Assembly (NCBI GenBank): GCA_034520365.1
Contig: JAXHNP010000003.1
Coordinates: forward strand, 434,001-498,000
DNA: 64,000 bases
Origin: Desulfobacterales bacterium
GTDB taxonomy: Bacteria > Desulfobacterota > Desulfobacteria > Desulfobacterales > Desulfosalsimonadaceae
Reading direction: 5' to 3'
Positions 1-64,000 of the stretch are shown piece by piece. The translations under genes and the position numbers were made by a program. The notes beneath the pieces were generated by a model. The model was not told the DNA's origin and made no database searches. It worked only from the letters and a program-made list of their open reading frames with translations. How positions within the stretch are numbered: position 1 is the stretch's first letter; the number at the start of each line of letters is the position of its first letter.

Positions 1-1278
1 CACCTTTAAAATCTCGGTGACACTGCGGGGCGATTCATTTAACAGCCCGAAAAGCGCCACATGTTTGGGATCGCTAATACCTGCGTCTTCCGGGTCAATG
101 GTTTTATGCAGAAACCAGTAATCCAGATCATTCTGGCTCCAGGTGTTTTTCCCCTTTTGGCTTAGATTGGCGATGGTTTTTTTGACGTGGCTATATTGGG
201 CCGCCAGCCTGGATAGCGGAACCACCCGGTCCGGTCCCACCACGGCTTTTCCGCCCTGACCGAAGGAAATCCGGCTGTCGCAGCCCACGCAGGCCGTACG
301 GATACGGGCCGCCTTAACCGCGGTTTTGATATCACCCACCCGGGCGCCCTCATCCGTTATGGTCATCTGGGAATCCTGAATCAGGGCCATATCCGTGGTG
401 GTGCCGCCCACATCGATCACCAGGGCGTTGCCGTGCCTTGAGAAAAAGAGTCCCCCGATGGCGCTGGCCGCCGGGCCGGAAAGAATGGTTTCAACCGGTT
501 TTTCGGCGGCCTCGGCATGCGGCATGAGCGAGCCGTCGCCTTTTACAATCATAAGCGGGGCATTGATTTTCTGATCCTTTAATGATTCCTGAACCGCGGC
601 GATAAATTCCTGCATCACGGCCACCAATGAGGCATTCAGGCAGGCGGTGGTGGCCCGCTTAATGGAATCAATCTGGGTGGAGAGCTGATGGCCCAGCACC
701 ACCGGCAGATCACAGACATCCTGAATGGCATCAAACACCGCCTCCTCATGGGCGGGGTTTAAGGGACTGAAATAGCTTGAGACCGCAAAGGCATCGACTG
801 TATCCCGGTATTCCTTGACCCAGGCCTTGATGCCGTCCAAATCCAGGGGCGCATTCTCCGCCCCCTGCGAATTGTGCCCGCCGTCAAAATAGGCAAAATG
901 CCTGGTGGAAAAATTGGCCGCCAGCCCATAGGACTGAATTAGTTCCGGATCATAGCCGATCAGTAACAGGCCCACCTCACGGGCTTTTCCCTCGGCAATC
1001 GAATTGGTGGCCAGGGTGCTTGAAATCCCAACCAGCTTGACGGTGGCGGGATTTTCGATATTTAACATTTTAAGAACGGTGATAACGCCGTCAGCCAGGT
1101 TCGCCCGGGTGGTGAGGGTTTTGCCGGATGCGACCACCCGCCGGGTCCGGTAGTCCATCAGGACCCCGTCCGTATATGTCCCCCCGGTATCAATGCCGAC
1201 CACATAGTCACCGGAAAATTTCTTCCTGCCTGCACTTTCATTCCGGGATTGCAATGATTTCTGTTCCTTTGCGTACAT
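1..1278 (-). CDS. Hydantoinase/oxoprolinase (HyuA) family protein, 3' part cut by window edge
   Basis: The frame is open from position 1278 to the left edge, giving the first 426 residues of a family that is normally longer. Two ASKHA phosphate-binding motifs are visible: GIDTGGTYTDGVL near residue 30 and ALVIDVGGTTTDMALI in the middle, with ILSGPAASAIGG between them. HyuA proteins are ATP-dependent hydrolases of hydantoins or 5-oxoproline; they share the actin-like ATPase fold with the corrinoid activator RamA. The ATG at 1278 is the only reasonable start near the first motif, but it has no clear Shine-Dalgarno. The gene lies downstream of two MttB genes on the same strand, separated by about 470 bp that hold a hairpin and a repeat, so it may be transcribed separately. 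I infer a role with an N-methylated substrate or in corrinoid activation; the substrate cannot be read from the sequence. Confidence 0.85.
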   Translation of the reverse strand, partial: MYAKEQKSLQSRNESAGRKKFSGDYVVGIDTGGTYTDGVLMDYRTRRVVASGKTLTTRANLADGVITVLKMLNIENPATVKLVGISSTLATNSIAEGKAREVGLLLIGYDPELIQSYGLAANFSTRHFAYFDGGHNSQGAENAPLDLDGIKAWVKEYRDTVDAFAVSSYFSPLNPAHEEAVFDAIQDVCDLPVVLGHQLSTQIDSIKRATTACLNASLVAVMQEFIAAVQESLKDQKINAPLMIVKGDGSLMPHAEAAEKPVETILSGPAASAIGGLFFSRHGNALVIDVGGTTTDMALIQDSQMTITDEGARVGDIKTAVKAARIRTACVGCDSRISFGQGGKAVVGPDRVVPLSRLAAQYSHVKKTIANLSQKGKNTWSQNDLDYWFLHKTIDPEDAGISDPKHVALFGLLNESPRSVTEILKV

Positions 1279-1485
1279 TGATCGTGTTAACCATCCGTCC
1301 CGTTTGACGGATAGCCGGCTCCTTTCGTGCTTCATTTGTCAAGACTTCGCAAAAAGTCCAATATCTTAGTTGCGCTGCCTCCCTCGGGATTTGCGCGCCG
1401 CGATCTTGAACATTTTGTTTTGCCATCCAAAAATCGAATCTTAAGGAACGAAATAATATATTTCGTTATTCCAGGCCGTTCCGCC

Positions 1486-1559
1486 ACTGTCATTCCGAGG
1501 AGCGCGAGCGACGAGGAATCTTATTGTAAAGATTTCTCGCTGCCGCTCGAAATGACAGT
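1486..1559. repeat. Palindromic intergenic repeat (CATTCCGAGGAGC type)
   Basis: The left arm from ACTGTCATTCCGAGG (1486) to AATCTT (1522) is matched by the imperfect reverse complement AAGATTTCTCGC to GAAATGACAGT (1529-1559), leaving a loop of about six bases. A GAGCGCGAGCGACGAGGAATC core is a familiar intergenic palindrome in many bacterial genomes. It is probably a non-autonomous repeat, not a gene. Confidence 0.7.
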
Positions 1560-1665
1560 ATGGACAGGTTTTCAAAGCCTTTTTGAGCTACTTTCTGCAA
1601 AAATGCCATGATGGCGGCATCAACCGCTTTTTACGAATCCGTCGGAGTTGATGGTTTTGATGATC

Positions 1666-1705
1666 GAAAGCCTGCTGGCTCCGCCGTTGGAGCGAACAGG
1701 CTTTC
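1666..1705 (-). terminator. Stem-loop downstream of the first MttB gene
   Basis: GAAAGCCTG (1666-1674) pairs perfectly with CAGGCTTTC (1697-1705), with an inner CTCC/GGAG stem. It lies about 44 bases after the MttB stop on the minus strand. There is no T-run, so it could be a terminator aided by Rho or an mRNA-stabilising hairpin. Confidence 0.4.
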
Positions 1706-1748
1706 CATCAATTTATTTACCGCAATTCTGTGCGGCCCGGTGGGCCGC

Positions 1749-3221
1749 CTAGTTGCTCTTGACGCGCTCTTCGGCTTCGGCCAGGATCTTTTCGATATCC
1801 TTTTTGGCCTCAGGCGGCACGCGCTTTGAGGGGCCTTCGTAGTTTTCCATGATATCGCGGCCCTTCTTTAAGACCCGGTCCTTCATGGTGGTCCGGCCCT
1901 GGGCATCCCAGTCCTCGTAGCTGTTTCGATCCATCAGGGTGGGCTGATAGTGCTTACGGAACCACTTCATGGTGTGGTCCTCATAGAGGTAATGCCCGCC
2001 GGGACCCACATTGCAGATCTGTTCCACAGCCATGGTCTCCTCGTTCACCTCCAGGCCCCCGGCAATCAGACGGCTCATGCCGATGATCTCATCATCCATA
2101 ATCGTCTGATAAATATCACCGGTCATACCGGACTCGGTATAGCCGTTATCATGGACGAAGTTCGCCCCGGAGAGCATCGCCATATGAATCGACAAGGCGG
2201 CCTCTATGCCGGACTGCAGCTCCAGGCACTTGGTATCCGTGCAACCGGAGGTTGAGTACATGGGCAGCCCCACGAACTGAAGCATCTCTGTCAACCCGGC
2301 GCTTAAGATACTAAGCTCCGGTGCCCCATAGGAGTAGATCGTATGCCGCATATCCAGAATGGACTGCACGCCGCCGATGATAATGCAGGTGCCCGGATTC
2401 AAGAGCTGGGAGACCACGACGCCCACCATGGATTCGGACATGGCCACAACCAGCTGACCGGCATGGGTCGCCGGCACCGTGCCGCCGCCGATGGCGCAGG
2501 GGCTGTAGACCTGCGGAATCCGGTGTTCGGCATTGTACATGCATTTGTCGATCGCGTGGAAGTCACTGACCAGCGGGGAAATCGGCTCTCCGTAGCTGAT
2601 GTAGTTGGGCCGCTGTTTAAAGGCCTCTTCACCGCCGGCCATGACAATGCCGACCCGGTGCTCGTCGCGAACCCCGTCCCGGCCAAAAGCCCAGTTCATA
2701 ATGATCTTGCGGGTATTCTGGATCATGTCCGCAAACTCATAGATGTCCGCCAGCCCGTTGGTGACGTCGCTGATTGAGCCCAGGGACTGCACATAGCCGA
2801 TATTGGGCAGGGCATCACAGACCCGGGCCACGGTGGTGGCGTCTTTTCTTAGATACGGCCGGCGCTCCAGGGTTTCGGGATCGATAAAATTGGGCGGCGT
2901 GGGGCCGGGGCCGAAATAGCTGCGGCCGCGCTCCACATAGCACATCTCCTCGTTTCCGTCCCAGGAGTAAAGCGTTGTCGTGGGCGGAAGGCTCTGCAGG
3001 GCCTGCCTGACAATCTCCGGCGGAATCCGTACGCGGATGCCGTCCACCTTGCACCGGTTTTTGGCCAGAAGCTCCCGTGCACCCTCATGGTGGACATCCG
3101 CACCGGTGTCATTCAAGGTTTTAATGACCCCGTTGAAGATCCGCTCCTTCTGGTCCTCTGACATCATGGAGAAGCGCACGGTTTCATTGGTAATATAGTT
3201 GGTTACTTTATCGTGAATCAT
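1749..3221 (-). CDS. MttB-family corrinoid-dependent methyltransferase (non-pyrrolysine), copy 1
   Basis: This 490-residue protein belongs to the trimethylamine methyltransferase (MttB) superfamily, whose members move a methyl group from a quaternary or tertiary amine to a cobalamin-binding protein. The frame has no internal TAG, so it lacks the pyrrolysine of true MttB; such proteins include glycine betaine (MtgB), proline betaine and carnitine demethylases. Its own stop is TAG. Family stretches seen include SGCTDTKCLELQSGIEAA and GANFVHDNGYTESGM. The start has a good ribosome site (AAGGAGAG, seven bases upstream). It follows a paralogue by 79 bp, and a corrinoid protein and a betaine-type methyltransferase lie further upstream in the same direction. 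The substrate is inferred to be a betaine or related methylamine; which one is unknown. Confidence 0.9.
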   Translation of the reverse strand: MIHDKVTNYITNETVRFSMMSEDQKERIFNGVIKTLNDTGADVHHEGARELLAKNRCKVDGIRVRIPPEIVRQALQSLPPTTTLYSWDGNEEMCYVERGRSYFGPGPTPPNFIDPETLERRPYLRKDATTVARVCDALPNIGYVQSLGSISDVTNGLADIYEFADMIQNTRKIIMNWAFGRDGVRDEHRVGIVMAGGEEAFKQRPNYISYGEPISPLVSDFHAIDKCMYNAEHRIPQVYSPCAIGGGTVPATHAGQLVVAMSESMVGVVVSQLLNPGTCIIIGGVQSILDMRHTIYSYGAPELSILSAGLTEMLQFVGLPMYSTSGCTDTKCLELQSGIEAALSIHMAMLSGANFVHDNGYTESGMTGDIYQTIMDDEIIGMSRLIAGGLEVNEETMAVEQICNVGPGGHYLYEDHTMKWFRKHYQPTLMDRNSYEDWDAQGRTTMKDRVLKKGRDIMENYEGPSKRVPPEAKKDIEKILAEAEERVKSN

Positions 3222-3300
3222 ATTTGACTCTCCTTATTTATCCGTGCCCATGCAGCCAACGTCTTTCCCCGGCGGCATGGCGGTTGTCAACCCGGTTGGA

Positions 3301-4755
3301 TTATTTGGAATGGCGCTTTTCCGCATCATCGATGATCTTTTTAAGATCCTTTCGGATCCCGTCATCAATGGGCTCCGGCTCATATTCATCAAGGATGCGC
3401 TGGGTTTCCTCATTGACCCGGTCGAGCATGGTCTTTTTGCCGTTCGCACACCAGGTCTCCCAGTCCGATCGGTCCTGGAGTTTGGGGAAATACCATTCCT
3501 TCCAGTACTCGTAGGTGTGATCTTTTGTCACATATTCCCCGGCCGGTCCGGTCTCGTTGATCAGCTTCAGGGCCAGATGTTCGGGATCCGTGTTAATGCC
3601 CTTGCCGACCTGGCGCACCATGCCGATGATTTCCTCGTTCATGACCAGGGATTCCAAAGAGGCATTGACGCCGGAGTCGATATAGCCCACATCATGGACC
3701 AGATTGGCGCCGGAGAGGAACGCGTTTAATACGGAGAGCGTGGATTCCGCGGCCGCCTGCTCATCAACACACTTGGAGTCGCTGCAGCCGCCGGTGGAGA
3801 ACATCAAAAGCCCCAGCCATTTGGATATATCCGTGTTTGCGGCAGATGCCAGGGACAGCTCCGGCGAGCCATAGGAATAGGTGGTGGTGCGCATGTCCAT
3901 GACCGTGGTCACCCCGCCCATGATCAGCGGCATGCCCGGTTTTTTTAGGTCACAGAGCACCACGGCCAGAAGCGTTTCCGCCAGCGACTGGACCAGCATG
4001 CCCGGAATGGTGGCCGGTGCGGTGGCGCCGGAACTGGGGCACGGGGTATACATGGCCGGAATCCCCTTTTCCGCGGCGAACAAGAGCTTCTCCACCGCAG
4101 TGCGGTCATTGGTTAGCGGTGAGATCGGCTCGATATAGGCCACGAACATGGGATTTAAGCGAAACTCCTCCTCACCGCCCTGGAACAGGCAGGCCATTTT
4201 CCAGAGATCCTCCAGGCCTTCGCCGTCCACACTGGTGACCACCATGGGCTTGGTGCAGCCCTCGAGCATGGCCATGAACTGGTGCCGGTCGTAGGTCTGG
4301 GGATTGGGGGCATCGCCCACAATGCCGTGGGACATAAAAAAATCGTAGTTGGACAAATAATCGACAAAGCGGCCCGCATTGACCACATCTTTATACAGGG
4401 TCCGCCGGCGCTCGCCGGACTCCCGGTCATAGGTAAACGGCAGGTCTGAGCCGGTGCCGAAATACACGTGATCCTTCTGAAGGGCCACGGAGCGCTTGCC
4501 GTTTCTGCCTTTCAGCGTAATTTTCCGGGGATAGTTCTTAATCGCCCGCTCAACCATTGAAGCGGGGACACGGACACGATTTTCCCGGACCACGGCATCG
4601 GAATTTTTGAACAGCTCTATGGCCTCTTCCTGCAAAACATCCGCGCCGCATCGCTCCAAGACTTCAAGGGCTGAAAAATATATTTTTTCGATCTGCTGAT
4701 CCGTCAGCACCCGGAAAACCGGGGTCTGCTGGATCGTCTGATTCATTTTTTCCAT
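3301..4755 (-). CDS. MttB-family corrinoid-dependent methyltransferase (non-pyrrolysine), copy 2
   Basis: A second MttB-superfamily protein of 484 residues, clearly related to its neighbour but far from identical. It shares the FSTGGCSDSKCVDEQAAAES and GANLVHDVGYIDSGVNAS regions with it. It has no in-frame amber codon and ends in TAA, so no pyrrolysine is expected. The first ATG (4755) is favoured over the one three codons later because GAAGGAG sits seven bases before it. The gene lies 184 bp after the corrinoid-protein gene, which should be its methyl acceptor. Two diverged copies may act on different substrates, or form one system in which one copy delivers methyl groups and the other removes them; the sequence does not say which. 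Confidence 0.9.
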   Translation of the reverse strand: MEKMNQTIQQTPVFRVLTDQQIEKIYFSALEVLERCGADVLQEEAIELFKNSDAVVRENRVRVPASMVERAIKNYPRKITLKGRNGKRSVALQKDHVYFGTGSDLPFTYDRESGERRRTLYKDVVNAGRFVDYLSNYDFFMSHGIVGDAPNPQTYDRHQFMAMLEGCTKPMVVTSVDGEGLEDLWKMACLFQGGEEEFRLNPMFVAYIEPISPLTNDRTAVEKLLFAAEKGIPAMYTPCPSSGATAPATIPGMLVQSLAETLLAVVLCDLKKPGMPLIMGGVTTVMDMRTTTYSYGSPELSLASAANTDISKWLGLLMFSTGGCSDSKCVDEQAAAESTLSVLNAFLSGANLVHDVGYIDSGVNASLESLVMNEEIIGMVRQVGKGINTDPEHLALKLINETGPAGEYVTKDHTYEYWKEWYFPKLQDRSDWETWCANGKKTMLDRVNEETQRILDEYEPEPIDDGIRKDLKKIIDDAEKRHSK

Positions 4756-4939
4756 GGGTTAACTCCTTCGCCCGAATTTTATGTGTCAAAGCAAGGTCTT
4801 ATTCTGCATGCATCCGATCAGGGGAACCTGGAGAACACCGTGCTTTTCTTTATAAAATGCCGGTGCGGCCTGATCCTGCTGCCGCCCCGGCCATTTATTT
4901 TTCGATCAACTATATAAAACTATATAAAAGGATGTTTAC

Positions 4940-5578
4940 CTAAAGCCCGAGTTCCGCCCTGGCCTTGTCAACGGAATTGGCCGCATTGGCGCCGTAGAGA
5001 TCCGCGCCGATTTCCTTGGCGTATTCCTCGGTCACGGGCGCCCCGCCGACCATGATCTTGACCTGGTCTCTGACGCCGGCTTCCTTCAGGGCATTAATCG
5101 TTTCCCCCATTTTCGGCATGGTCGTGGTCAGAAGCGCTGACATCCCCAGCAGCTCCGGTTTATGCTCTTTAACGGCATCCACAAATACCTGCGGCTTTAG
5201 ATCAATACCCAGGTTAATAACCTTAAAGCCCGCGCCCTCAAACATCATGCCCACCAGGTTTTTCCCGATGTCATGAAGGTCGCCCTCAACCGTGCCGATA
5301 ACAAAGGTGCCGGCCCGCTTGGTATCTCCCTCTACCAAAACCGGGCGGAGATGCTCCATGCCGGCGCTCATGGCCTTTGCCGAGCGCAGCACTTCCGGGA
5401 TAAACATGTCTCCGGCCTTAAACCGCTGGCCCACCACATCCATGCCGGCGATCAGGCCTTTATTCAAAACCTCATCCGGATCCAGGCCGCTATCCAGAAA
5501 TTCCTTGGTCATATTGCCGACTTCCTCGACCTTGCCGGCGATCAATAACTCTGCCATTTTCCCTAAATCTTCAGCCAT
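4940..5578 (-). CDS. Corrinoid (B12-binding) methyl-carrier protein, MttC/MtbC type
   Basis: This 212-residue protein has the two-domain plan of methyltransferase cognate corrinoid proteins. An N-terminal helical cap (about residues 1-90) is followed by a Rossmann-like B12 domain with the DxHxxG cobalt-ligand motif in GTVEGDLHDIGKN. The GMSALLTTTM and VGGAPVTEEYA motifs further on are typical of the family. It should carry the methyl group between the MttB proteins encoded downstream and a methyl-H4folate-forming methyltransferase, which is not in the window. The ribosome site AGGAGG before the ATG is strong. No RamA-type reductive activator is seen nearby, unless the HyuA-like ASKHA protein fills that role. 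Confidence 0.93.
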   Translation of the reverse strand: MAEDLGKMAELLIAGKVEEVGNMTKEFLDSGLDPDEVLNKGLIAGMDVVGQRFKAGDMFIPEVLRSAKAMSAGMEHLRPVLVEGDTKRAGTFVIGTVEGDLHDIGKNLVGMMFEGAGFKVINLGIDLKPQVFVDAVKEHKPELLGMSALLTTTMPKMGETINALKEAGVRDQVKIMVGGAPVTEEYAKEIGADLYGANAANSVDKARAELGL

Positions 5579-5672
5579 GTGTAGTCCTCCTTCTATTTTT
5601 AATTATTGCGTTATTCGCTCCTTGCTGCAAAAGCCATACGCTTACATGCGCTCAGCTTGGAATCTTTCGCTT

Positions 5673-6512
5673 TTACGATTTGCGGAAATGAAACACGCCC
5701 CAGGCCAAATACCCCTTATTGCCGCCATCCACCCAATGGCGCAGGCCTTTTTTCATATTCTCGATATATTCCTGACTGATCTTGCCCTTGACTTCGCCTT
5801 CCCGTTTTTCCAGCTCCTTGAGAATCCGGGCATAGCTTTTGGTTAGATGCGGGGAGAGGTTTTCAAAGCCGACGACCTCAAAACCGATCTTCTTGGCATA
5901 CTCCTGGTAAAAACCGGGCGAACCCAGACTGGTCAGATGGATGCGGTCATAGATGGGCTGCAGCACATCCTCGGGGCAGTCATCCGTCTGCATAGGGTCG
6001 GTAAAAATCATTTCCCCGCCGGATTTTAATACCCGCTTGGCCTCATCAAGGACTTTCTGCCGGTTGTCGCTATGAAGAATGGCATCCTGGGACCATACAA
6101 TGTCAAAGGATTCATCCGGATACGCAATGGTGTCAAAGCTGCCGTCAATGACCGTAATCAAATGATCTAGCCCCTGCTCCTTATTCATCTGGCGGCCACG
6201 GGTGTTTTCCGTTTCACTCAAATTTAAAACCACCACTTCCCAGCCATAATTTTTTGCCAGATACCGGGCCGAGCCGGAGAACCCGCCCCCCAGATCGATC
6301 ACCCTGGCCTTCTGGTTCAAAAACTTCGAGCGGGAAGCCATATGATCTATAGTTTTACGACTTGCCTCATATACGGACTCATCGCCGGTTTCATAAAATC
6401 CCAAATGAAGGTCCTCTCCCCCCCATATAGTATAGTAGAAAGTATGGGCATCCTCACTATCGTAGTAATCTTTTGTAACTTTTACGGTTTCGGAATATTC
6501 CTGATTGCTCAT
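5673..6512 (-). CDS. Sarcosine/dimethylglycine N-methyltransferase-like SAM methyltransferase (betaine synthesis)
   Basis: The 279-residue protein is a class I SAM methyltransferase with motif I VIDLGGGFSGSARYLA. Its YYDSEDAHTFYYTIWGGED start, WSQDAILHSDNR middle and C-terminal WVDGGNKGYLAWGVFHFRK match my memory of the halophile and cyanobacterial sarcosine/dimethylglycine methyltransferases, which methylate sarcosine to dimethylglycine and glycine betaine. The partner glycine/sarcosine enzyme is not in the window. It is the first gene of a minus-strand cluster with a corrinoid protein and two MttB proteins, and starts after AAAGGAGG. A role in making the osmolyte betaine is the simplest reading; supplying or recycling substrate for the corrinoid enzymes is an inference. 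It sits near metK, which makes its methyl donor. Confidence 0.85.
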   Translation of the reverse strand: MSNQEYSETVKVTKDYYDSEDAHTFYYTIWGGEDLHLGFYETGDESVYEASRKTIDHMASRSKFLNQKARVIDLGGGFSGSARYLAKNYGWEVVVLNLSETENTRGRQMNKEQGLDHLITVIDGSFDTIAYPDESFDIVWSQDAILHSDNRQKVLDEAKRVLKSGGEMIFTDPMQTDDCPEDVLQPIYDRIHLTSLGSPGFYQEYAKKIGFEVVGFENLSPHLTKSYARILKELEKREGEVKGKISQEYIENMKKGLRHWVDGGNKGYLAWGVFHFRKS

Positions 6513-6780
6513 GCATGCCTCCTTTATTTGGCCTATAAGCTGTTTAAGCCCTATGATTAATGAATCAAAAGATCAGGCTTGTGCCTGACTTACGTTTTTC
6601 GCACCAGTAAATTTGTCTAATAAATTTTAATATTTAACCTATATTTGCGAAATGTTTTTTCTAATTCAACTGTATAATAAATTGAATATATTAATTTAAA
6701 ATTTTATGATTGTCAACCTCTTTTTCCGAATCACCTGTATACAACAGAATATTCACGGGCTTGTAACAATCAAAATATAC

Positions 6781-6812
6781 TTGACAAGGGCCTTTAAGTT
6801 ATATTAATTGTC
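6781..6812 (+). promoter_or_regulatory. Possible sigma-70 promoter
   Basis: A perfect -35 box TTGACA (6781-6786) is followed by an AT-rich stretch containing ATATTAAT as a poor -10 candidate. It points toward the structured block at 6944 and the DUF1015 gene. Spacing to a good -10 is not ideal, so this is tentative. Confidence 0.35.
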
Positions 6813-6943
6813 TCTATTCGCGAACCCGACCAATTTTAGAAAACTTTATAGCTTTTATATTAATAAAATTTTCTATAAAATTCAATAGATTAAAAAATTT
6901 TTATAACTTTCCGACGATGATTCTTTTAATAAAGGTAAGTATA

Positions 6944-7028
6944 GGTCCGGACCAACAGATCTGCACTGCTTAAACCGGGTTGGGGTGCGAACCCAACATG
7001 GCAGTCGGAATTTTCGACCGTCTGCTGT
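6944..7028 (+). ncRNA. Candidate structured leader RNA (type unknown)
   Basis: Nested complementary segments are visible: AACAG (6954-6958) with CTGTT (7024-7028), ACTGC (6965-6969) with GCAGT (7001-7005), GTTGGG (6979-6984) with CCCAAC (6992-6997), and GTCG (7004-7007) with CGAC (7015-7018). Together they suggest a junction-closed fold. It begins with the perfect palindrome GGTCCGGACC. It lies about 140 bases before the DUF1015 start, downstream of a TTGACA box, in a window where the next genes include metK. It does not match the riboswitch consensus sequences I remember (SAM, SAH, cobalamin, THF). It could instead be a DNA palindrome bound by a regulator, or belong to the opposite strand. 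Confidence 0.35.
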
Positions 7029-7165
7029 TAATGTGACTGGAAACAATTATATTTAACATATGGCCTGATACATTTTTGTTTCAAAATAATTATTCTTAAT
7101 ATATATACCAATGTTCAGGGAAATCAAAAAAATAAAACCCAAACTCAAACAAACAGGTTGAATTT

Positions 7166-8500
7166 ATGGCAGATATTTTTCCGTTCCGGGGCATCCGGTA
7201 CAACATTGACAAGATCGGCGATCTGGCCAAAGTGGCCACACCGCCCTATGATGTCATCTCCGAAGAAGAGCAGGACATGTATTATGAGCGCCATCCCAAC
7301 AATGTCATCCGCTTAGACAAGGGCAAACCATCGGCAAATGACGACGATCAGGACAATCCTTATACCAGGGCGGCGGAATATTACAAAAACTGGCTGTCTG
7401 AGGGCATACTGGTCAAAGATGAATCGCCCTGCTTCTATCTCACCTCAGTCGAATTTAGCATCAACGGCCAGACGTTTACCCGCTACGGTCTGATTGCCCG
7501 GGTTCGGCTGGAGCCTTTTGAAAACGGCGTCATCCTGCCGCATGAGGAGACTTACTCCAAAATCAAATCCGAACGCCTGGAACTGATGAAGGCCTGCCAC
7601 GCCAATTTCAGCCATATCTTCTCCATTTACACGGACAAAGACAATATTATGGGGCGGCTGAAATCCGCGATTGCCGATGCGCCGCCGGAAGTTGCGTTCT
7701 CAGACGATGCCGGCCATCATCATCAAATGTGGCGCATCACGGATGAAAAAGTCCAGGCATCGGTGACTGAGAGCATAAAAGAGCGCCGGCTGTTCATCGC
7801 GGACGGCCATCACCGCTACGAAACCGCGCTTTCCTTTCGGGACTGGCTGGCCGAGCAGACCCCGGATTTCGGGCCGGACCATCCGGCCAATTTTATCATG
7901 ATGTATCTTTGCTCGATTGAGGACCCGGGACTGATTATCCTTCCCACCCACCGCCTTTTAACCGATGTTTCCGCCGCCGAACGCAACACTTTTGTGCAAA
8001 AGGCAGAGCCTTATTTTACGGTTAAGCGCTTCGCCTTTGATAAGGACCGTGAGGATCAGGAGACGGCCCGGTCCCAGATGCTTGGCGAAATGAAATCCGA
8101 CCCGGATAAACACGTCATCGGCGGCTATATAGAAGGATATGCCGAATTCTACACGTTCACCCTGAAGCCTGATGTGATGAAGCAGAAGTTTGAGGCGGAA
8201 ATTCCGGAGCCCTTACGCGAACTGGATGTCACGGTGTTAACGCGCATTGTGTTGACCGAACTGCTTGAATTTGATCATAAGGACTTAGATGACGAAACCC
8301 TGCTCAGCTATACCAGCAGCGCAGCCGAAGCAATTGAGGCGGTGGATAACGGGGATGCAAAAATGGCATTTATTCTAAACCCCCCTTCCAACGAACAGGT
8401 CCGCCAGATCGCGGAGGCCGGCTATACCATGCCGCGAAAAACGACCTTTTATTACCCCAAAGCCGTGACCGGCCAGGTGATGAACAGCTTAACAGAATAA
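7166..8500 (+). CDS. DUF1015 family protein
   Basis: A 444-residue protein recognisable as DUF1015 by its opening FPFRGIRYNIDKIGDLAKVA and PPYDVISEEEQ, the NVIRLDKGK segment, and the central FIADGHHRYETAL motif. The biochemical role of the family is not established; the histidine-rich DGHHRYE motif suggests catalysis or metal binding. It has no signal peptide and is likely cytoplasmic. It starts the plus-strand group that continues with panC and metK; the gap to panC is short, so co-transcription is likely. A possible structured leader lies upstream. Confidence 0.9.
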   Translation: MADIFPFRGIRYNIDKIGDLAKVATPPYDVISEEEQDMYYERHPNNVIRLDKGKPSANDDDQDNPYTRAAEYYKNWLSEGILVKDESPCFYLTSVEFSINGQTFTRYGLIARVRLEPFENGVILPHEETYSKIKSERLELMKACHANFSHIFSIYTDKDNIMGRLKSAIADAPPEVAFSDDAGHHHQMWRITDEKVQASVTESIKERRLFIADGHHRYETALSFRDWLAEQTPDFGPDHPANFIMMYLCSIEDPGLIILPTHRLLTDVSAAERNTFVQKAEPYFTVKRFAFDKDREDQETARSQMLGEMKSDPDKHVIGGYIEGYAEFYTFTLKPDVMKQKFEAEIPEPLRELDVTVLTRIVLTELLEFDHKDLDDETLLSYTSSAAEAIEAVDNGDAKMAFILNPPSNEQVRQIAEAGYTMPRKTTFYYPKAVTGQVMNSLTE

Positions 8501-8561
8501 AAGGGGGTTTGCGATCGACGTCATCCGGACCATAGCCGATGCTGCGGACCGATCCGAAAAA

Positions 8562-9365
8562 TTGCGGCAAAAAGGGCATACCATCGCCCTGGTCCCGACC
8601 ATGGGGTTTTTCCATCAGGGCCATCTCGATTTAATGCGCGAAGGCCGCAAACTGGCCGATGACTTGGTGGTCAGCCTCTTTGTCAACCCGACGCAGTTCG
8701 GTCCGAACGAGGACTATGCCACCTACCCCCGGGATACGGACCGGGATCTGGCGCTGGCGGCAGAAACAGGTGTGGATGCCGTGTTTATGCCGGATGCTGA
8801 GGAGATATATCCCGAAGGATTTCAGACTTATGTCGATCAGACGGATTTGCCGAATCACCTCTGCGGCTTAAGCCGGCCCGACCATTTTCGGGGAGTCATG
8901 ACAGTGGTCGCCAAGCTGTTTAACATTATCCGGCCGCATATCGCCGTTTTCGGGGAGAAGGATTACCAGCAGCTGGCTGTTATCCGGCAGATGGGCCGGG
9001 ATTTAAATTTTAACATCGATATCCGCGGCCTGCCAACGGTCAGGGAAACGGACGGGCTTGCCATGAGCTCCAGAAACACGCGGCTTAGCCCGGAACATCG
9101 AAAAGCGGCCTTAAGCCTTAACCAAACCCTTCAGGCCATGCAGGAACAAGTGCGAAATGGCGAAACCCGTGCAGATAATCTGATCGATGCGGCCGCCGGG
9201 ATCATTAAAGCATATCCCGAAACAGCCATTGACTATATTCAAATCAGTGACCCGCAAACCCTGGAAGATGTGCGGATGATTGACCGCCGGGTGTTAATGG
9301 CCCTTGCGGTAAAAGTCGGCGATGTTCGATTGATCGACCACACCCTGCTCGACCCGTATGCTTGA
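8562..9365 (+). CDS. panC: Pantothenate synthetase
   Basis: PanC condenses pantoate and beta-alanine with ATP to give pantothenate for coenzyme A. The ATP-binding LVPTMGFFHQGHLDL motif, SLFVNPTQFGPNEDY, GEKDYQQL and SSRNTRLSP motifs are all present, and the C-terminus is complete. The only standard in-frame start is TTG at 8562, which would remove about 16-20 residues that the family normally has. The reading frame is open upstream to 8493 and encodes a family-like N-terminus (IDVIRTIADAAD) from 8514. A purine-rich AAAAGGGGG lies six bases before an ATC codon at 8514, so the real start may be that non-standard codon, or the base may be a mutation or error. The gene follows the DUF1015 gene closely. 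Confidence 0.93.
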   Translation: MRQKGHTIALVPTMGFFHQGHLDLMREGRKLADDLVVSLFVNPTQFGPNEDYATYPRDTDRDLALAAETGVDAVFMPDAEEIYPEGFQTYVDQTDLPNHLCGLSRPDHFRGVMTVVAKLFNIIRPHIAVFGEKDYQQLAVIRQMGRDLNFNIDIRGLPTVRETDGLAMSSRNTRLSPEHRKAALSLNQTLQAMQEQVRNGETRADNLIDAAAGIIKAYPETAIDYIQISDPQTLEDVRMIDRRVLMALAVKVGDVRLIDHTLLDPYA

Positions 9366-9461
9366 ACGCGCATGTGCTGGGGATCTTTTGCGCTTCAGGA
9401 AAGTTAGACCCACTCAATTTGAATGCATGAAGTTCAAATTTAATCAAAGGAGAAGAAAATT

Positions 9462-10631
9462 ATGACTGGAAATCGTGTATTATTCACATCAGAATCCGTC
9501 ACAGAGGGACATCCGGACAAGGTGGCTGATGCCATATCCGATTCCATCCTTGACGCGATCATGGCCCAGGACAAAAAATGCCGCGTGGCCTGCGAAACTT
9601 TGGTCACCACCGGGCTTGTATTTATTGCCGGCGAAATTACCACGGAATGCTACGTGGATTTTCCCCAGGTGGTCCGGGAAACCGTCCGGGATATCGGCTA
9701 CAGCTCCTCCCGCATGGGATTTGACTGGGAAACCTGCGGGGTGATTACCAGCATTGACCAGCAGTCCCCGGATATTGCCCAGGGGGTCAACGAAGGCCAG
9801 GGCCTTTTTAAAGAACAGGGCGCCGGCGACCAGGGGCTTATGTTCGGATTCGCCTCGGATGAAACCCCTGAGTTTATGCCCATGCCCATCATGTTTGCCC
9901 ACAAACTCACCAAGCGGCTGGCCCAGGTCAGAAAACACGGCTCCGTGGATTTTCTGCGGCCGGACGGCAAGTCCCAGGTGACCATCGAATACGAGGGGGG
10001 CGCTCCCAAACGGGTGGACACGGTGGTTGTTTCAACCCAGCACAAGGGCGACGTGAGCTATGAAGAAGTGCGGGAAGCCGTGATTGAAGAGGTCATCAAA
10101 AAAATTATCCCCAGGGATATGATTGACGGGGACACCCGGTATTTCATCAACCCCACCGGCCGGTTTGAAATCGGCGGCCCCATGGGCGACTGCGGGGTTA
10201 CCGGCCGCAAAATCATCGTCGATACCTATGGGGGCCAGGGCAGCCACGGCGGCGGGTGCTTTTCCGGCAAGGACCCCTCAAAGGTGGACCGCAGCGCCTC
10301 CTACATGGCGCGGCACGTGGCCAAAAACCTGGTCGCCGCCGGGCTTGCCAGAAAATGCGAGGTCCAGCTCGCCTATGCCATCGGGGTGGCTGAACCGGTT
10401 TCGATCCTGATCGATTTTCTGAACACCGGAAAAATCCCCGAGGAAAAAGCCGCAGACATCGTAAACGAAGTATTTGACCTGCGGCCGGGCGCCATTATCC
10501 AATACCTGGATCTTCTGCGGCCCATCTACAGAAAGACTTCGGCGTACGGCCACTTCGGCCGCCACGACGAGGACTTCACCTGGGAGCACACCAATAAGGC
10601 CGAGGAGATCAAGGCCAAGGCCGGGATTTAA
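9462..10631 (+). CDS. metK: S-adenosylmethionine synthetase
   Basis: MetK makes SAM from methionine and ATP. The 389-residue protein has the classical motifs: [18 protein letters not shown] at the start, [12 protein letters not shown] (the ATP loop GAGDQG), and [17 protein letters not shown] near residue 265. The length is typical. It has a strong AAAGGAG site. A 7-bp inverted repeat (ATTTGAA/TTCAAAT) lies just upstream. It is 97 bp after panC and faces an exported-protein gene. SAM from this enzyme would feed the betaine-type methyltransferase encoded divergently about 3 kb away; ahcY, a common neighbour, is absent. Confidence 0.98.
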
Positions 10632-10651
10632 CCTAAATTTGATGGCTTCGC

Positions 10652-10787
10652 AATTTGTTCTATCTATTTTTCAGGCAGGCACGGTGGCCTGCCCTACGCG
10701 ATTGCCGACATTTTGTAGGGTCGGCCACCGTGCCGACCTTACATGCGAACAACACCATGGTTATGGGTTTTATCGCCAGAACAAATT
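10652..10787. repeat. Palindromic intergenic element A with AATTTGTTCT termini
   Basis: The element is bounded by AATTTGTTCT (10652-10661) and its exact inverse AGAACAAATT (10778-10787). Inside are inverted GC-rich segments (CAGGCACGGTGGCCTGCC and the later GGTCGGCCACCGTGCCGACC). The left half recurs in inverted orientation at 24848-24945. This is a MITE-like, non-coding repeat. Confidence 0.65.
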
Positions 10788-10865
10788 CACCGTGATTCCG
10801 CCACGGCGGTATTTTTGCAGAAGGTAATTTTCTGTTCGTACTCGTGCTCGTCCCCTTTTTTTGCC

Positions 10866-10887
10866 CCCCCCTTTTGAAAAAGGGGGG
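10866..10887. repeat. C/G-rich hairpin repeat between convergent genes
   Basis: CCCCCCTTTT (10866-10875) pairs perfectly with AAAAGGGGGG (10878-10887), followed by TTGGGGGGGATTT. This kind of hairpin is a common interspersed repeat. Lying between metK and a convergent gene it could stop transcription from either side, though no clean T-run follows the stem. Confidence 0.45.
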
Positions 10888-10904
10888 TTGGGGGGGATTT
10901 AGTT

Positions 10905-11771
10905 TTAATCCGTCACCACAACCACCCGGCATTTTTTTAAAAATGCCAAATGCTCAACCGAGCCGCGCAGTCTGGCGGCATCAGTTCCGCTGATCATAAT
11001 ATCTGAGGCGCCCGGCGGGTGAAGCTTGATCCCTTTGACCACCAGAGGGTGGCTGCCCACCCGGGGATTTTCCCTGATATCGGCAACATTTGACACATAC
11101 TGGCACATGCCGGCAGCCACCGCATTCTCGCGGTCGGCATAGGCCGGCCCGTAAACCTCCTTGCCGTCCTCATCCAGCACCTGAAAGCACATGGCCGGCA
11201 CCACCGGCAGTCCCCGGGCATCGACAACCACCCCGGTATACTCAGAGGCTTTGTCAACAGCTTCGGATTTCCCGGATGCGATTGCTTCGAGCCGGGTGAT
11301 CGTATCCGGAAGCAGCATTTCTGAAAATTCGCCGGTTATCTGAAATTCCAGGGTAATCTCCACCGCGCCGGTGGACAGAAACTCTGTCTGATGAATTTGT
11401 GCGGTCTTTAAAAGGTTTTCAAACGCGGCCATCTGCTTATCGTTTCCTTTTAATGCCTCGGCCACTGTCAATCTCGGGGTCAGTTGGATGGACTTGCCAG
11501 CATCAAGAAGATGACGGTAGGCGTTCTGCCGGGCCTTTGCCAGGGTTTGGAACGGTTTGTGGTGGGTCGCGCCAAAATCCTGGACCTCGCCCCGCCCCGT
11601 CGCGCGGATAAAATGATCGGTCCAGTTGATAAAGGTCTGCGCATCACCCGGCGCATGATTTCTTTGGCGCCCCGAATCCGGCCTGGTAATGACCTCATTG
11701 GCGATTAATGGTCCGGCGGCCGCAATCAGCACAGAAAGCGCCAGCAGGTATGCTAAGCCCCATTTCTTCAT
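10905..11771 (-). CDS. Exported LPP20/FlgO-like protein of unknown function
   Basis: A protein of about 288 residues from the ATG at 11771, chosen because it opens a signal peptide (MKKW followed by GLAYLLALSVLIAAAGPLIA); the frame also offers an upstream TTG. After cleavage comes a segment with ATGRGEVQDF and KARQNAYRHLLDAG, reminiscent of LPP20-type proteins, in which repeated residues follow an 'ATGxG' start and 'A...A' helices. The C-terminal half contains TGVVVDARGLPVVPAM and GMCQYVSNV. No lipobox cysteine is seen, so it is probably soluble in the periplasm. Function unknown. It is a single gene, convergent with metK. Confidence 0.7.
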   Translation of the reverse strand: MKKWGLAYLLALSVLIAAAGPLIANEVITRPDSGRQRNHAPGDAQTFINWTDHFIRATGRGEVQDFGATHHKPFQTLAKARQNAYRHLLDAGKSIQLTPRLTVAEALKGNDKQMAAFENLLKTAQIHQTEFLSTGAVEITLEFQITGEFSEMLLPDTITRLEAIASGKSEAVDKASEYTGVVVDARGLPVVPAMCFQVLDEDGKEVYGPAYADRENAVAAGMCQYVSNVADIRENPRVGSHPLVVKGIKLHPPGASDIMISGTDAARLRGSVEHLAFLKKCRVVVVTD

Positions 11772-11906
11772 GGTATTTCTATCATCGGTCTTCAATAAAA
11801 TGCCTTCACGGCGGCATAAATCTTTTTTACGAGCCCATCACTGTAGGGATCTAAATTTTTATATCAAATTCAAAATATTATACAAATTATTGAACAGAGA
11901 GTCAAA

Positions 11907-12689
11907 TCAATAACCGTTTGAAACGACCGACTCAGCGTATTGGCAGACTTTTTCAAAGGCTTCGGATATCTCTTGCGTATGCGGCAGGAACGCATAGAGG
12001 CGATTGATGTAGCCCTTCTCCAGCATGGCTTCCACGGTAGGGACAAAATTTAAATCATAAACCCAGGAGATCTGCAGCAGTTTAAAATCATTTAAGGTTT
12101 TCATCTCCTGCATACGAACGATTTTTCGATCGCGTACGGCTGCCAGGGCTTTTGCCGAATATTGGGCACTGTCCGGCAGGCCGAGGGATACGCTGTCGGC
12201 AGCGGACCTGGCTTCGTTCTCGTAGTATTCCCCGAATACTTTCCAGATATCCAGTTTATCCGCATCTCTTAGAAGTTTTAGGAAAAAGCGCTCCCGATCG
12301 GACAGCCCGTCAGGAATATCCAGCGCATTGTGGAACTCAATAGCTGTTAAAACCAACCGGCGATCCGCTTCCGGGAGCCCTTCCAAAAAATCATTGGCAT
12401 TAATTTCAGCGACGCTTAACGCCGCATGATTTTCTGAATCCGCATCTTTAAAAGTCTGATAAACCCGATACTGCTTAAATCGGCCCACATCATGGAAAAG
12501 CGCCATCACCTCGGCAAGCCGGGTGTCTTTTTCTGAAAGCACCAGCTTGTTGGCAAGCATCCGGGCATTCCGGCACACCCGGCGGGTATGGTCCCGTTTT
12601 AATTGAATCGGCTGATCTTCAGCCGCATCATTAACATAAAACCGGTCCACATAGTCGAAAAATCGCTGCCTTAACTGCTCAATCAGCAT
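11907..12689 (-). CDS. HD-domain metal-dependent phosphohydrolase
   Basis: A 260-residue protein with the HD-domain metal ligands visible in order: HTRRVCRNARML, ALFHDVGRFKQY (the HD pair), and LLRDADKLDIW near residue 150. Members of this group hydrolyse phosphate esters such as nucleotides; the specific substrate here is unknown. It has no signal peptide. It follows mobB by 10 bp on the same strand, so the two are probably co-transcribed, although no functional link is obvious. Confidence 0.88.
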   Translation of the reverse strand: MLIEQLRQRFFDYVDRFYVNDAAEDQPIQLKRDHTRRVCRNARMLANKLVLSEKDTRLAEVMALFHDVGRFKQYRVYQTFKDADSENHAALSVAEINANDFLEGLPEADRRLVLTAIEFHNALDIPDGLSDRERFFLKLLRDADKLDIWKVFGEYYENEARSAADSVSLGLPDSAQYSAKALAAVRDRKIVRMQEMKTLNDFKLLQISWVYDLNFVPTVEAMLEKGYINRLYAFLPHTQEISEAFEKVCQYAESVVSNGY

Positions 12690-12699
12690 TACTCTGCGC

Positions 12700-13206
12700 C
12701 TATTTTAATAACACGGTCTGCTCAATCACATCCGCCAGCTCAGCCACCTGATCAAACCCAAGGCGTTTGACCGGGGCATCAATTTCCGCCTCGGTTACCA
12801 CGGCAATCACCGATCCAATGCTTTGGCAAAGCGGCGCTGTCCCCCCAGTCTCCCGATATACTTCAATTTTAGGGCAATCGCCGGCTTTAAACCCCTCTGC
12901 CACCACCACATCGACATCCGCAAAATAAGGAGCCAGCGACTGAAGATCCGGCGCTGATTCGGCTGAAAAGGACGGATACCGTTTGAACATGGCAAGGAGG
13001 GCTTTTGAATAGATCATGGAAATATCTGCACCGGCACCAAAATGCCGCCAGGAGTCTTTTCCGGTTTTATCGAATTCCGGTTGATGATGGGTGTGCTTGA
13101 CAGTGCCGACGCGATACCCCCGGCGCTTCAATTCCGGCACCAGCTTTTCGATAAGCGTAGTTTTCCCGGCACCGGAATAGCCGATGATGGCAATGAAATT
13201 TCCCAT
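12700..13206 (-). CDS. mobB: Molybdopterin-guanine dinucleotide biosynthesis protein MobB
   Basis: The 168-residue protein starts with the P-loop GYSGAGKTTLIEKL and has VGTVKHTHH, and DVVVAEGFKAG, all typical of MobB. MobB is a GTP-binding helper in making the guanine dinucleotide form of the molybdenum or tungsten cofactor used by formate dehydrogenases and related enzymes. No molybdoenzyme is encoded in the window. The length matches the family. It heads a two-gene unit with the HD hydrolase. Confidence 0.93.
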   Translation of the reverse strand: MGNFIAIIGYSGAGKTTLIEKLVPELKRRGYRVGTVKHTHHQPEFDKTGKDSWRHFGAGADISMIYSKALLAMFKRYPSFSAESAPDLQSLAPYFADVDVVVAEGFKAGDCPKIEVYRETGGTAPLCQSIGSVIAVVTEAEIDAPVKRLGFDQVAELADVIEQTVLLK

Positions 13207-13362
13207 GATAGATAGTTGTAATGCCTTAATGGGGCTTTGCCCCTAAACTGCTGAAACATCGCCCGGAAATTTTTTCCGGCGTCAATCCACAGGCACCATA
13301 AATCCCGCTTAAACCGCTTGTCAAGGCAAATAGCGCGCGCCCGCCATAGAGCGCGATCCCAG

Positions 13363-13921
13363 GGCTAATTTGTTCTGTATCCAAATCGAAATCGCTATCG
13401 GGATCGGGATCGAAAAAAATATGCCCCTTGGACGCGAAAAACTGGACGTCTATCGCCTTTCAATAGGCTACGTTGCATGGGTTTACGAGAAGGCCGACAG
13501 CCTGAACGGAGTTTATCGGCCCGCCCGGGATCAATGGCTTCGGGCCAGCCAGTCGATACCGCTCAATATCGCCGAAGGTAATGGCAAGACCGCGGAAGCC
13601 GACCGAAGGCGTTATTTCGAAATCGCTCGTGGCTCCGCGTTTGAGTGCGCGGCAATTCAAGATGTGCTGGTTGTCGGCAAGGCGCTGGACAAGATGGAAA
13701 GCCGGAACCGCAAGGATGAACTCGACCGTATGGCCGCGATGCTCAGCCGTCTCGGCGGAAGAGGATACCAAGTTCGAGAGGATCAGGAAGTCTACAGCAT
13801 CGATTTCGATCCCGATAGCGATTTCGATCCCGATTTCGATCCCGATAGCGAAGAAAACGAATCCCAACCTTAGCGTTAACAGGACCGGGGGTATGGATTT
13901 TGCGGTTAGAACAAATTAGCC
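13363..13921 (+). mobile_element. Repeat-bounded element carrying a four-helix-bundle gene
   Basis: GGCTAATTTGTTCT (13363-13376) and its exact inverse AGAACAAATTAGCC (13908-13921) enclose a single small gene. Inside these ends is a second inverted pair of low-complexity sequence built from ATCGAAATCGCTATCGGG (about 13384-13411) and its complement, repeated at 13799-13851. The ten terminal bases AATTTGTTCT are shared with intergenic elements A and B in this window. The layout suggests a mobile or formerly mobile intervening element without a transposase. Confidence 0.55.
13421..13873 (+). CDS. Four-helix-bundle protein (23S rRNA intervening-sequence family)
   Basis: The protein of about 150 residues begins MPLGREKLDVYRLSIGYVAW and contains SQSIPLNIAEGNGK, the signature of the S23/four-helix-bundle family first seen inside rRNA intervening sequences. 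The ATG at 13421 is preferred to the upstream TTG at 13370 because the extra residues would be translated low-complexity repeat. The C-terminus is an acidic repeat of DFDPDSDFDPD type, encoded by the same low-complexity DNA that lies inverted before the gene. It is not in an rRNA gene here. Function unknown; some members are thought to bind nucleic acid or act as structural scaffolds. Confidence 0.85.
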   Translation: MPLGREKLDVYRLSIGYVAWVYEKADSLNGVYRPARDQWLRASQSIPLNIAEGNGKTAEADRRRYFEIARGSAFECAAIQDVLVVGKALDKMESRNRKDELDRMAAMLSRLGGRGYQVREDQEVYSIDFDPDSDFDPDFDPDSEENESQP

Positions 13922-14015
13922 GTGAACGCGATCCGTTCTTGACTTCATAAGGGATATAAATTATGAATAATTAGGTAAATTTAATGATGCAACAGACGAA
14001 GCCCCGCGATTGAAC

Positions 14016-15428
14016 ATGCCCGTTAAAATGATACGCACCCGTTCACTGGGCCGGTTGGCGTTCATTCTCCTTTTCCTGGCGCTTGCCGGGTGCCCGTCCA
14101 AAGATAGCTCTTTATCCCGTATTCTAAACCGCGGGGAAATCACCGTTATTACTGATAACAGCGCCCATGGCTACTATATCTATCGGGAGGAGTCCATGGG
14201 GTTTGAATATGATCTGGCCAAGGCATTCGCGGATTACATCGGGGTGGAGCTAAACGTGATCACCCCGGGCTGGAATGCCATGTTTACAGCCCTTAAATCC
14301 GATAAGGGCGACTTTATTGCCTCAAGCCTGACCCGGACCGAGAACCGGGAGGCCAGGGTCGATTTCTCACGGGAATATATGGCGGTCCAGCAGCAGGTGG
14401 TGGTGCGCAAAGGCAGTTCCGGCATCGATGAAATGGCGGACATAAACGGCCGCACCATCCATATCCGCAGCCATACGTCCTATCATGAGCGTCTTCGCGC
14501 ACTAAAGGAGCGGGGGATTTCGCTGGCCATCAAACTCCATGAGAATATTCCCACCGAAGAATTCCTCAGGCAGGTCCAGGACCGGGAGATTGACTTAACC
14601 GTGGCCGATTCCAACATTATCCAGCTCAACCGCCGATACTATCCGGACATTTACCCGGCTTTTCCGATTTCCGAGAAACAATCCCTGGGATGGGCCGTCA
14701 AAACCGGAGACCGGGCGCTGCTTGAGAAAATCAATGCGTTCTTTGACCATATCAAAGAAACCGGCACGTATGCCAAAATATACAACCGCTATTATGCGGG
14801 CACTGAAATTTTTGACTACGTGGACATCAAAAAATTCCATCGCCGCCTGAAAACACGACTGCCCAAATACCAGGACACGATTGTCAATGTTTCGAAAAAA
14901 TATAATTTTGACTGGCGCCTGATTGCCGCCCAGATCTATCAGGAATCCCATTTCGACCCGCAGGCCCAAAGCTATTCCGGCGCACTCGGCTTAATGCAGC
15001 TCACCGGGGTCACAGCAAATGAGATGGGGGTTTCTGATCGCCTGGATCCCGGCGCCAATATCCGGGGGGGCATTAAATACCTTCATGTCCTGTATCAGCG
15101 CTTTGACAAAATTCCGCCGCCGGAGCGCATCAAATTTGCGCTGGCCAGCTATAATGTCGGCTACGGACATGTGCGGGACGCCCAAAAGATCGCCCAAAAA
15201 CAGAATTTACCGCCAACTTCATGGAAAACCATGGAGACCGTGCTGCCGCTTCTGCGGTATCCCAAATATTACCAGCAGACTCGATACGGCTATGCCCGGG
15301 GCACGGAACCGGTTCGCTATATCAAGCGAATCTATAAATACTATGATATCCTGCGAATGACAGACGGGGTGGGAGACACCCGGTTTACCGGTATTGCCGG
15401 ACCGGATGCGGACGATAAAGAATTGTAG
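14016..15428 (+). CDS. mltF: Membrane-bound lytic transglycosylase F-like lipoprotein
   Basis: A protein of 470 residues with a lipoprotein signal ending in the lipobox LALAGC, then a periplasmic solute-binding-like domain (about 35-270), then a lytic transglycosylase domain with the catalytic glutamate in QIYQESHFDPQAQS and the downstream GALGLMQL and LASYNVGYGHV motifs. MltF cuts peptidoglycan glycan strands from the outer membrane; the N-terminal domain regulates it. The ATG at 14016 is chosen over a TTG two codons earlier. It is followed after 10 bp by apbE, with which it may be co-transcribed. The call is firm; a regulatory ligand cannot be guessed. Confidence 0.92.
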   Translation: MPVKMIRTRSLGRLAFILLFLALAGCPSKDSSLSRILNRGEITVITDNSAHGYYIYREESMGFEYDLAKAFADYIGVELNVITPGWNAMFTALKSDKGDFIASSLTRTENREARVDFSREYMAVQQQVVVRKGSSGIDEMADINGRTIHIRSHTSYHERLRALKERGISLAIKLHENIPTEEFLRQVQDREIDLTVADSNIIQLNRRYYPDIYPAFPISEKQSLGWAVKTGDRALLEKINAFFDHIKETGTYAKIYNRYYAGTEIFDYVDIKKFHRRLKTRLPKYQDTIVNVSKKYNFDWRLIAAQIYQESHFDPQAQSYSGALGLMQLTGVTANEMGVSDRLDPGANIRGGIKYLHVLYQRFDKIPPPERIKFALASYNVGYGHVRDAQKIAQKQNLPPTSWKTMETVLPLLRYPKYYQQTRYGYARGTEPVRYIKRIYKYYDILRMTDGVGDTRFTGIAGPDADDKEL

Positions 15429-15438
15429 TTTGAATGCC

Positions 15439-16590
15439 ATGGTAAAAACCTTTAGAAACTTCATCATTACTTACCGGCTGGCCCTTTTGGCCATGGTGCT
15501 CTGTTTGGGCGTCCTGTTTTATGTCCTTCATCGCGCTCCTTTTTCCAAAGCGGCTGAAACCAAGCATTCTAAAAAGACAGCGAGCCAGGGAAAAAAGGAT
15601 ATACCGGCTGTCCGGGAGATCTCCGAAAACTGGTTTGAAAGCCGGGAGTCGATCTATTTTGATATCCCGGCCCGGATTCTGATCAAACACCCGAAGAATA
15701 AAAATAATGTTCGGGAAATCATCAATACGGGCTGGGAGGAATTCGAGCGCATCGGGAAAATTTTTAACCCCTATGATCCGGACAGCGAGGTGGCAGCGAT
15801 CAATCAGACCGCCAGCTCCGGAAACATCCGCGTATCCGGGGACATGTATGAGGCGCTGAAAATCTCCAAAAACCTTTTTATCAAAAGCCAGGGGCATTTC
15901 GACCCCACATTTCTTTCGATCAAAGAGCTCTGGCGGCATGCGGAGGAAACGCAAAATATCCCGTCAGAGCGGGAAATCCTTAAAGCCCTTGGGCACACCG
16001 GATTTGAAGACGTCCTTATAGACACCGGCCGAAGCGGCAATATAGGGCTTAATAATCCGGACATCCGATTTGACTTTGGCGGCATTGCCAAAGGGTATGC
16101 GGTTGACCGGGTACGAAGCGTCTTAAAAGAAAGCGGCGTCTCCCGCGGCCTGGTTCAACTCGGCGGCGAAATCGCCGCATTCGGCAAAAATAACGAAGAT
16201 CCATGGCGCATCGGCATCCAGCATCCCCAAAATATGCAGGATGTCTGGGGGATCATCGCCCACGAGGGGGGCATCCGGGTGTCCACCAGCGGCAATTATC
16301 GCCAGCCGATTGTGATCCGGGGGCACAAATTTTATCACATTTTCAGCCCCAAAACCGGGAAACCGGTTTCAGAAAAAGTCCTGGGGGTTACCACCATCGG
16401 GATAGAGAAATCACACTCAAACGCTTTGATCGACGGCGCGGCCACGGCTATCACGGTAATGGGGACGGCCGATGGCCTTCAATTTGCCCGAAAACTGGGC
16501 ATTGAGGCGCTTATCCTCACCCGGGATCGGGACAAGGAGATTGGCGAGCATATGACCCCGGGGTTTAAAAAATTTTACGAGCGGCAATAA
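15439..16590 (+). CDS. apbE: FAD:protein FMN transferase
   Basis: The protein of about 383 residues starts at the ATG at 15439, giving a membrane anchor (residues about 10-30), then an ApbE domain with DFGGIAKGYAVDRV, STSGNYR and HIFSPKTGKPVS. ApbE attaches FMN to threonines of proteins such as the NqrC and RnfG electron-transport subunits; it acts in the periplasm. No Rnf or Nqr gene is in the window, so the target lies elsewhere. An upstream in-frame start would overlap mltF and extend a non-conserved N-terminus. Gene end and promoter of the tmc operon are separated by only about 30 bp. Confidence 0.92.
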   Translation: MVKTFRNFIITYRLALLAMVLCLGVLFYVLHRAPFSKAAETKHSKKTASQGKKDIPAVREISENWFESRESIYFDIPARILIKHPKNKNNVREIINTGWEEFERIGKIFNPYDPDSEVAAINQTASSGNIRVSGDMYEALKISKNLFIKSQGHFDPTFLSIKELWRHAEETQNIPSEREILKALGHTGFEDVLIDTGRSGNIGLNNPDIRFDFGGIAKGYAVDRVRSVLKESGVSRGLVQLGGEIAAFGKNNEDPWRIGIQHPQNMQDVWGIIAHEGGIRVSTSGNYRQPIVIRGHKFYHIFSPKTGKPVSEKVLGVTTIGIEKSHSNALIDGAATAITVMGTADGLQFARKLGIEALILTRDRDKEIGEHMTPGFKKFYERQ

Positions 16591-16619
16591 GAATTATACC
16601 TAAATTTAAGTAAAAGATT

Positions 16620-16648
16620 TTGGCATTCCGGTTTTTCTTAGATATAAT
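16620..16648 (+). promoter_or_regulatory. Strong sigma-70 promoter of the tmc operon
   Basis: TTGGCA (16620-16625) and a perfect TATAAT (16643-16648) are separated by exactly 17 bp. The first gene, tmcD, starts 38 bp downstream after an AGGAG ribosome site. Confidence 0.75.
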
Positions 16649-16685
16649 CGGTTTACTTGGCAACGATTATCCATAGGAGCCTTTC

Positions 16686-17963
16686 ATGAGCCATATCAGG
16701 GATTGGGACTGGAACAGAGGCAAACGCGTCATCTCGGATATCCATCAGTGGCGGGAAACCTACGGCTGGGTGGAAGAGCCGCATGCCAGCCCGGACGGCG
16801 AATCCGTCGCCGCCATTGTAAAAGTCGATGAAATGGCGTTTTCCGTATGCGAAAACGGCAGCCCATGGGAAAGCAGCTTTGATAAAGTCTGGTTTCTGCG
16901 CTACGGGCCGGATAACCGGGCCGCCGCCCTGGTGTCGGATACCGCCATGTGGACGGTGGCTGTTTCCGGAACCCCCTGGGAAAACTGGTTCGAATTCGTA
17001 TGGGACACCAAGTTCGGCCGTTTTGACGGCCACATCAGTGTTTCCGCCCAGAAGGATTTTGCCTATTTTGCCGTAACCGATGACACCCCCTGGGAAAACA
17101 CTTTTTACACCATATCCCATTTAAAGGCAAGCCCCAGCGGCCGTTCCGCGGCGGCAACCGTTCAAACAAAGCCGATCAATGAGGCTGATATCGCAGCATT
17201 TCAGAAAGGCTGCTTTACGGTGGCGGTCAACGGGCAGCCCTGGACGCAGAATTTTTTAAATGCCTGGGAAATCGCCTTTGATGCCAAAGAAGAACACGTG
17301 GCCGCGGAGGTTCGGTTAAGCCTTGAGGATTACACCATCGTGGTGGACGGCATCCCGTGGAAGAGGCATTACGCCTCCGTATGGGAGCCTGTATTCAGCC
17401 CGACCGACGGCTCGGTGACCGCCCCGGTCCGGCTGGCGGACGGCTGGGCGCTTGCCCAAGACGGCGAAATCATATGGAAAAACCGATACTTTCAGCTATG
17501 GCACCATATCTACAGCATTGACGGCAGCCGGATTGCCGCCATCGTTTCCTCCAAATTCGGGCGATGGACGCTGGCCATAGATGACAAGCCCTGGAACCTG
17601 ACCTTTAAAGACCTGGTGACCGATCCGGCGTTAAGCCCGGACGGCCGCCGCGCCGCCTGTGTCGGCAAGACCGACGGCAAATGGATGATTGCCGTTGACG
17701 GGACCGCCTGGAATGACACCTATGATATGGCCTGGCCCCCGATATTTTCACCGGACGGCAGAAATGTCGCCGCAAAGACGCAAAAAAACGGCATCTATCG
17801 GATGGTGGTCAACGGCCGGCCGATTCAAACGAATTATAAAACCCTGTGGAACCCGGTATTCAGCCCGGAAGGGGACAAGCTCCTAATCCGGGGCATTGAA
17901 ACCGGTGCCAATGACGGCAAATATACCCGAACCGTCCTGTCATTAGCTGAAATCCTGGGATAA
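16686..17963 (+). CDS. tmcD: Electron-transfer complex protein TmcD (beta-propeller-like)
   Basis: The 425-residue protein consists of about nine tandem repeats with the pattern PWxxxFxxxWxxxFSPDGxxVAA, a tryptophan-rich propeller-like architecture. TmcD is the soluble subunit of the Tmc transmembrane complex of sulfate reducers, which takes electrons from periplasmic type I c3/hydrogenases and moves them toward the cytoplasm. No signal peptide is visible, so it is predicted to face the cytoplasm. The gene follows a strong promoter and starts an operon in the order D, C, B, A. Identity rests on this context and the repeat pattern, since the propeller itself is not diagnostic. Confidence 0.85.
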   Translation: MSHIRDWDWNRGKRVISDIHQWRETYGWVEEPHASPDGESVAAIVKVDEMAFSVCENGSPWESSFDKVWFLRYGPDNRAAALVSDTAMWTVAVSGTPWENWFEFVWDTKFGRFDGHISVSAQKDFAYFAVTDDTPWENTFYTISHLKASPSGRSAAATVQTKPINEADIAAFQKGCFTVAVNGQPWTQNFLNAWEIAFDAKEEHVAAEVRLSLEDYTIVVDGIPWKRHYASVWEPVFSPTDGSVTAPVRLADGWALAQDGEIIWKNRYFQLWHHIYSIDGSRIAAIVSSKFGRWTLAIDDKPWNLTFKDLVTDPALSPDGRRAACVGKTDGKWMIAVDGTAWNDTYDMAWPPIFSPDGRNVAAKTQKNGIYRMVVNGRPIQTNYKTLWNPVFSPEGDKLLIRGIETGANDGKYTRTVLSLAEILG

Positions 17964-17977
17964 ACGGAGGCGTTTCT

Positions 17978-18637
17978 ATGCATGCCATCTATGAAATCAT
18001 TAGCGGACCGATGGTCTGGCTGGCATTCGGCATTTTTATTTTGGGCAGCCTCTACCGGCTGTTTTCCATGGGCCGGCTGGCGCTTAAAAAGGATGCCGTA
18101 GTGTTCAGCTATATGAGCATCTATTATGCCCTGCGTTCCATTGTCCACTGGATCGTGCCGTTCGCCAGCGTCAACATGCGCAAGCATCCGGTCATGACCC
18201 TAGTGGCCTTTGTGTTCCATATCTGCCTGTTTGTCGTCCCGATTTTTCTCTTCGCCCATATTATCATGATCCATGAAGCCTGGCAGATAAACTGGGTTTA
18301 TATCCCGAATCTGGCCGCGGATGTGATGACCCTGGCTGTGATCGGGGCCTGCATATTCTTTTTCTGCCGCCGGCTGATCCTTCCGGAAGTCCGTTATTTG
18401 ACCACCTATTCGGATTTTTTGATCCTTGCCGGCGTGGCCGCCCCGTTTATTACCGGATTCTGGTCATTCCACCAGTATCCCGGCCATGTAGCCGCCGGAA
18501 TACTCCATATCCTGTCCGGAGAAATCATACTGGTGATGATCCCGTTTACCCGGCTGAGCCATATGCTGTTTTTTCCGTTTACCCGCGGATATGCCGGCTC
18601 TGAATTTGGGGGGGTTAGAAATGCCAAAGACTGGTAA
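17978..18637 (+). CDS. tmcC: Tmc complex membrane subunit TmcC (cytochrome b-like)
   Basis: A 219-residue integral membrane protein with about five hydrophobic helices and histidines within or next to them (for example RSIVHWIVP, FVFHICLF, HIIMIHEAW, LSHMLFF), as expected for a nitrate-reductase-gamma-like cytochrome b. TmcC carries electrons across the inner membrane between TmcA in the periplasm and TmcB in the cytoplasm. Ribosome site GGAGG is present and the gap to tmcD is 14 bp. Confidence 0.88.
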   Translation: MHAIYEIISGPMVWLAFGIFILGSLYRLFSMGRLALKKDAVVFSYMSIYYALRSIVHWIVPFASVNMRKHPVMTLVAFVFHICLFVVPIFLFAHIIMIHEAWQINWVYIPNLAADVMTLAVIGACIFFFCRRLILPEVRYLTTYSDFLILAGVAAPFITGFWSFHQYPGHVAAGILHILSGEIILVMIPFTRLSHMLFFPFTRGYAGSEFGGVRNAKDW

Positions 18638-18663
18638 AACTCATAAAACGAGGAGCAGCCCGC

Positions 18664-20001
18664 ATGAAAGCACCGGCTGAAAAGAGCTTCGAAGAAAAAA
18701 AGAAAATTCACGACAAGGGCATTGAAGAGGGGGCCGCGCAGCTCACCCAGGAAAAGGTCCACCAGGTGGTTCAGCAAATGCTCTCCGCCGAGGGGGGCGC
18801 CCGCCTTAAAGCCTATATCGAAACCTGTTCCCATTGCGGGCTGTGCAGCGAAGCCTGCCATTACTATCTCTCCAACGATAACAACCCGATCTATTCGCCG
18901 GCGGGTAAAGTCAAACAGACCATCGGTGAAATTGTTAAAAAAAAGGGCAAGGTATCGGTCGATTTTATTAAAGAGGCTTGCGAAATCAGCTTCACCGAAT
19001 GCAACCTCTGCCGCCGCTGCGTCATGTACTGCCCCTTTGGCATCGATGTGGCCTATATGATGCTTTTCATGCGGCGCATCTGCCATAAGCTGGGCGTTGT
19101 GCCGCAATACATACAGGATACGGCCCACAGCCATTCCGCAACGCTCAATCAGATGTGGGTGAAAGAGGACGAATGGATCGATACCCTGCAGTGGCAGGAA
19201 GAAGAGGCCCAGGATGAGTTCCCGGATCTTCGGATTCCGATTGAAAAGGAAGGGGCGGATATATTCTATTCGGTCATCGGGCCGGAGCCCAAATTCCGGG
19301 CGCAGCTCATCTACCAGATGGCGGTGATCATGTACGCGTCCGGTGCTGACTGGACCATGCCGGCCACGCCCGGGTGGGATAACAGCGATATGTGCATGTA
19401 TACCGGGGATGTGGAAATGGTGGCCCGGTTAAAGAAGGTCCATTTCGAGACCGCCATGCGGCTTAAAAACAAGCGCATCGTGATGGGCGAATGCGGGCAC
19501 GCCTTCCGCTCGGTCCATGACGTGGGCAACCGCTTTCTGGGATGGAAAATGGCCCCGCTTCCGGTGGTGCACGCCATTGAGTTCTACTATGAACTCCTGC
19601 GCGACCGCAAAATCCGTATCAAAAACAAGCTTTCCCAGCCGGTCACCTTCCATGACCCCTGCAATATCGTCCGCGGCCGCGGACTGCACGAAATGGGCAG
19701 ATACGTGATCAATGAAACCTGCAAAACATTTATCGAAATGCATCCCAACCGGGAACACAATTTCTGCTGTGCAGCAGGCGGCGGAGTGATCAACTGCGGG
19801 CCGCCTTTCCGGAACAAGCGCGTCACCGGCAACCGCGTCAAGGCGGATCAGCTGGCCGAGGCCAAGAAAAAAGGAGCGGAAATTGTAATCGCCCCCTGCC
19901 ATAACTGTCACGGCGGGCTTGAGGACATCATCAAGCACTATGAACTGGGCATGGAATTGAAATTTTTGGGCGATATTCTCTACGAGGTTATGGAGAAGTA
20001 G
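18664..20001 (+). CDS. tmcB: Tmc complex iron-sulfur subunit TmcB (HdrD-like, CCG domain)
   Basis: The 445-residue cytoplasmic-type protein has two ferredoxin motifs near the N-terminus (CSHCGLCSEACH and CNLCRRCVMYCPFG), then a C-terminal cysteine-rich half with FHDPCNIVRGRG, NFCCAAGGGVINCG and APCHNCHGG, the HdrD-type CCG arrangement. It is the Tmc subunit that resembles heterodisulfide reductase and likely hands electrons to the sulfate-reduction pathway. It follows tmcC by 26 bp. A heptanucleotide array begins right at its TAG stop. Confidence 0.93.
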   Translation: MKAPAEKSFEEKKKIHDKGIEEGAAQLTQEKVHQVVQQMLSAEGGARLKAYIETCSHCGLCSEACHYYLSNDNNPIYSPAGKVKQTIGEIVKKKGKVSVDFIKEACEISFTECNLCRRCVMYCPFGIDVAYMMLFMRRICHKLGVVPQYIQDTAHSHSATLNQMWVKEDEWIDTLQWQEEEAQDEFPDLRIPIEKEGADIFYSVIGPEPKFRAQLIYQMAVIMYASGADWTMPATPGWDNSDMCMYTGDVEMVARLKKVHFETAMRLKNKRIVMGECGHAFRSVHDVGNRFLGWKMAPLPVVHAIEFYYELLRDRKIRIKNKLSQPVTFHDPCNIVRGRGLHEMGRYVINETCKTFIEMHPNREHNFCCAAGGGVINCGPPFRNKRVTGNRVKADQLAEAKKKGAEIVIAPCHNCHGGLEDIIKHYELGMELKFLGDILYEVMEK

Positions 20002-20098
20002 GTATTGGGTTTTGGATATTAGGTATTGGGTATTGGGTTATAAAAATTTAACAGACCACAACACCTATCATCACCTAACACCTAATACCTAACACCTC
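19998..20098. repeat. Heptanucleotide tandem array with opposed arms (tmcB-tmcA gap)
   Basis: Copies of GGTATTG/AGGTATT repeat from 19998 to about 20040, and complementary ACCTAATACCTAACACC copies follow at 20060-20098. The two arms are imperfect inverses, so the RNA could form a long stem between tmcB and tmcA. Similar arrays lie at 24799, 36766 and 63777. Confidence 0.7.
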
Positions 20099-20117
20099 TG
20101 AATCAAAGGAGTCGCGC

Positions 20118-20513
20118 ATGGGCATGAGACAAGTACTGACGCTATTATCGATAATCGGGGGGATGCTCCTGCTTACCGGGATTGCCGCTTATTCACAAGG
20201 AGACATCCGTTTTGTAAAAGACAGCGCCTTTGATGATCCCATGCGTCCGCCCGTGAAGTTCCACCATGATGCGCACAATCAGAAGGCGGGCATCACTGAA
20301 TGCAACGTTTGCCACCATATGTATGAGGATGGTGAAAAACTCGAATACGAGGCATCAATCGGCATGGAGTGCTCCCAATGTCATCTGTCTCAAAATGATA
20401 ACTCCAAAATGGATTTGATTCGGGCCTATCACCTGCAATGCCGGGGATGCCACTTAAAGGAATCCGCCGGGCCGGTGCTTTGCGGGGAATGTCATCAGAA
20501 AACGGACCAATAA
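20118..20513 (+). CDS. tmcA: Acidic tetrahaem cytochrome c3 (type II), TmcA
   Basis: The 131-residue protein has a signal peptide ([20 protein letters not shown]) and four CXXCH haem sites: CNVCH, CSQCH, CRGCH and CGECH, with extra histidines for axial ligation (FHHDAH, AYHLQ). It is the periplasmic electron entry point of the Tmc complex, reduced by type I cytochrome c3 and hydrogenase in known sulfate reducers. Ribosome site AAAGGAG. In the model organism the operon is named ABCD; here tmcA is last. Confidence 0.93.
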
Positions 20514-20576
20514 AATATTGCTGCCGGCCAAACAGGTGCCTCTATCCGCAAAAATAAAAATAAAACGGAGCTTTTC

Positions 20577-20930
20577 ATGGCCAAAAAAATTCTAGTCATC
20601 GATGATGATCCATACACCGTCAGGTACTTGGAAACCCTGTTTCAGGACAATGGATATGAGACGTGCAGCGCGGCAAATGGCGTAGAAGGCCACGATGTGG
20701 TCAAAGCTGAAAAGCCGGATCTGATCACCCTGGATTTGGAGATGAGTCAGGAGTGGGGCACCCGGTTTTACCGGAAACTCTCCAAAGAACCGGAATTAAA
20801 GGATATCCCGATTATTGTGATCAGCGGCATGCCCAGCAGCCACCTGGCCATCAAAAAGGTGGCGGCGTATTTCAGCAAACCGTTTGATCCGGATGAAGTT
20901 CTGAAAAAAGTTAGAGAAATTATCGGGTAA
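20577..20930 (+). CDS. Single-domain response regulator (CheY/DivK-like)
   Basis: The 117-residue receiver protein has no output domain. The acidic pair in VIDDD, the phospho-acceptor Asp at about residue 53 in LITLDLEM, a Ser in VISGM and the Lys in FSKPFDP are present. It is followed after 11 bp by a haem-motif histidine kinase gene, its likely partner. Downstream of tmc genes in Desulfovibrio I recall a similar kinase-DivK pair, so this is probably the sensing arm of Tmc expression or activity. Confidence 0.9.
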   Translation: MAKKILVIDDDPYTVRYLETLFQDNGYETCSAANGVEGHDVVKAEKPDLITLDLEMSQEWGTRFYRKLSKEPELKDIPIIVISGMPSSHLAIKKVAAYFSKPFDPDEVLKKVREIIG

Positions 20931-20941
20931 CAGGGTGGTTA

Positions 20942-23239
20942 ATGGGTAAATTATTTAATACCCTCCGTGACCATCTGGCGACCAAGCTGATCGTCTCCGT
21001 CGGCATTGTACTGGCACTCTCCCTGAGCGCCTGGACCTGGTTCAACATCCAAAATCAGCGGGAAAAGTTGACCCACAACGTCACCCAGGATATTGACCGG
21101 CTGAGCAACACCATTAAACTCGGCACGCACTATGCCATGATGCTAAACTCCCGCCCGGATATCACCCAGATCATCAACAACATCGCCCAGCAAAAGGAAA
21201 TCAAAGCGATCCGGATCTATAACAAATCCGGAGAAATCAAATTTTCCAACAAATCCGAAGAAATCAACCGGGAAACGGCAATTACCGACGAGGCCTGCCA
21301 CATATGCCACCGCAGAGATCCGCCCCGGCAGCATCTGACCCTGGATCAGCGCACGCGCATGGTTAAAAGATCAAATGGCCCCCGCCTGATGGGCATTGTG
21401 AGTCCGATCCGCAATGAGCCGGACTGCACCACCGCTGCCTGCCATTCCCATCGGGAGGAGCAGACGGTGCTCGGGGTATTGGATGTTGTGGTGTCGCTGG
21501 AAAATACGGATAAATTTATCCTCACGCTGGAAAAGTATACCATCGGTTTTACTGTCATCCTGTTTATAGCCATCGCGCTTATCATCTGGCTGCTTGTCAT
21601 GCGATTTGTCAACCAGCCGATACAGAAGCTGATCCGCGGCACCCGCCTGATTGCAAAAGGCGACTACCACTCCAAGGTGAATATCCGGCAGTCCGATGAA
21701 ATGGGCAAACTCGCCCAGGCGGTCAACCAAATGGCCAATGAAATCGACCGGAAGCAGGGGGAGGTCAACAAGCAGAAACAGGAGTATCAAAAGCTGTTTG
21801 AACAGGTACCCTGCTTTATTACCGTGGTGGACAGAAATTTTCGTCTGAACCAGTTTAACACGGAATTTGCGGAGCATTTTGAGCCCAAGTATAATGATTA
21901 CTGCTATTTAGCCTATAAGGGCCGAAACAAGAAATGCGAACACTGCCCGGTGGAAAAAACCTTTAACGACGGAAAGCCCCATTTCGGCGAGGAAACCGGC
22001 ATTGACAAATCCGGGGAAACCAAGCACTGGATTGTCCGGACCGCCCCGATTACCAATGAAAAAGGGGAGGTGATTGCCGCCATGGAGATGTGCCTGGACA
22101 TCTCCCCCAGAAAACATCTGGAAGAGCAGTTAAAATCCTCGGAGGAAAAATACTATGCCATTTTCAACAACATCCCCAATCCGGTGTTTGTTTTGGATAA
22201 CAATACGCTGGAGATTCTGGACTGCAATGAAAGCGCCGAGGCGCTTTACGGATATACCAAATCCGAACTGATCAGCCGGCCGTTTACCGCGCTGTTCAAT
22301 GAAAACGAAGTCGAATATTACCAGGATAAAATCCACACCTCCGCGGTGATTAACAAGGTCAAACAATTCCATAAAAACGGGGATCGGCTCTATGTCAATA
22401 TACGGGTCTCGCCTTCGGAATTTGCCGGCATTAAAGTCTATTTGATCACTACCAGCGACATCACCCAGCGGCTTGAAACCGAACAGCAATTGGTCCAGGC
22501 AAGCAAAATGGCCACCCTGGGGGAAATGGCCACAGGCATCGCCCATGAACTGAATCAGCCGCTTTCAGTCATTAAAACCGCCAGCGGATTTCTGTTGAAA
22601 AAGCAGCAGTCCGGGGCTGAACTGGCGGCTTCCACGTTTCAGTCCATGCTTGAAAAAATTGACAGCAACATTGACCGGGCCACCAAGATCATCAACCACA
22701 TGCGCGACATTGCCCGCAAATCCGATCTGCAGCTTCAGCCCATGCAAATTCTGGATGTCATCACCAAAGCCTACGAGATGTTCCAGCAGCAGTTAAAACT
22801 CCGGGAAATATCGGTTGAATGGGACCTGCCGGAAGACCTGCCCACGATTAACGGTGATCCGGACCGGCTCGAACAGGTGTTTATCAATCTGTTTGTCAAT
22901 GCCCGGGATGCCATCGAGGAAAAATGGGGGGGCACGGCGTATACCGAAGAAGACAAAAAAATCCGAATCACCGGCAGAACCGAAAACCGCTCGGTTATTA
23001 TTGAATTCTCTGATACCGGCGCCGGCATCCCGAAGAACATGGCCGACCGCATCTTTGAACCCTTTTTCACCACCAAAGAGGCGGGCAAAGGCACGGGACT
23101 CGGGCTCTCCATCAGCTACGGCATCATCCGGGACTGCGGCGGCCATATTTCTGTTGTCCCGAGTGAGGCCGGCGCCCGATTTATTCTTAAATTTCTTGTA
23201 AGGCGAACAAATGAAGAATCCGCCGATTTTAATCGTTGA
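20942..23239 (+). CDS. Histidine kinase with periplasmic c-haem-motif sensor, HAMP and two PAS domains
   Basis: The 765-residue kinase has a first membrane helix (about 13-36), a periplasmic loop to residue 198, a second helix (about 200-223), HAMP, two PAS domains (about 280-395 and 405-510), a HisKA box IAHELNQPLSVIK and a HATPase domain with GAGIPKNMADRIFEPFFTTK. The loop contains a c-haem motif C119-HI-C122-H123 and a CTTAACH site (C162-H168), so it probably binds one or two haems and senses periplasmic redox state or gas. The first PAS has a CEHCPVEKTF cysteine pair. It lies just downstream of the periplasmic cytochrome tmcA. It overlaps the next gene by 29 bp. Confidence 0.92.
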   Translation: MGKLFNTLRDHLATKLIVSVGIVLALSLSAWTWFNIQNQREKLTHNVTQDIDRLSNTIKLGTHYAMMLNSRPDITQIINNIAQQKEIKAIRIYNKSGEIKFSNKSEEINRETAITDEACHICHRRDPPRQHLTLDQRTRMVKRSNGPRLMGIVSPIRNEPDCTTAACHSHREEQTVLGVLDVVVSLENTDKFILTLEKYTIGFTVILFIAIALIIWLLVMRFVNQPIQKLIRGTRLIAKGDYHSKVNIRQSDEMGKLAQAVNQMANEIDRKQGEVNKQKQEYQKLFEQVPCFITVVDRNFRLNQFNTEFAEHFEPKYNDYCYLAYKGRNKKCEHCPVEKTFNDGKPHFGEETGIDKSGETKHWIVRTAPITNEKGEVIAAMEMCLDISPRKHLEEQLKSSEEKYYAIFNNIPNPVFVLDNNTLEILDCNESAEALYGYTKSELISRPFTALFNENEVEYYQDKIHTSAVINKVKQFHKNGDRLYVNIRVSPSEFAGIKVYLITTSDITQRLETEQQLVQASKMATLGEMATGIAHELNQPLSVIKTASGFLLKKQQSGAELAASTFQSMLEKIDSNIDRATKIINHMRDIARKSDLQLQPMQILDVITKAYEMFQQQLKLREISVEWDLPEDLPTINGDPDRLEQVFINLFVNARDAIEEKWGGTAYTEEDKKIRITGRTENRSVIIEFSDTGAGIPKNMADRIFEPFFTTKEAGKGTGLGLSISYGIIRDCGGHISVVPSEAGARFILKFLVRRTNEESADFNR

Positions 23240-24716
23240 TGATGAACCGGATATCCGGGAGGTTTTGGAAATCACCCTGACCGATACCGGCTACACAGTG
23301 TACACGGCTGAAAGCGGGGCAGCGGCAATGGATATTTTCCGCGAGGTGCAACCGCCGATCGTGCTGACAGACATCAAAATGCCCGGCATGGACGGGATCG
23401 AACTGCTGGAAAAAATCAAAAACGAAAACCCGGAAACCGAAGTGATTATGATCACCGGCCACGGGGATATGGATGTGGCGGTTAAAAGCCTTCACCATGA
23501 CGCCACGGATTTTATTACCAAGCCCATTAACGACCATGCCATGGAAGCCGCGCTCAAAAAGGCCCGGGAGCGGATTGCGGTTCGGGAGAAAATGCGGGAG
23601 TATACGGAAAATCTGGAAAACCTGATCCTTGAAAAATCCAGAGCCCTCTCATCCTCAGAGCAGCCGTCTGAAGCAGAGGGGGATCGCTTCGGCCTTTCCG
23701 ACAGCTCGGTGTTTGATGAACTGCCCTGCTTTATCGCCATTCTTAACCGGCAATTCTATTTTATTACCACAAACCGCTGGTTCAAGGACACTTTCAACAG
23801 CGAGATTTCCAGCCGGCGCTGCTATCAGATTTTAAAACAGGCGGAGGAGCCCTGCAAGGAATGCCCGGCCGCGGCCACATTCGGCGACGGCCAGCCCCAT
23901 GAGGCCAAAGCGGATTATACCACCGCCGAGGGCCGGAAGTATCCCGTACTGGTCTGGACCTCGCCGATTCGAAATGCCGAGGGCGTTATCCACCGGGTGC
24001 TGGTCATGGCCACACCGATCGATCGGCTGACCGATCTGCAGGACCATTTAAGCTCCCTGGGGCTGATGGTGGGCTCGGTCTCCCACGGATTAAAGGGGTT
24101 GCTCACAGGCCTTGACGGCGGGATGTATATGCTGGACTCCGGGCTTGAAAAAGAGGATACTGCCCAGGCCAAAGAGGGCCTCCAGATGGTTAAATCCATG
24201 ACCGAACGGATCCGCAACATGGTGTTAGACCTATTATTCTATGCCAAAAAGCGGGAATTAAAGACCCAGCCGGTTAATGTGGCGGATTTTGCAAAGGATG
24301 TGGCGGATGTGGTGGCCGCCAAGCTGGAATGGCAGCACATTGAATTTATACGGGATTTTCAGAACGCCGGCGGCGAATTTAACATTGACGCCGGGATGCT
24401 CCGCTCCGCGCTGGTCAATATCCTGGAAAACGCCATGGACGCCTGTCTGGCGGATAAGGAGCGGGCCTCAAAAACCACCTTTACGGCCGAAACGCGGGAA
24501 AATGAGGTAGTTTTTGAAATTGAAGACAACGGCATCGGCATGGATGAGGAGACCCAGAACAATATCTTTACCCTTTTCTATTCATCCAAAGGCAAACAGG
24601 GCACCGGCCTCGGCCTCTTTATCGCCAACAAGGTGGTCACCGAGCATGGCGGTGAAATCCGGGTGGAAAGCGAAAAAGGGGAAGGGTCAAAGTTTACTGT
24701 CACGATTCCCAAATAA
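23211..24716 (+). CDS. Hybrid receiver-PAS-histidine kinase
   Basis: The 501-residue protein starts with a receiver domain (about 1-120; acceptor Asp at about residue 54 in VLTDIKMPGMDG), a coiled region, a PAS domain with a PCKECPAAATF cysteine pair, then a kinase core with SVSHGLKGLL and a HATPase domain (NILENAMDACL, DNGIGMDEETQ, GTGLGLFIANK). It has no membrane helix, so it likely relays phosphate from the preceding haem kinase. It overlaps that gene by 29 bp, which implies translational coupling. A strong stem-loop follows. Confidence 0.92.
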   Translation: MKNPPILIVDDEPDIREVLEITLTDTGYTVYTAESGAAAMDIFREVQPPIVLTDIKMPGMDGIELLEKIKNENPETEVIMITGHGDMDVAVKSLHHDATDFITKPINDHAMEAALKKARERIAVREKMREYTENLENLILEKSRALSSSEQPSEAEGDRFGLSDSSVFDELPCFIAILNRQFYFITTNRWFKDTFNSEISSRRCYQILKQAEEPCKECPAAATFGDGQPHEAKADYTTAEGRKYPVLVWTSPIRNAEGVIHRVLVMATPIDRLTDLQDHLSSLGLMVGSVSHGLKGLLTGLDGGMYMLDSGLEKEDTAQAKEGLQMVKSMTERIRNMVLDLLFYAKKRELKTQPVNVADFAKDVADVVAAKLEWQHIEFIRDFQNAGGEFNIDAGMLRSALVNILENAMDACLADKERASKTTFTAETRENEVVFEIEDNGIGMDEETQNNIFTLFYSSKGKQGTGLGLFIANKVVTEHGGEIRVESEKGEGSKFTVTIPK

Positions 24717-24718
24717 AA

Positions 24719-24758
24719 AGGCCATCCCCCGACGACCGATGACCGCGAGGGATGGCCT
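24719..24758 (+). terminator. Stem-loop at the end of the tmc/kinase operon
   Basis: AGGCCATCCC (24719-24728) pairs perfectly over 10 bp with GGGATGGCCT (24749-24758), three bases after the kinase stop. The loop is 20 bases and there is no T-run immediately after, but the position makes a terminator likely. Confidence 0.6.
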
Positions 24759-24798
24759 ATTGGTCAACAAATATTTAAAATGCTTCTAAGCAACTTCA

Positions 24799-24834
24799 CG
24801 GGTATTAGGTTTTGGGTATTAGGTATTAGGTTAA
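24799..24834. repeat. Heptanucleotide array (GGTATTA units)
   Basis: GGGTATTAGGTTTTGGGTATTAGGTATTAGGTT is built from degenerate 7-bp units like those at 19998, 36766 and 63777. Non-coding. Confidence 0.6.
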
Positions 24835-24847
24835 TGAAATCAAGAAT

Positions 24848-24945
24848 TTATGGTCGGCACGGTGGCCGACCCTACGATGAATCGGGTTTTTCCCCATTCG
24901 TAGGGCGGGCCACCGTGCCCGCCTGAAAAATAGATAGAACAAATT
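24848..24945. repeat. Palindromic intergenic element B, ending in AGAACAAATT
   Basis: GGTCGGCACGGTGGCCGACCC and the following GCGGGCCACCGTGCCCGC are inverted GC-rich arms, and the right end GCCTGAAAAATAGATAGAAC (24922 on) is the inverse of the left end of element A at 10652, nearly base for base over about 45 bp. Ends in AGAACAAATT (24936-24945). Confidence 0.65.
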
Positions 24946-24986
24946 TACCATGCCTCAGTGCCTTTAAAGTTATTTATAGGCTCGGT

Positions 24987-25004
24987 CCCGGGCGGCGGCC
25001 CGGG
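24987..25004 (-). terminator. GC-rich hairpin after hdrB
   Basis: CCCGGGC (24987-24993) and GCCCGGG (24998-25004) form a 7-bp stem with a four-base loop, 18 bp beyond the hdrB stop on the minus strand. No T-run follows, so it is a tentative terminator. Confidence 0.4.
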
Positions 25005-25021
25005 GGGAATACTTCTAAGCA

Positions 25022-25879
25022 CTAAATAAAAGCGGATACACTGGAAAGGTTCATCTCGATGGAGAGGTTCCTGGGGTCGATGCCCATGGCAAGGCCCAGA
25101 AACTGGGGGAGATAAAGAATGGGGCGGTGAAGGTCCTGATGGGCGGATCGGGAGACCTGGTTCTGGTAGCCTTCGAGGTTCATCTGGCACATGGGGCAGA
25201 CGGTTACGATGGCGTCCGCGCCGCTGGCGCCGGAAAGAATGGCGGCCACCATCTCCTGGGCGATCTCCGGCTGGATGTTCATCAGGGACGCCCCGCAGCA
25301 TTTGGCCCCCATCCGCCAATCGTGGATGCTGGCCCCGGTGGCCAGAATCAGTGGTTCCATAGAGGTGGGATCTTCCGGGTCATCAAAAACCTTATAAGGT
25401 CTGAGGCACTGGCAGCCGTAGTAAAGGGCGACCCGGTATTGGTCCATACTTGATTGGAGGTAACCGGCCAAGCCCTCCGCGCCGATATCGGAAACCAGAA
25501 CATCCAGCAGGTGCCGGACCCGTTTAGCGCTCTGGAGCTTCAGCCCCTCGGGTTCCAGTGCCTGGTTTACCCGTTTTAGTAAATCGGGATTTTTCCGCGT
25601 TTCTTCCGCCGCCCGCCTTAAATTGAGATAACAGGCACTGCAGGGGACCAGGATATCCTTTATTGACTCGTCCATGGATTCGGCAACGGCCAGATTCCGG
25701 GCCGGCAGCGCATAGGACAGCAGATCACTTTCCGCCTCGGCCGCGGAGGCGCCGCAGCAGGTCCAACCTTCGATTTCAATCAGTTCTATCCCTAAGGCCT
25801 GAAAAAGCGCCCGGGTGGAGCGGTCGTATTCAAGTGCCGTGCCCTCAAGCGAACAACCCGGATAATACAGGTATTTCAT
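25022..25879 (-). CDS. hdrB: Heterodisulfide-reductase subunit B-like protein (CCG domains)
   Basis: The 285-residue protein carries two CCG cysteine blocks: YYPGCSLEG with GWTCCGAS and PCSACYLNL, and later YYGCQCLRP with MGAKCCGASL and CPMCQMNL. In HdrB these hold non-cubane iron-sulfur clusters at the site of disulfide reduction; in bacteria lacking coenzymes M and B the substrate may be another disulfide or an electron carrier. It is the last gene of a minus-strand operon and overlaps hdrC by four bases (ATGA). Confidence 0.93.
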   Translation of the reverse strand: MKYLYYPGCSLEGTALEYDRSTRALFQALGIELIEIEGWTCCGASAAEAESDLLSYALPARNLAVAESMDESIKDILVPCSACYLNLRRAAEETRKNPDLLKRVNQALEPEGLKLQSAKRVRHLLDVLVSDIGAEGLAGYLQSSMDQYRVALYYGCQCLRPYKVFDDPEDPTSMEPLILATGASIHDWRMGAKCCGASLMNIQPEIAQEMVAAILSGASGADAIVTVCPMCQMNLEGYQNQVSRSAHQDLHRPILYLPQFLGLAMGIDPRNLSIEMNLSSVSAFI

Positions 25880-26442
25880 TTCGCTTTCTCCAGTTCTTCC
25901 ACGCGCCGAAACATTCGGTCCAATGGATGCTCGGGCTTGCTTTTATCCGGAAATATTGAAATTTTGCCCTTCCGCAGCAGCCGGAGACCCAAGGGCGTAA
26001 ATTTTAGGGGAATGGCGGGATTTTTCATTAAAATAAAGTAGCGGCGCATGAACTCCATTTCGTTTACCCGGCCGTGCCGGCGCACACTATCCAGAAAACT
26101 TCCGTAAAACCGGGCACTCGGCCGGTATTCGGCAATATTTTCATGGGCTGCAGCCCGTTTCAAGGCATGCATGGCTTCTGTCAGAGGGAGCCCCCGGGGG
26201 CATCGGAGTGTGCAGTAATAGCAGGCCGAGCATAGGGCAAAAGTTCGGCTGTGAAACACCTCTTCGGTGTTCCCTGTGAGCACCAGCCGCCAGAGCCTTC
26301 GCGGGGTGAAATCCATCAGATTCGCGTTTCTGCACGAGCCCGTGCAGGTCCCGCACTGGATGCAGGCCAGCAGCTCCTCGCGTATGGGCGCCAGAATGGC
26401 ATCCGATATTTCATGGGGCTTTGCGCGCCTGGCTGTTTTCAT
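25876..26442 (-). CDS. hdrC: Heterodisulfide-reductase subunit C-like ferredoxin protein
   Basis: A 188-residue protein with two [4Fe-4S] motifs typical of HdrC: CIQCGTCTGSCRNA and CSACYYCTLRCPRG, followed by a helical C-terminal region. It should pass electrons from HdrA to HdrB. It sits between the receiver-containing HdrA gene (18 bp away) and hdrB (overlapping). No membrane segment is seen, so the complex is probably cytoplasmic. Confidence 0.93.
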   Translation of the reverse strand: MKTARRAKPHEISDAILAPIREELLACIQCGTCTGSCRNANLMDFTPRRLWRLVLTGNTEEVFHSRTFALCSACYYCTLRCPRGLPLTEAMHALKRAAAHENIAEYRPSARFYGSFLDSVRRHGRVNEMEFMRRYFILMKNPAIPLKFTPLGLRLLRKGKISIFPDKSKPEHPLDRMFRRVEELEKAK

Positions 26443-26459
26443 TTATCCCGACCCCCCTT

Positions 26460-29400
26460 TTATAAGGATGCCATGGCGGCATCGATCACCTCAAACATCT
26501 CAAGCTCGGATCCGCTGGAAAGAATGGTGGCGCTATTCGGACAGACGGCCGCACACGCCCCGCAGCCCTGGCATTTAATGGCATGCACGACGATCTCCCC
26601 GGTTTCGGGATCAACTGCCCGGGCGCCATAGGGGCATGCCGAAATGCACAACTGACAGGCCGAGCAGAGCGCATGGCGGACCACGGCCACCCGCTGCCCG
26701 GCGTTTATCCGCTGGCGGGAAATCATGCGCACCGCCCGCATGGCCGCGGCCTCGGCAGATGCCATACTGTCATCAACGGCGCGCGGGGAAAGCGCCAGGC
26801 CGCAGGCAAACACCCCGGCCGCCAGGGACTCCACCGGCCGCCACTTAAAATCCGCTTCCTTGAAAAACCCCTGCTCGTCAATTTTGGCATCCAGTTCCGG
26901 CAGCAGCGCATCCGGCAATGCCGGGCGGATGCCGGTGGCGAGAAGCAGCAGATCCGCATCAATCTGAACGCTTTGCCCGAGAATGGGGTCCTCCGTCATA
27001 ATCCGCACAGCGCCGCCCTCGCCTTCAGCCCCTTCGGGCAGCACAACCTCAGGCTTGGCATCTGTTGTGTATGGAAAAAAGATGATCCCCTGCTGCCTGG
27101 CCCGGGTATAATAGGTTTCGTAAAACCCGGGGGTCATCATATCCCGGTAAAGGACATAGACAGATATATCCGGATTTTCCTGCTTCAGGTAAAGGGCATG
27201 TTTTAATGCGGAGATACAGCAGATGCGGCTGCAGTAGTTCCGGGGCGCCTCCCGGCAGTCCACGCACTGGATCATGGCCACACATGAAAGATTTGCCGGA
27301 TCGATGTCGCCTTGTGCGCGGGCGGTTTCAAACGCCTTCTGCGTCATCACGGCCGCACTTTTTCCGTGGCCGTAGCTCTCGGTTTCCGCCTCAACGCCGC
27401 CGGTGGCCAGGATGGTGACGCCATGGGAGACCGGGTTTTCATTCTCGCCGTCACTGATTTTGCTCTGGAACCGGCCCACCGTCCCCTTCGCATCCATCAC
27501 CTCTGAATTCAGGTGCACGTTAATCAGGGAATGATCATTTACCCGGGCAATGGTGTTTTCAAGCAGCTCACGCACATCCGTCCCACTAATCATGTAGGTG
27601 AGCCAATTCAGGTTGCCGCCCAGGTTTTCCGTCTTTTCCACCAGATCCACCTGGAAGCCATGGTCGGCAATGGATAGCGCCGCGGTCATTCCGGCAATCC
27701 CGCCGCCGATTACCAGCGCTGACTGATAAACATCCACATGCGGCGAACCTGTCAAATCCGCCCGCTTTAGCCCGGAAATTGCCATTTTGAGGTTCCGGGC
27801 CACATAGCCGGTATTTACGGGCATCTGATCGGCGGCCGCGGAATCCGCGGCAAACCATTCGGCGAGATAAATATCCTTTATTTGCACGGCCGCTTCCGGC
27901 AGGCCCGCGGCATCGGCGATCTCTCCCCGCCGATGCGCATAGGCATTGGGCGAGCAGGTGGCCAAAAGGATCCGGTTTACGGTTTTGTCTTTTACTTCTT
28001 CCAAAAACGCCATCCAGCCATCATCCCTACAAAGCTGATCCAGTTCCAGGCACCTTGCAACCGCCGGCTCGGCTTGCATTTGCTCAAGCAGCGCCGCCAT
28101 ATCAATTATCTTGGGCAGGCGGCCGCCGCAGGTGCATAACACGACCAGAACACCCGGCATTTCCCGGCGGATATCACGGCTCTGGCGCTCAGCCGTTTCA
28201 ACCGCTTCCAGGCTGCCGCCGCTCCGATGGATGGCCAGGGAGGCACCGCAGGCGGCTGACTGGGCGCGAATCACCGCGTCATTAATATCGGTTAACCCGG
28301 ATACCGCACCGCCGAGAAAAACCCCGGGCTTTGCGGTTCGGGTAAGGGAAAACGGCCGGGGCGCGAGATACCCCCATTGATTAAGATCCAGCTCCAGCAT
28401 CTCTGAGAACCTGCCCGCGCTATCCGCCGCCCGCTGGCCCACAGACAACACCACCAGATCAAACCCGCCTTCCCTGGCCCCTTCGGCATCCACATACCGG
28501 ATCATAAGCTTTGGGCTATCATCATCCGTGGGGCTCACCGAGTGGACCCGGCAGCGCTGCAGCATGACCCCGGCATCCAGCGCCTCATCCAGATACTGCT
28601 GGAACGGCTTTTCAAACACCCGCATATCCATGTAAAAAATGACCGTTTCCACTTCCCCGCCGCTCATTTCACGGGCCAGCATCGCCTCCTTTAAAGCGGA
28701 CATGCAGCAGATACTGGAGCAGAAATCAGAATCGGTCTGAAGGTCCCTTGAGCCCACGCACTGGATCCAGGCGATTTTTTTGACCGGCTGCCTATCCGAC
28801 GGCCGCAGGAGCTGACCCCCAAAAGGACCGGTGCCGCTGATCAGCCGTTCAAACTCCAGGTGGGTGACCACATCCGGGTAAACCCCGTAACCGTAAACAT
28901 CCTTTTCATCCGCCGGGTTAAAATAGCGGCAGCCGGCGGAGATGACCACCGCGCCCACGTCAAGGACGCGCTCGAGGCTTCCGTCGCTCTCTTCATAAAG
29001 CCGGTAGATCTGGGGCAGGAGCGATGTCTCCTCAAAGGGTTTCACCAGGTAGTCCACCGCGCCTATCTTCATGGACTCCACCGCGGTCTCGATGGTGGCG
29101 TAGGCTGTCATCATCACCACCCGGAGCTCCGGCTGCAGGGTCAAAGCCTCTTTCAGGACATCCACGCCTTCCATACCCGGCATTTTGATATCCAAAAGCA
29201 TCAAATGAAACGTATCCGCCTTCAGCTTCTCCAGCGCCTCTTCACCGGATTCGGCCATGTCGGCAAAAAACCCTTCATCCGCCAGAAGCGCCCGCAGGGA
29301 ATCCCGGACGATCAGCTCATCATCCACCACCAGGATTCTAAACTTCTCCCGGTCTGCGGTGGCCATACGGATCGCCCCGGTGGGACATACCGGCACGCAT

Positions 29401-29909
29401 TCACCGCAGTGTGTGCATGCGGAAAGATCGATCACGTAAGTCCCGGGCAGCATCTGGGGGGCGGGCCGGTATATGGCTTTTCGGGTGGAAAGCCCCGCAT
29501 TGAAATCATCTTTGACCTCGACCGGGCAGGCGGCCGCACAATCCCCGCAGCCCGCGCACCGCTTGGGGTTCACCAGCGTTGGGGGCTGGTGCAGGGTGGC
29601 GGAAAAATTTCCCGCTTCACCCGAAATATCCGTTACTTCGGCGGCAGTCAGCACCTCGATGTTGTCATGGAAAAGCCCGCGCCGCAGACATTGCTGAATG
29701 GCCTGATCCGGTTCCGCGGCCGGCAGCATTTTGCACATGCCGCAGCGGTTGGTCGGAAACTGGTGATCCAGCTGCTCAAGTATCCCGCCGATATGCGGGG
29801 CCTTGTCCACCAGGTAGACCTGGTAGCCGGTTTCCGCCAGATCAATGGCCGAGCGGATGCCGCTGATGCCGGCCCCAATAACAAGCGCTGATCCGGATTT
29901 CGATGCCAT
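26460..29909 (-). CDS. hdrA: HdrA-like flavoprotein with an internal response-regulator receiver domain
   Basis: This 1149-residue protein is a double-length HdrA. Order: FAD-binding start (ALVIGAGISGIRSAI), the HdrA cysteine site RCGMCKML near residue 57, two ferredoxin motifs (C118 and C165 regions), a complete receiver domain (about 190-305), the rest of the first HdrA unit (WIQCVGSRD, CSSICCM), a CTCGGRLP segment, a second FAD unit (SALVIGGGIAGMTAA), and two C-terminal ferredoxin motifs ([24 protein letters not shown]). The receiver has D196-D197, acceptor D240, T268 and K290, so it looks phosphorylatable. HdrA is the flavin electron-splitting hub of Hdr complexes. The gene is in one operon with hdrB, hdrC, an FrhB-like gene and mvhD, near REC-PAS kinases. 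Start after GGAGG. Phospho-control is inferred. Confidence 0.92.
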   Translation of the reverse strand: MASKSGSALVIGAGISGIRSAIDLAETGYQVYLVDKAPHIGGILEQLDHQFPTNRCGMCKMLPAAEPDQAIQQCLRRGLFHDNIEVLTAAEVTDISGEAGNFSATLHQPPTLVNPKRCAGCGDCAAACPVEVKDDFNAGLSTRKAIYRPAPQMLPGTYVIDLSACTHCGECVPVCPTGAIRMATADREKFRILVVDDELIVRDSLRALLADEGFFADMAESGEEALEKLKADTFHLMLLDIKMPGMEGVDVLKEALTLQPELRVVMMTAYATIETAVESMKIGAVDYLVKPFEETSLLPQIYRLYEESDGSLERVLDVGAVVISAGCRYFNPADEKDVYGYGVYPDVVTHLEFERLISGTGPFGGQLLRPSDRQPVKKIAWIQCVGSRDLQTDSDFCSSICCMSALKEAMLAREMSGGEVETVIFYMDMRVFEKPFQQYLDEALDAGVMLQRCRVHSVSPTDDDSPKLMIRYVDAEGAREGGFDLVVLSVGQRAADSAGRFSEMLELDLNQWGYLAPRPFSLTRTAKPGVFLGGAVSGLTDINDAVIRAQSAACGASLAIHRSGGSLEAVETAERQSRDIRREMPGVLVVLCTCGGRLPKIIDMAALLEQMQAEPAVARCLELDQLCRDDGWMAFLEEVKDKTVNRILLATCSPNAYAHRRGEIADAAGLPEAAVQIKDIYLAEWFAADSAAADQMPVNTGYVARNLKMAISGLKRADLTGSPHVDVYQSALVIGGGIAGMTAALSIADHGFQVDLVEKTENLGGNLNWLTYMISGTDVRELLENTIARVNDHSLINVHLNSEVMDAKGTVGRFQSKISDGENENPVSHGVTILATGGVEAETESYGHGKSAAVMTQKAFETARAQGDIDPANLSCVAMIQCVDCREAPRNYCSRICCISALKHALYLKQENPDISVYVLYRDMMTPGFYETYYTRARQQGIIFFPYTTDAKPEVVLPEGAEGEGGAVRIMTEDPILGQSVQIDADLLLLATGIRPALPDALLPELDAKIDEQGFFKEADFKWRPVESLAAGVFACGLALSPRAVDDSMASAEAAAMRAVRMISRQRINAGQRVAVVRHALCSACQLCISACPYGARAVDPETGEIVVHAIKCQGCGACAAVCPNSATILSSGSELEMFEVIDAAMASL

Positions 29910-29921
29910 TATATGCCTCCG

Positions 29922-31064
29922 TTATTCCCCGATGCCCACAATTTCGGAAAACTCCTCTTCCTTGAACACCAGAAGCGGCGGCGCCTCCTCCGTGCTCCGG
30001 CCGGCCTCATAATCAAATGCCGCCTGGGTGCGATGCGAAACGGTCCGAAAAAGCTCGGTTAGGGGGATATCATTGGGGCATGCGTTGGAGCACTGCCCGC
30101 AGCCCACACATGCCGTGCTCATGTGCGTTAGCCGCGTTATGTGATAAAATACGGTGTCCGTCGGCATCTTGAGCGCCCCCTTGCGATCCGCCCACTGGAG
30201 GTATTGCATGGGATCATGCTCGAACACATCTGTTGTGAATACGCATTCCCGGCAGTAGCAGGCCGGACAGGCCACCCGGCAGTTATAGCAATTCACACAG
30301 TCCGCCAGGTAGGCGGCCAGTTTCTCAATGCTTGACACTGCCGCCGCGGTTTCTTCAAACACCTGATCCCGGGCGGCGATGCGCTCATCGATTAAATTTT
30401 GGACCACTTCGGCCCGATCCTTTGGCGCCTCGGCGGGGCTTGCGCCGATCTTTTCCAGAATCTCCCGGCCGCGCTCGGTTTTGGCCTGCAAGAAAAGCCC
30501 GACGGCCAGATCCACGCCGTAGAGTCCGATGATAATGTCAGCCGCCTCCGGCACCGGGTGCTCGCAGATCCGGCAGGCACTATTCATAACCGCCGGCTCC
30601 GGCGGATCGTTGCCGGAAAGCCTTGCCTTCTGGAAGACGTCACTTGAATTTTCCGGATTTTCCGCGGCAAACTTCGGATAGGAGCGATTGGTCAATGCCC
30701 CCAGACAGTCCATGCCTATCAGGATAACCGGCTCTTTCTCGCTCTGATGGAGCTTGATTAGTTCCACAAATGCCCTTATTTCGCAGGATCGCATCACAGC
30801 GGCGATATTTGCGTCCAGTCCTTTGCGCGTTAAGCGGGATAAGTTTTTGGCCGAATTCACTGTAAACGCGGGCGCCAGGGGATCGGCATCATCTAAAAAC
30901 CCGGGCCGGGACACCAGGGCCGGCATTACCGTATCTTTGACAGGCAGCCGCCGGGGGACCAGCACCCCGCTGATCCCGTCCAGTTCAAGCACGGATTTTA
31001 AAAATCCCTGGATATCGGTAAGAAGCTCATCGCCTTGCCGGTCGATCTTGTACCAATCGCTCAT
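29922..31064 (-). CDS. FrhB/FdhB-family iron-sulfur flavoprotein with C-terminal ferredoxin domain
   Basis: The 380-residue protein resembles the beta subunits of F420-reducing hydrogenase and formate dehydrogenase (MRSCEIRAF, VILIGMDCLGAL, CRICEHPVPEAADIIIG) and ends in an HdrC-like ferredoxin domain (CVNCYNCRVACPACYCREC and CVGCGQCSNACPND). In related systems such subunits bind FAD and exchange electrons with F420, NAD(P) or ferredoxin. Here it sits between mvhD and the receiver-HdrA gene, so it probably connects the Hdr complex to a soluble donor. The exact partner is not known; F420 use in this group is not implied by the sequence alone. Confidence 0.83.
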   Translation of the reverse strand: MSDWYKIDRQGDELLTDIQGFLKSVLELDGISGVLVPRRLPVKDTVMPALVSRPGFLDDADPLAPAFTVNSAKNLSRLTRKGLDANIAAVMRSCEIRAFVELIKLHQSEKEPVILIGMDCLGALTNRSYPKFAAENPENSSDVFQKARLSGNDPPEPAVMNSACRICEHPVPEAADIIIGLYGVDLAVGLFLQAKTERGREILEKIGASPAEAPKDRAEVVQNLIDERIAARDQVFEETAAAVSSIEKLAAYLADCVNCYNCRVACPACYCRECVFTTDVFEHDPMQYLQWADRKGALKMPTDTVFYHITRLTHMSTACVGCGQCSNACPNDIPLTELFRTVSHRTQAAFDYEAGRSTEEAPPLLVFKEEEFSEIVGIGE

Positions 31065-31094
31065 GCCAACTCTCCATACCTATTCGGGTAAAAC

Positions 31095-31520
31095 CTAGAT
31101 CACCATTTGCTGTTTGCACGCATTCGGTCCGATTTGCTTGATTTGCGACACCATTTCCTTGATGGTATCGGCAAACTGGATGCCGTCGCTGGCCCCGATC
31201 CAGGTGAGCCGAAGGCGTTCCGGTTCAAAGCCGAACCCGGGAAGAATCTCCTTTAACAGCCGCATCCGCCGGCGGGCCTTGAAGTTGCCGTTGATATAAT
31301 GGCAGTCCCCGGGATGACAGCCGCTCACCAGTACCGCGTCCGCCCCGTCCAGCAGCGCTTTGATGATATATTTGGGATCCACCATGCCGGTGCACATGAC
31401 CCGGATCAGCCGGACATTCGGCGGATAGGTCAGCCGGGAAGTGCCGGCCAGGTCGGCTGCGGTATATGTGCACCAGTTACAGACGAATGCGATGATGGTG
31501 GGCTCAAATTCTTCTTCCAT
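31095..31520 (-). CDS. mvhD: MvhD-like [2Fe-2S] electron-transfer protein (cysteine form)
   Basis: The 141-residue protein starts at the ATG at 31520, directly after a GGGAGGAG site; the longer open frame upstream lies over the HdrA gene and is spurious. Motifs FVCNWCTYTAADLAG, RVMCTGMVD, and SGCHPGDCHYINGN are diagnostic of MvhD. In methanogens and acetogens MvhD links hydrogenase or methylene-H4folate reductase to HdrA. The paralogue at 42483 has selenocysteine where this one has the second Cys of NWC. It lies 16 bp after the GltD-containing HdrA gene. Confidence 0.93.
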   Translation of the reverse strand: MEEEFEPTIIAFVCNWCTYTAADLAGTSRLTYPPNVRLIRVMCTGMVDPKYIIKALLDGADAVLVSGCHPGDCHYINGNFKARRRMRLLKEILPGFGFEPERLRLTWIGASDGIQFADTIKEMVSQIKQIGPNACKQQMVI

Positions 31521-31536
31521 GGCTCCTCCCTTAAAT

Positions 31537-34500
31537 TCATTGACCAACCGCATAAATGGCATTAAACAATCCGTCCAGCTCCGACATGAGCTGCTTTTCC
31601 TTAAAATGCCGGACCTGGGCCGCCCCGCTGGGACATATCGCTGCACAGCTGCCGCAGCCTTTACACACCGCCTCATTGACCACCGAGATTTTGCGCCGCC
31701 CGTCAAACTCGATCGCCGAATACGGACACAGCGCAATACACATCTGGCAGCCGGCGCACAAATCCGGATCAATCGAAGAGATGGCGGACGGAATCTGAAC
31801 CTTTCCCCGGGTCGCAAGGGCGAGCGCTTTGGAGGCTGCGCCCGAGGCCTGGGCCACTGTATCCGGAATATCCTTGGGTCCCTGGCACGCCCCGGCGATG
31901 AATACCCCCCCGGTCGGGGTTTCCAGCGGGCCCAGCTTGGGATGCTCTTCCAGAAAAAAGCCGTCCGCTCCGACACTCATGCCGAATGTGCGGCTGACTT
32001 CCTGGGCGTCCGGCCGGGCTTCCATGGCCACGCACAGAATCACCATATCCACCGGCACCCGTATGGGGCGGCCGAGCAGGGTGTCTTCGGCGATTGCCAC
32101 CAGTTTTCCCGTCTCTTCCGGGGTCCTTGCCTCATCAGTGATTTCAGCGACTTTTCCCCGGATAAAGGTCGTGCCCTCTTCCTGGCATTTCCGGTAAAAC
32201 GCCTCGTAGCCTTTACCAAAACAGCGCTGATCAATGTAGAAATCATAGACCGGGGTATCATGGCCCACCTTGTCTTTGATCAGGTGGGTAAATTTCAAGG
32301 CATACATGCAGCAGACCCGGGAGCAGTACTCATGGTAGTTCACATCCCGGCTGCCGATGCAGTGCAGAATGGCGACACTCTCCGGCTTTTTGGTGAATTC
32401 GCCCTTTTCATCTTTTATCAGGATCTGACCGCCGGTGGGGCCGGTGGCGTTGCTTAGGCGCTCGAATTCAAGCCCCGTATAAACATTCGGATACTTGCCA
32501 TACCCATAGGGCTTCATGGGGGTGGGGTCCATCAAATCATAGCCCGTGGCCACAATCAAACTGCCCACTTTGACCTCGCGAATTTCAGGGGCCATCTGAT
32601 GATCGATGGCATTGGCCTGGCAGGCGTTAACGCACTGCATGCACTCGCAGCAGCCGCCGCAGTTTAAGCACCTGGCGGCCTCTTTCCGGGCATCGGCGTC
32701 CACAAGCCCCGCACTGACTTCGGAAAAGGACTGAATCCGCTCCGGCGCCGCTTGATGTGAAGGCGAACACCGGGATTCCGGCTTCAGGTTCTCGGGTATG
32801 GGCTTCCAGTCGCTCCCCGGCGCCGGCTCTTTGGCCAGTTCTTCGGCATAGGCTGCCAAATCCGCCCCTTGGATATAGCGGTCAATGGCGGCCACTGCCT
32901 TGTGGGCCTGGGCCACGGCCTCAATGACCGAGGCCGGCCCGGTCACCGCATCCCCGCTGGCAAATACATAGGGAATTGACGTCTGCAGCGTATTGGGATC
33001 AACGATCAGGGTGCCGCGCCGGGAAATCTCGATCTCCGTATCCTTCAGCTGATCCGCCAGCCCCGTGCTTTGCCCGATGGCCGGTATAACGAGATCACAG
33101 GAGATTTCAAATTCAGAGCCTTCCACCGGCACAGGCCGGCGCCGGCCGCTTTGATCCGGCTGGCCGAGTTCGGTCCGGATACATTGCAAGGCGCTTGCCC
33201 GGCCGCCCTGGCCCATTATTTGAACCGGCGCGGTGAGATAGTATATGCGCACGCCCTCGGCTTCAGCATCCGTTATTTCTTCCTCATAGGCGGGCATCTC
33301 GGCGCGCGATCGCCGATAGACCAGCGACACCGAATCCGCGCCCAGGCGCCTGGCAGACCGGGCTGCATCCACGGCCACGTTGCCGCCGCCGATCACCGCC
33401 ACGGATTTGCCGGTCTCCGGGGCCTCCCCCAGGTTCGCCCGGCGCAGAAATTCAATGGCATCCATAACACCCGTCTCGGTGTCCTCGCCGGCAATCCCCA
33501 TTTTCATGGGAAAATGGGCGCCGGTGCCCATGAACACCGCGGAAAAGCCCTCTTCTTTAAGGCTTTCGAATGTAAAATCCCGTCCCAGCCACTCTCCGCA
33601 GCGGGTCTGGATTCCGGTATTTAACAAAAAATCAATTTCGCGGTCCAGTACAGACGGCGGAAGCCGATAGTCCGGAATGCCCAGCCGCAGCATGCCGCCC
33701 AGCACCGCCTGGCCCTCGAAAATGGTAACCGGGTAGCCCTTCAGCCGCAGATAGTAGGCAGCGGTCAGCCCGGCCGGGCCGGCGCCGATCACCGCGATTT
33801 TCTCCGGCCGGTCTTCGATTTCCGGTACGGGCAATTCGGAAAGATCCACCTGGTCCGCGGCAAACCGTTTGAGTTCCCGAATGGATACCGCACTGTCCAC
33901 CTCGGCCCGCCGGCAGACAGACTCGCACGGATGGGGGCATACCCGGCCGAGCACGCCGGGCAGGGGCAGGCGCTCCATGATCAGCTGCACGGCCTCACGG
34001 TATTTGCCCTGGCCAATTAACTGCACATAGCCCTGGACATTGATGCCCGCCGGGCAAGTCGTGGTGCAGGGCGCCCTGTCCTTTTTATCAATCACATAGG
34101 TAATGGGCACCGCCTGGGGAAATGAGCGGTAAATGGCTTTTCGCTCGGCAAGTCCTTCATCCCAGCCGCTTGGCATGGAAACCGGGCAGACGCTCATGCA
34201 CTCGCCGCATCCGGTGCAGACACCTTCCACCACGTACCTGGGCTTTCGCCGCACGGTGACCGTGTAATTGCCGATATAGCCGCTGACCTCCTGAACCTCC
34301 GAATAGGAGAGGAGCTCAATGTTGTCGTTCTGGCCCACTTCCACCATCTTCGGGGTGCCGATGCAGGCGGCGCAGTCAAGCGTTGGAAAAGTTTTGTCGA
34401 ACTGGAGCATATGGCCGCCGATGGTGGTATCCTTTTCCACCAGGTAGACCTTATGCCCGGCACTGCCAAGATCAAGGGCTGCCTGCATGCCGGCGATGCC

Positions 34501-34947
34501 CCCGCCGACCACCATGATATCCGGATGAACACCGACTTCCCGGGTTTCCAGGGGATAGTGGAACTGCACCCGGTTGACCGCGGCGGCGGCCAGGGTTTTC
34601 GCCTTTCGGGTCGCGACATCCGCGTCTTCGGTTACCCAGGAGACCTGCTCGCGCACCGAGGCCATCTGAAAATAATAGGGATTAAGCCCGGCCCGGCGGC
34701 AGGCGCCCTGAAAGGTTTTCTCGTGAAGGCGGGGGGAGCAGGAGGCCACGACCACGCGGTTTAAGCCGTGTTCCCGGATATCGGTTTCAATGAGTTCCTG
34801 GCCGGGGTCCGAGCACATGAACTTGTAATCCCGGGACACCGTGACATTTTTTAAATGGCTGACATACTCGGCAACCTCTTCGACCCGGACTTTGGAGGCA
34901 ATGTTGATGCCGCAGTGGCAGATATAGAAACCGACGCTAAGGGGCAT
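31537..34947 (-). CDS. hdrA: HdrA-like flavoprotein with GltD-like NAD(P)H oxidoreductase insertion
   Basis: The 1136-residue protein starts with an HdrA N-terminal piece (FYICHCGINIASKV), then FAD-binding [13 protein letters not shown] (about 150), the cysteine site DCAACIGTPKMVEVG, a ferredoxin motif (CTGCGECMSVCPV), a GltD-like glutamate-synthase small-subunit module (about 300-690; [45 protein letters not shown]), then the HdrA remainder and C-terminal ferredoxins (CAGCQMCIALCP, CKGCGSCAAICP). The extra module suggests NAD(P)H as donor or acceptor. It is the first gene of the mvhD-frhB-hdrA-hdrC-hdrB unit. The Cys in DCAAC corresponds to selenocysteine in the 38032 paralogue. Confidence 0.92.
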   Translation of the reverse strand: MPLSVGFYICHCGINIASKVRVEEVAEYVSHLKNVTVSRDYKFMCSDPGQELIETDIREHGLNRVVVASCSPRLHEKTFQGACRRAGLNPYYFQMASVREQVSWVTEDADVATRKAKTLAAAAVNRVQFHYPLETREVGVHPDIMVVGGGIAGMQAALDLGSAGHKVYLVEKDTTIGGHMLQFDKTFPTLDCAACIGTPKMVEVGQNDNIELLSYSEVQEVSGYIGNYTVTVRRKPRYVVEGVCTGCGECMSVCPVSMPSGWDEGLAERKAIYRSFPQAVPITYVIDKKDRAPCTTTCPAGINVQGYVQLIGQGKYREAVQLIMERLPLPGVLGRVCPHPCESVCRRAEVDSAVSIRELKRFAADQVDLSELPVPEIEDRPEKIAVIGAGPAGLTAAYYLRLKGYPVTIFEGQAVLGGMLRLGIPDYRLPPSVLDREIDFLLNTGIQTRCGEWLGRDFTFESLKEEGFSAVFMGTGAHFPMKMGIAGEDTETGVMDAIEFLRRANLGEAPETGKSVAVIGGGNVAVDAARSARRLGADSVSLVYRRSRAEMPAYEEEITDAEAEGVRIYYLTAPVQIMGQGGRASALQCIRTELGQPDQSGRRRPVPVEGSEFEISCDLVIPAIGQSTGLADQLKDTEIEISRRGTLIVDPNTLQTSIPYVFASGDAVTGPASVIEAVAQAHKAVAAIDRYIQGADLAAYAEELAKEPAPGSDWKPIPENLKPESRCSPSHQAAPERIQSFSEVSAGLVDADARKEAARCLNCGGCCECMQCVNACQANAIDHQMAPEIREVKVGSLIVATGYDLMDPTPMKPYGYGKYPNVYTGLEFERLSNATGPTGGQILIKDEKGEFTKKPESVAILHCIGSRDVNYHEYCSRVCCMYALKFTHLIKDKVGHDTPVYDFYIDQRCFGKGYEAFYRKCQEEGTTFIRGKVAEITDEARTPEETGKLVAIAEDTLLGRPIRVPVDMVILCVAMEARPDAQEVSRTFGMSVGADGFFLEEHPKLGPLETPTGGVFIAGACQGPKDIPDTVAQASGAASKALALATRGKVQIPSAISSIDPDLCAGCQMCIALCPYSAIEFDGRRKISVVNEAVCKGCGSCAAICPSGAAQVRHFKEKQLMSELDGLFNAIYAVGQ

Positions 34948-35048
34948 TGAACCCTCCTGGCAGAGAGGATGAAGGGGCTGGCGGAACCTGTCCGGTCGAT
35001 CTGCGCGATAGAGGTGGTATGGAGGTGATGAGCACCGTATGGGTTGTC

Positions 35049-35072
35049 AAAAGCGGCCAACCCCGCTGTTTT
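35049..35072. terminator. Bidirectional-type stem-loop upstream of the Hdr operon
   Basis: AAAAGCGG CCAACC CCGCTGTTTT forms a short GC stem flanked by an A-run and a T-run, so it could stop transcription on either strand. It lies downstream of the kinase stop (35150) and upstream of the HdrA-GltD start, and would separate the two. Confidence 0.45.
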
Positions 35073-35116
35073 AATTATGATAATTTTAAGCATATGCCAT
35101 AAATTCCCATGGGTCA

Positions 35117-35150
35117 AGAACAGATCCGCGCCCAGAACAGATCCGCGCCC
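35117..35150. repeat. 17-bp tandem duplication at a kinase gene end
   Basis: AGAACAGATCCGCGCCC occurs twice in direct succession (35117-35133, 35134-35150), ending at the TAG stop of the kinase gene. A recent slippage duplication. Confidence 0.85.
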
Positions 35151-36718
35151 TATTGATTTTCCGCCGCAGGCAGCTCCAGGGTAAAGCAGGCGCCCCCGGC
35201 AGGTTCATTGGCCGCGGAGATACTGCCCTCATGATGCTTTACAATACCGTAGACCGTGGATAAACCAAGGCCGACACCGTAGCCCGCATTCTTGGTGGAA
35301 AAAAAGGGTTCAAAAATTCGGGGCAGATCCGACTCCTTAATCCCCGGGCCCGAATCCCGGACCCGGATAACCACCCTATCGCCCGCCTGGCCGGCCCCGG
35401 CTGAAATCTCAAGCTTTCCGCCGTCCGGCATGGCATCCACGGCATTGAATATCAGATTGATGATGCACTGCTGGAGCTGGTTGAAATCTCCGTAAATGGG
35501 GGGGAGATCGTCTGCAATGGAAACCCGGCAGTCGATATGCTGAAGTTTTAATTTATGCTGGGAAAGCAGCACGCAGCGATTCAACAGCTCTGATGCCTGG
35601 ATATTTAAAAAAACCGGCTGGGATGTCCGGGCAAATGAAAGCAGGCTGGAGACAATTTTAGAGCACCGGCTGGTCTCGCTTTCAACCAGAGCGAGGTGTT
35701 GCTGAAACTGTTCATGGGTTTTGCCGGAAACCGGCCCCCGATCCAGGATCCGCTTCATCAGGTGCATGTAGTTTAGCATCCCGGAGAGCGGATTATTGAT
35801 TTCATGGACAATGCTTGCGGCCAGACGACCCAGGGACATCATTTTATCCTGATGCAGAATCCGGCCCTGATCGGCCAGTTCCTGCTCAAGCCGCCGGATT
35901 TCGCGAAGATCGCGAAAAAAGCAGACCAAACCGGCGATCTTTGCCTCTTCAAACATCCGGGTGGCAGACACCTGCATGGGGACCCGCTCGCCTGATTTTG
36001 CCGCCAATTCGGTTTCAAAGAGAAACAGCCGATCCCTGCCGCCATAGCCGGGGCCGTCCAGGGCATCAAAAAAGAGCTGATAATTATCGGACGGTAAAAC
36101 ATCCGCGAGGGTTAATGCCTTAAAATCGGTTTCCCGGCTGTAGCCCAGCATCTGCTGGAGGCTTTGATTAAAAATGATGACCTGCCCGGTTTCATCGCAG
36201 CCAAGGATGCCGTCCATTGAATATTCGATCAGCTTGTCCCGGAAGGCATGGCTGTCAATCAGCTCCTGTAGCGTTTTAGCGTTCTGCTGCTCTAAAAGCG
36301 CCGTATATTCGCGGATTTCTTTTTTGGACAGGTACCGGTCTTTGGCGCGATTTAAGGCGACATCCAGGGCGGTTTCATTGATGGGCTTGGTGATAAAATC
36401 CGAGGCATCCAGCTGAAGGGCGCGGATCGCCACCTCCATATCGCTGAAGGCGGTGATCACGATCACCTCCATATCCGCGTATCGACGCTTTATCTCTTCC
36501 AGCACCCCTATCCCGTCAATACCCGGCATCCGGATATCCGTGATCACAATATGGGGCGGGCGGGCTTCGCAGCGGGCCAGTCCGGCCTCTCCATCCTCAG
36601 CGGTTTCCACCTGAAATCCGGCGTCTTCGAGAACCATCCGCAGAATATCCCGAATATCCGCCTCGTCATCAATAACCAGAATCCGCCATTCAGGGGACTG
36701 ATCGGTGCTTGGGGACAT
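35150..36718 (-). CDS. Receiver-PAS-histidine kinase
   Basis: A protein of about 522 residues from the ATG at 36718, preferred over one eight codons upstream because AGGAGA lies ten bases before it. Domains: receiver (about 8-125, acceptor Asp in IVITDIRMPGIDG), coiled region, PAS (about 165-285), HisKA with IVHEINNPLSGMLNY, and HATPase (NLIFNAVDAMPDGG, DSGPGIKESDLPRIFEP). No membrane segments, so it is a cytoplasmic sensor. It lies upstream of the minus-strand Hdr operon, separated by about 200 bp with a stem-loop, and is a good candidate partner for the receiver within HdrA. Confidence 0.92.
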   Translation of the reverse strand: MSPSTDQSPEWRILVIDDEADIRDILRMVLEDAGFQVETAEDGEAGLARCEARPPHIVITDIRMPGIDGIGVLEEIKRRYADMEVIVITAFSDMEVAIRALQLDASDFITKPINETALDVALNRAKDRYLSKKEIREYTALLEQQNAKTLQELIDSHAFRDKLIEYSMDGILGCDETGQVIIFNQSLQQMLGYSRETDFKALTLADVLPSDNYQLFFDALDGPGYGGRDRLFLFETELAAKSGERVPMQVSATRMFEEAKIAGLVCFFRDLREIRRLEQELADQGRILHQDKMMSLGRLAASIVHEINNPLSGMLNYMHLMKRILDRGPVSGKTHEQFQQHLALVESETSRCSKIVSSLLSFARTSQPVFLNIQASELLNRCVLLSQHKLKLQHIDCRVSIADDLPPIYGDFNQLQQCIINLIFNAVDAMPDGGKLEISAGAGQAGDRVVIRVRDSGPGIKESDLPRIFEPFFSTKNAGYGVGLGLSTVYGIVKHHEGSISAANEPAGGACFTLELPAAENQ

Positions 36719-36765
36719 GGGGCCTTCTCTCCTGATTTGCATTCGCCATGGCTATGCGCAAGGGA

Positions 36766-36826
36766 CAAGGTTTAAGGTGTAAGGTATAAGGTATAAGGTG
36801 TAAGGTGTAGGGTGCAGGGTGCAGGA
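36766..36826. repeat. Heptanucleotide array (AAGGTGT/AAGGTAT units)
   Basis: AAGGTGT, AAGGTAT and AGGGTGC units repeat about eight times in tandem. Same kind as the arrays at 19998, 24799 and 63777, with a changed unit sequence. Confidence 0.7.
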
Positions 36827-36970
36827 GTTCGCAGTTAAATTCCAAATTTCAATATTTCCTCAACCCCCTCAGTGCCTCAGTGCCTTAATGCCTTACACAA
36901 AACCATGTATACATATCTATGTTTGCTACAAGATACCCTGTTTGTAAATAAAAAATACCGTTTACAGCTA

Positions 36971-36999
36971 TTGACAGTGTTATTTATTTTTAGTAATCA
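36971..36999 (+). promoter_or_regulatory. Possible promoter of the metF-hdrA-mvhD-metV operon
   Basis: TTGACA (36971-36976) and TAATCA (36994-36999) are 17 bp apart in AT-rich DNA, 85 bp before metF. The -10 is imperfect. Confidence 0.45.
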
Positions 37000-37083
37000 A
37001 TGTAAGGTCTGATTTTCCATAATCCATTGGCATTTCTGAAATTATGACGCCTTGTCCATATAAGTCTCATCACCGGAGGGAAT

Positions 37084-37956
37084 ATGCAGCTCAAAAATAA
37101 ACTCGCGGCCGGGAAATTTGTTCTGCTTGCTGAAATTGAACCGCCAAAAGGTGTGGATGTCACCCATATGCTAAACAGCGCGGGGAAAGCAAAAGAGGAG
37201 GTCAGCGCCTTTGTCATCCCGGAAATGAGCAATGCCGTGATGCGGATGAGCGCCCTGGGGGCGGCCATGATGGTTCAAACCAAACGCATGGAGACCATCA
37301 TGCAGGTCTCATGCCGGGACCGAAACCGGATTGCCCTCCAGGCCGACCTTCTGGCTGCCTATGCCTGCGGTATCCAGAACATTATGGCGGTCACCGGCGA
37401 AGACCCCAGCTACGGGGATCATCATCAGGCAGCAGCCGTCTATGATATTGATATTGATCAGCTTTTGGGCGCCATTGCCGCATTGCAGACGGGAAAAGAT
37501 ATGGCCGGCATTGAACTTGACGGAAAGCCCTCATTTTTTGTCGGCGCTTTTGCCAATGCCGGGCTTTCCGGAAGCGAACTGGACCGGGAAATCGACGCGG
37601 TGAAAGGCAAAATCGATGCCGGTGTCCGGTTCCTGATCACCCCGCCGCTTTTTGACACCGAATCGATCCAGCCCTTTATCGAAAAACTGGACCGCCCGGA
37701 CGTGTTTATTATTCCCACGGTCTTGCTCTTAAAATCCGTGGGCATGGCCCGCTATATGGCCCGCAACATGTCAAATGTCCATATTCCGGATGAGATGATC
37801 AAACGGATCCAGAAGGCGCCGGATAAAGCCCGGGAGTGCACGCGTATTGCCGCTGAAACGATAAGGGCGCTTAAATCCAAAGGATTCAGCGGCGCCTTGA
37901 TCGCGACCATCGGCTGGGAAGATAAACTTCCGGAGATCATATCCGGAATTAAATAA
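37084..37956 (+). CDS. metF: Methylene-tetrahydrofolate reductase family protein, copy 1
   Basis: The 290-residue TIM-barrel protein has the MetF opening (LLAEIEPPKGVDVTHML), a central SCRDRNRIALQADLL and MAVTGEDPSYGDHH. MetF reduces methylene-H4folate to methyl-H4folate, a Wood-Ljungdahl step; here it may run in either direction. It is the first gene of a unit continuing with HdrA-U and MvhD-U, as in acetogen MetVF-Hdr complexes. Strong GGAGGG site. It has an apparent paralogue at 43609 with which it shares the RDRNRI region. Confidence 0.92.
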   Translation: MQLKNKLAAGKFVLLAEIEPPKGVDVTHMLNSAGKAKEEVSAFVIPEMSNAVMRMSALGAAMMVQTKRMETIMQVSCRDRNRIALQADLLAAYACGIQNIMAVTGEDPSYGDHHQAAAVYDIDIDQLLGAIAALQTGKDMAGIELDGKPSFFVGAFANAGLSGSELDREIDAVKGKIDAGVRFLITPPLFDTESIQPFIEKLDRPDVFIIPTVLLLKSVGMARYMARNMSNVHIPDEMIKRIQKAPDKARECTRIAAETIRALKSKGFSGALIATIGWEDKLPEIISGIK

Positions 37957-38031
37957 GCGTTCCCGCAAAAGGGCCGCCAGAAAAATGGATGGCAAAACAA
38001 TCTGCCGTCAAATAAAGCAGGAGTATCATTA

Positions 38032-41000
38032 ATGACACAGCATTCGTCAAGCGAGCAATCCCCCCAACCCGTCGGATCTGTAATGGTGGTCGGCGGCGGC
38101 ATCGCCGGCATGCAGTCCGCCATTGATCTGGCCAATTCCGGATATTACGTTTATCTGCTGGAAAAATCATCCGCCATCGGCGGCATGATGTCCCAGCTCG
38201 ATAAGACATTTCCGACAAACGACTGTGCCATGTGAGTGATCTCGCCGAAACTGGTCGAGGTCGGCCGGCACTTAAACATTGAGCTTAAAACCGGAACGGA
38301 AATCATGGGACTGGAAGGCGAACCGGGCCATTTCAAGGCCCGAATCCGCCAGGAGCCCAGATATATCGACACATCAAAATGTACCTCCTGCGGGGAGTGC
38401 ACCAAGGTCTGCCCCATTGAGGTTTCCAATGAATACGATCAGGGGCTGTCCACCCGCAAGGCCATTTACAAGAAATACGCCCAGGCCATTCCCGGGGCAT
38501 ATGCCATCAGCAAACGGGGCACTGCCCCGTGCAAGGCCACCTGCCCCGCCCATGTGAGCATTCAGGGCTATATCGCACTCATCAATGAAGAAAAATACGA
38601 GGAGGCGCTGAAACTCTTTAAGCAGGATCACCCGTTTCCCGGCATCTGCGGCCGGGTCTGCCATCACCCCTGCGAAGGCGTCTGCACCCGGAGCGACTAT
38701 GATGAGCCGCTCGCCATCCGGGAGCTCCACCGCTTTCTGGCGGACTGGGAGAACAAGCAGGACAACCTTTACGTGCCGGAGATCCCTGAAGAGCGGACGG
38801 AAAAGATCGCGGTGATCGGTTCCGGCCCGGCCGGGCTTTCCGCCGCCTATTTTCTGCGGCGCCAGGGCTATTCGGTCACGGTTTTTGAAAAACTGCCCAC
38901 CGCGGGCGGCATGATGGCCGTGGGTATTCCGGAATACCGTCTGCCAGGGGATATCCTGGCAAACGAGATCAAAGTGATCGAGGACATGGGGGTTGCCATT
39001 CAAACCGGGGTTTCCTTTGGTGAGGACATCACCCTTGACAGCCTGAAGGCGGATGGGTATTCCGCCGTATTCCTGGGCATCGGCCTGCACGGCGGCCGGA
39101 GCTTAGGCATTGAAAACGAGGATGCCGAAGGGGTCCTGCAGGGGGTTGATTTTCTGCGCGATGCGGCTATGGGCAAAGAAACGCCCCTCGGAAACGACGT
39201 CCTGGTGATCGGCGGCGGTAACGTGGCCATTGACGTGGCGCTTACCGCCAAACGAAAGGGCGCGGAGAACGTCAAGATGGTCTGCCTGGAGCGCCGTGAG
39301 GAGATGCCGGCCTGGGAGCATGAAATTGAGGACGCCCTGGAAGGTGAAATCGAGATTGTCAACAGTTTCGGGCCCAAATCCTTTTTTATTGACAAGAATA
39401 ACCGGTTTTCCGGCATTGAATTTAAAACCTGCACAGCCGTGTTTGACGAAAACGACCGGTTTTCACCCCAATATGACGAGGATGCCTGCCAGTCCTTTTT
39501 CGGGGATACGGTGATCATCGCCATCGGGCAGAAAGCGGAACTCTCCGGCATTACCGAGCAAAACATCCCCCTTTCAAAACCCGGCGGCTTAGAAGCCGAT
39601 CCGGTGACCCTTCAAACGCCCATTGAATGGGTATTTGCCGGCGGGGATGCGTTCTACGGGCCCAAGTCCGTTGTTGACGCCGTAGCCTGCGGCCGGGAGG
39701 CGGCTGAGAGCATTCACCGCTACATCAACGGCCTGGACCTTCACGAGAACCGGGAGAAAGACTGGACCTACGAGAAGCCGGATGTGATCGGCGAACCCCA
39801 TAAGCCGCGCGTGCCGGTCCGCTGCCTGGACCCGGAAGCCCGGGAGTGCAATTTCCTGGAAGTCTCCTTCGGCTACGATGCGTCCGAGGCGCAAACCGAG
39901 GCTGACCGGTGCCTGAAATGCGGCATCTGCTCGGAGTGCTACCAGTGCGTGGATGCCTGCCTGGCCGAGGCCATTGATCACAGCCAGACGGTTCTGGAAG
40001 AAGATCTGGACGTGGGATCTGTGATACTGTGCCCGGGAAACGATGTGTTTGATCCCTCTGCCCTTGAGGATATCTACCACTACCAGAGCAGTCCCAATGT
40101 TGTCACCAGCCTTGAATTCGAGCGGTTCCTGAGCGCTTCGGGACCCACCATGGGCCATCTGGTCAGGCCTTCGGACCACACGGAGCCCAAGCGCATCGCG
40201 TGGCTCCAGTGTATCGGCTCACGCGACACCAACCGCTGCGGCAACGGCTACTGCTCATCGGTCTGCTGCATGTATGCGGTTAAAGAATCCATGATCGCCA
40301 AGGAACATTCCAAGGCGGAACTGGATGCGGTGATCTTTAATATGGATATCCGGACCTTTGGCAAGGATTATGAAAAATACTACCTAAGGGCCAAGGATGA
40401 GGCGGGCGTGCGGTTTGAAAAGGCACGGGTCCATACCATTGATGAAATCGGGGATTCGGGTAATCTGAGGCTCCGATATGCCAGGGAAAACGGGGAACTG
40501 GCGGAAGAAGAATTCGATATGGTGGTGCTCTCCGTCGGGCTCCAGGTTTCCGAATCCACTATTGAAAATGCGCGGCGCTTAGGCGTTGAACTGGATCGGT
40601 ACAATTTTGCGGTGACCTCCCCGTTTGAGCCGGTCTCCACCAGCCGGCCGGGCGTGTTCGCCTGCGGGGTTTTTCAGGGGCCCAAGGACATCCCGAGCTC
40701 GGTGACCGAGGCCAGTGCGGCGGCCTGTGCGGCGGGCAGAAACCTTGCCGAGGGACGGTTTTCAAAAACCAAAACGGTTGAAATACCTGAAGAAATTGAC
40801 GTTTCCGGCGAGGCGCCGCGCATCGGGGTCTTCGTCTGCGACTGCGGCATCAACATTGCCGGCGTGGTGGATGTGCCGGCCGTTCGGGAATATGCGGAAA
40901 GCCTGCCCAATGTGGTCTATGCCGGGGAGAACCTTTTTACCTGCAGCCAGGATGCCCAGGATCAGATGAAGGAGACCCTCAAGGAATATAATATCAACCG

Positions 41001-42486
41001 CGTGGTGGTCTCCTCCTGCACACCGAAGACCCATGAGCCGATTTTCATGGACACGTTGGAAAAATGCGGCATCAACAAGTATCTCTTTGAAATGGCCAAC
41101 ATCCGGAACCAGGACTCTTGGGTCCATGCGAATGACCCGGAAAAAGCCACCCAAAAGGCCAAGGAACTGGTACGCATGTCCGTCGCCCGGGCCGCATCAC
41201 TAATGCCCCTCAAGGAGCGGCAGATCCCGGTGACCCGCCGGGGTATGGTGATCGGCGGCGGGGTCGCCGGCATGAATGCCGCCTTAGGCATTGCGGACCA
41301 GGGCTATGAGGTGGTGCTGGTGGAAAAAGAGGCGGAACTGGGCGGACTTGCCAACCGGCTGACCCAAACCATCGAAGGCGCGGACATCCCGGCCTATATT
41401 GCGGATTTAAGCCAGCGGGTCAAAAATCATCAAAATATCCAGGTGCTCACCAACTCCCTGATCGTCGATTTCTCAGGCTTCAAGGGCAACTTTAAGACAG
41501 AAGTTCTGGTGGGGCCGGGTATGTATGAGCGAAAAATCGACCACGGCGCTCTGATCCTGGCCACCGGCGCAGACGAATATCAGCCCGGGGAATACCTTTA
41601 CGGTGAGAACCCGCATGTGCTGACCCAGATTGAGCTGGGGGCAAAGCTTGAGGAAGAGGGGGCCGCCGATAACCTCGATCAGGTGGTGATGATCCAGTGC
41701 GTGGGCTCAAGAAACGAGGAAAACCCCAACTGCTCGCGCATCTGCTGCCAGAGTGCGATTAAAAACGCCATTCATATCAAAAAATTAAATCCCGATACCC
41801 AGGTCTACATCCTTTACCGGGATATCCGGACCTACGGGCTGCTGGAAGATTATTATACCGAGGCCAGAAAACTGGGGGTGATCTTCTCCCGGTTCGACCC
41901 GGAAAATCCGCCCCAGGTGACATCCCTGGATAATGGCGTATCGGTGACTTTCCATGACCATATCCTGGACCGGGAGCTTACCGTGGATGCCGATATGCTG
42001 GCCCTGAGCACCGGCATGCGGGCGGCGGACACGGAAGAACTCGCCTCGATCATGAAGCTTGGCAAAAACCCGGAGAACTATTTTATTGAGGCCCATGTCA
42101 AGCTAAGACCTGTGGACCTGGGGACCGAAGGCATTTTCGTCTGCGGCACGGCCCACAGCCCCAAACTGATTTCCGAATCCATTTCCCAGGCATATGCCGC
42201 CGCCGCCCGGGCCACCACCTTCCTCGCCCAGCCGCACTTGACACTGTCCGCGGTCACGGCCAGGGTGGATCCGGATAAATGCGCGGCCTGCCTGATATGC
42301 GTGCGTACCTGCCCCTACGGGGTACCGCGCATCAATGAGGAAGGCGTCAGCGAAATTGACGACGCCCTTTGCCAGGGCTGCGGCGCCTGCGCTGCGGAAT
42401 GCCCGGCCAAAGCCATTGAGCTCTCCTGGTACGAAGACCAGCAGCTCCTTACCAAAGTTGATGCATTACTGGAGGATATCCTATGA
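38032..42486 (+). CDS. hdrA: HdrA-like flavoprotein with GltD-like module; selenoprotein (Sec68)
   Basis: Reading the in-frame TGA at 38233-38235 as selenocysteine joins two frames into one 1484-residue protein. The Sec site is [15 protein letters not shown] at residue 68; the paralogue at 31537 has DCAACIGTPKMVEVG, so U stands in place of Cys. Order: FAD start ([15 protein letters not shown]), Sec site, ferredoxin motif ([13 protein letters not shown]), GltD-like module (about 160-570; [48 protein letters not shown]), first HdrA remainder, an internal CDCGIN segment, a second FAD unit ([14 protein letters not shown]) and two C-terminal ferredoxins. It overlaps the mvhD start by four bases. 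This is probably a MetVF-linked electron hub. The Sec call rests on frame, motif, paralogue and a hairpin after the TGA. Confidence 0.93.
38244..38265 (+). promoter_or_regulatory. Bacterial SECIS-like hairpin after the hdrA TGA codon
   Basis: GCCGA (38244-38248) pairs with TCGGC (38261-38265), with an inner CT/AG pair and a GGTCG apical loop, starting eight bases after the TGA. bSECIS elements lie just downstream of the Sec codon, as here. The stem is short; a folding calculation is needed. Confidence 0.55.
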
Positions 42487-42920
42487 CCGAAGATTTTGAA
42501 CCCACTATCGTGGCCTTCTGCTGCAACTACTGAGGATATTCGGCTGCGGACCTGGCAGGTTCGATGCGACTGAATTATCCCACCAGCATCCGGATTATCC
42601 GGGTGCCCTGCACCGGTAAGGTGGATGTGATTCACATCCTGCGCGCCCTTGAAAAAGGCGCTGACGGCGTGGCCGTGGTTGGCTGCATGGAGGGGGACTG
42701 CCACTTTAAAACAGGCAATTTCAGGGCCAGAAAACGTGTGGAGCAGGCCCAGAAATTGCTCGATATTGTCGGGACCGGCGGTGAACGGGTGCAGATGTAC
42801 AACCTCTCCTCCGGCGAGGGGCCCCTGTTTGCCCGATATGCCGAAGAGATGTATGAAAATGTTAAGGCCCTGGGGCCGAATCCGATCAAAAAACATAAGC
42901 GTAAAAAAGATGCTGCATAA
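42483..42920 (+). CDS. mvhD: MvhD-like electron-transfer protein; selenoprotein (Sec17)
   Basis: The ATG at 42483 overlaps the hdrA stop (ATGA). With TGA 42531-42533 read as selenocysteine, the frame gives 145 residues: FCCNYUGYSAADLAG, then RVPCTGKVD and GCMEGDCHFKTGN. The paralogue at 31095 has FVCNWCTYTAADLAG in the same place, so Sec replaces the second Cys. Without recoding only a 16-residue peptide would result. It is expected to bind a [2Fe-2S] cluster and connect the metF/metV enzymes to HdrA. A GC stem follows the TGA. Confidence 0.93.
42548..42562 (+). promoter_or_regulatory. Bacterial SECIS-like hairpin after the mvhD TGA codon
   Basis: GGACCT (42548-42553) pairs with AGGTTC (42557-42562), six pairs including one G-U, around a GGC loop, 15 bases after the TGA. 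Consistent with a bSECIS element, though not proven. Confidence 0.5.
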
Positions 42921-42943
42921 AATATAAATAGTGAGGTCAATCC

Positions 42944-43612
42944 ATGATTGTCGCGGATAAAAAACCGATTGAAGAAATTATTGAACAAATCAAGGACTGC
43001 GGAAAAACCTTGATCCTGGGCTGCAATGAGTGCGTTACGGTCTGTGAGGCCGGCGGCAAAAAAGAGGTCGGGGTTCTGGCCTCCGCCCTGCGTATGTATT
43101 TCCTAAACCAGGGCCAAGAGGTAAAAATTGATGAAATCACGCTGGAGCGGCAGTGCGACCATGAATACCTGGAAGAAATCCGGGATGCGGCGGATCAATA
43201 TGACGCCATTGTTTCTCTGGCTTGCGGGGTCGGGGTTCAGTTTATGGCCGAAAAATATCATTCCCAGCGCATCTACCCCGGCGTCAATACTTGTTTTCTT
43301 GGCGCTACCGAACAGCGGGGCCTCTGGACCGAGCGCTGCCAGGCCTGCGGCACCTGCATTCTGGCCTATACCGCAGGGATTTGCCCGATTTCCCGCTGCG
43401 CCAAACGGCTTTTAAACGGCCCCTGCGGCGGCTCCTCAGACGGCAAATGCGAAATCAATAAAGAACTGGACTGTGCCTGGCAGCTGATCATTGATCGATT
43501 GAAGGCGTTGGGCAGACTTGAAGATTATGAAAAACTTTTTGAAATAAAGGACTGGTCGACAGACAGGGCCGGCGGGCCCCGCAAAGTGGTCAGGGAGGAT
43601 GTACAAATATGA
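42944..43612 (+). CDS. metV: MetV-like methylene-H4folate reductase C-terminal/zinc protein
   Basis: The 222-residue protein has conserved cysteines in LILGCNECVTVCEAGG and in CQACGTCILAYTAGICPISRC with LLNGPCGGSSDGKCEI, the signature of MetV (methylene-H4folate reductase C-terminal domain) proteins. MetV partners MetF in acetogens, binding iron-sulfur cluster and zinc, and bridges to Hdr subunits. It overlaps the second metF by four bases (ATGA). The gene set metF-hdrA-mvhD-metV-metF supports a MetVF-Hdr-Mvh complex. Confidence 0.92.
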   Translation: MIVADKKPIEEIIEQIKDCGKTLILGCNECVTVCEAGGKKEVGVLASALRMYFLNQGQEVKIDEITLERQCDHEYLEEIRDAADQYDAIVSLACGVGVQFMAEKYHSQRIYPGVNTCFLGATEQRGLWTERCQACGTCILAYTAGICPISRCAKRLLNGPCGGSSDGKCEINKELDCAWQLIIDRLKALGRLEDYEKLFEIKDWSTDRAGGPRKVVREDVQI

Positions 43613-44541
43613 GCGATACAGCGCGGAGCAAACTACAGCGGATCCTATCACAAGGCCATCTGGCCGTCACCTCGGAATGCGGACCGCCCCGCGGCAGTGA
43701 TCCGGAAGCCATCAAAAAAAAGGCGGAAATGATTAAGGACCACGTGGACGCGGTCAATATAACGGACAACCAGACTTCTGTCACCCGGCTCTGCAGCCTG
43801 GCGGCCTGCATCCATTTGAAACTTATGGGCGTTGAGCCGGTGCTGCAGATGGTCACCCGGGACCGAAACCGGATCTCGATACAAAGCGATATTTTAGGGG
43901 CGGCTTCTTTTGATATCCCGAATATGCTCTGCCTGTCCGGCGACCACCAGAGCTTCGGTGACAGCGCCCAGGGCCAGAATGTCCATGACCTGGACTCCAT
44001 GCAGTTACTCCAGACGGTCCGCCAAATGCGCGACGAGGGAAAATTTCTGGGCGGCGCCGAGATTAAGCGGCCGCCGAACATGTTTGTCGGAGCGGCGGCC
44101 AACCCGTTTGCCGATCCCTTTGAAATCCGGGTGCCGCGGCTGGCAAAAAAAGTTGCGGCCGGGGCGGAATTTATTCAGACCCAGTGCATCTACAATCTGG
44201 ATAAGTTCGAAAAATGGATGAAGGGTGTGGTCGACCGGGGGCTTCATGAAAAAGTGTATATTCTGGCCGGTGTGACCCCGTTTAAATCCGCAGGCATGGC
44301 CAAGTTCATGAAAAACCGGGTGCCGGGCATGGATGTGCCCGATGATGTGGTCAAACGCATGGCCGATACCCCCAAGGAGAAGCAGGCTGAAGAAGGCATT
44401 AACATCTGCATCGAGAGCATTGAGCGTTTAAAAGGCGTTGAAGGGGTCCGCGGCTTTCATATTATGGCCATTGAGTGGGAGGAGAAGGTGCCGGAAATCG
44501 TTGAGCGCGCCGGATTGCACCCCCGACCACAAATTGATTGA
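43609..44541 (+). CDS. metF: Methylene-tetrahydrofolate reductase family protein, copy 2
   Basis: A 310-residue MetF homologue (AVTSECGPPRGSDPEAIKKK, VTRDRNRISIQSDIL, NMLCLSGDHQSFGD, FIQTQCIYNLDKFEKW). It directly follows metV with a start-stop overlap, so it is the likelier MetVF partner; the first metF may be an isoform or have another role. The QSFGDSAQG segment differs from the copy at 37084. The C-terminus GFHIMAIEWEEKVPEI matches the family. A receiver gene follows about 95 bp later. Confidence 0.92.
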   Translation: MSDTARSKLQRILSQGHLAVTSECGPPRGSDPEAIKKKAEMIKDHVDAVNITDNQTSVTRLCSLAACIHLKLMGVEPVLQMVTRDRNRISIQSDILGAASFDIPNMLCLSGDHQSFGDSAQGQNVHDLDSMQLLQTVRQMRDEGKFLGGAEIKRPPNMFVGAAANPFADPFEIRVPRLAKKVAAGAEFIQTQCIYNLDKFEKWMKGVVDRGLHEKVYILAGVTPFKSAGMAKFMKNRVPGMDVPDDVVKRMADTPKEKQAEEGINICIESIERLKGVEGVRGFHIMAIEWEEKVPEIVERAGLHPRPQID

Positions 44542-44636
44542 TTCATTGCCCGAGATTATATAGAATATACTCAAAACATATAACCAGCAGCCCGAGGTAT
44601 CCATCCCCGACATCTGGCGCGAAAAGGAGGGAAAAG

Positions 44637-45029
44637 ATGTCCGATAAAAAAAGAATTCTTGTTGTTGATGATGAACCGGATTTTGTCTCGATTGTGAAAA
44701 AGAACCTCGAAAAAGCGGGCTTTGACGTGGAAGTGGCCTATGACGGCGTGGAAGGTATGGAAAAAGTTCAGGCAAACCCGCCGGATGCGATTGTTCTGGA
44801 TGTGATGATGCCTGAAAAAGACGGATATAAGGTTTGCTCGGAGCTCAAACGGGATGAGAAATATGCCGATATACCGATTCTGCTGCTGACGGCCGTGGCG
44901 GATCATGTCTCCTCCACCCGTTACTCCCACTATGACGGCATGAGCACCGAAGCCGATGACTACCTCCCCAAACCGGCATCAGCCGAGGATATTCTGGATT
45001 CTGTTCAAAGCCTGCTGAATATGAGCTGA
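44637..45029 (+). CDS. Single-domain response regulator
   Basis: Starting at the ATG at 44637 after AAGGAGG, the 130-residue receiver protein has D11-D12 (VVDDE), acceptor Asp at about residue 55 (AIVLDVMMPEKDG), a Thr in LLLTAVAD and Lys in LPKPAS. No output domain. It lies at the end of the metF/metV operon, 95 bp after metF, and may be a phosphate shuttle linking kinases to this C1 cluster. A stem-loop with T-run follows. Confidence 0.92.
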   Translation: MSDKKRILVVDDEPDFVSIVKKNLEKAGFDVEVAYDGVEGMEKVQANPPDAIVLDVMMPEKDGYKVCSELKRDEKYADIPILLLTAVADHVSSTRYSHYDGMSTEADDYLPKPASAEDILDSVQSLLNMS

Positions 45030-45074
45030 TCATATCATGCCGGCGATTCACAAATGCACCAGTAATAAATCGCT

Positions 45075-45124
45075 GCCGCTGGAGACACAGCCGATCAGGG
45101 TGACCCAGCGGCGTTATCTTTTTT
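45075..45124 (+). terminator. Rho-independent terminator
   Basis: GCCGCTGG (45075-45082) pairs perfectly with CCAGCGGC (45105-45112), followed by GTTATCTTTTTT (45113-45124). It lies about 45 bases after the receiver stop and ends directly at the next ATG, so it likely ends the metF-hdrA-mvhD-metV-metF-receiver unit. Confidence 0.75.
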
Positions 45125-46003
45125 ATGAATGGATCTAACAGCGCCGTTCTGCCCCCTTATCAGCCTATGCCCACGCCAACCAACCAATTTCACCGCGTGT
45201 TTTGTATCATCAGCGATGAACGGGTCTTTGCCTCTAAATCGCCGGCGGTATTTAACCGGGTAATGACCAAGGCCGGGATCAACGGGACCTATGTGCCTTT
45301 TCAAGTGAGCCCCAAATCCCTCGGGGACGCCGTTCGAAGCCTTAGAACGCTAAATATTACCGGCGCCAATATTGCCGTTCCGTATAAGGAGGCGGTGATC
45401 CCCTATGTGGACGTGCTCTCCGAGAGCGCCAATATTATCGGGGCGGTAAATACCATTGCCATGGCCGGCGATCAACTGAAAGGCTATAACACCAATGCCA
45501 TCGGCATCATGGATGCTCTGGAGGATCTCGATTTTAACCCGGCCGGCAAAAAGGCGTTAATCCTGGGCGCCGGGGGCGCGGCCAGGGCGGTGGCCTTTGT
45601 GCTCAACTGGCTGAAGGCGGAAACCATATACATTGCCGGCAGAAATGCCCCCAAAACCCGAAATGTGGCCAGCCGCGTGCGCGGGGTACCGCTTTCTTTA
45701 GAAGATCTGGCCACTGATGAGTTCCCGGCCCAGATCCTGGTCAATGCCACCACGGTCTCCAGTACGGCGGAATCCCCTGAAATGGCCGATCTTGCCCAAA
45801 AGCTGAATATCTCGGGCGGAGAACTAATCTTTGACCTAAACTATGGCCGGCAGCCAAATATCTGGCAAGCTCTGGCCGAAAGCCGGGGCCTTCGTTTTAT
45901 GGACGGCCTGCCTACCCTGATCCATCAGGCCCGTAACAGCCTGGCCCTCTGGACCAACATTGATGTGAGTGTCGAGGATTTTAGAAATGCACTGACGGAT
46001 TAG
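45125..46003 (+). CDS. AroE-like (shikimate dehydrogenase family) protein with altered active site
   Basis: The 292-residue protein has an AroE plan: SKSPAVFN, ANIAVPYKE, GAVNTIA, GYNTNAIGI and an NADP-binding GAGGAARAVAF. In AroE the corresponding motifs are NVTxPxK and NTDG; the catalytic Lys is kept, but Thr of NVT is Ala and catalytic Asp of NTD is Asn. The usual shikimate reaction may therefore be lost or changed. It could start at 45125, directly after a terminator and lacking a ribosome site, or at the ATG at 45167. It overlaps a convergent kinase by 23 bp. It could still be a divergent housekeeping AroE. Confidence 0.75.
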   Translation: MNGSNSAVLPPYQPMPTPTNQFHRVFCIISDERVFASKSPAVFNRVMTKAGINGTYVPFQVSPKSLGDAVRSLRTLNITGANIAVPYKEAVIPYVDVLSESANIIGAVNTIAMAGDQLKGYNTNAIGIMDALEDLDFNPAGKKALILGAGGAARAVAFVLNWLKAETIYIAGRNAPKTRNVASRVRGVPLSLEDLATDEFPAQILVNATTVSSTAESPEMADLAQKLNISGGELIFDLNYGRQPNIWQALAESRGLRFMDGLPTLIHQARNSLALWTNIDVSVEDFRNALTD

Positions 46004-47528
46004 CCGCGTCCGCATCCGTCTCGGCCGGTGTTTCCAAAGGCAGGTATACGGTAAAAGTGGAACCGCTCCCCGGCTCGCTGTCAATCTCGATTTTTCCGCC
46101 CATACTGTCCACCAGCCCTTTCACAATGGGCAACCCAAGTCCGGTGCCCGTGATTTGGCGGGTGTGTTTATCCTTCACCCGGTAGAATCGCTCGAAAATT
46201 TTGTCCTGATGCCGCTTTTCAATGCCAAAGCCGGTGTCCGAAACCGCCACCCTGATCTGTTTGTCCACGGTTTCCACCGTAAGGGTGATTTCCCCGCCTG
46301 AGGGCGTGTAATTGATGGCATTGGTGGCCAAATTACCGAAAATGCTCTCCAGGGCCATGGGATCCGCCGTTATCTCCGGAATGGGCGAATTTCCCGTATT
46401 AAATGTCAGGGTCTGGCCTTTGCCGTCTGCCCGGCTCTTCATGAAATCAACAATGCTCGAGAGAAGTTCCGTAATCCGGACCGGCTTTTTATTTTCCGTC
46501 AGCGAACCGGCCTCGATTCGGGATAAATCGAGCAAATCGCCGATTAATGAAATCAGGGCATTGGTTTTTTCCTTGGCCCTTTCAATGAGGTCCTGGCCAA
46601 CCTCGGACTCCTCTGAGGTCATGTCTTTTAACACGGTGGCCAGCTGCTCGTGAATGGTGGACAATGGCGAGCGGAGTTCATGGGAGACTTTGGCCACAAA
46701 CTCGGATTTTAGCTGATCGAGCATTTTAAGGCTTGTAATATTGGACAGGGTAACCACCGCGCCGATGCACTCGTTTTTTTCATTCATAACCGACCGGCCC
46801 CGGGCCAGCAGGTATTTATTATCCCCCACGCATAGCTCATAGCCCGGGACCTCGCCATCCAGACTGTATTCGCCGATGGAAAGCTGCCGCACAAACTGGC
46901 AGAACCCGTCATCTGTCACGCAGGCATCAATTGACTCGCCCGCTTCCGGATCTTTTTCGAGTTCCAGGCTTTGCAGAAAGGCCGGGTTTTTTAACACCAC
47001 CTCGCCGTCCGGATTGGTAACCACCACCCCGATGGGCAGGGATTCGATGATGGTCCGGGTCCGGCTTTTCTCCCGGTCCAGATCCATCAAGGTCCGCGCC
47101 CGTTCCGCCTGCAGCGCTTCGGCTTCCCGGGAAAGCCTGATTTTCTCGATGGCCCGGTTGACCACGATCTTTAGATGATCCGGCTCAAAGGGCTTGGGGA
47201 TAAAATCATAGGCCCCCTGCTTCATGGCATTGATGGCGGTTTCAATGGTGGCATAGCCGGTGATAATGATCACCACCACCCGATCGTCAATTTCGCGAAT
47301 CCGCTGGTGAAGCTCCATGCCATCCATGCCGGGCATTTTCAAATCCAGAATGGCAATTGAAACGGGCTCGGTCTTTAAAATATCAAGGGCCTCCTCCCCG
47401 TTTTTGGCGGTTAAAACCTTATTGCCCACCCGGGAGAGGACCCGGTCCACACCTTCCCGGATGCTTCGCTCATCATCGACCACCAGAATATTATATTGAT
47501 CCGCTGAATCAGCCAATTTTGTCCTCAC
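45981..47528 (-). CDS. Receiver-PAS-histidine kinase
   Basis: The 515-residue protein begins at a GTG (47528) or a nearby TTG (47514); the GGAGGA site is close. It has a receiver domain (about 12-130, IAILDLKMPGMDG), a coiled linker, a PAS domain with IESLPIGVVVTNPDGE, a HisKA box VAKVSHELRSPLST and a HATPase (NLATNAINYTPSGG, DTGFGIEKRHQDKIFERF). It overlaps the next kinase gene by 20 bp, implying coupled translation. It is convergent with the AroE-like gene and partly overlaps it. Confidence 0.9.
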   Translation of the reverse strand: MRTKLADSADQYNILVVDDERSIREGVDRVLSRVGNKVLTAKNGEEALDILKTEPVSIAILDLKMPGMDGMELHQRIREIDDRVVVIIITGYATIETAINAMKQGAYDFIPKPFEPDHLKIVVNRAIEKIRLSREAEALQAERARTLMDLDREKSRTRTIIESLPIGVVVTNPDGEVVLKNPAFLQSLELEKDPEAGESIDACVTDDGFCQFVRQLSIGEYSLDGEVPGYELCVGDNKYLLARGRSVMNEKNECIGAVVTLSNITSLKMLDQLKSEFVAKVSHELRSPLSTIHEQLATVLKDMTSEESEVGQDLIERAKEKTNALISLIGDLLDLSRIEAGSLTENKKPVRITELLSSIVDFMKSRADGKGQTLTFNTGNSPIPEITADPMALESIFGNLATNAINYTPSGGEITLTVETVDKQIRVAVSDTGFGIEKRHQDKIFERFYRVKDKHTRQITGTGLGLPIVKGLVDSMGGKIEIDSEPGSGSTFTVYLPLETPAETDADAANPSVHF

Positions 47529-49011
47529 TCTCCTCCATTTCCGCTACCGGGAGTTCAATATGAAACGTAGCCCCCCCGCCAGCCTCGCTTTCCGCCCAAA
47601 CCGTGCCGCCATGACTTTCAAGAATCCCGTAGACCATGCTCAAGCCCAGGCCGGTTCCTTTTCCCTGGTCTTTGGTGGTATAAAAAGGTTCAAAAATATG
47701 GGGCAGAACATCTTCGGGAATCCCCGGCCCGGTATCCGCGATTGAGACGCGAACCGTTTGGTCTTGTGCAAAATACCAGGTTTGGATGCTCAAAATGCCG
47801 CTGCCTTCCATGGCATCCGCGGCATTTAGCACAATGTTCATGATCACGTGATTTAACTGCTGAACATCACCGCTCACAGGGGGTAAATTCTCGGCAAGGG
47901 ATTCCTCGATTTTAATGTTGTGAAAAATCGATTGATTTTCCAGCAGAAATATGGTGCGGGAGACAATCTCATTAATATCCTGGGGCTGCATTTCCTGACT
48001 GGTCTGGCGGGCGAACTCGAGCAGTTCCTTGACCGTCTCCTTCGCCCGTTCCGAATCATCCAGCACGCGTTTTAAGTCTTCCATGGCCTCAGCGGGCAGG
48101 TCGTATTCCTCCATTACCAGTTTGGTATAAAGGATGATGCCGCTTAAGGGATTGTTCAGCTGATGGGCCACGCCTGCCGCCATTTTGCCGAGGGAGGCCA
48201 TTTTCTCCGCCTGGAGGAGCTGCACCTGGGTTTTTTCCAGTTCCTTCTGCATTCGGATTTCATCCCGGCGGTCATGGAAAAACCCGATGGTGGCCACCTG
48301 CTCCCCATTGGCATCATAGACGATGGAGGCGTTCAGACTGATGGGGATGGTTTCGCCATTTTTATGCTGACCGTTGATGCGGTAGGATTTTAACTTTCCG
48401 ACCCCGCCGTACTCCTCGCTCAAAAGCATCTGCATCACCTCCCGGGCCCCGTCGCCGGGATAGACATCCCGGATGGTGATTTCATTTAGCGCCTCTTCCC
48501 TCGTATACCCCGTAATTTGTTCCGCCGCCTCATTAAATATCAGTATCCGGCCCTTGATGTCCGCCGCGATGACCGCATCTACCGCACTGTTAAGAAGGTT
48601 TCTCAAAAAGGCATTGGATTCAAGCCGTTTTTGCTCCATATGCTTTAATGCCGGCAGGTCAAAATCCAGCATGACCATGAATTCCACCTCATCCCCCTGG
48701 ATAACGGGATAGGAAAACAAACACAGGTTCTCATCAAAATTAAACGAATTGTCCATATGATCATATCGAAGCGATGCTTCACCTGTGTGCCTTACTTCAT
48801 CCGCCGGACAATGGAAACAGGGACGATCCCAGTCGAGCAGGGCTTTATAACAGGTCCGGCCGATCAAAGACGCGCGCGGATTGGCCTGCAGGGCGGTTGC
48901 GTTGGCCGCCAAAATCGTGTGATCCGTGGAAATAATGATAATCTTTCGGTTGAACGCATCAATGGCGTCCAGCAGATATTTTTTCTCTTCTTCCGTGCGA
49001 TTGGCCACCAT
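47509..49011 (-). CDS. PAS-containing histidine kinase
   Basis: The 500-residue cytoplasmic kinase has an N-terminal PAS region with a DRPCFHCPADEV cysteine pair, a second PAS (about 150-260), a HisKA box AGVAHQLNNPLSGI (the usual Glu after His is Gln) and a HATPase (NIVLNAADAMEGSG, DTGPGIPEDVLPHIFEP, GTGLGLSMVYG). The start is an ATG at 49011. It is upstream of and overlaps the receiver-kinase gene, forming a two-gene relay unit. The signal is unknown; the cysteine pair resembles those in the Tmc-linked kinases. Confidence 0.92.
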   Translation of the reverse strand: MVANRTEEEKKYLLDAIDAFNRKIIIISTDHTILAANATALQANPRASLIGRTCYKALLDWDRPCFHCPADEVRHTGEASLRYDHMDNSFNFDENLCLFSYPVIQGDEVEFMVMLDFDLPALKHMEQKRLESNAFLRNLLNSAVDAVIAADIKGRILIFNEAAEQITGYTREEALNEITIRDVYPGDGAREVMQMLLSEEYGGVGKLKSYRINGQHKNGETIPISLNASIVYDANGEQVATIGFFHDRRDEIRMQKELEKTQVQLLQAEKMASLGKMAAGVAHQLNNPLSGIILYTKLVMEEYDLPAEAMEDLKRVLDDSERAKETVKELLEFARQTSQEMQPQDINEIVSRTIFLLENQSIFHNIKIEESLAENLPPVSGDVQQLNHVIMNIVLNAADAMEGSGILSIQTWYFAQDQTVRVSIADTGPGIPEDVLPHIFEPFYTTKDQGKGTGLGLSMVYGILESHGGTVWAESEAGGGATFHIELPVAEMEESEDKIG

Positions 49012-49091
49012 ATTAAAGTCCGGAATGCTAAAGGGTTAAGGGATATGTAGAGAAAGTACCTGATGAAACACTGTTAGTCAAGGAGAACCCT

Positions 49092-49226
49092 GTGCATGAA
49101 AGCCCCATCAAGGCATGCCCGGCGTCTGCCCACCGGCAGTGCCGGCAAGGAACCCGGCGCCGGCATATTTATGTTGCAAGGACTTTTAAAGACATGATAT
49201 CCCGGTTGGCAATATCTCATGATTAG
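49092..49226 (+). CDS. Possible small basic protein (44 residues), GTG start
   Basis: AAGGAG (49080-49085) lies six bases before a GTG at 49092, which opens 44 codons to TAG at 49224, encoding a basic peptide (MHESPIKACPASAHRQCR at the start). An ATG at 49096 opens a 33-codon alternative in another frame. I recognise no family. It lies in the 230-bp gap before waaA, where GC-rich inverted segments are also present, so it may be chance. Confidence 0.2.
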   Translation: MHESPIKACPASAHRQCRQGTRRRHIYVARTFKDMISRLAISHD

Positions 49227-49247
49227 ACAGGCCATGATATCCAAAAA

Positions 49248-50531
49248 ATGCAGAAATCTTTATTTGCCCTATATAATGCGGGATGGCGGCTGGCCAGACC
49301 GCTTCTTAAACTAACCCCCCGTCTGAAAGACGGATATGCCGAACGTATGCTTAATCCGGCCCCGTCCGGCCCGGTGGATATCTGGATTCAGGCCGCATCG
49401 GCCGGTGAAGCCTATCTGGCCGAGACCCTGATAAAGGCGCTGCCCGGCATCCGGCCGTTGGACATACGGGTCAGCACCAATACGCGGCAGGGCATGGAAA
49501 TTCTGGAAAAAACGATTCCGCTCATCCGCGAAAAACGGCCGGAACTAAATATCCGGGCCGGCTATTTCCCCTTTGACCAGCCGGCCATTATGGATGCGGC
49601 TGTCCGGCAAATCGATCCGAAGGCTATGGTGCTGCTGGAGACCGAATTGTGGCCGGGGCTTTTATACGCATTGCACAAACACGACAGCCAAATCCTTATC
49701 ATCAATGCCCGGATGACCCCGAAGAGATTGAAGCGCTATCTGATGATTCCCGACTTGTGGCGCGCATTGGCCCCGGATCGGGTGCTCGCCATCTCCCGGG
49801 CGGATGCGGACCGATTCGCCGGACTCTTCGGCCGGGAGATTGTTGATGTTATGCCGAACCTCAAGTTTGACCGGGTCCAACTGGATGAACCATCCGATGA
49901 GAAATCCGCTGACCTATCCCATCTGCTTCCCGCCAATGCCCCATTTCTGGTATTGGGCTCTATCCGGCAGGAAGAAGAGGCGGATATCATAAAAATAATC
50001 GACGAACTGAGCCGGCGGTTCCCGGATCTGGTGATCGGCATTTTCCCCCGCCACATGCACCGGCTTTCGGCATGGGTGCAATACCTGAAAAAACTGCAAA
50101 GGCCCTGGGTTCGCCGGTCCTCCCTTGGCACTGAGGCGGCCGAACCCGGCACGATTATCCTATGGGATGCGTTTGGGGAATTAAATGCCGCCTATGCCAG
50201 GGCCACGGCTGTTTTTGTGGGCGGAAGCCTTGCGCCGCTGGGCGGCCAGAACTTTCTGGAGCCTTTGATCCATGGCGTGGTTCCGGTGATTGGGCCGTCC
50301 TGGGAAAATTTTGCCTGGATCGGGCCAAGTGTTTTTACGCAGGGCCTGGTGCATAAAACGCCGCACCGGCAGGCGGCTGCCAACGCATTGATGCGGCTGG
50401 TGGCCCATCCCCCGCCCAAAGATAAACTCCGGGCCATGGCCGCAGATTATATCAAAACGCGACAGGGCGGCAGTGAACAGGCCGGCCGGGTGATCATGCA
50501 AACCCTTAAAAACGATTCACGGAGCCATTAG
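49248..50531 (+). CDS. waaA: 3-deoxy-D-manno-octulosonic acid transferase
   Basis: WaaA (KdtA) adds Kdo to lipid IVA. The 427-residue protein has a short N-terminal hydrophobic/basic region, the ASAGEAYLA motif, LLETELWPGLL, and C-terminal GGSLAPLGGQNFLEPLIHG with PVIGPSWENF, all typical. Length is normal. It begins a plus-strand group with kdsB (three bases away) and a membrane methyltransferase gene. The enzyme acts at the inner membrane's cytoplasmic face. Confidence 0.95.
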   Translation: MQKSLFALYNAGWRLARPLLKLTPRLKDGYAERMLNPAPSGPVDIWIQAASAGEAYLAETLIKALPGIRPLDIRVSTNTRQGMEILEKTIPLIREKRPELNIRAGYFPFDQPAIMDAAVRQIDPKAMVLLETELWPGLLYALHKHDSQILIINARMTPKRLKRYLMIPDLWRALAPDRVLAISRADADRFAGLFGREIVDVMPNLKFDRVQLDEPSDEKSADLSHLLPANAPFLVLGSIRQEEEADIIKIIDELSRRFPDLVIGIFPRHMHRLSAWVQYLKKLQRPWVRRSSLGTEAAEPGTIILWDAFGELNAAYARATAVFVGGSLAPLGGQNFLEPLIHGVVPVIGPSWENFAWIGPSVFTQGLVHKTPHRQAAANALMRLVAHPPPKDKLRAMAADYIKTRQGGSEQAGRVIMQTLKNDSRSH

Positions 50532-50534
50532 AAA

Positions 50535-51281
50535 ATGACAGAAAAACCGGCCGGCTACGGTATTATCCCGGCAAGGTATGACTCCAGCCGATTTCCGGGC
50601 AAACCCCTGGCGGATATCTGCGGAAAGCCCATGTTCTGGCATGTCTATTCGCGGGCAAAAAAATGCCCTGATATCACGGATGTCTATCTGGCAACAGATG
50701 ATGAACGGATTGCCGGGGCGGCTGAAAATTTGGGGGTGCCGGTGGTGCTCACCCGCCCGGATCATCCCAGCGGAACAGATCGGGTGTATGAGGCGGCAAC
50801 AAAATTAAACATTCCGGCCGGGGATGTGGTAATCAACATCCAGGGGGATGAGCCGGTTTTGAACCCCTTGATGCTTGCCGAACTGATCCGGCCCTTTGAA
50901 GATTCCAAAGTCTTTGTTACCACCCCGGCCCGCGAGATGACCCCGGAAGCCGCCGAAAGTCCGGATCGGGTCAAGGTTGTGTTCTCCCATGCCAACGACG
51001 CCCTTTATTTTTCCCGGGCCCGCATCCCGTTTCCCCGGGAAGGGGGACAGGCCCGATTTTACGGCCATATCGGCATGTATGCCTTTCGCATGGCGGCCCT
51101 GGAAAAATTCGTCGCCCTTCCACCCGGCCGGCTGGAAAGCATTGAAAAGCTTGAGCAGCTGCGGCTGCTTGAAAACAATATTCCGATTCGGATCGTGATA
51201 ACTGAATACGAGAGTCTAAGTGTGGACCGGCCTGAAGATTTGGAATCGGTCATCCGTCACCTGACAAAACTTTCGGCGTAA
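50535..51281 (+). CDS. kdsB: CMP-Kdo synthetase
   Basis: KdsB activates Kdo with CTP, giving CMP-Kdo for WaaA. The 248-residue protein has the nucleotide-binding [19 protein letters not shown] start, [30 protein letters not shown] and [10 protein letters not shown] motifs. It follows waaA by three bases, so the two are co-transcribed. Both are needed for lipid A-Kdo synthesis. Confidence 0.97.
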
Positions 51282-51311
51282 ACCGCTAAAACGCCCTTTT
51301 AAGGAGAGCAT

Positions 51312-51893
51312 ATGGCATTTCATCAGGTTAATGAGTTCTTTAACAGCCGAAAGGTGCGAAAAACTTTTCTAAAACTCAGATACCCGCTGTTTCTGGTGCT
51401 GCTGGGGCTTCTGCTCACCCAGCTCAAACCCCAATGGTTTATCCCCGGGCTGATTGTATCCATACTTGGCGAAATCATTCAGGTGTGGTGTTTTTCAACC
51501 ATTAAGACCCAGAAGCAGCTGACCCGGATCGGGCCTTATATGTTTGTCAGGAACCCCATGTATATCGGCCGGTTTTTTCTTATCTTCGGCATCCTGATGA
51601 TGACCGGCAATATCTGGATATTGATCGCCTACACCATCCTTTACTATTTCTACATGGTCAACCGCGTCCGGCGGGAAGAAAAAAAGCTTAGTGAAATATT
51701 CGGGGCAGACTATGAAAAATACTGCCAGACCGTGAACCGCTATATACCCAGCCTAAAAGCCGTTAACCCGCAGAAACTGCTGTCCGTGTCATCCATGAGT
51801 TTTTTCCAGAACAATGCCCATTGGAACATCCTGCTGGTCCTGATCTGCTATATTATTTTATTTTGCGCAACCTTTGTCTGGCCGATCGGCTGA
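51312..51893 (+). CDS. Isoprenylcysteine methyltransferase (ICMT/PEMT)-type membrane protein
   Basis: The 193-residue membrane protein has about four to five helices and the ICMT-family signature GPYMFVRNPMYIGRFF with EEKKLSEIFGADYEKYC and NRYIPS. Such enzymes methylate lipids or cysteine in membranes using SAM; the bacterial substrates are mostly unknown. It has a good AAGGAG site and follows kdsB by 30 bp, suggesting a role in envelope lipid modification. The last helix (about 168-190) is an addition to the core. Confidence 0.8.
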   Translation: MAFHQVNEFFNSRKVRKTFLKLRYPLFLVLLGLLLTQLKPQWFIPGLIVSILGEIIQVWCFSTIKTQKQLTRIGPYMFVRNPMYIGRFFLIFGILMMTGNIWILIAYTILYYFYMVNRVRREEKKLSEIFGADYEKYCQTVNRYIPSLKAVNPQKLLSVSSMSFFQNNAHWNILLVLICYIILFCATFVWPIG

Positions 51894-51915
51894 TTGGACA
51901 GGACAAAACGGTCAA

Positions 51916-52575
51916 TCAGGACCGTGGGGCTTTGCGGGTGCCCAGCGGATAGCCCCGGAGCACCCATAGAAACCGTTTTTTACCAAATTCCGTAAGCCTC
52001 TGCTTCCGCGCTGCATCCATGGTTTCGGGTTTTTTGAGCTGCCACAGCTTATAGACACCGGATAAATCGATTTCTTTCAAAAGGCTATGAAAATTCCGGG
52101 GGATCCGGTCCAGATTCAGACTGGACTGAAAATCAAGGAGCGCCGGCCGGACGCCATCGGTGATTAACACATTGCGCCGGTTTCTGATATCCAGATGCAC
52201 CATATTCCGTTCATGCATCGCCTCCACCACCCGCTCAAGCTGCTTGAAAAAGGCCGCATCAATCATTTCGGCCGGGGTGTCCCGAAGCGTGCTGCCGGGG
52301 ATGTAGTGATACCCAAGGGCATAGGCATCCATCATAAATGGGGATTCCGGAATTCCCGGAATCCCGGACAGGGTATAGAGGGCGCGGAATTCCCGCTGGA
52401 TTAAAAATCGTCCCCATGTTTTGCGAACCATCGGGGTGCATGGCAGAAAATCCTTGACCACCCACGCCCTGTCTTTTGTCTGATACAGATAAAGGTCCGC
52501 ATTGGCCCATCTGCCCTTGCGCAGCACGCTGCACCCGTCTGTGGCTAAATCCTCTCGAATCAAGGGCTGATTCAT
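51916..52575 (-). CDS. Lipopolysaccharide kinase-like (RIO/WaaP-type) protein
   Basis: The 219-residue protein resembles the protein-kinase fold of sugar/LPS kinases: an N-terminal ADLYLYQTKDRAWVVKDF with a candidate ATP-binding Lys, HLDIRNRRNVLI as the catalytic loop and LLDFQSSLNL as the metal-binding DF motif. It overlaps lpxK by four bases (ATGA), so it is likely co-transcribed. It may phosphorylate Kdo or core sugar, but substrate is inferred from context. Confidence 0.75.
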   Translation of the reverse strand: MNQPLIREDLATDGCSVLRKGRWANADLYLYQTKDRAWVVKDFLPCTPMVRKTWGRFLIQREFRALYTLSGIPGIPESPFMMDAYALGYHYIPGSTLRDTPAEMIDAAFFKQLERVVEAMHERNMVHLDIRNRRNVLITDGVRPALLDFQSSLNLDRIPRNFHSLLKEIDLSGVYKLWQLKKPETMDAARKQRLTEFGKKRFLWVLRGYPLGTRKAPRS

Positions 52576-53726
52576 GATGCATCCGTTTGACGAATAACAA
52601 GCCGGGAATTCAGAGAATTATTGATAAACCCCCACAATGCATCCCGGTCAGGTCCAAAATCCATATAAATGCCGATAACCACGAGAGCCACCGGCGCTTC
52701 CAAACCGTTTTGAAGCCGGGCATAGTCTTTTTGGGTGGTAAGCAGATAATCCACCGACAGATCCGCGGCGCACCTTACAATCCGATGCCAGTCTGATTCA
52801 GTGTAATAATAATGATCCGGAAATTCCAAAAAGTCAACCAGGCTGCCGGCCATTTCCGCGATCATCCGCTGAAACTCCGTGCTTCTGGCAATCCCGGAGA
52901 ATCCCAATACCCTGGCAGAACGCAGAAATCGAAAATCCGCTGACTCGGCCGGATGGTACATATCAGTCGTCAGATCGCGCCCCGCTTTGACGATGCCGTA
53001 TACATACGGCCGATTGACGGACCGGAATACCGGGATGCGGGGAGCTATCTGAGATATTTCCGCTTCAAGCAAGGGTGCCGGCCGCACCGACCGGGTCAGC
53101 ACCACGGCATCGGCCCGGGCCAATGCCGCCATGGGCTCCCGCAAAATCCCCCGCGGCAGCAGATATCCGTTTCCAAACCCCACGGCGGCATCCACCAATA
53201 CCAGATCCATATTTCGGCCCAGCCGTCGATGCTGAAACGCATCATCCAGGATAATGACATCCGGAGAAAACCGGGCGATTGCGAATTTCCCCATGGCATA
53301 ACGGTCCGCTCCCACAAGAAACGGCACATGCCTTAGCTGGTTGGCCATCATAAACGGCTCATCCCCGGCATCGACCGGTCCCAGCAGAACATTTCTGCCA
53401 TCACTGACAACCCCGCCGGTTTTTTCGCTTTTCCCTTTGTATCCCCGGCTGATGACCGCCGGGGAGTACCCGGCCTGAACCAATATCTCCGTCAGATAGA
53501 GAGTCATGGGGGTTTTGCCGCTGCCGCCCGCCGTCAGGTTGCCCACGGATATGACCGGGCGGGGCAGCCGGTGCTGCCTCAGCCTGCCATTATCATAACC
53601 TTTATTGCGAATGCGCATAATGCCGCCATAGATGCGGGATAAAAGCCATAAGGTCTTCTCCAAAGCACTCCGGTTACCCGCGGCTGAGTTCTGCATGCAG
53701 GCCTGCACCCGCTGCTGGATTCGCAT
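52572..53726 (-). CDS. lpxK: Tetraacyldisaccharide 4'-kinase
   Basis: LpxK phosphorylates the lipid A precursor at the 4' position. The 384-residue protein (from the ATG at 53726) has the P-loop VGNLTAGGSGKTPMTLYL and VILDDAFQHRRLGR. The frame also extends to a TTG at 53756 overlapping the lptG stop; neither start has a clear ribosome site. Family length is about 330-350, so the N-terminus is somewhat long. Its C-terminal half has LGFSGIARSTEF and LTTQKDYARL motifs. Confidence 0.92.
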   Translation of the reverse strand: MRIQQRVQACMQNSAAGNRSALEKTLWLLSRIYGGIMRIRNKGYDNGRLRQHRLPRPVISVGNLTAGGSGKTPMTLYLTEILVQAGYSPAVISRGYKGKSEKTGGVVSDGRNVLLGPVDAGDEPFMMANQLRHVPFLVGADRYAMGKFAIARFSPDVIILDDAFQHRRLGRNMDLVLVDAAVGFGNGYLLPRGILREPMAALARADAVVLTRSVRPAPLLEAEISQIAPRIPVFRSVNRPYVYGIVKAGRDLTTDMYHPAESADFRFLRSARVLGFSGIARSTEFQRMIAEMAGSLVDFLEFPDHYYYTESDWHRIVRCAADLSVDYLLTTQKDYARLQNGLEAPVALVVIGIYMDFGPDRDALWGFINNSLNSRLVIRQTDAS

Positions 53727-53748
53727 AAAAATCTGAGGACTGCTTTGG

Positions 53749-54834
53749 CTACTCAAGGTTTAACACCATCAATCCGGCAATGCAGAAAAAAATCAAATTG
53801 GCCATCCAGGCGGCAAGCCACGGCGGGAGAAGCCCTCCGTAGCCAAGCGACAAACAGAGGCTGTAAAGGGACCAATAGACGAATGCGGTCACAACCCCGT
53901 AGGCAAAACTGATCGCCATACCCTCCCGGGTTTTTCCCCTTAAGGCAAGGGCTGAACCGATTAAGCACATGATCAGACAGATAGCCGGAAACGCGGTTTT
54001 GGCATAGAGATCCACTTTGGATTTGGTGGCATCATAGCCCTCCCGCTCAACTTTCTGAATATAGCGATGCAGCCGGTTAAACCCCATTTCCTCGGCGCTT
54101 CTGGCCACCCGCTTTAAATCCGCCGGCGAAAAATTGAGGGCCGCTTTTTTCTCGTCAAAAAAAGAGACATCAGAAGTCTGCTCTGCTGTTTCAAAATACT
54201 GGATCATGCCGGAATAAAAAATCCACTGCCCATCCCGGTATTCCCCCCGCTTGGCATCAATCCGCCGGGTCATATGGAATTCTGAATCGAAAACCATCAT
54301 GGATACCCCGTAAATCACGTTTGCCGCCGGATGGAAATGCTGAATATTGGTAATTCCCCGGTGATGACGCAGCCATATATTTTTTCGCTGTGATGCGACC
54401 ATCGCCCGGCTGCCGGGTGCTTTTTCCTTCTCCAGTTGATGCGTCCGGGCAATGGTTGCGGGGACAACAGCCTCGGAAAAAATAAAAAGCCCCCCGCTGA
54501 ATAAGAGTCCGATTACCACAACAGGCAGCAGCAGATACTTCAGGCTCACCCCGGAACTCTTTAAGGCGACGATTTCATTGTGTTTTGACATCAAACCGAA
54601 TGTCACCAGCACCCCCAGCAATACGGCCACCGGCGTGATCTGGGAGATGATCAGAGGCAGCTTATAGCCGAAATAGAGCACCATCTCCAGCGGCCGCAGA
54701 TCCGCCGCCATCAGATTGTCCACCTTTCCGAAAACATCAATGGAGAGGTAGATGGCAATCACCATGATCAGGACAACACCGAAAAATTTAAAGAACATCC
54801 GGCTGATATAGCGATGGATGATGGTCATGGGCAT
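53749..54834 (-). CDS. lptG: LPS export permease LptG
   Basis: From the ATG at 54834 (AGAGG site seven bases upstream) the protein has 361 residues. The longer frame up to 54993 lies over lptF and is rejected. It has the YjgP/YjgQ layout: N-terminal helices (IHRYISRMFFKFFGVVLIMV), a large periplasmic jellyroll-like part, and C-terminal helices. LptG with LptF and LptB forms the inner membrane engine that lifts LPS toward the Lpt bridge. It lies 11 bp after lptF. Confidence 0.92.
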   Translation of the reverse strand: MPMTIIHRYISRMFFKFFGVVLIMVIAIYLSIDVFGKVDNLMAADLRPLEMVLYFGYKLPLIISQITPVAVLLGVLVTFGLMSKHNEIVALKSSGVSLKYLLLPVVVIGLLFSGGLFIFSEAVVPATIARTHQLEKEKAPGSRAMVASQRKNIWLRHHRGITNIQHFHPAANVIYGVSMMVFDSEFHMTRRIDAKRGEYRDGQWIFYSGMIQYFETAEQTSDVSFFDEKKAALNFSPADLKRVARSAEEMGFNRLHRYIQKVEREGYDATKSKVDLYAKTAFPAICLIMCLIGSALALRGKTREGMAISFAYGVVTAFVYWSLYSLCLSLGYGGLLPPWLAAWMANLIFFCIAGLMVLNLE

Positions 54835-54845
54835 CCGGATACCTC

Positions 54846-56036
54846 TTATTTTTCCCGGGAATACTTGATAAAAATGCCGATCAAGCGGTTTTTGACGCTG
54901 CGGATCGCTTGCCCCAGCCAGATCGGTTGGTCTTTGGCGGCTTTGACAAGCAGATACACACCGCATCCGCCCATAACGACATTCGGGACCCACATTCCGA
55001 TAACAGGCGGATAGATGCCCGCCTCGCCCATCACCATTCCGGCGGATAGCAGCAGGTAATAAATTAAGAAAGCAAACAATCCGATGCCCAGCCCGGCCGA
55101 CCGGCGGGATGAGGCGGAGCGCACCCCAAGGGGCACGGCCAAAAGCGCCAATGCAATACTGGCGGCGGGGATGGAAAACTTTTTATGAAACTCCAGCAAG
55201 ACGGAATAATAGCGGGGGGACGAGGATTGATGGCTCTTTAGATAAGCGGTGAGCTCAGAAAGGCTCATCTCTTTTTCGTCTTTTCTGCCGCCTTTAATAT
55301 CCGAGACCATGCTCTTAAAATTCAGCTGCAGATCATAGGTATCAAACCGAATGGTATGGGCGGATCGTTCATCCAGATCCACCCGATTGATCATGCCTTC
55401 ATAAAGCCGCAGCACAAAGCTGTATTCTTCCGCCCCGCTGAAGATATGGCCCTTTGGGGCCACCACTGTGCTGCTCATACCCGCCTTGCGCTGGTCCTCA
55501 ATAAAAACATCCTCAAGCATCCGGTTCTTTAAATCGACCTGGTTCACGTAAAAGGTCACATCGTCAAAACTGTCGTTAAACTGTTTTTCCTTCAGGCCAA
55601 TATTGAAATTCGAGCGGGCCGCATCCAGGGCCAGCATTTTATGGGCATGGCTGCCCCAGGGCATCCCGTAAACGGCCATAAAAGCGGTTAAGATGGCGCA
55701 GAAAACGCCAAACACCAAAACCGGCGGCAGCAGCTGGTAGAGGCTCACCCCCCCGGCTTTTAATGCGGTGATTTCATTGTCGCCGGACATTCGCAAAAAA
55801 CTCAGCAGAACGCTCATCATCACGGCCATGGGAATAATATAGACCAGAAAATACGGCATGGAATAGATCAGCATGAGGCCAAACGTCATGATCCCCACCT
55901 GGTAGTTGACGATGAGGTTGGTGATCTCAAGAATCTGCTGCATCAGAAAAATAAAGGAAAAAAACACCAGGCTGAGGACAAAGGGCGGGATCAGCTCTTT
56001 TATCAGATATCTATGGATTATCGTATTAAATCTCAT
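54846..56036 (-). CDS. lptF: LPS export permease LptF
   Basis: A 396-residue membrane protein of the YjgP/YjgQ family (FNTIIHRYLIKELIPPFVLS start, SFLRMSGDNEITALKAGGVS cytoplasmic loop, three C-terminal helices). It is paralogous to lptG, and the pair follow msbA in the same direction, as expected for LPS transport. The ATP-binding subunit LptB is not in the window. Confidence 0.92.
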   Translation of the reverse strand: MRFNTIIHRYLIKELIPPFVLSLVFFSFIFLMQQILEITNLIVNYQVGIMTFGLMLIYSMPYFLVYIIPMAVMMSVLLSFLRMSGDNEITALKAGGVSLYQLLPPVLVFGVFCAILTAFMAVYGMPWGSHAHKMLALDAARSNFNIGLKEKQFNDSFDDVTFYVNQVDLKNRMLEDVFIEDQRKAGMSSTVVAPKGHIFSGAEEYSFVLRLYEGMINRVDLDERSAHTIRFDTYDLQLNFKSMVSDIKGGRKDEKEMSLSELTAYLKSHQSSSPRYYSVLLEFHKKFSIPAASIALALLAVPLGVRSASSRRSAGLGIGLFAFLIYYLLLSAGMVMGEAGIYPPVIGMWVPNVVMGGCGVYLLVKAAKDQPIWLGQAIRSVKNRLIGIFIKYSREK

Positions 56037-56051
56037 GAGGGGTATGCCACC

Positions 56052-57863
56052 CTATGCCATTGCCCCTTTTGAAGAGGCATCGGCCGGGGCTTCGGCAAAC
56101 TGCATTCTGTAGAGGTTGTAATACTCTCCTTTGCGGGCAAGCAAGTCCGAATGGGTTCCCTCTTCAACGACTTTCCCGCCCGCCAGGACAATAATACGAT
56201 GGGCATAATGGACGGTTGACAGGCGGTGCGCAATCACAAAGGAGGTTCGGCCTTGCATCAGATTTTCCAGGGCCTTCTGAACCAGCCGCTCCGATTCGGT
56301 ATCCAGCGATGCGGTGGCCTCATCCAGAATCAAAACCGGGGCGTCCTTTAGTAAGGCCCGGGCGATGCACATCCGCTGCTTTTCCCCGCCGGAGAGCCGG
56401 CTGCCGAGTTCTCCGATATTGGTATCCAGTCCATTGGGCAGAGATCTTATAAAATTAAGAATATAGGCCGCCTCAGCCGCCGCCTCAATGTCGCGATCCG
56501 ATGCCGCTGTATTGCCGTAGGCGATATTGGCCCGGATGGTATCATTAAACAAAATAGGCTCCTGGGTCACAATGGCAATTTCTCGGCGAAGATTTTTAAT
56601 AGATATATTGCGGATATCTATGCCGTCAATTTTAACAGCCCCGGCGGTCACATCATGGAACCGGGGGATCAGATTGACCAGGGTGGTTTTACCCGCGCCG
56701 CTGGCCCCGACAAGGGCCAGAATTTCGCCCGGAGAAACCGTTAAGTTGATGTCCTGCAAGACCGGAGCCTCGCCGTTATAGGCGAATGAGACGTTTTCAA
56801 ATGCGATCCGGTGAGATTGCCGCCGCAGTTCTTTTGGCACCGCCGGCTCCTGAATATCCGGTTCGGTTTCCAGGATTTCAAAAATCCGGTCGGCTGCGGC
56901 AAGCCCCTGCTGCATGGTATTATTGAGTTTACTCAGCTTTTTGACGGGGGGGTAAAGGAGCATGACAGCCGTCATAAAAGAAAAAAAGGTCCCCGGTGTG
57001 GAAGTCCCGTTAATCACGCCGTAGCCGCCATACCAGATCACCAGCGCGATGCCGACGCCGCCGAAGGCCTCCATGACCGGCGAGGTCAGCGCCCGGGCCC
57101 GAATCGATTTAATTTCAAACCGAAAAACCTTCTGATTTTTTGCATAAAAATTTTGTTTTTCGTAAGGCTCCATGCCGAATGCCTTGACAATTTTATTGCC
57201 GGCAAAGGTTTCATGCAGGAATGCATTTAAATCGCCCATGGATTCCTGACTGCGGGTGGAAAACCGCCGAACCCGGCGGCCGAACTTGACCACCGGAAAA
57301 AAGGCGCCGGGCAGCACAAAAATGGCGATTAATGCGAGCTGCCAGTCCCGATAGAAGATAACCCCGACCAAGCCTATGATGGTGAATACATCCCGCAGCG
57401 CCCCGGTGATCGCCCCGGAGACCATATTTTTGATAATGTTGACATCATAGGTGATCCGCGACATCAGTCCGCCGGTTTTCTGGGACTGAAAAAACGATAT
57501 GGGCAGGTCGATGATCCGGTCATACAGGCTGTCGCGAAGCTGTTTGATGACCGTTTCGCCCACATAATGCATTAAAAACTCCTGCCCGTACATGCCGGCC
57601 CCGCGCAACAGATAAATAATGATAATCAGCGCGGGCATGAGCTTTAACATGAACTCGTTTTTATTGAGAAAAACATCATCTAACACGGGCTTGACGATAA
57701 ATGCGGTGGCCGAGGTGGTGGCGGCCACCACCACCATGCAGATCATGGCCAGAATCAGCTTGGCCCACTGATCCTTTAGATAGGCAAGCAGCTGCTGGTT
57801 TCGTTTCCGGATGACCTGTTTTCGATTTTTATCTGCCAATTCAGTGCCCAAGGGGTTATCCAA
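56052..57863 (-). CDS. msbA: Lipid A export ATP-binding/permease protein MsbA
   Basis: The 603-residue ABC exporter has six transmembrane helices in its first 330 residues and a nucleotide-binding domain with Walker A GASGAGKTTLVN, signature LSGGEKQR, Walker B VLILDEATASLD and H-loop IAHRLSTVH. MsbA flips lipid A-core across the inner membrane. The start is a TTG (57861-57863) directly after the lpxB stop; TTG starts are unusual but the frame offers no better ATG before the first helix. Confidence 0.95.
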   Translation of the reverse strand: MDNPLGTELADKNRKQVIRKRNQQLLAYLKDQWAKLILAMICMVVVAATTSATAFIVKPVLDDVFLNKNEFMLKLMPALIIIIYLLRGAGMYGQEFLMHYVGETVIKQLRDSLYDRIIDLPISFFQSQKTGGLMSRITYDVNIIKNMVSGAITGALRDVFTIIGLVGVIFYRDWQLALIAIFVLPGAFFPVVKFGRRVRRFSTRSQESMGDLNAFLHETFAGNKIVKAFGMEPYEKQNFYAKNQKVFRFEIKSIRARALTSPVMEAFGGVGIALVIWYGGYGVINGTSTPGTFFSFMTAVMLLYPPVKKLSKLNNTMQQGLAAADRIFEILETEPDIQEPAVPKELRRQSHRIAFENVSFAYNGEAPVLQDINLTVSPGEILALVGASGAGKTTLVNLIPRFHDVTAGAVKIDGIDIRNISIKNLRREIAIVTQEPILFNDTIRANIAYGNTAASDRDIEAAAEAAYILNFIRSLPNGLDTNIGELGSRLSGGEKQRMCIARALLKDAPVLILDEATASLDTESERLVQKALENLMQGRTSFVIAHRLSTVHYAHRIIVLAGGKVVEEGTHSDLLARKGEYYNLYRMQFAEAPADASSKGAMA

Positions 57864-59009
57864 TCAGTCAAGCATATTCAATGCGATATCCGCGGTTCGC
57901 TCGGCAGCGCCGGGGGTGCCCAGGCGATGGCGCACGGTTTTCAATTTCTGCCGGATCTTCTGCATCCGCTCCGGGCGGCTTAAAATATCGCCTGCCTCCC
58001 GGGCGATAGCCGCCGGGCTGGCCGCCTCCTGGATAAGTTCGGGCACAACCCGCTCATCGGCAATAATGTTGACCAGACCAATGTGATTGACATTGACCAG
58101 CGCCCGGCCCAGGCTGTAACTGATGGCCGAAATCCGGTAGATAATGATCATGGGAACACCGAAAATGGCGGTTTCCAGAGTCACGGTGCCTGAGGCGGCC
58201 AGAACAAGGCTGCTGTTTTCAAATACCCGACGCACCGATCCGCCCACTTGCTCGATACCTACATTTTTCCTGTAAGGATCAATTATTTGAGACATCCATT
58301 GCCGGTCAATTCCCGGGGCAATGGAAATCAAAAACCGGATATCCGGGAAAGCCTCCCTGATCCGGGTGGCAGCAGCCAGCATGACGGGGAGATTTTTTTC
58401 GATTTCACTGCGCCGGGACCCCGGCAGGATGCCAATGGCCCGGGCTTTTTGGCCGTCGATTTCAAATGCGGTATCATGCTCGGTGTAATAATCCAACAGC
58501 GGATGCCCCACAAACGTCGCCGCTACATTATGCTTTTGATAAAAATCCTGTTCAAACGGCAGGATTACGGCCATCTGATCCACATACCGCCGGATCTTTT
58601 CAATGCGCCCGGCGCGCCAGGCCCAAAGCTGGGGGCTGATATAGTAAAGCACGGAAAGTCCCTGCTTTTTGGCAAGTTTGGCGATATGCAGATTAAAATC
58701 CGGAAAATCAATCAGAATCACCAGATCGGGCCGCCTGCGCTTAAATATTTTCTTAATCGCCGAAATACCGGCGAACACCCTGGGGAGTTTGGATATGACC
58801 TCGGTAATACCAACCACCGAAATCTCATGGGCCTCCATCAAAAGCTCGACCCCCTGGGCTTTCAGCCGCTCACCGCCGATGCCGCAGAAATATATATGCG
58901 GATCTCTTTGCCGCATGGCGCCAACCAGATGCGCCCCGTGAAAATCCCCGGAGGTCTCCCCGGCAACAATCAGCACACATTTCTCTCTTTCAGGTACGGT
59001 CATAGCCAA
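57864..59009 (-). CDS. lpxB: Lipid-A-disaccharide synthase
   Basis: LpxB joins UDP-diacylglucosamine and lipid X into the lipid A disaccharide. The 381-residue protein has the N-terminal AGETSGDFHGAHLV, GIGGERLKAQG, and VGHPLLDYY and ILPGSRRSEI motifs. It is immediately followed by msbA and is preceded without gap by an oxidoreductase gene. Product acts at the inner membrane's inner face. Confidence 0.95.
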   Translation of the reverse strand: MAMTVPEREKCVLIVAGETSGDFHGAHLVGAMRQRDPHIYFCGIGGERLKAQGVELLMEAHEISVVGITEVISKLPRVFAGISAIKKIFKRRRPDLVILIDFPDFNLHIAKLAKKQGLSVLYYISPQLWAWRAGRIEKIRRYVDQMAVILPFEQDFYQKHNVAATFVGHPLLDYYTEHDTAFEIDGQKARAIGILPGSRRSEIEKNLPVMLAAATRIREAFPDIRFLISIAPGIDRQWMSQIIDPYRKNVGIEQVGGSVRRVFENSSLVLAASGTVTLETAIFGVPMIIIYRISAISYSLGRALVNVNHIGLVNIIADERVVPELIQEAASPAAIAREAGDILSRPERMQKIRQKLKTVRHRLGTPGAAERTADIALNMLD

Positions 59010-59966
59010 TCATCCCATGAACCGGCGGCTGGACTCCCGGATTTGGCGGGTAATACTTAGCGCAAGATTCAATGCCTCCCGGCCCATACGGCCGGAAACT
59101 TCCGGTTCACTCCGCGTGCTGACCGCATCCAAAAACGAAAGGATTTCATCGCGCAGGGCATCGCCCTGCTCAAAGCTCAACTCTTCCATCTGCATCCCCG
59201 GTACCGGCGCGCTTTCCCCGTCTTCACCGGGCCAGATATGCATAATTGATCGGTTGGCAAAATCCAGGGATAAATATCCGTCCCTTTGGAAAACCCGGAT
59301 TTTGCGTTCGCTTTTACTTGAAATCCGGCTGGCCGTGACATTGGCCACCGCCCCGTTTTCAAACTCCAGGTGCGCGTTGGCGATATCCACGTGACCGGAT
59401 ACCACCGGCGCGCCCATGGCATGGGAATAGGCGATTTCCGAGCGGACAAAGGTTAATATGATATCGATATCATGGATCATCAGATCCAGCACGACGCTTA
59501 CATCCGTTCCCCGGGGCTGATAGAGACTCAACCGGTTGGACTCAATAAAAATGGGCTGTTTAACGATATCCTTGACCGCTTTCACCGCGGGATTGAACCG
59601 CTCCAGATGGCCGACCTGCAGGATAAGACCCTTTTTTGCGGCAATCTCAACCAGCTCATCCGCCTCGGCGATGGTGGTGGTCATCGGCTTTTCAAGCAGC
59701 ACATCAACGCCGTTTTCCAGAAATACCTTGGCGATTTGATAATGATAGGGGGTGGGAACAACGATGCTCACCGCATCCACCCGGCCCAGAAGCTCCCGGT
59801 AATCGGTCATCGCCCGGGTATCATGCTTGTTTGCAATGCTATCAGCCTGCTCCGGGTCTGTATCCACAACCCCGACCAGCTCCGCGTGTTCGGCGGCAGC
59901 GAATTTTTCTGCGTGAAATTTGCCGAGGTACCCGACGCCGACCACCCCGGCCCGAATTTTATCCAT
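59010..59966 (-). CDS. Gfo/Idh/MocA oxidoreductase, possibly GnnA-like (lipid A sugar)
   Basis: The 318-residue protein has the NAD-binding GVVGVGYLGKFHAEKF, DVLLEKPMTTTIAEA (the conserved EKP) and GHLERFNPA. In some bacteria GnnA, of this family, oxidises UDP-GlcNAc at C3 so that GnnB can make a diamino sugar for amide-linked lipid A. The position between lpxB and lpxI and zero gap to lpxB fits such a role, but GnnB is not in the window. Otherwise its substrate is unknown. Confidence 0.8.
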   Translation of the reverse strand: MDKIRAGVVGVGYLGKFHAEKFAAAEHAELVGVVDTDPEQADSIANKHDTRAMTDYRELLGRVDAVSIVVPTPYHYQIAKVFLENGVDVLLEKPMTTTIAEADELVEIAAKKGLILQVGHLERFNPAVKAVKDIVKQPIFIESNRLSLYQPRGTDVSVVLDLMIHDIDIILTFVRSEIAYSHAMGAPVVSGHVDIANAHLEFENGAVANVTASRISSKSERKIRVFQRDGYLSLDFANRSIMHIWPGEDGESAPVPGMQMEELSFEQGDALRDEILSFLDAVSTRSEPEVSGRMGREALNLALSITRQIRESSRRFMG

Positions 59967-60019
59967 TATTTAAATCCCTTAACTAATAATTGACTGATAA
60001 TTACAGGAAATAGAAGCAC

Positions 60020-60850
60020 CTATGCGCCCGGCGCATCCGGACGATTTAAGGCGACGATTGAAATCTTGTTCCGGTTGGCCAGGGCAACCATATCGGATTG
60101 ATCAAAAACCAGTGATTTGCCGGCGTCAATGACCAGCACCGACACGCCGGCCGCACTCATGGTTCGGATGGTCTCCGAGCCCACCGCTGGTACGTCAAAG
60201 CGAAAATCCTGGATCGGCTTGCATACCTTGACCACCACGGCATTGCCGTTGGCCAGTCCGCCGCCGCGGCGAATGGTGCTGTCCGTGCCGTCAACCGCCT
60301 CAACCGCCAAAACGGAGCCGTTGGCCACCACCACGCATTGGCCGATATCAAGCTTGCCGATGGCTTTTGCCATCTTCCAGCCCAGCTCGATATCCGGCTG
60401 CTCATCCTTTGTCGGGGCGCGCCGGGTCCAGCAACCCTCCTGCGCAAGCAATTCCGGGAGCAGAAAGGTCGACGGCCGAATGTAGATACCCTCATCCTCA
60501 AGCGCCTTGGCAAACAGCCGCAGCACCCGGTCATCATGGGAGTTTTTCCGCATGCCGGCATAAAGCGAGATGGCCTTGAGATCCGGACGAATCTCGGCAA
60601 TGGAGCCGGGCTTTTTAATCGCCCCGATCATGAGCGCATCGGTTATCTGGTGGCTCTTGAAAAACTTTAGCAGCCGCTTGATCTGACCGATATAGATTAT
60701 TTCCAGCGCCTCAACCCGGTCGGCGAGCGCGGGATCGGTCTCGTCGTGATAGCCCACCGCATATACCCGGTAGCCTTTTTCCCTGGCTTTATCTGAAAAA
60801 ATCAGCGGAAACGGTCCGCTTCCGGCGATCAGACCAATGCGCTGCCCCAT
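60020..60850 (-). CDS. lpxI: UDP-2,3-diacylglucosamine pyrophosphatase LpxI
   Basis: LpxI, an alternative to LpxH, hydrolyses UDP-2,3-diacylglucosamine to lipid X. The 276-residue protein has the IGLIAGSGPFPLIFSDKA start and PSTFLLPELLAQEG, with KVCKPIQDFRFDVPAVG late, as in the family. It lies just downstream of lpxA. LpxH is not seen in the window, so LpxI likely does this step. Confidence 0.92.
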   Translation of the reverse strand: MGQRIGLIAGSGPFPLIFSDKAREKGYRVYAVGYHDETDPALADRVEALEIIYIGQIKRLLKFFKSHQITDALMIGAIKKPGSIAEIRPDLKAISLYAGMRKNSHDDRVLRLFAKALEDEGIYIRPSTFLLPELLAQEGCWTRRAPTKDEQPDIELGWKMAKAIGKLDIGQCVVVANGSVLAVEAVDGTDSTIRRGGGLANGNAVVVKVCKPIQDFRFDVPAVGSETIRTMSAAGVSVLVIDAGKSLVFDQSDMVALANRNKISIVALNRPDAPGA

Positions 60851-60859
60851 TGCGATTAA

Positions 60860-61630
60860 CTACCTTGTAATGCCCCGTTGGGTGGACTTGATGAAGTGAA
60901 CCAAATTTAAGACTTCAGGGGTATTTTCAACCTCGGCCAGTACGCGCTCCACTGCCTCATTGACCGTCAGCCCGATCCGGAAAATAATCCGGTAGGCCTT
61001 TTTCAAACTGGACAAAGTATTTTCTGAAAATCCGTGACGTTTCAGCCCCACTTTATTCAGCCCGTGGAGCATGGCGCGATCGCCGGCGGCAATCACATAG
61101 GGCGGGATATCCTTGACCACCGCGGATTTTCCGCCGATATAGCCGTAATCCCCGATCCTCACAAACTGGTGGATCGCCACCAAACCGCCGACGATCACAT
61201 AGTCGCCGATGGTGATGTGGCCGGCAAGTGTCGCATTATTGGCGAGAATCACCCCTCTGCCGGTTTTGCAGTCATGGGCGATATGGGTGTAGGCCATTAA
61301 AAAATTATCCTCGCCCACCTCGGTCACCCCGCCGCCGAATTCCGTGCCCCGGTTTAATGTGGCAAACTCCCGGATAATGGTATTTCGCCCGATTTTGAGA
61401 TAGGTCTTCTCGCCCTTGAATTTGACCGCCTGCGGCACCGTCCCTATGGAGGCATACTGGAATATCTGGCACCCCGGCGCAATTTCAACATAGGGGTCAA
61501 TGGTGACATGCGGGCCGATCACACAGTTGGCGCCGATGGATACGTTGTCCCGGATAATGGCGAATGGTCCAACCTCTACTGTTTCATCAATTTCCGCCCC
61601 CGAATCCACAATTGCCGTCGGATGTATCAT
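60860..61630 (-). CDS. lpxA: UDP-N-acetylglucosamine acyltransferase
   Basis: LpxA performs the first lipid A acylation. The 256-residue protein is built of hexapeptide repeats (for example IGANCVIGPHVTIDPYVEIAP) and has IGTVPQAVKFKGE and the catalytic-region AYTHIAHDCKTG. It overlaps fabZ by four bases, with a GGAGGAG site inside fabZ. Length is typical. Confidence 0.96.
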   Translation of the reverse strand: MIHPTAIVDSGAEIDETVEVGPFAIIRDNVSIGANCVIGPHVTIDPYVEIAPGCQIFQYASIGTVPQAVKFKGEKTYLKIGRNTIIREFATLNRGTEFGGGVTEVGEDNFLMAYTHIAHDCKTGRGVILANNATLAGHITIGDYVIVGGLVAIHQFVRIGDYGYIGGKSAVVKDIPPYVIAAGDRAMLHGLNKVGLKRHGFSENTLSSLKKAYRIIFRIGLTVNEAVERVLAEVENTPEVLNLVHFIKSTQRGITR

Positions 61631-62070
61631 TGGTCTCCTCCGATTACCGCCATAAGGTTCGCCTGTGCAACCTGATGGTCTTCGACATCGGTTTTGCCGG
61701 CCATCTTGATCACATTTGACCGGTGCCTCATGATTTCAATCGTAAATATCAATTGATCGCCCGGCAATACCGGCTTTCTAAACCTTGCCCCGTCAATGCC
61801 GGCAAAACAAATCTGATCCTTATCAATTTCGGGCAGGGTTTCATATAAAAGCAGTGCCCCGCTCTGGACCATCCCCTCGACCACCAGCACACCGGGCATT
61901 ATCGGTTTGTCCGGGAAGTGCCCCTGAAAAAAGGGCTCATTGATGGATACATTCTTTAGTGCGACAATCCGCTGGTTGGGAGTCACCTCCAGGACCCGAT
62001 CCACGAGAATAAACGGGTACCGGTGGGGAAGCACGGAGAGAATTTTCCGGATATCATATGCTGGGATCAT
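61627..62070 (-). CDS. fabZ: 3-hydroxyacyl-ACP dehydratase
   Basis: The 147-residue hot-dog-fold protein has the catalytic GHFPDKPIMPGVLVVEGMVQ and YPFILVDRVLEV. FabZ dehydrates 3-hydroxyacyl-ACP in fatty-acid synthesis, competing with LpxA for the same substrate; the pairing of fabZ with lpx genes is a common arrangement. It lies 29 bp after lpxD. Confidence 0.96.
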   Translation of the reverse strand: MIPAYDIRKILSVLPHRYPFILVDRVLEVTPNQRIVALKNVSINEPFFQGHFPDKPIMPGVLVVEGMVQSGALLLYETLPEIDKDQICFAGIDGARFRKPVLPGDQLIFTIEIMRHRSNVIKMAGKTDVEDHQVAQANLMAVIGGDQ

Positions 62071-62099
62071 TTCATGAAGCCCTGCGCCAATCGGTTAAA

Positions 62100-63152
62100 T
62101 CACCTGTTGTCATTTTGTCCGGTATCATCGCTGCCGGTGAGATTTTTGACAGCCGCCTCAAGCTTTTCAATCCGTTTTTTGAGATCCGGCAATCGCGGAA
62201 TGATCCGGTGGACTTTGAGCCACTGCCGGTGCGGCATCTCCGGCGTACCGGAGACCACCCGGCCCGCCTCCACAGATCGCGTGACCCCGGCCTGGGGCCC
62301 GATGGTGGCAAAATCGCCGATTTGGATATGCCCGCCCACCCCGGCCTGCCCGGCCAGGGTCACATTTTTTCCCACGGTGGCGCTGCCGGCGATCCCGACC
62401 TGGGCGACGATCAGGGAATTTTCCCCGATGGTTACATTATGGCCGATATGGACCTGGTTATCGGTTTTTACCCCCTGCCTGATCCAGGTGCGGCCGAAGG
62501 TCGCCCGGTCAATGGTATTGCAGGCCCCGATTTCCGCATCATCGTCAATCTGAACAATACCCACCTGCGGAATTTTAAAATGCCGCTCCCCGTCCGGGAC
62601 AAAGCCGTAGCCGTCACTGCCGATCACCGTTCCGGAATGAATAATCACCCGGCAGCCGATACAGCAGTTAGCATAGATCACTACATTCGGATAGACTTCT
62701 GTGTCATCCCCGATCCGTACACCATCTCCCACCACGACCCCGGGATGGATCCAGACCCGGTCACCGATCGCTGCTTTGTCGCCGATGACCGCTGCCGGGC
62801 CTATGGAGACATCCCGGCCGCACTGAAAATTATCCCCGATACAGGCCCTTGGGCTGATGCCGGCGGCCGGCCGGGTTTTCGGATAAAACCAGTGCAATGC
62901 CCGGGCAAACGCCAGACGCGGTGAATCGGAATAGACCAGATTGGCTGAAACACAATAAGTGTCCCCGCGCGGAACAATAACCGCGGCAGCGGCTGAATCA
63001 TCAATTTTTTTGAGGGTTTTGGCGTTTTCCGCAAACGTGATCTCATGAGGCCCGGCCGCATCAAAGGGCGCGATGCCGCGGATCACTTGGCGGCCATTGC
63101 CGGCCAGCTCCCCGCCGATGATATCCACCAGATCGGCTAGCGCAATCTCCAT
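62100..63152 (-). CDS. lpxD: UDP-3-O-acylglucosamine N-acyltransferase
   Basis: LpxD adds the second acyl chain in lipid A synthesis. The 350-residue protein has an N-terminal uridine-binding domain and a long left-handed beta-helix of hexapeptides, with the GSDGYGFVPDGERHFKIPQ region and the catalytic-region HIGHNVTIGEN. A GGAGG site precedes the ATG. It follows the skp gene by about 67 bp. Confidence 0.96.
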   Translation of the reverse strand: MEIALADLVDIIGGELAGNGRQVIRGIAPFDAAGPHEITFAENAKTLKKIDDSAAAAVIVPRGDTYCVSANLVYSDSPRLAFARALHWFYPKTRPAAGISPRACIGDNFQCGRDVSIGPAAVIGDKAAIGDRVWIHPGVVVGDGVRIGDDTEVYPNVVIYANCCIGCRVIIHSGTVIGSDGYGFVPDGERHFKIPQVGIVQIDDDAEIGACNTIDRATFGRTWIRQGVKTDNQVHIGHNVTIGENSLIVAQVGIAGSATVGKNVTLAGQAGVGGHIQIGDFATIGPQAGVTRSVEAGRVVSGTPEMPHRQWLKVHRIIPRLPDLKKRIEKLEAAVKNLTGSDDTGQNDNR

Positions 63153-63219
63153 GTCAAATAACCTCCGGCGGGCTTATAAAAAAGGCCATCCCATAGTTTT
63201 TGGCAAAGCCCCGAATTTA

Positions 63220-63747
63220 TCACGAGTCCGAATATGTGGCGTTATATTTTTCAATCAGCCTGTCTGTTATGTCAATGGAGTTAGGATAATAAATGGCCGC
63301 GCTTTTTTCGATGATCAGCAGATACCCCTCCTCCTTTCCGATCTCCTCGGCCAATGAAAAGATCTCGGTCTGAAGCTTCTCAAGCAGCTTGGTCTCAAGC
63401 TCCCGCAGCTCGGATTGATACTTTTTCTGCTTGGATTGAAAATCATACTTTTTAATATCCAGTTCCCGCTGTTTTTCCTCGCGCTTTTTCCGGCTCATCA
63501 CCATGGACTCGCGGTCTAGCTGCTCCCGCAGCTTTTCGATTTCAGTGCCGAGTTCCCGGATATCACTTTCCATTTCACGCCCCTTTTTCTGGAGCTGCGC
63601 CTGGATGTCTTTACCCGCCTCGGATTCCGTAAGAATCCGCTGAAAATCCACAATGCCGATCTTTGCCACATCCGCTCCCCATGCCGGGACTGCGCACACA
63701 GCCGCCACTGCTATACATGCAAAAACGGAGACAATCACTCGCTTCAT
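63220..63747 (-). CDS. skp: OmpH/Skp-family periplasmic chaperone
   Basis: The 175-residue protein has a signal peptide ending near AVPAWGA, IGIVDFQRILTESEAG, and a long charged coiled coil (KREEKQRELDIKKYDFQSKQ) as in Skp/OmpH, which holds outer-membrane proteins in transit. It lies between bamA and lpxD, the usual arrangement. Start preceded by AAGGGGGAAAT. Confidence 0.92.
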   Translation of the reverse strand: MKRVIVSVFACIAVAAVCAVPAWGADVAKIGIVDFQRILTESEAGKDIQAQLQKKGREMESDIRELGTEIEKLREQLDRESMVMSRKKREEKQRELDIKKYDFQSKQKKYQSELRELETKLLEKLQTEIFSLAEEIGKEEGYLLIIEKSAAIYYPNSIDITDRLIEKYNATYSDS

Positions 63748-63776
63748 ATTTCCCCCTTATTTTCAAAGTATTCCAC

Positions 63777-63806
63777 TAATACCTAATACCTAACACCTAA
63801 TACCTT
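63777..63806. repeat. Heptanucleotide array (CCTAATA units) between bamA and skp
   Basis: CTAATACCTAATACCTAACACCTAATACCT is composed of degenerate CCTAATA units, like the arrays at 19998, 24799 and 36766. Non-coding, about 7 bp after the end of bamA on the minus strand. Confidence 0.7.
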
Positions 63807-63812
63807 TCTATA

Positions 63813-64000
63813 TCAAAAACTGCCGCCAATGGAAAACTCCCATCGTCCGCTGTCCTCGCCCTCCCGGCGGTCCAGAATATGGCCGCGCTCCAGGCGAAGC
63901 GGTCCCATGGGCGAATACCAGCGGATCCCGTATCCCCAGCTCTCCCGCATGTCATCGAATTTGATCGGGCCGTCGGCATAGGCGTTTCCCGTATCATAGA
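63813..64000 (-). CDS. bamA: BamA outer-membrane assembly protein, C-terminal end (partial)
   Basis: Only the last 62 codons are in the window. They encode the final beta strands of a BamA barrel, with YGIRWYSPMGPLRLERGHI and a terminal WEFSIGGSF ending in phenylalanine, the signal for outer-membrane proteins. BamA inserts beta-barrel proteins into the outer membrane. The gene is followed by skp, lpxD and fabZ in the typical order. The main part lies to the right of the window. Confidence 0.92.
   Translation of the reverse strand, partial: YDTGNAYADGPIKFDDMRESWGYGIRWYSPMGPLRLERGHILDRREGEDSGRWEFSIGGSF

Follow-up and report, generated by a model that had tools for sequence, protein, structure and literature searches.

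Regulation of bifurcating enzymes is usually sought at the level of transcription, and control of the electron split in such enzymes of strict anaerobes is, to our knowledge, largely open. CheB and PleD are response regulators with enzymatic output, in which the receiver is fused to an enzyme. The HdrA proteins of the methanogen complexes Hdr-Mvh, Hdr-Fdh, and Elp-Hdr (PDB 5odc, 7bkd, 8rwn, and 8rvy) have one module per chain and no receiver. In methanogens, electrons are anticipated to leave through the inserted ferredoxin-like domain, with transfer apparently gated by a moving arm (PMC12350162). Double HdrA proteins in a single chain occur in MetFV-HdrABC-MvhD of Moorella and as HdrA3/HdrA4 of ANME; the main text of the corresponding report mentions no receiver and does not use the term 'response regulator' (PMC9012536). 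In ANME-1 HdrA9-11, the inserted ferredoxin domain itself carries an additional NfnB-like module (PMC9012536). HdrA4 of Desulfobacterium autotrophicum HRM2 is encoded in an operon of the same kind as that described below, with tandem hdrL/hdrA, formate dehydrogenase subunit B, hdrB, and hdrC; the main text treats hdrA4 as an Hdr paralogue, with 'receiver' nowhere and 'response regulator' once, among neighbouring genes (PMC2702500). Our literature search, which covered titles and abstract openings and for the most part journals outside subscription, returned no description of a receiver in HdrA among the matches listed.

The protein studied here, HdrA-REC, is encoded on the minus strand (26460..29909) of the window, the whole 64,000-nucleotide stretch of DNA that was analysed. 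Its frame runs from 29909 to 26460 without internal stops and yields 1149 amino acids, in which VIA-align revealed two fused HdrA modules (residues 5–564 and 583–1147). The initial annotation had placed a receiver within a single HdrA flavoprotein: the receiver is there and FAD-domain sequence picks up again past it, at about residue 312, but the protein consists of two such modules. A thioredoxin-reductase-like FAD domain with the HdrA signature was found (PDB 9sfi, E 5e-107; 5odc, E 5e-100; Z 29–32), and both halves match the methanogen HdrA structures listed above with Z 29–31. The NCBIfam HdrA2 model scored 643.5 bits, under the family cut-off of 1100. The first module contains the inserted ferredoxin lobe with 8 Cys (residues 110–186; 29352..29582, minus strand), and the two [4Fe-4S] motifs, C118–C128 and C165–C175, directly precede the receiver, as had been claimed.

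The receiver (residues 188–312; 28974..29348, minus strand) was delimited by Pfam, AlphaFold2, and VIA-align. It lies in the first module between the equivalents of residues 311 and 318 of PDB 9sfi chain A, and the Pfam Response_reg match covers residues 192–299 (E 1.4e-28). Structure modelling, suggested by the initial annotation, gave an AlphaFold2 model (mean pLDDT 85, pTM 0.84) with the complete (beta-alpha)5 order at residues 191–308. The receiver 3crn_B aligned with residues 188–312 over 125 residues (Z 22.5, rmsd 1.3; VIA-align); the VIA-align rows cover mainly residues 189–310 and 728–1069, and conclusions were drawn from listed families only. HdrA-REC differs from CheB and PleD in having its receiver internal to the chain and in being, as an enzyme, a flavin/Fe-S electron-transfer hub. 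The insert of ANME-1 HdrA9-11 lies at the same lobe but is a redox module (PMC9012536), whereas that of HdrA-REC is a signalling module.

The gene run HdrL-MvhD-FrhB-HdrA-HdrC-HdrB is present on the minus strand, as in the HdrL/HdrA4-type operon of strain HRM2. It comprises HdrL (31537..34947), in which an NfnB/GltD-like NAD(P)H module is joined to an HdrA; MvhD/FlpD (31095..31520, PF02662, with the ATG at 31520 as start and the ORF open to 31976); an FrhB/FdhB-like Fe-S subunit (29922..31064, Pfam PF04432); HdrA-REC; an HdrC-like protein (25876..26442, Pfam Fer4 families, NCBIfam TIGR03290 under its cut-off); and an HdrB-like protein with two CCG stretches (25022..25879). HdrA-REC is the flavin-bearing, putatively bifurcating HdrA component of an Hdr complex that also has NAD(P)H- and FrhB-type subunits, and occurs in sulfate-reducing bacteria of the Desulfobacterales and in relatives.

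The key receiver residues named by the initial annotation were all correct: the acidic pair D196/D197 (codons 29319–29324), the phospho-acceptor D240 (29190..29192), T268 (29106–29108), and K290 (29040–29042), all on the minus strand. Y287 is at the aromatic switch position known from CheY. Among 101 distinct HdrA-REC proteins, D196 and D240 are conserved in 101, Y287 in 100, T268 and K290 in 99, and D197 in 98. A second residue set, which overlaps partly with the genomes of the first and leaves out a second, different fusion of locus L233, has the acceptor Asp in 23 of 24 rows and all six residues in 22 (L236 is without the acceptor, and L249 without the stretch holding the first two residues). 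The protein of genome G344 has D, D, D, T, Y, and K. Exceptions, with incomplete residue sets, are genomes G655 and G763, which read DPDAH, and G264, in which the acceptor is Gly. C175 and D196 lie 21 residues apart in 98 of 101 rows, and K290 and V319 lie 29 residues apart in 98 of 102; these near-fixed linker lengths on both sides of the receiver argue against a floppy tether. The receiver of HdrA-REC is complete and conserved, and is situated at the root of the ferredoxin lobe, in the chain between this lobe and the FAD domain.

Of 389 genomes of the order, about 145 encode HdrA-REC. In all 80 named loci, which are the best of 547 confirmed loci and so biased to close relatives, a single frame spans receiver and HdrA. 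An assembly join or frame artefact, by which two separate genes would appear as one, is refuted by these independent assemblies and has a practically negligible probability; the continuous frame reported initially stands. Frames of at least 1100 residues were found in 66 of the 80 named loci, the rest being mostly ended by contig ends; in loci L067, L100, and L109, HdrA goes on in another frame. The genome count was lowered from 147 to 145 by dropping G056 and G128, whose only rows were frames of 454–466 residues; the G056 frame (L244), read whole, is a Usp-REC-Usp protein. A search of homologues for a receiver at the same place, also proposed at the outset, was positive in 49 of 50 close homologues (at least 44% identity, with a floor of E 1e-170 outside which more divergent HdrA-REC such as that of G070 fall), and the remaining one ends at a contig start. 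A row of G080 at 38% identity also has the receiver. Locus L157 of G070 branches outside the REC clade, from a fork that the tree does not resolve.

The receiver type of HdrA-REC is also present in Usp-REC-Usp proteins, according to a REC tree with few columns and SH-aLRT support only, in which six more rows of Usp-like length are located outside the HdrA receiver clade. Such mobility between HdrA and Usp proteins would be expected of an inert structural insert derived from a domain shuffle, as would the degenerate receivers of two genomes and the loss of the acceptor in a third. We consider this explanation very improbable, given that the catalytic residues are kept in 98–101 of 101 proteins and that mean pairwise identity is 0.654 in the receiver versus 0.544 and 0.494 for the stretches of HdrA that follow it. 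As a general case, a degenerate insert is ruled out by the acceptor Asp in all 101 distinct proteins and in 23 of 24 rows of the partly overlapping second set.

On the plus strand, a single-domain receiver (20577..20930, Pfam) is located upstream of two kinase genes. HKa (20942..23239), defined by Pfam, motifs, fold, and relatives, has the order TM, Cache-like sensor (CxxCH, CX4CH), TM, HAMP-PAS-PAS-HisKA-HATPase; two hydrophobic segments indicate that it is likely a membrane protein. HKb (23211..24716; Pfam, relatives) is a REC-PAS-HATPase protein with no HisKA match, and HKc (35150..36742, minus strand; Pfam, relatives at other HdrA-REC loci) is a REC-PAS-HisKA-HATPase hybrid kinase. A Cache fold is predicted between the two TM helices of HKa, and this sensor fold resembles those of a WalK-type sensor (5is1; TMt 0.73, E 3.9e-5) and of the haem sensor GSU0935 (3b42; E 1.3e-4). 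Two motifs resembling those of haem c, C119, C122, and H123 (CxxCH) and, 43 residues past it, CX3-4CH, are invariant in 36 rows, and haem binding is putative. The sCache_heme sensors likewise have CxxCH in a Cache fold on the periplasmic side, upstream of kinases (PMC12889525); HKa differs from these in its second motif and in that Pfam PF11845 was not among its 8 matches at E 0.001. The domain was therefore named Cache-like and kept out of sCache_heme.

A kinase was found within the locus in 34 of 40 HdrA-REC loci of at least 15 kb, the other 6 having none in the stretch, versus 6 of 20 REC-less HdrA loci; the latter were hand-picked controls, two of them shorter than 15 kb and many with an N-terminus split in the manner expected of selenocysteine genes. 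In a further count, 18 of 20 HdrA-REC stretches contained a kinase. Loci L230 and L231 encode no kinase within 14.6–14.8 kb, although their receivers are intact. The initial annotation had regarded the operon as bracketed by kinase and receiver genes. The kinases that recur at this operon in other genomes are relatives of HKa, HKb, and HKc; kinases 45981 and 47509, which adjoin the MTHFR-HdrL cluster, have few counterparts there. Their candidacy as partners is weakened: of 161 kinase ORFs, those of the window included, 4 had 45981 and 9 had 47509 as best match in the window. Strong HKa matches (E<1e-120) were detected in 118 of 145 genomes with HdrA-REC versus 61 of 244 without; at E<1e-60, the counts were 131 of 145 and 85 of 244, these genomes not being independent samples. 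HKa was also found beside other genes. Its presence there and in genomes without HdrA-REC implies that HKa has other targets, and the 85 of 244 genomes rule it out as a partner specific to the HdrA-REC operon. The initial reading is supported in part: the fusion is genuine and conserved, the phospho-acceptor is intact, and kinases are linked to the operon.

The N-terminal receivers of HKb and HKc recall the Nmp system, in which NmpS is a hybrid kinase and a role as sink has been proposed for the double receiver NmpT (PMC11841059). By analogy, the receiver of HdrA-REC might drain or pass phosphate for the kinase network and leave the enzyme unregulated. Such a role has no need for a place inside an enzyme with fixed linkers, and no homologue of at least 44% identity was shown to be receiver-less (one is undecided); we regard it as improbable.

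Where all three kinases were missing, the receiver was degenerate in two genomes and accelerated in one, and an incomplete fourth showed neither. The two are G655 and G763, with no HKb or HKc match and matches to the HKa core only; 150 of 151 or 156 candidates were searched for HKa and 150 of 239–254 for HKb and HKc. Both sit inside the REC clade, so the receiver decay is secondary. In G021, where all candidates were searched, HKa, HKb, and HKc are absent, and lineage-unique changes amount to 24 of 98 in the receiver versus 54 of 762 elsewhere (p 8e-7); in G022, which has the kinases, these numbers are 4 of 78 and 46 of 754. The acceptor set of G021, DEDTK, is chemically plausible despite the absence of these three kinases. 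The fourth genome, G023 (71% complete, of the same genus as G021), has no HKb, HKc, or HKa match, the absence of HKa being soft (3 candidates per genome). Its partly read receiver is not clearly faster, being identical to that of the window at 78 of 103 positions, with 194 of 255 for the FAD part. G264, the one row of 24 with the D-to-G change, had no HKa match among 3 candidates, and its locus ends at a contig end.

All 8 lobe Cys are present in 95 of the 98 HdrA-REC rows having an N-terminus; the other three are without the lobe. In genus g133, the ferredoxin lobe is absent from 6 of 9 genomes, the receiver stands in its place, and the kinases are retained. Gating of the ferredoxin lobe cannot therefore be the sole role of the receiver, and its interpretation as a pure gate of this lobe is weakened. 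Persistence without the lobe would also suit an adaptor that, depending on phosphorylation, anchors the Hdr complex at HKa or another partner and leaves catalysis unchanged. The probable membrane location of HKa and the same receiver type in Usp-REC-Usp proteins, for which we know of no redox chemistry, are consistent with docking or assembly of this kind. Both linkers are, however, near-fixed in length, beyond the need of a tether, and we judge such an adaptor unlikely.

The best reading, to which we give a modestly favourable probability, is a phospho-switch on Hdr electron flow, with putative kinase-to-receiver transfer and a putative effect. HKa would read the periplasmic redox or haem-ligand state and, together with HKb/HKc, would set D240 phosphorylation. 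This might alter the alpha4-beta5-alpha5 face of the receiver, which might in turn reposition the FAD domain, the ferredoxin lobe, or the donor arm, and so possibly raise or lower electron flow through the Hdr complex without new transcription. More tentatively, at a little under an even chance, HdrA-REC may place bifurcation under direct two-component control, with a haem-bearing periplasmic sensor tuning electron division by receiver phosphorylation; in one genus, replacement of the ferredoxin exit lobe by the receiver would then give a signal-gated, possibly non-bifurcating Hdr.

If true, the phospho-switch would be a post-translational one for which candidate kinases, a specific acceptor residue, and natural variants lacking those kinases or the lobe are at hand, and it would link extracytoplasmic redox sensing directly with the ferredoxin or NAD(P)H balance of marine-sediment bacteria. 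The family is testable, as named strains carry HdrA-REC: Desulfospira joergensenii, Desulfonema magnum, Desulfosarcina alkanivorans, and, we infer, D. autotrophicum HRM2.

The HdrA-REC gene (29909–26460, minus strand) encodes a protein of 1149 aa. Pfam placed a single receiver (REC; aa 192–299, E 1.4e-28) after two Fer4 motifs inside the flavoprotein. In alignment with solved HdrA chains, aa 7–183 match 9sfi residues 145–311 and aa 315–458 match residues 318–460; since aa 183 and 315 correspond to 9sfi positions 311 and 318, the receiver is located at the return of the inserted ferredoxin lobe to the FAD domain. An AlphaFold2 model (51 sequences; pLDDT 85, pTM 0.84) and structure comparison show HdrA-REC as two predicted, fused HdrA modules. 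In this model, aa 5–564 resemble the HdrA core of 8rwn_A (Z 29.4, rmsd 1.8, 417/428 residues aligned), aa 583–1147 resemble complete HdrA chains (Z ~31), and aa 188–312 the receiver 3crn_B (Z 22.5, rmsd 1.3). The location of the receiver after both [4Fe-4S] motifs within HdrA, as proposed in the initial annotation, agrees with Pfam, the 9sfi alignment, and AlphaFold2.

A junction query spanning the receiver–HdrA boundary (aa 153–389) matched 15 of 36 genomes at the family level, 147 of 389 at the order level (145 after removing two in which only shorter frames matched), and 14 of 395 at the phylum level, in most cases as single frames of about 1150 aa. Receiver and HdrA share one frame in all 80 named loci (the best 80 of 547 confirmed), with a frame of at least 1100 aa in 66. 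These loci are mainly from MAGs titled Desulfobacterales, Desulfobacteraceae, or Deltaproteobacteria and include Desulfospira joergensenii, Desulfonema magnum, and Desulfosarcina alkanivorans. Such a one-frame fusion across genomes and named loci rules out chance or an assembly artefact; the initial annotation had also argued against an assembly join, and the homologue search maps the fusion to about 145 genomes of the order. The second query, run on 146 genomes at E 1e-170 or better, was the HdrA portion that follows the receiver (aa 312–1149). Among 50 rows with at least 44% identity, 49 came from genomes with the fusion as detected by the junction query, and the remaining one was cut at a contig start. 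Below 44%, one row possessed a receiver (38%) and five frames were REC-less (37–41%). In the HdrA tree without receiver columns, 46 REC rows and two degenerate rows formed one clade (SH-aLRT 99); one further REC row (L157) was placed outside, at an unresolved fork.

The key receiver residues recognized initially were each kept in 98–101 of 101 distinct proteins: D196 (101), D197 (98), the acceptor D240 (101), T268 (99), and K290 (99); Y287 was kept in 100. The exceptions were genomes G655 and G763 (DPDAH) and G021 (DEDTK). In a second, partly overlapping set (n = 24), all six residues were present in 22 rows, and one further row was incomplete. In the remaining row, from genome G264 (L236:6257–8200; the gene runs off the contig end), the acceptor is replaced by Gly. 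The N-side linker comprises 21 residues in 98/101 rows and the C-side linker 29 residues in 98/102; an N-side value of 6 in three rows is expected, as three aligned proteins have no ferredoxin lobe.

The operon order HdrL-MvhD-FrhB-HdrA-REC-HdrC-HdrB is kept across loci, frequently with a small receiver upstream and, downstream, two kinases of ~770 aa (HKa) and ~410 aa (HKb). HdrL, MvhD, and FrhB occurred in 37, 36, and 34, respectively, of 39 named loci with at least 6.5 kb upstream. Of 49 named loci with at least 5 kb downstream, 43 had a kinase within 6.5 kb downstream, 40 a same-strand kinase, and 29 an HKa relative. In the window, the HKa–HKb pair is inverted (20942–24716, plus strand) and a third kinase, HKc, lies upstream (35150–36742, minus strand). 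When 161 kinase ORFs, among them those of the window, were assigned to their best match in the window, this was HKa for 59, HKb for 51, and HKc for 38. Different kinases occupy the slot in HKa-less loci L232, L235, and L237; none was seen in the available stretches of L230 and L231. Kinases were present in 34/40 HdrA-REC loci of at least 15 kb versus 6/20 REC-less loci (Fisher 7e-5, uncorrected for kinship or stretch length), and none of these six had HKa. In four loci (L095, L106, L107, L137), FrhB and HdrA-REC are separated by an additional ORF of ~245 aa that matches HdrC; at other loci, a longer ORF resembling HdrC (~780 aa) is located upstream of HdrL. A second cluster in the window (37084–49011) comprises MTHFR, a 1416-aa HdrL/HdrA without receiver, MvhD, MetV-like, MetF, a small receiver, AroE-like, and two kinases.

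In HKa, two hydrophobic segments flank a predicted periplasmic domain. All 36 rows keep C119, C122, and H123 (CxxCH) and C162, C167, and H168 (CX4CH, or CX3CH in some). The spacing between the two motifs is 43 residues in 35/36 operon copies; the 36th is a merged frame reaching past the scanned stretch. The predicted sensor fold resembles that of WalK-type sensors and of GSU0935, a haem sensor; Pfam PF11845 had no match in HKa. The input is likely redox or a ligand of a putative haem. A CxxCP motif in a cytoplasmic PAS domain of HKa (31/36 operon copies) is perhaps a metal or Fe-S site; similar motifs occur in HKb and the 47509 kinase. At L177:1–10567, an HKa–HKb module adjoins a sigma-54 activator and three same-strand genes, which we take for a Tmc-like redox complex; the one scanned with Pfam showed propeller repeats only. 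These kinases may thus serve further redox complexes.

The receiver decays in some kinase-less genomes, as judged from few lineages, most but not all of which agree. In G655 and G763, HKa matches were confined to the kinase core and HKb and HKc gave no match at the thresholds used; their degenerate receivers, nested inside the REC clade, therefore represent decay. G021 (window's genus, 94% complete) had no match to HKa, HKb, or HKc, and its lineage-unique changes amount to 24/98 in the receiver versus 54/762 elsewhere (p 8e-7). The corresponding values are 4/78 versus 46/754 in G022, which kept the kinases, and 9/83 versus 146/854 in the window. G344 and G148 have an intact receiver, no kinase in the stretch around the operon, and HKa elsewhere in the genome; G344 also has an HKc-like core about 11 kb away. 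Two genomes run counter to this: G023 (71% complete) had no match to these kinases, yet its partly read receiver was not clearly faster, and G264 has lost the acceptor and gave no HKa match, its locus being truncated at the contig end.

Fusions of receivers to enzymes are already known. No description of a receiver within HdrA was found in the literature searched and, as far as these searches show, its presence inside an electron-bifurcation flavoprotein is new. By likeness in operon, HdrA4 of D. autotrophicum HRM2 appears to be of the HdrA-REC type; if so, the sequence has been public since 2009, and the portion of the published account available (PMC2702500) makes no mention of its receiver.

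Beyond the observed fusion, intact receiver chemistry, and kinase linkage, HKa, HKb, or HKc would phosphorylate D240 and, more speculatively, the phosphorylated receiver might move the FAD domain, ferredoxin lobe, or arm. For methanogens, the available text of PMC12350162 anticipates electron exit via the inserted ferredoxin-like domain and a moving arm that seemingly gates electron transfer; by analogy, the receiver site would be a plausible place for a switch. In genus g133, ferredoxin motifs before the receiver are absent in six of nine genomes with the gene read (L148, L149, L165, L257, L258, L259), and three (L150, L151, L260) have both lobe and receiver. In the lobe-less form, the receiver stands where the lobe would be, directly after the first FAD-domain part, and retains its acid pair, Thr, and Lys; kinases are kept in all six genomes. 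Lobe gating is therefore not the receiver's only role; the FAD domain, assembly, or docking must be its target or its route of action.

The closest receiver relatives seen lie between two Usp domains (Pfam for L101:10830–12146, L145:14503–15834, and L244:10327–11718; receiver region 47–58% identical to the HdrA query). Five such Usp-REC-Usp rows nest in the HdrA receiver clade of the REC tree (SH-aLRT 99), and in L101 and L145 the gene is located within the Hdr operon, between hdrB and the kinases. This suggests that the receiver module may have been exchanged within one signalling network. In another fusion (L233:244–2010, minus strand; L129:18423–20183), two receivers precede the HdrA N-terminal and FAD part, and an early TAA ends the frame. 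In the window's genome, a REC-less HdrA (G000:C6:557260–560235; L003/L004) has a TGA close to its start, which perhaps encodes selenocysteine.
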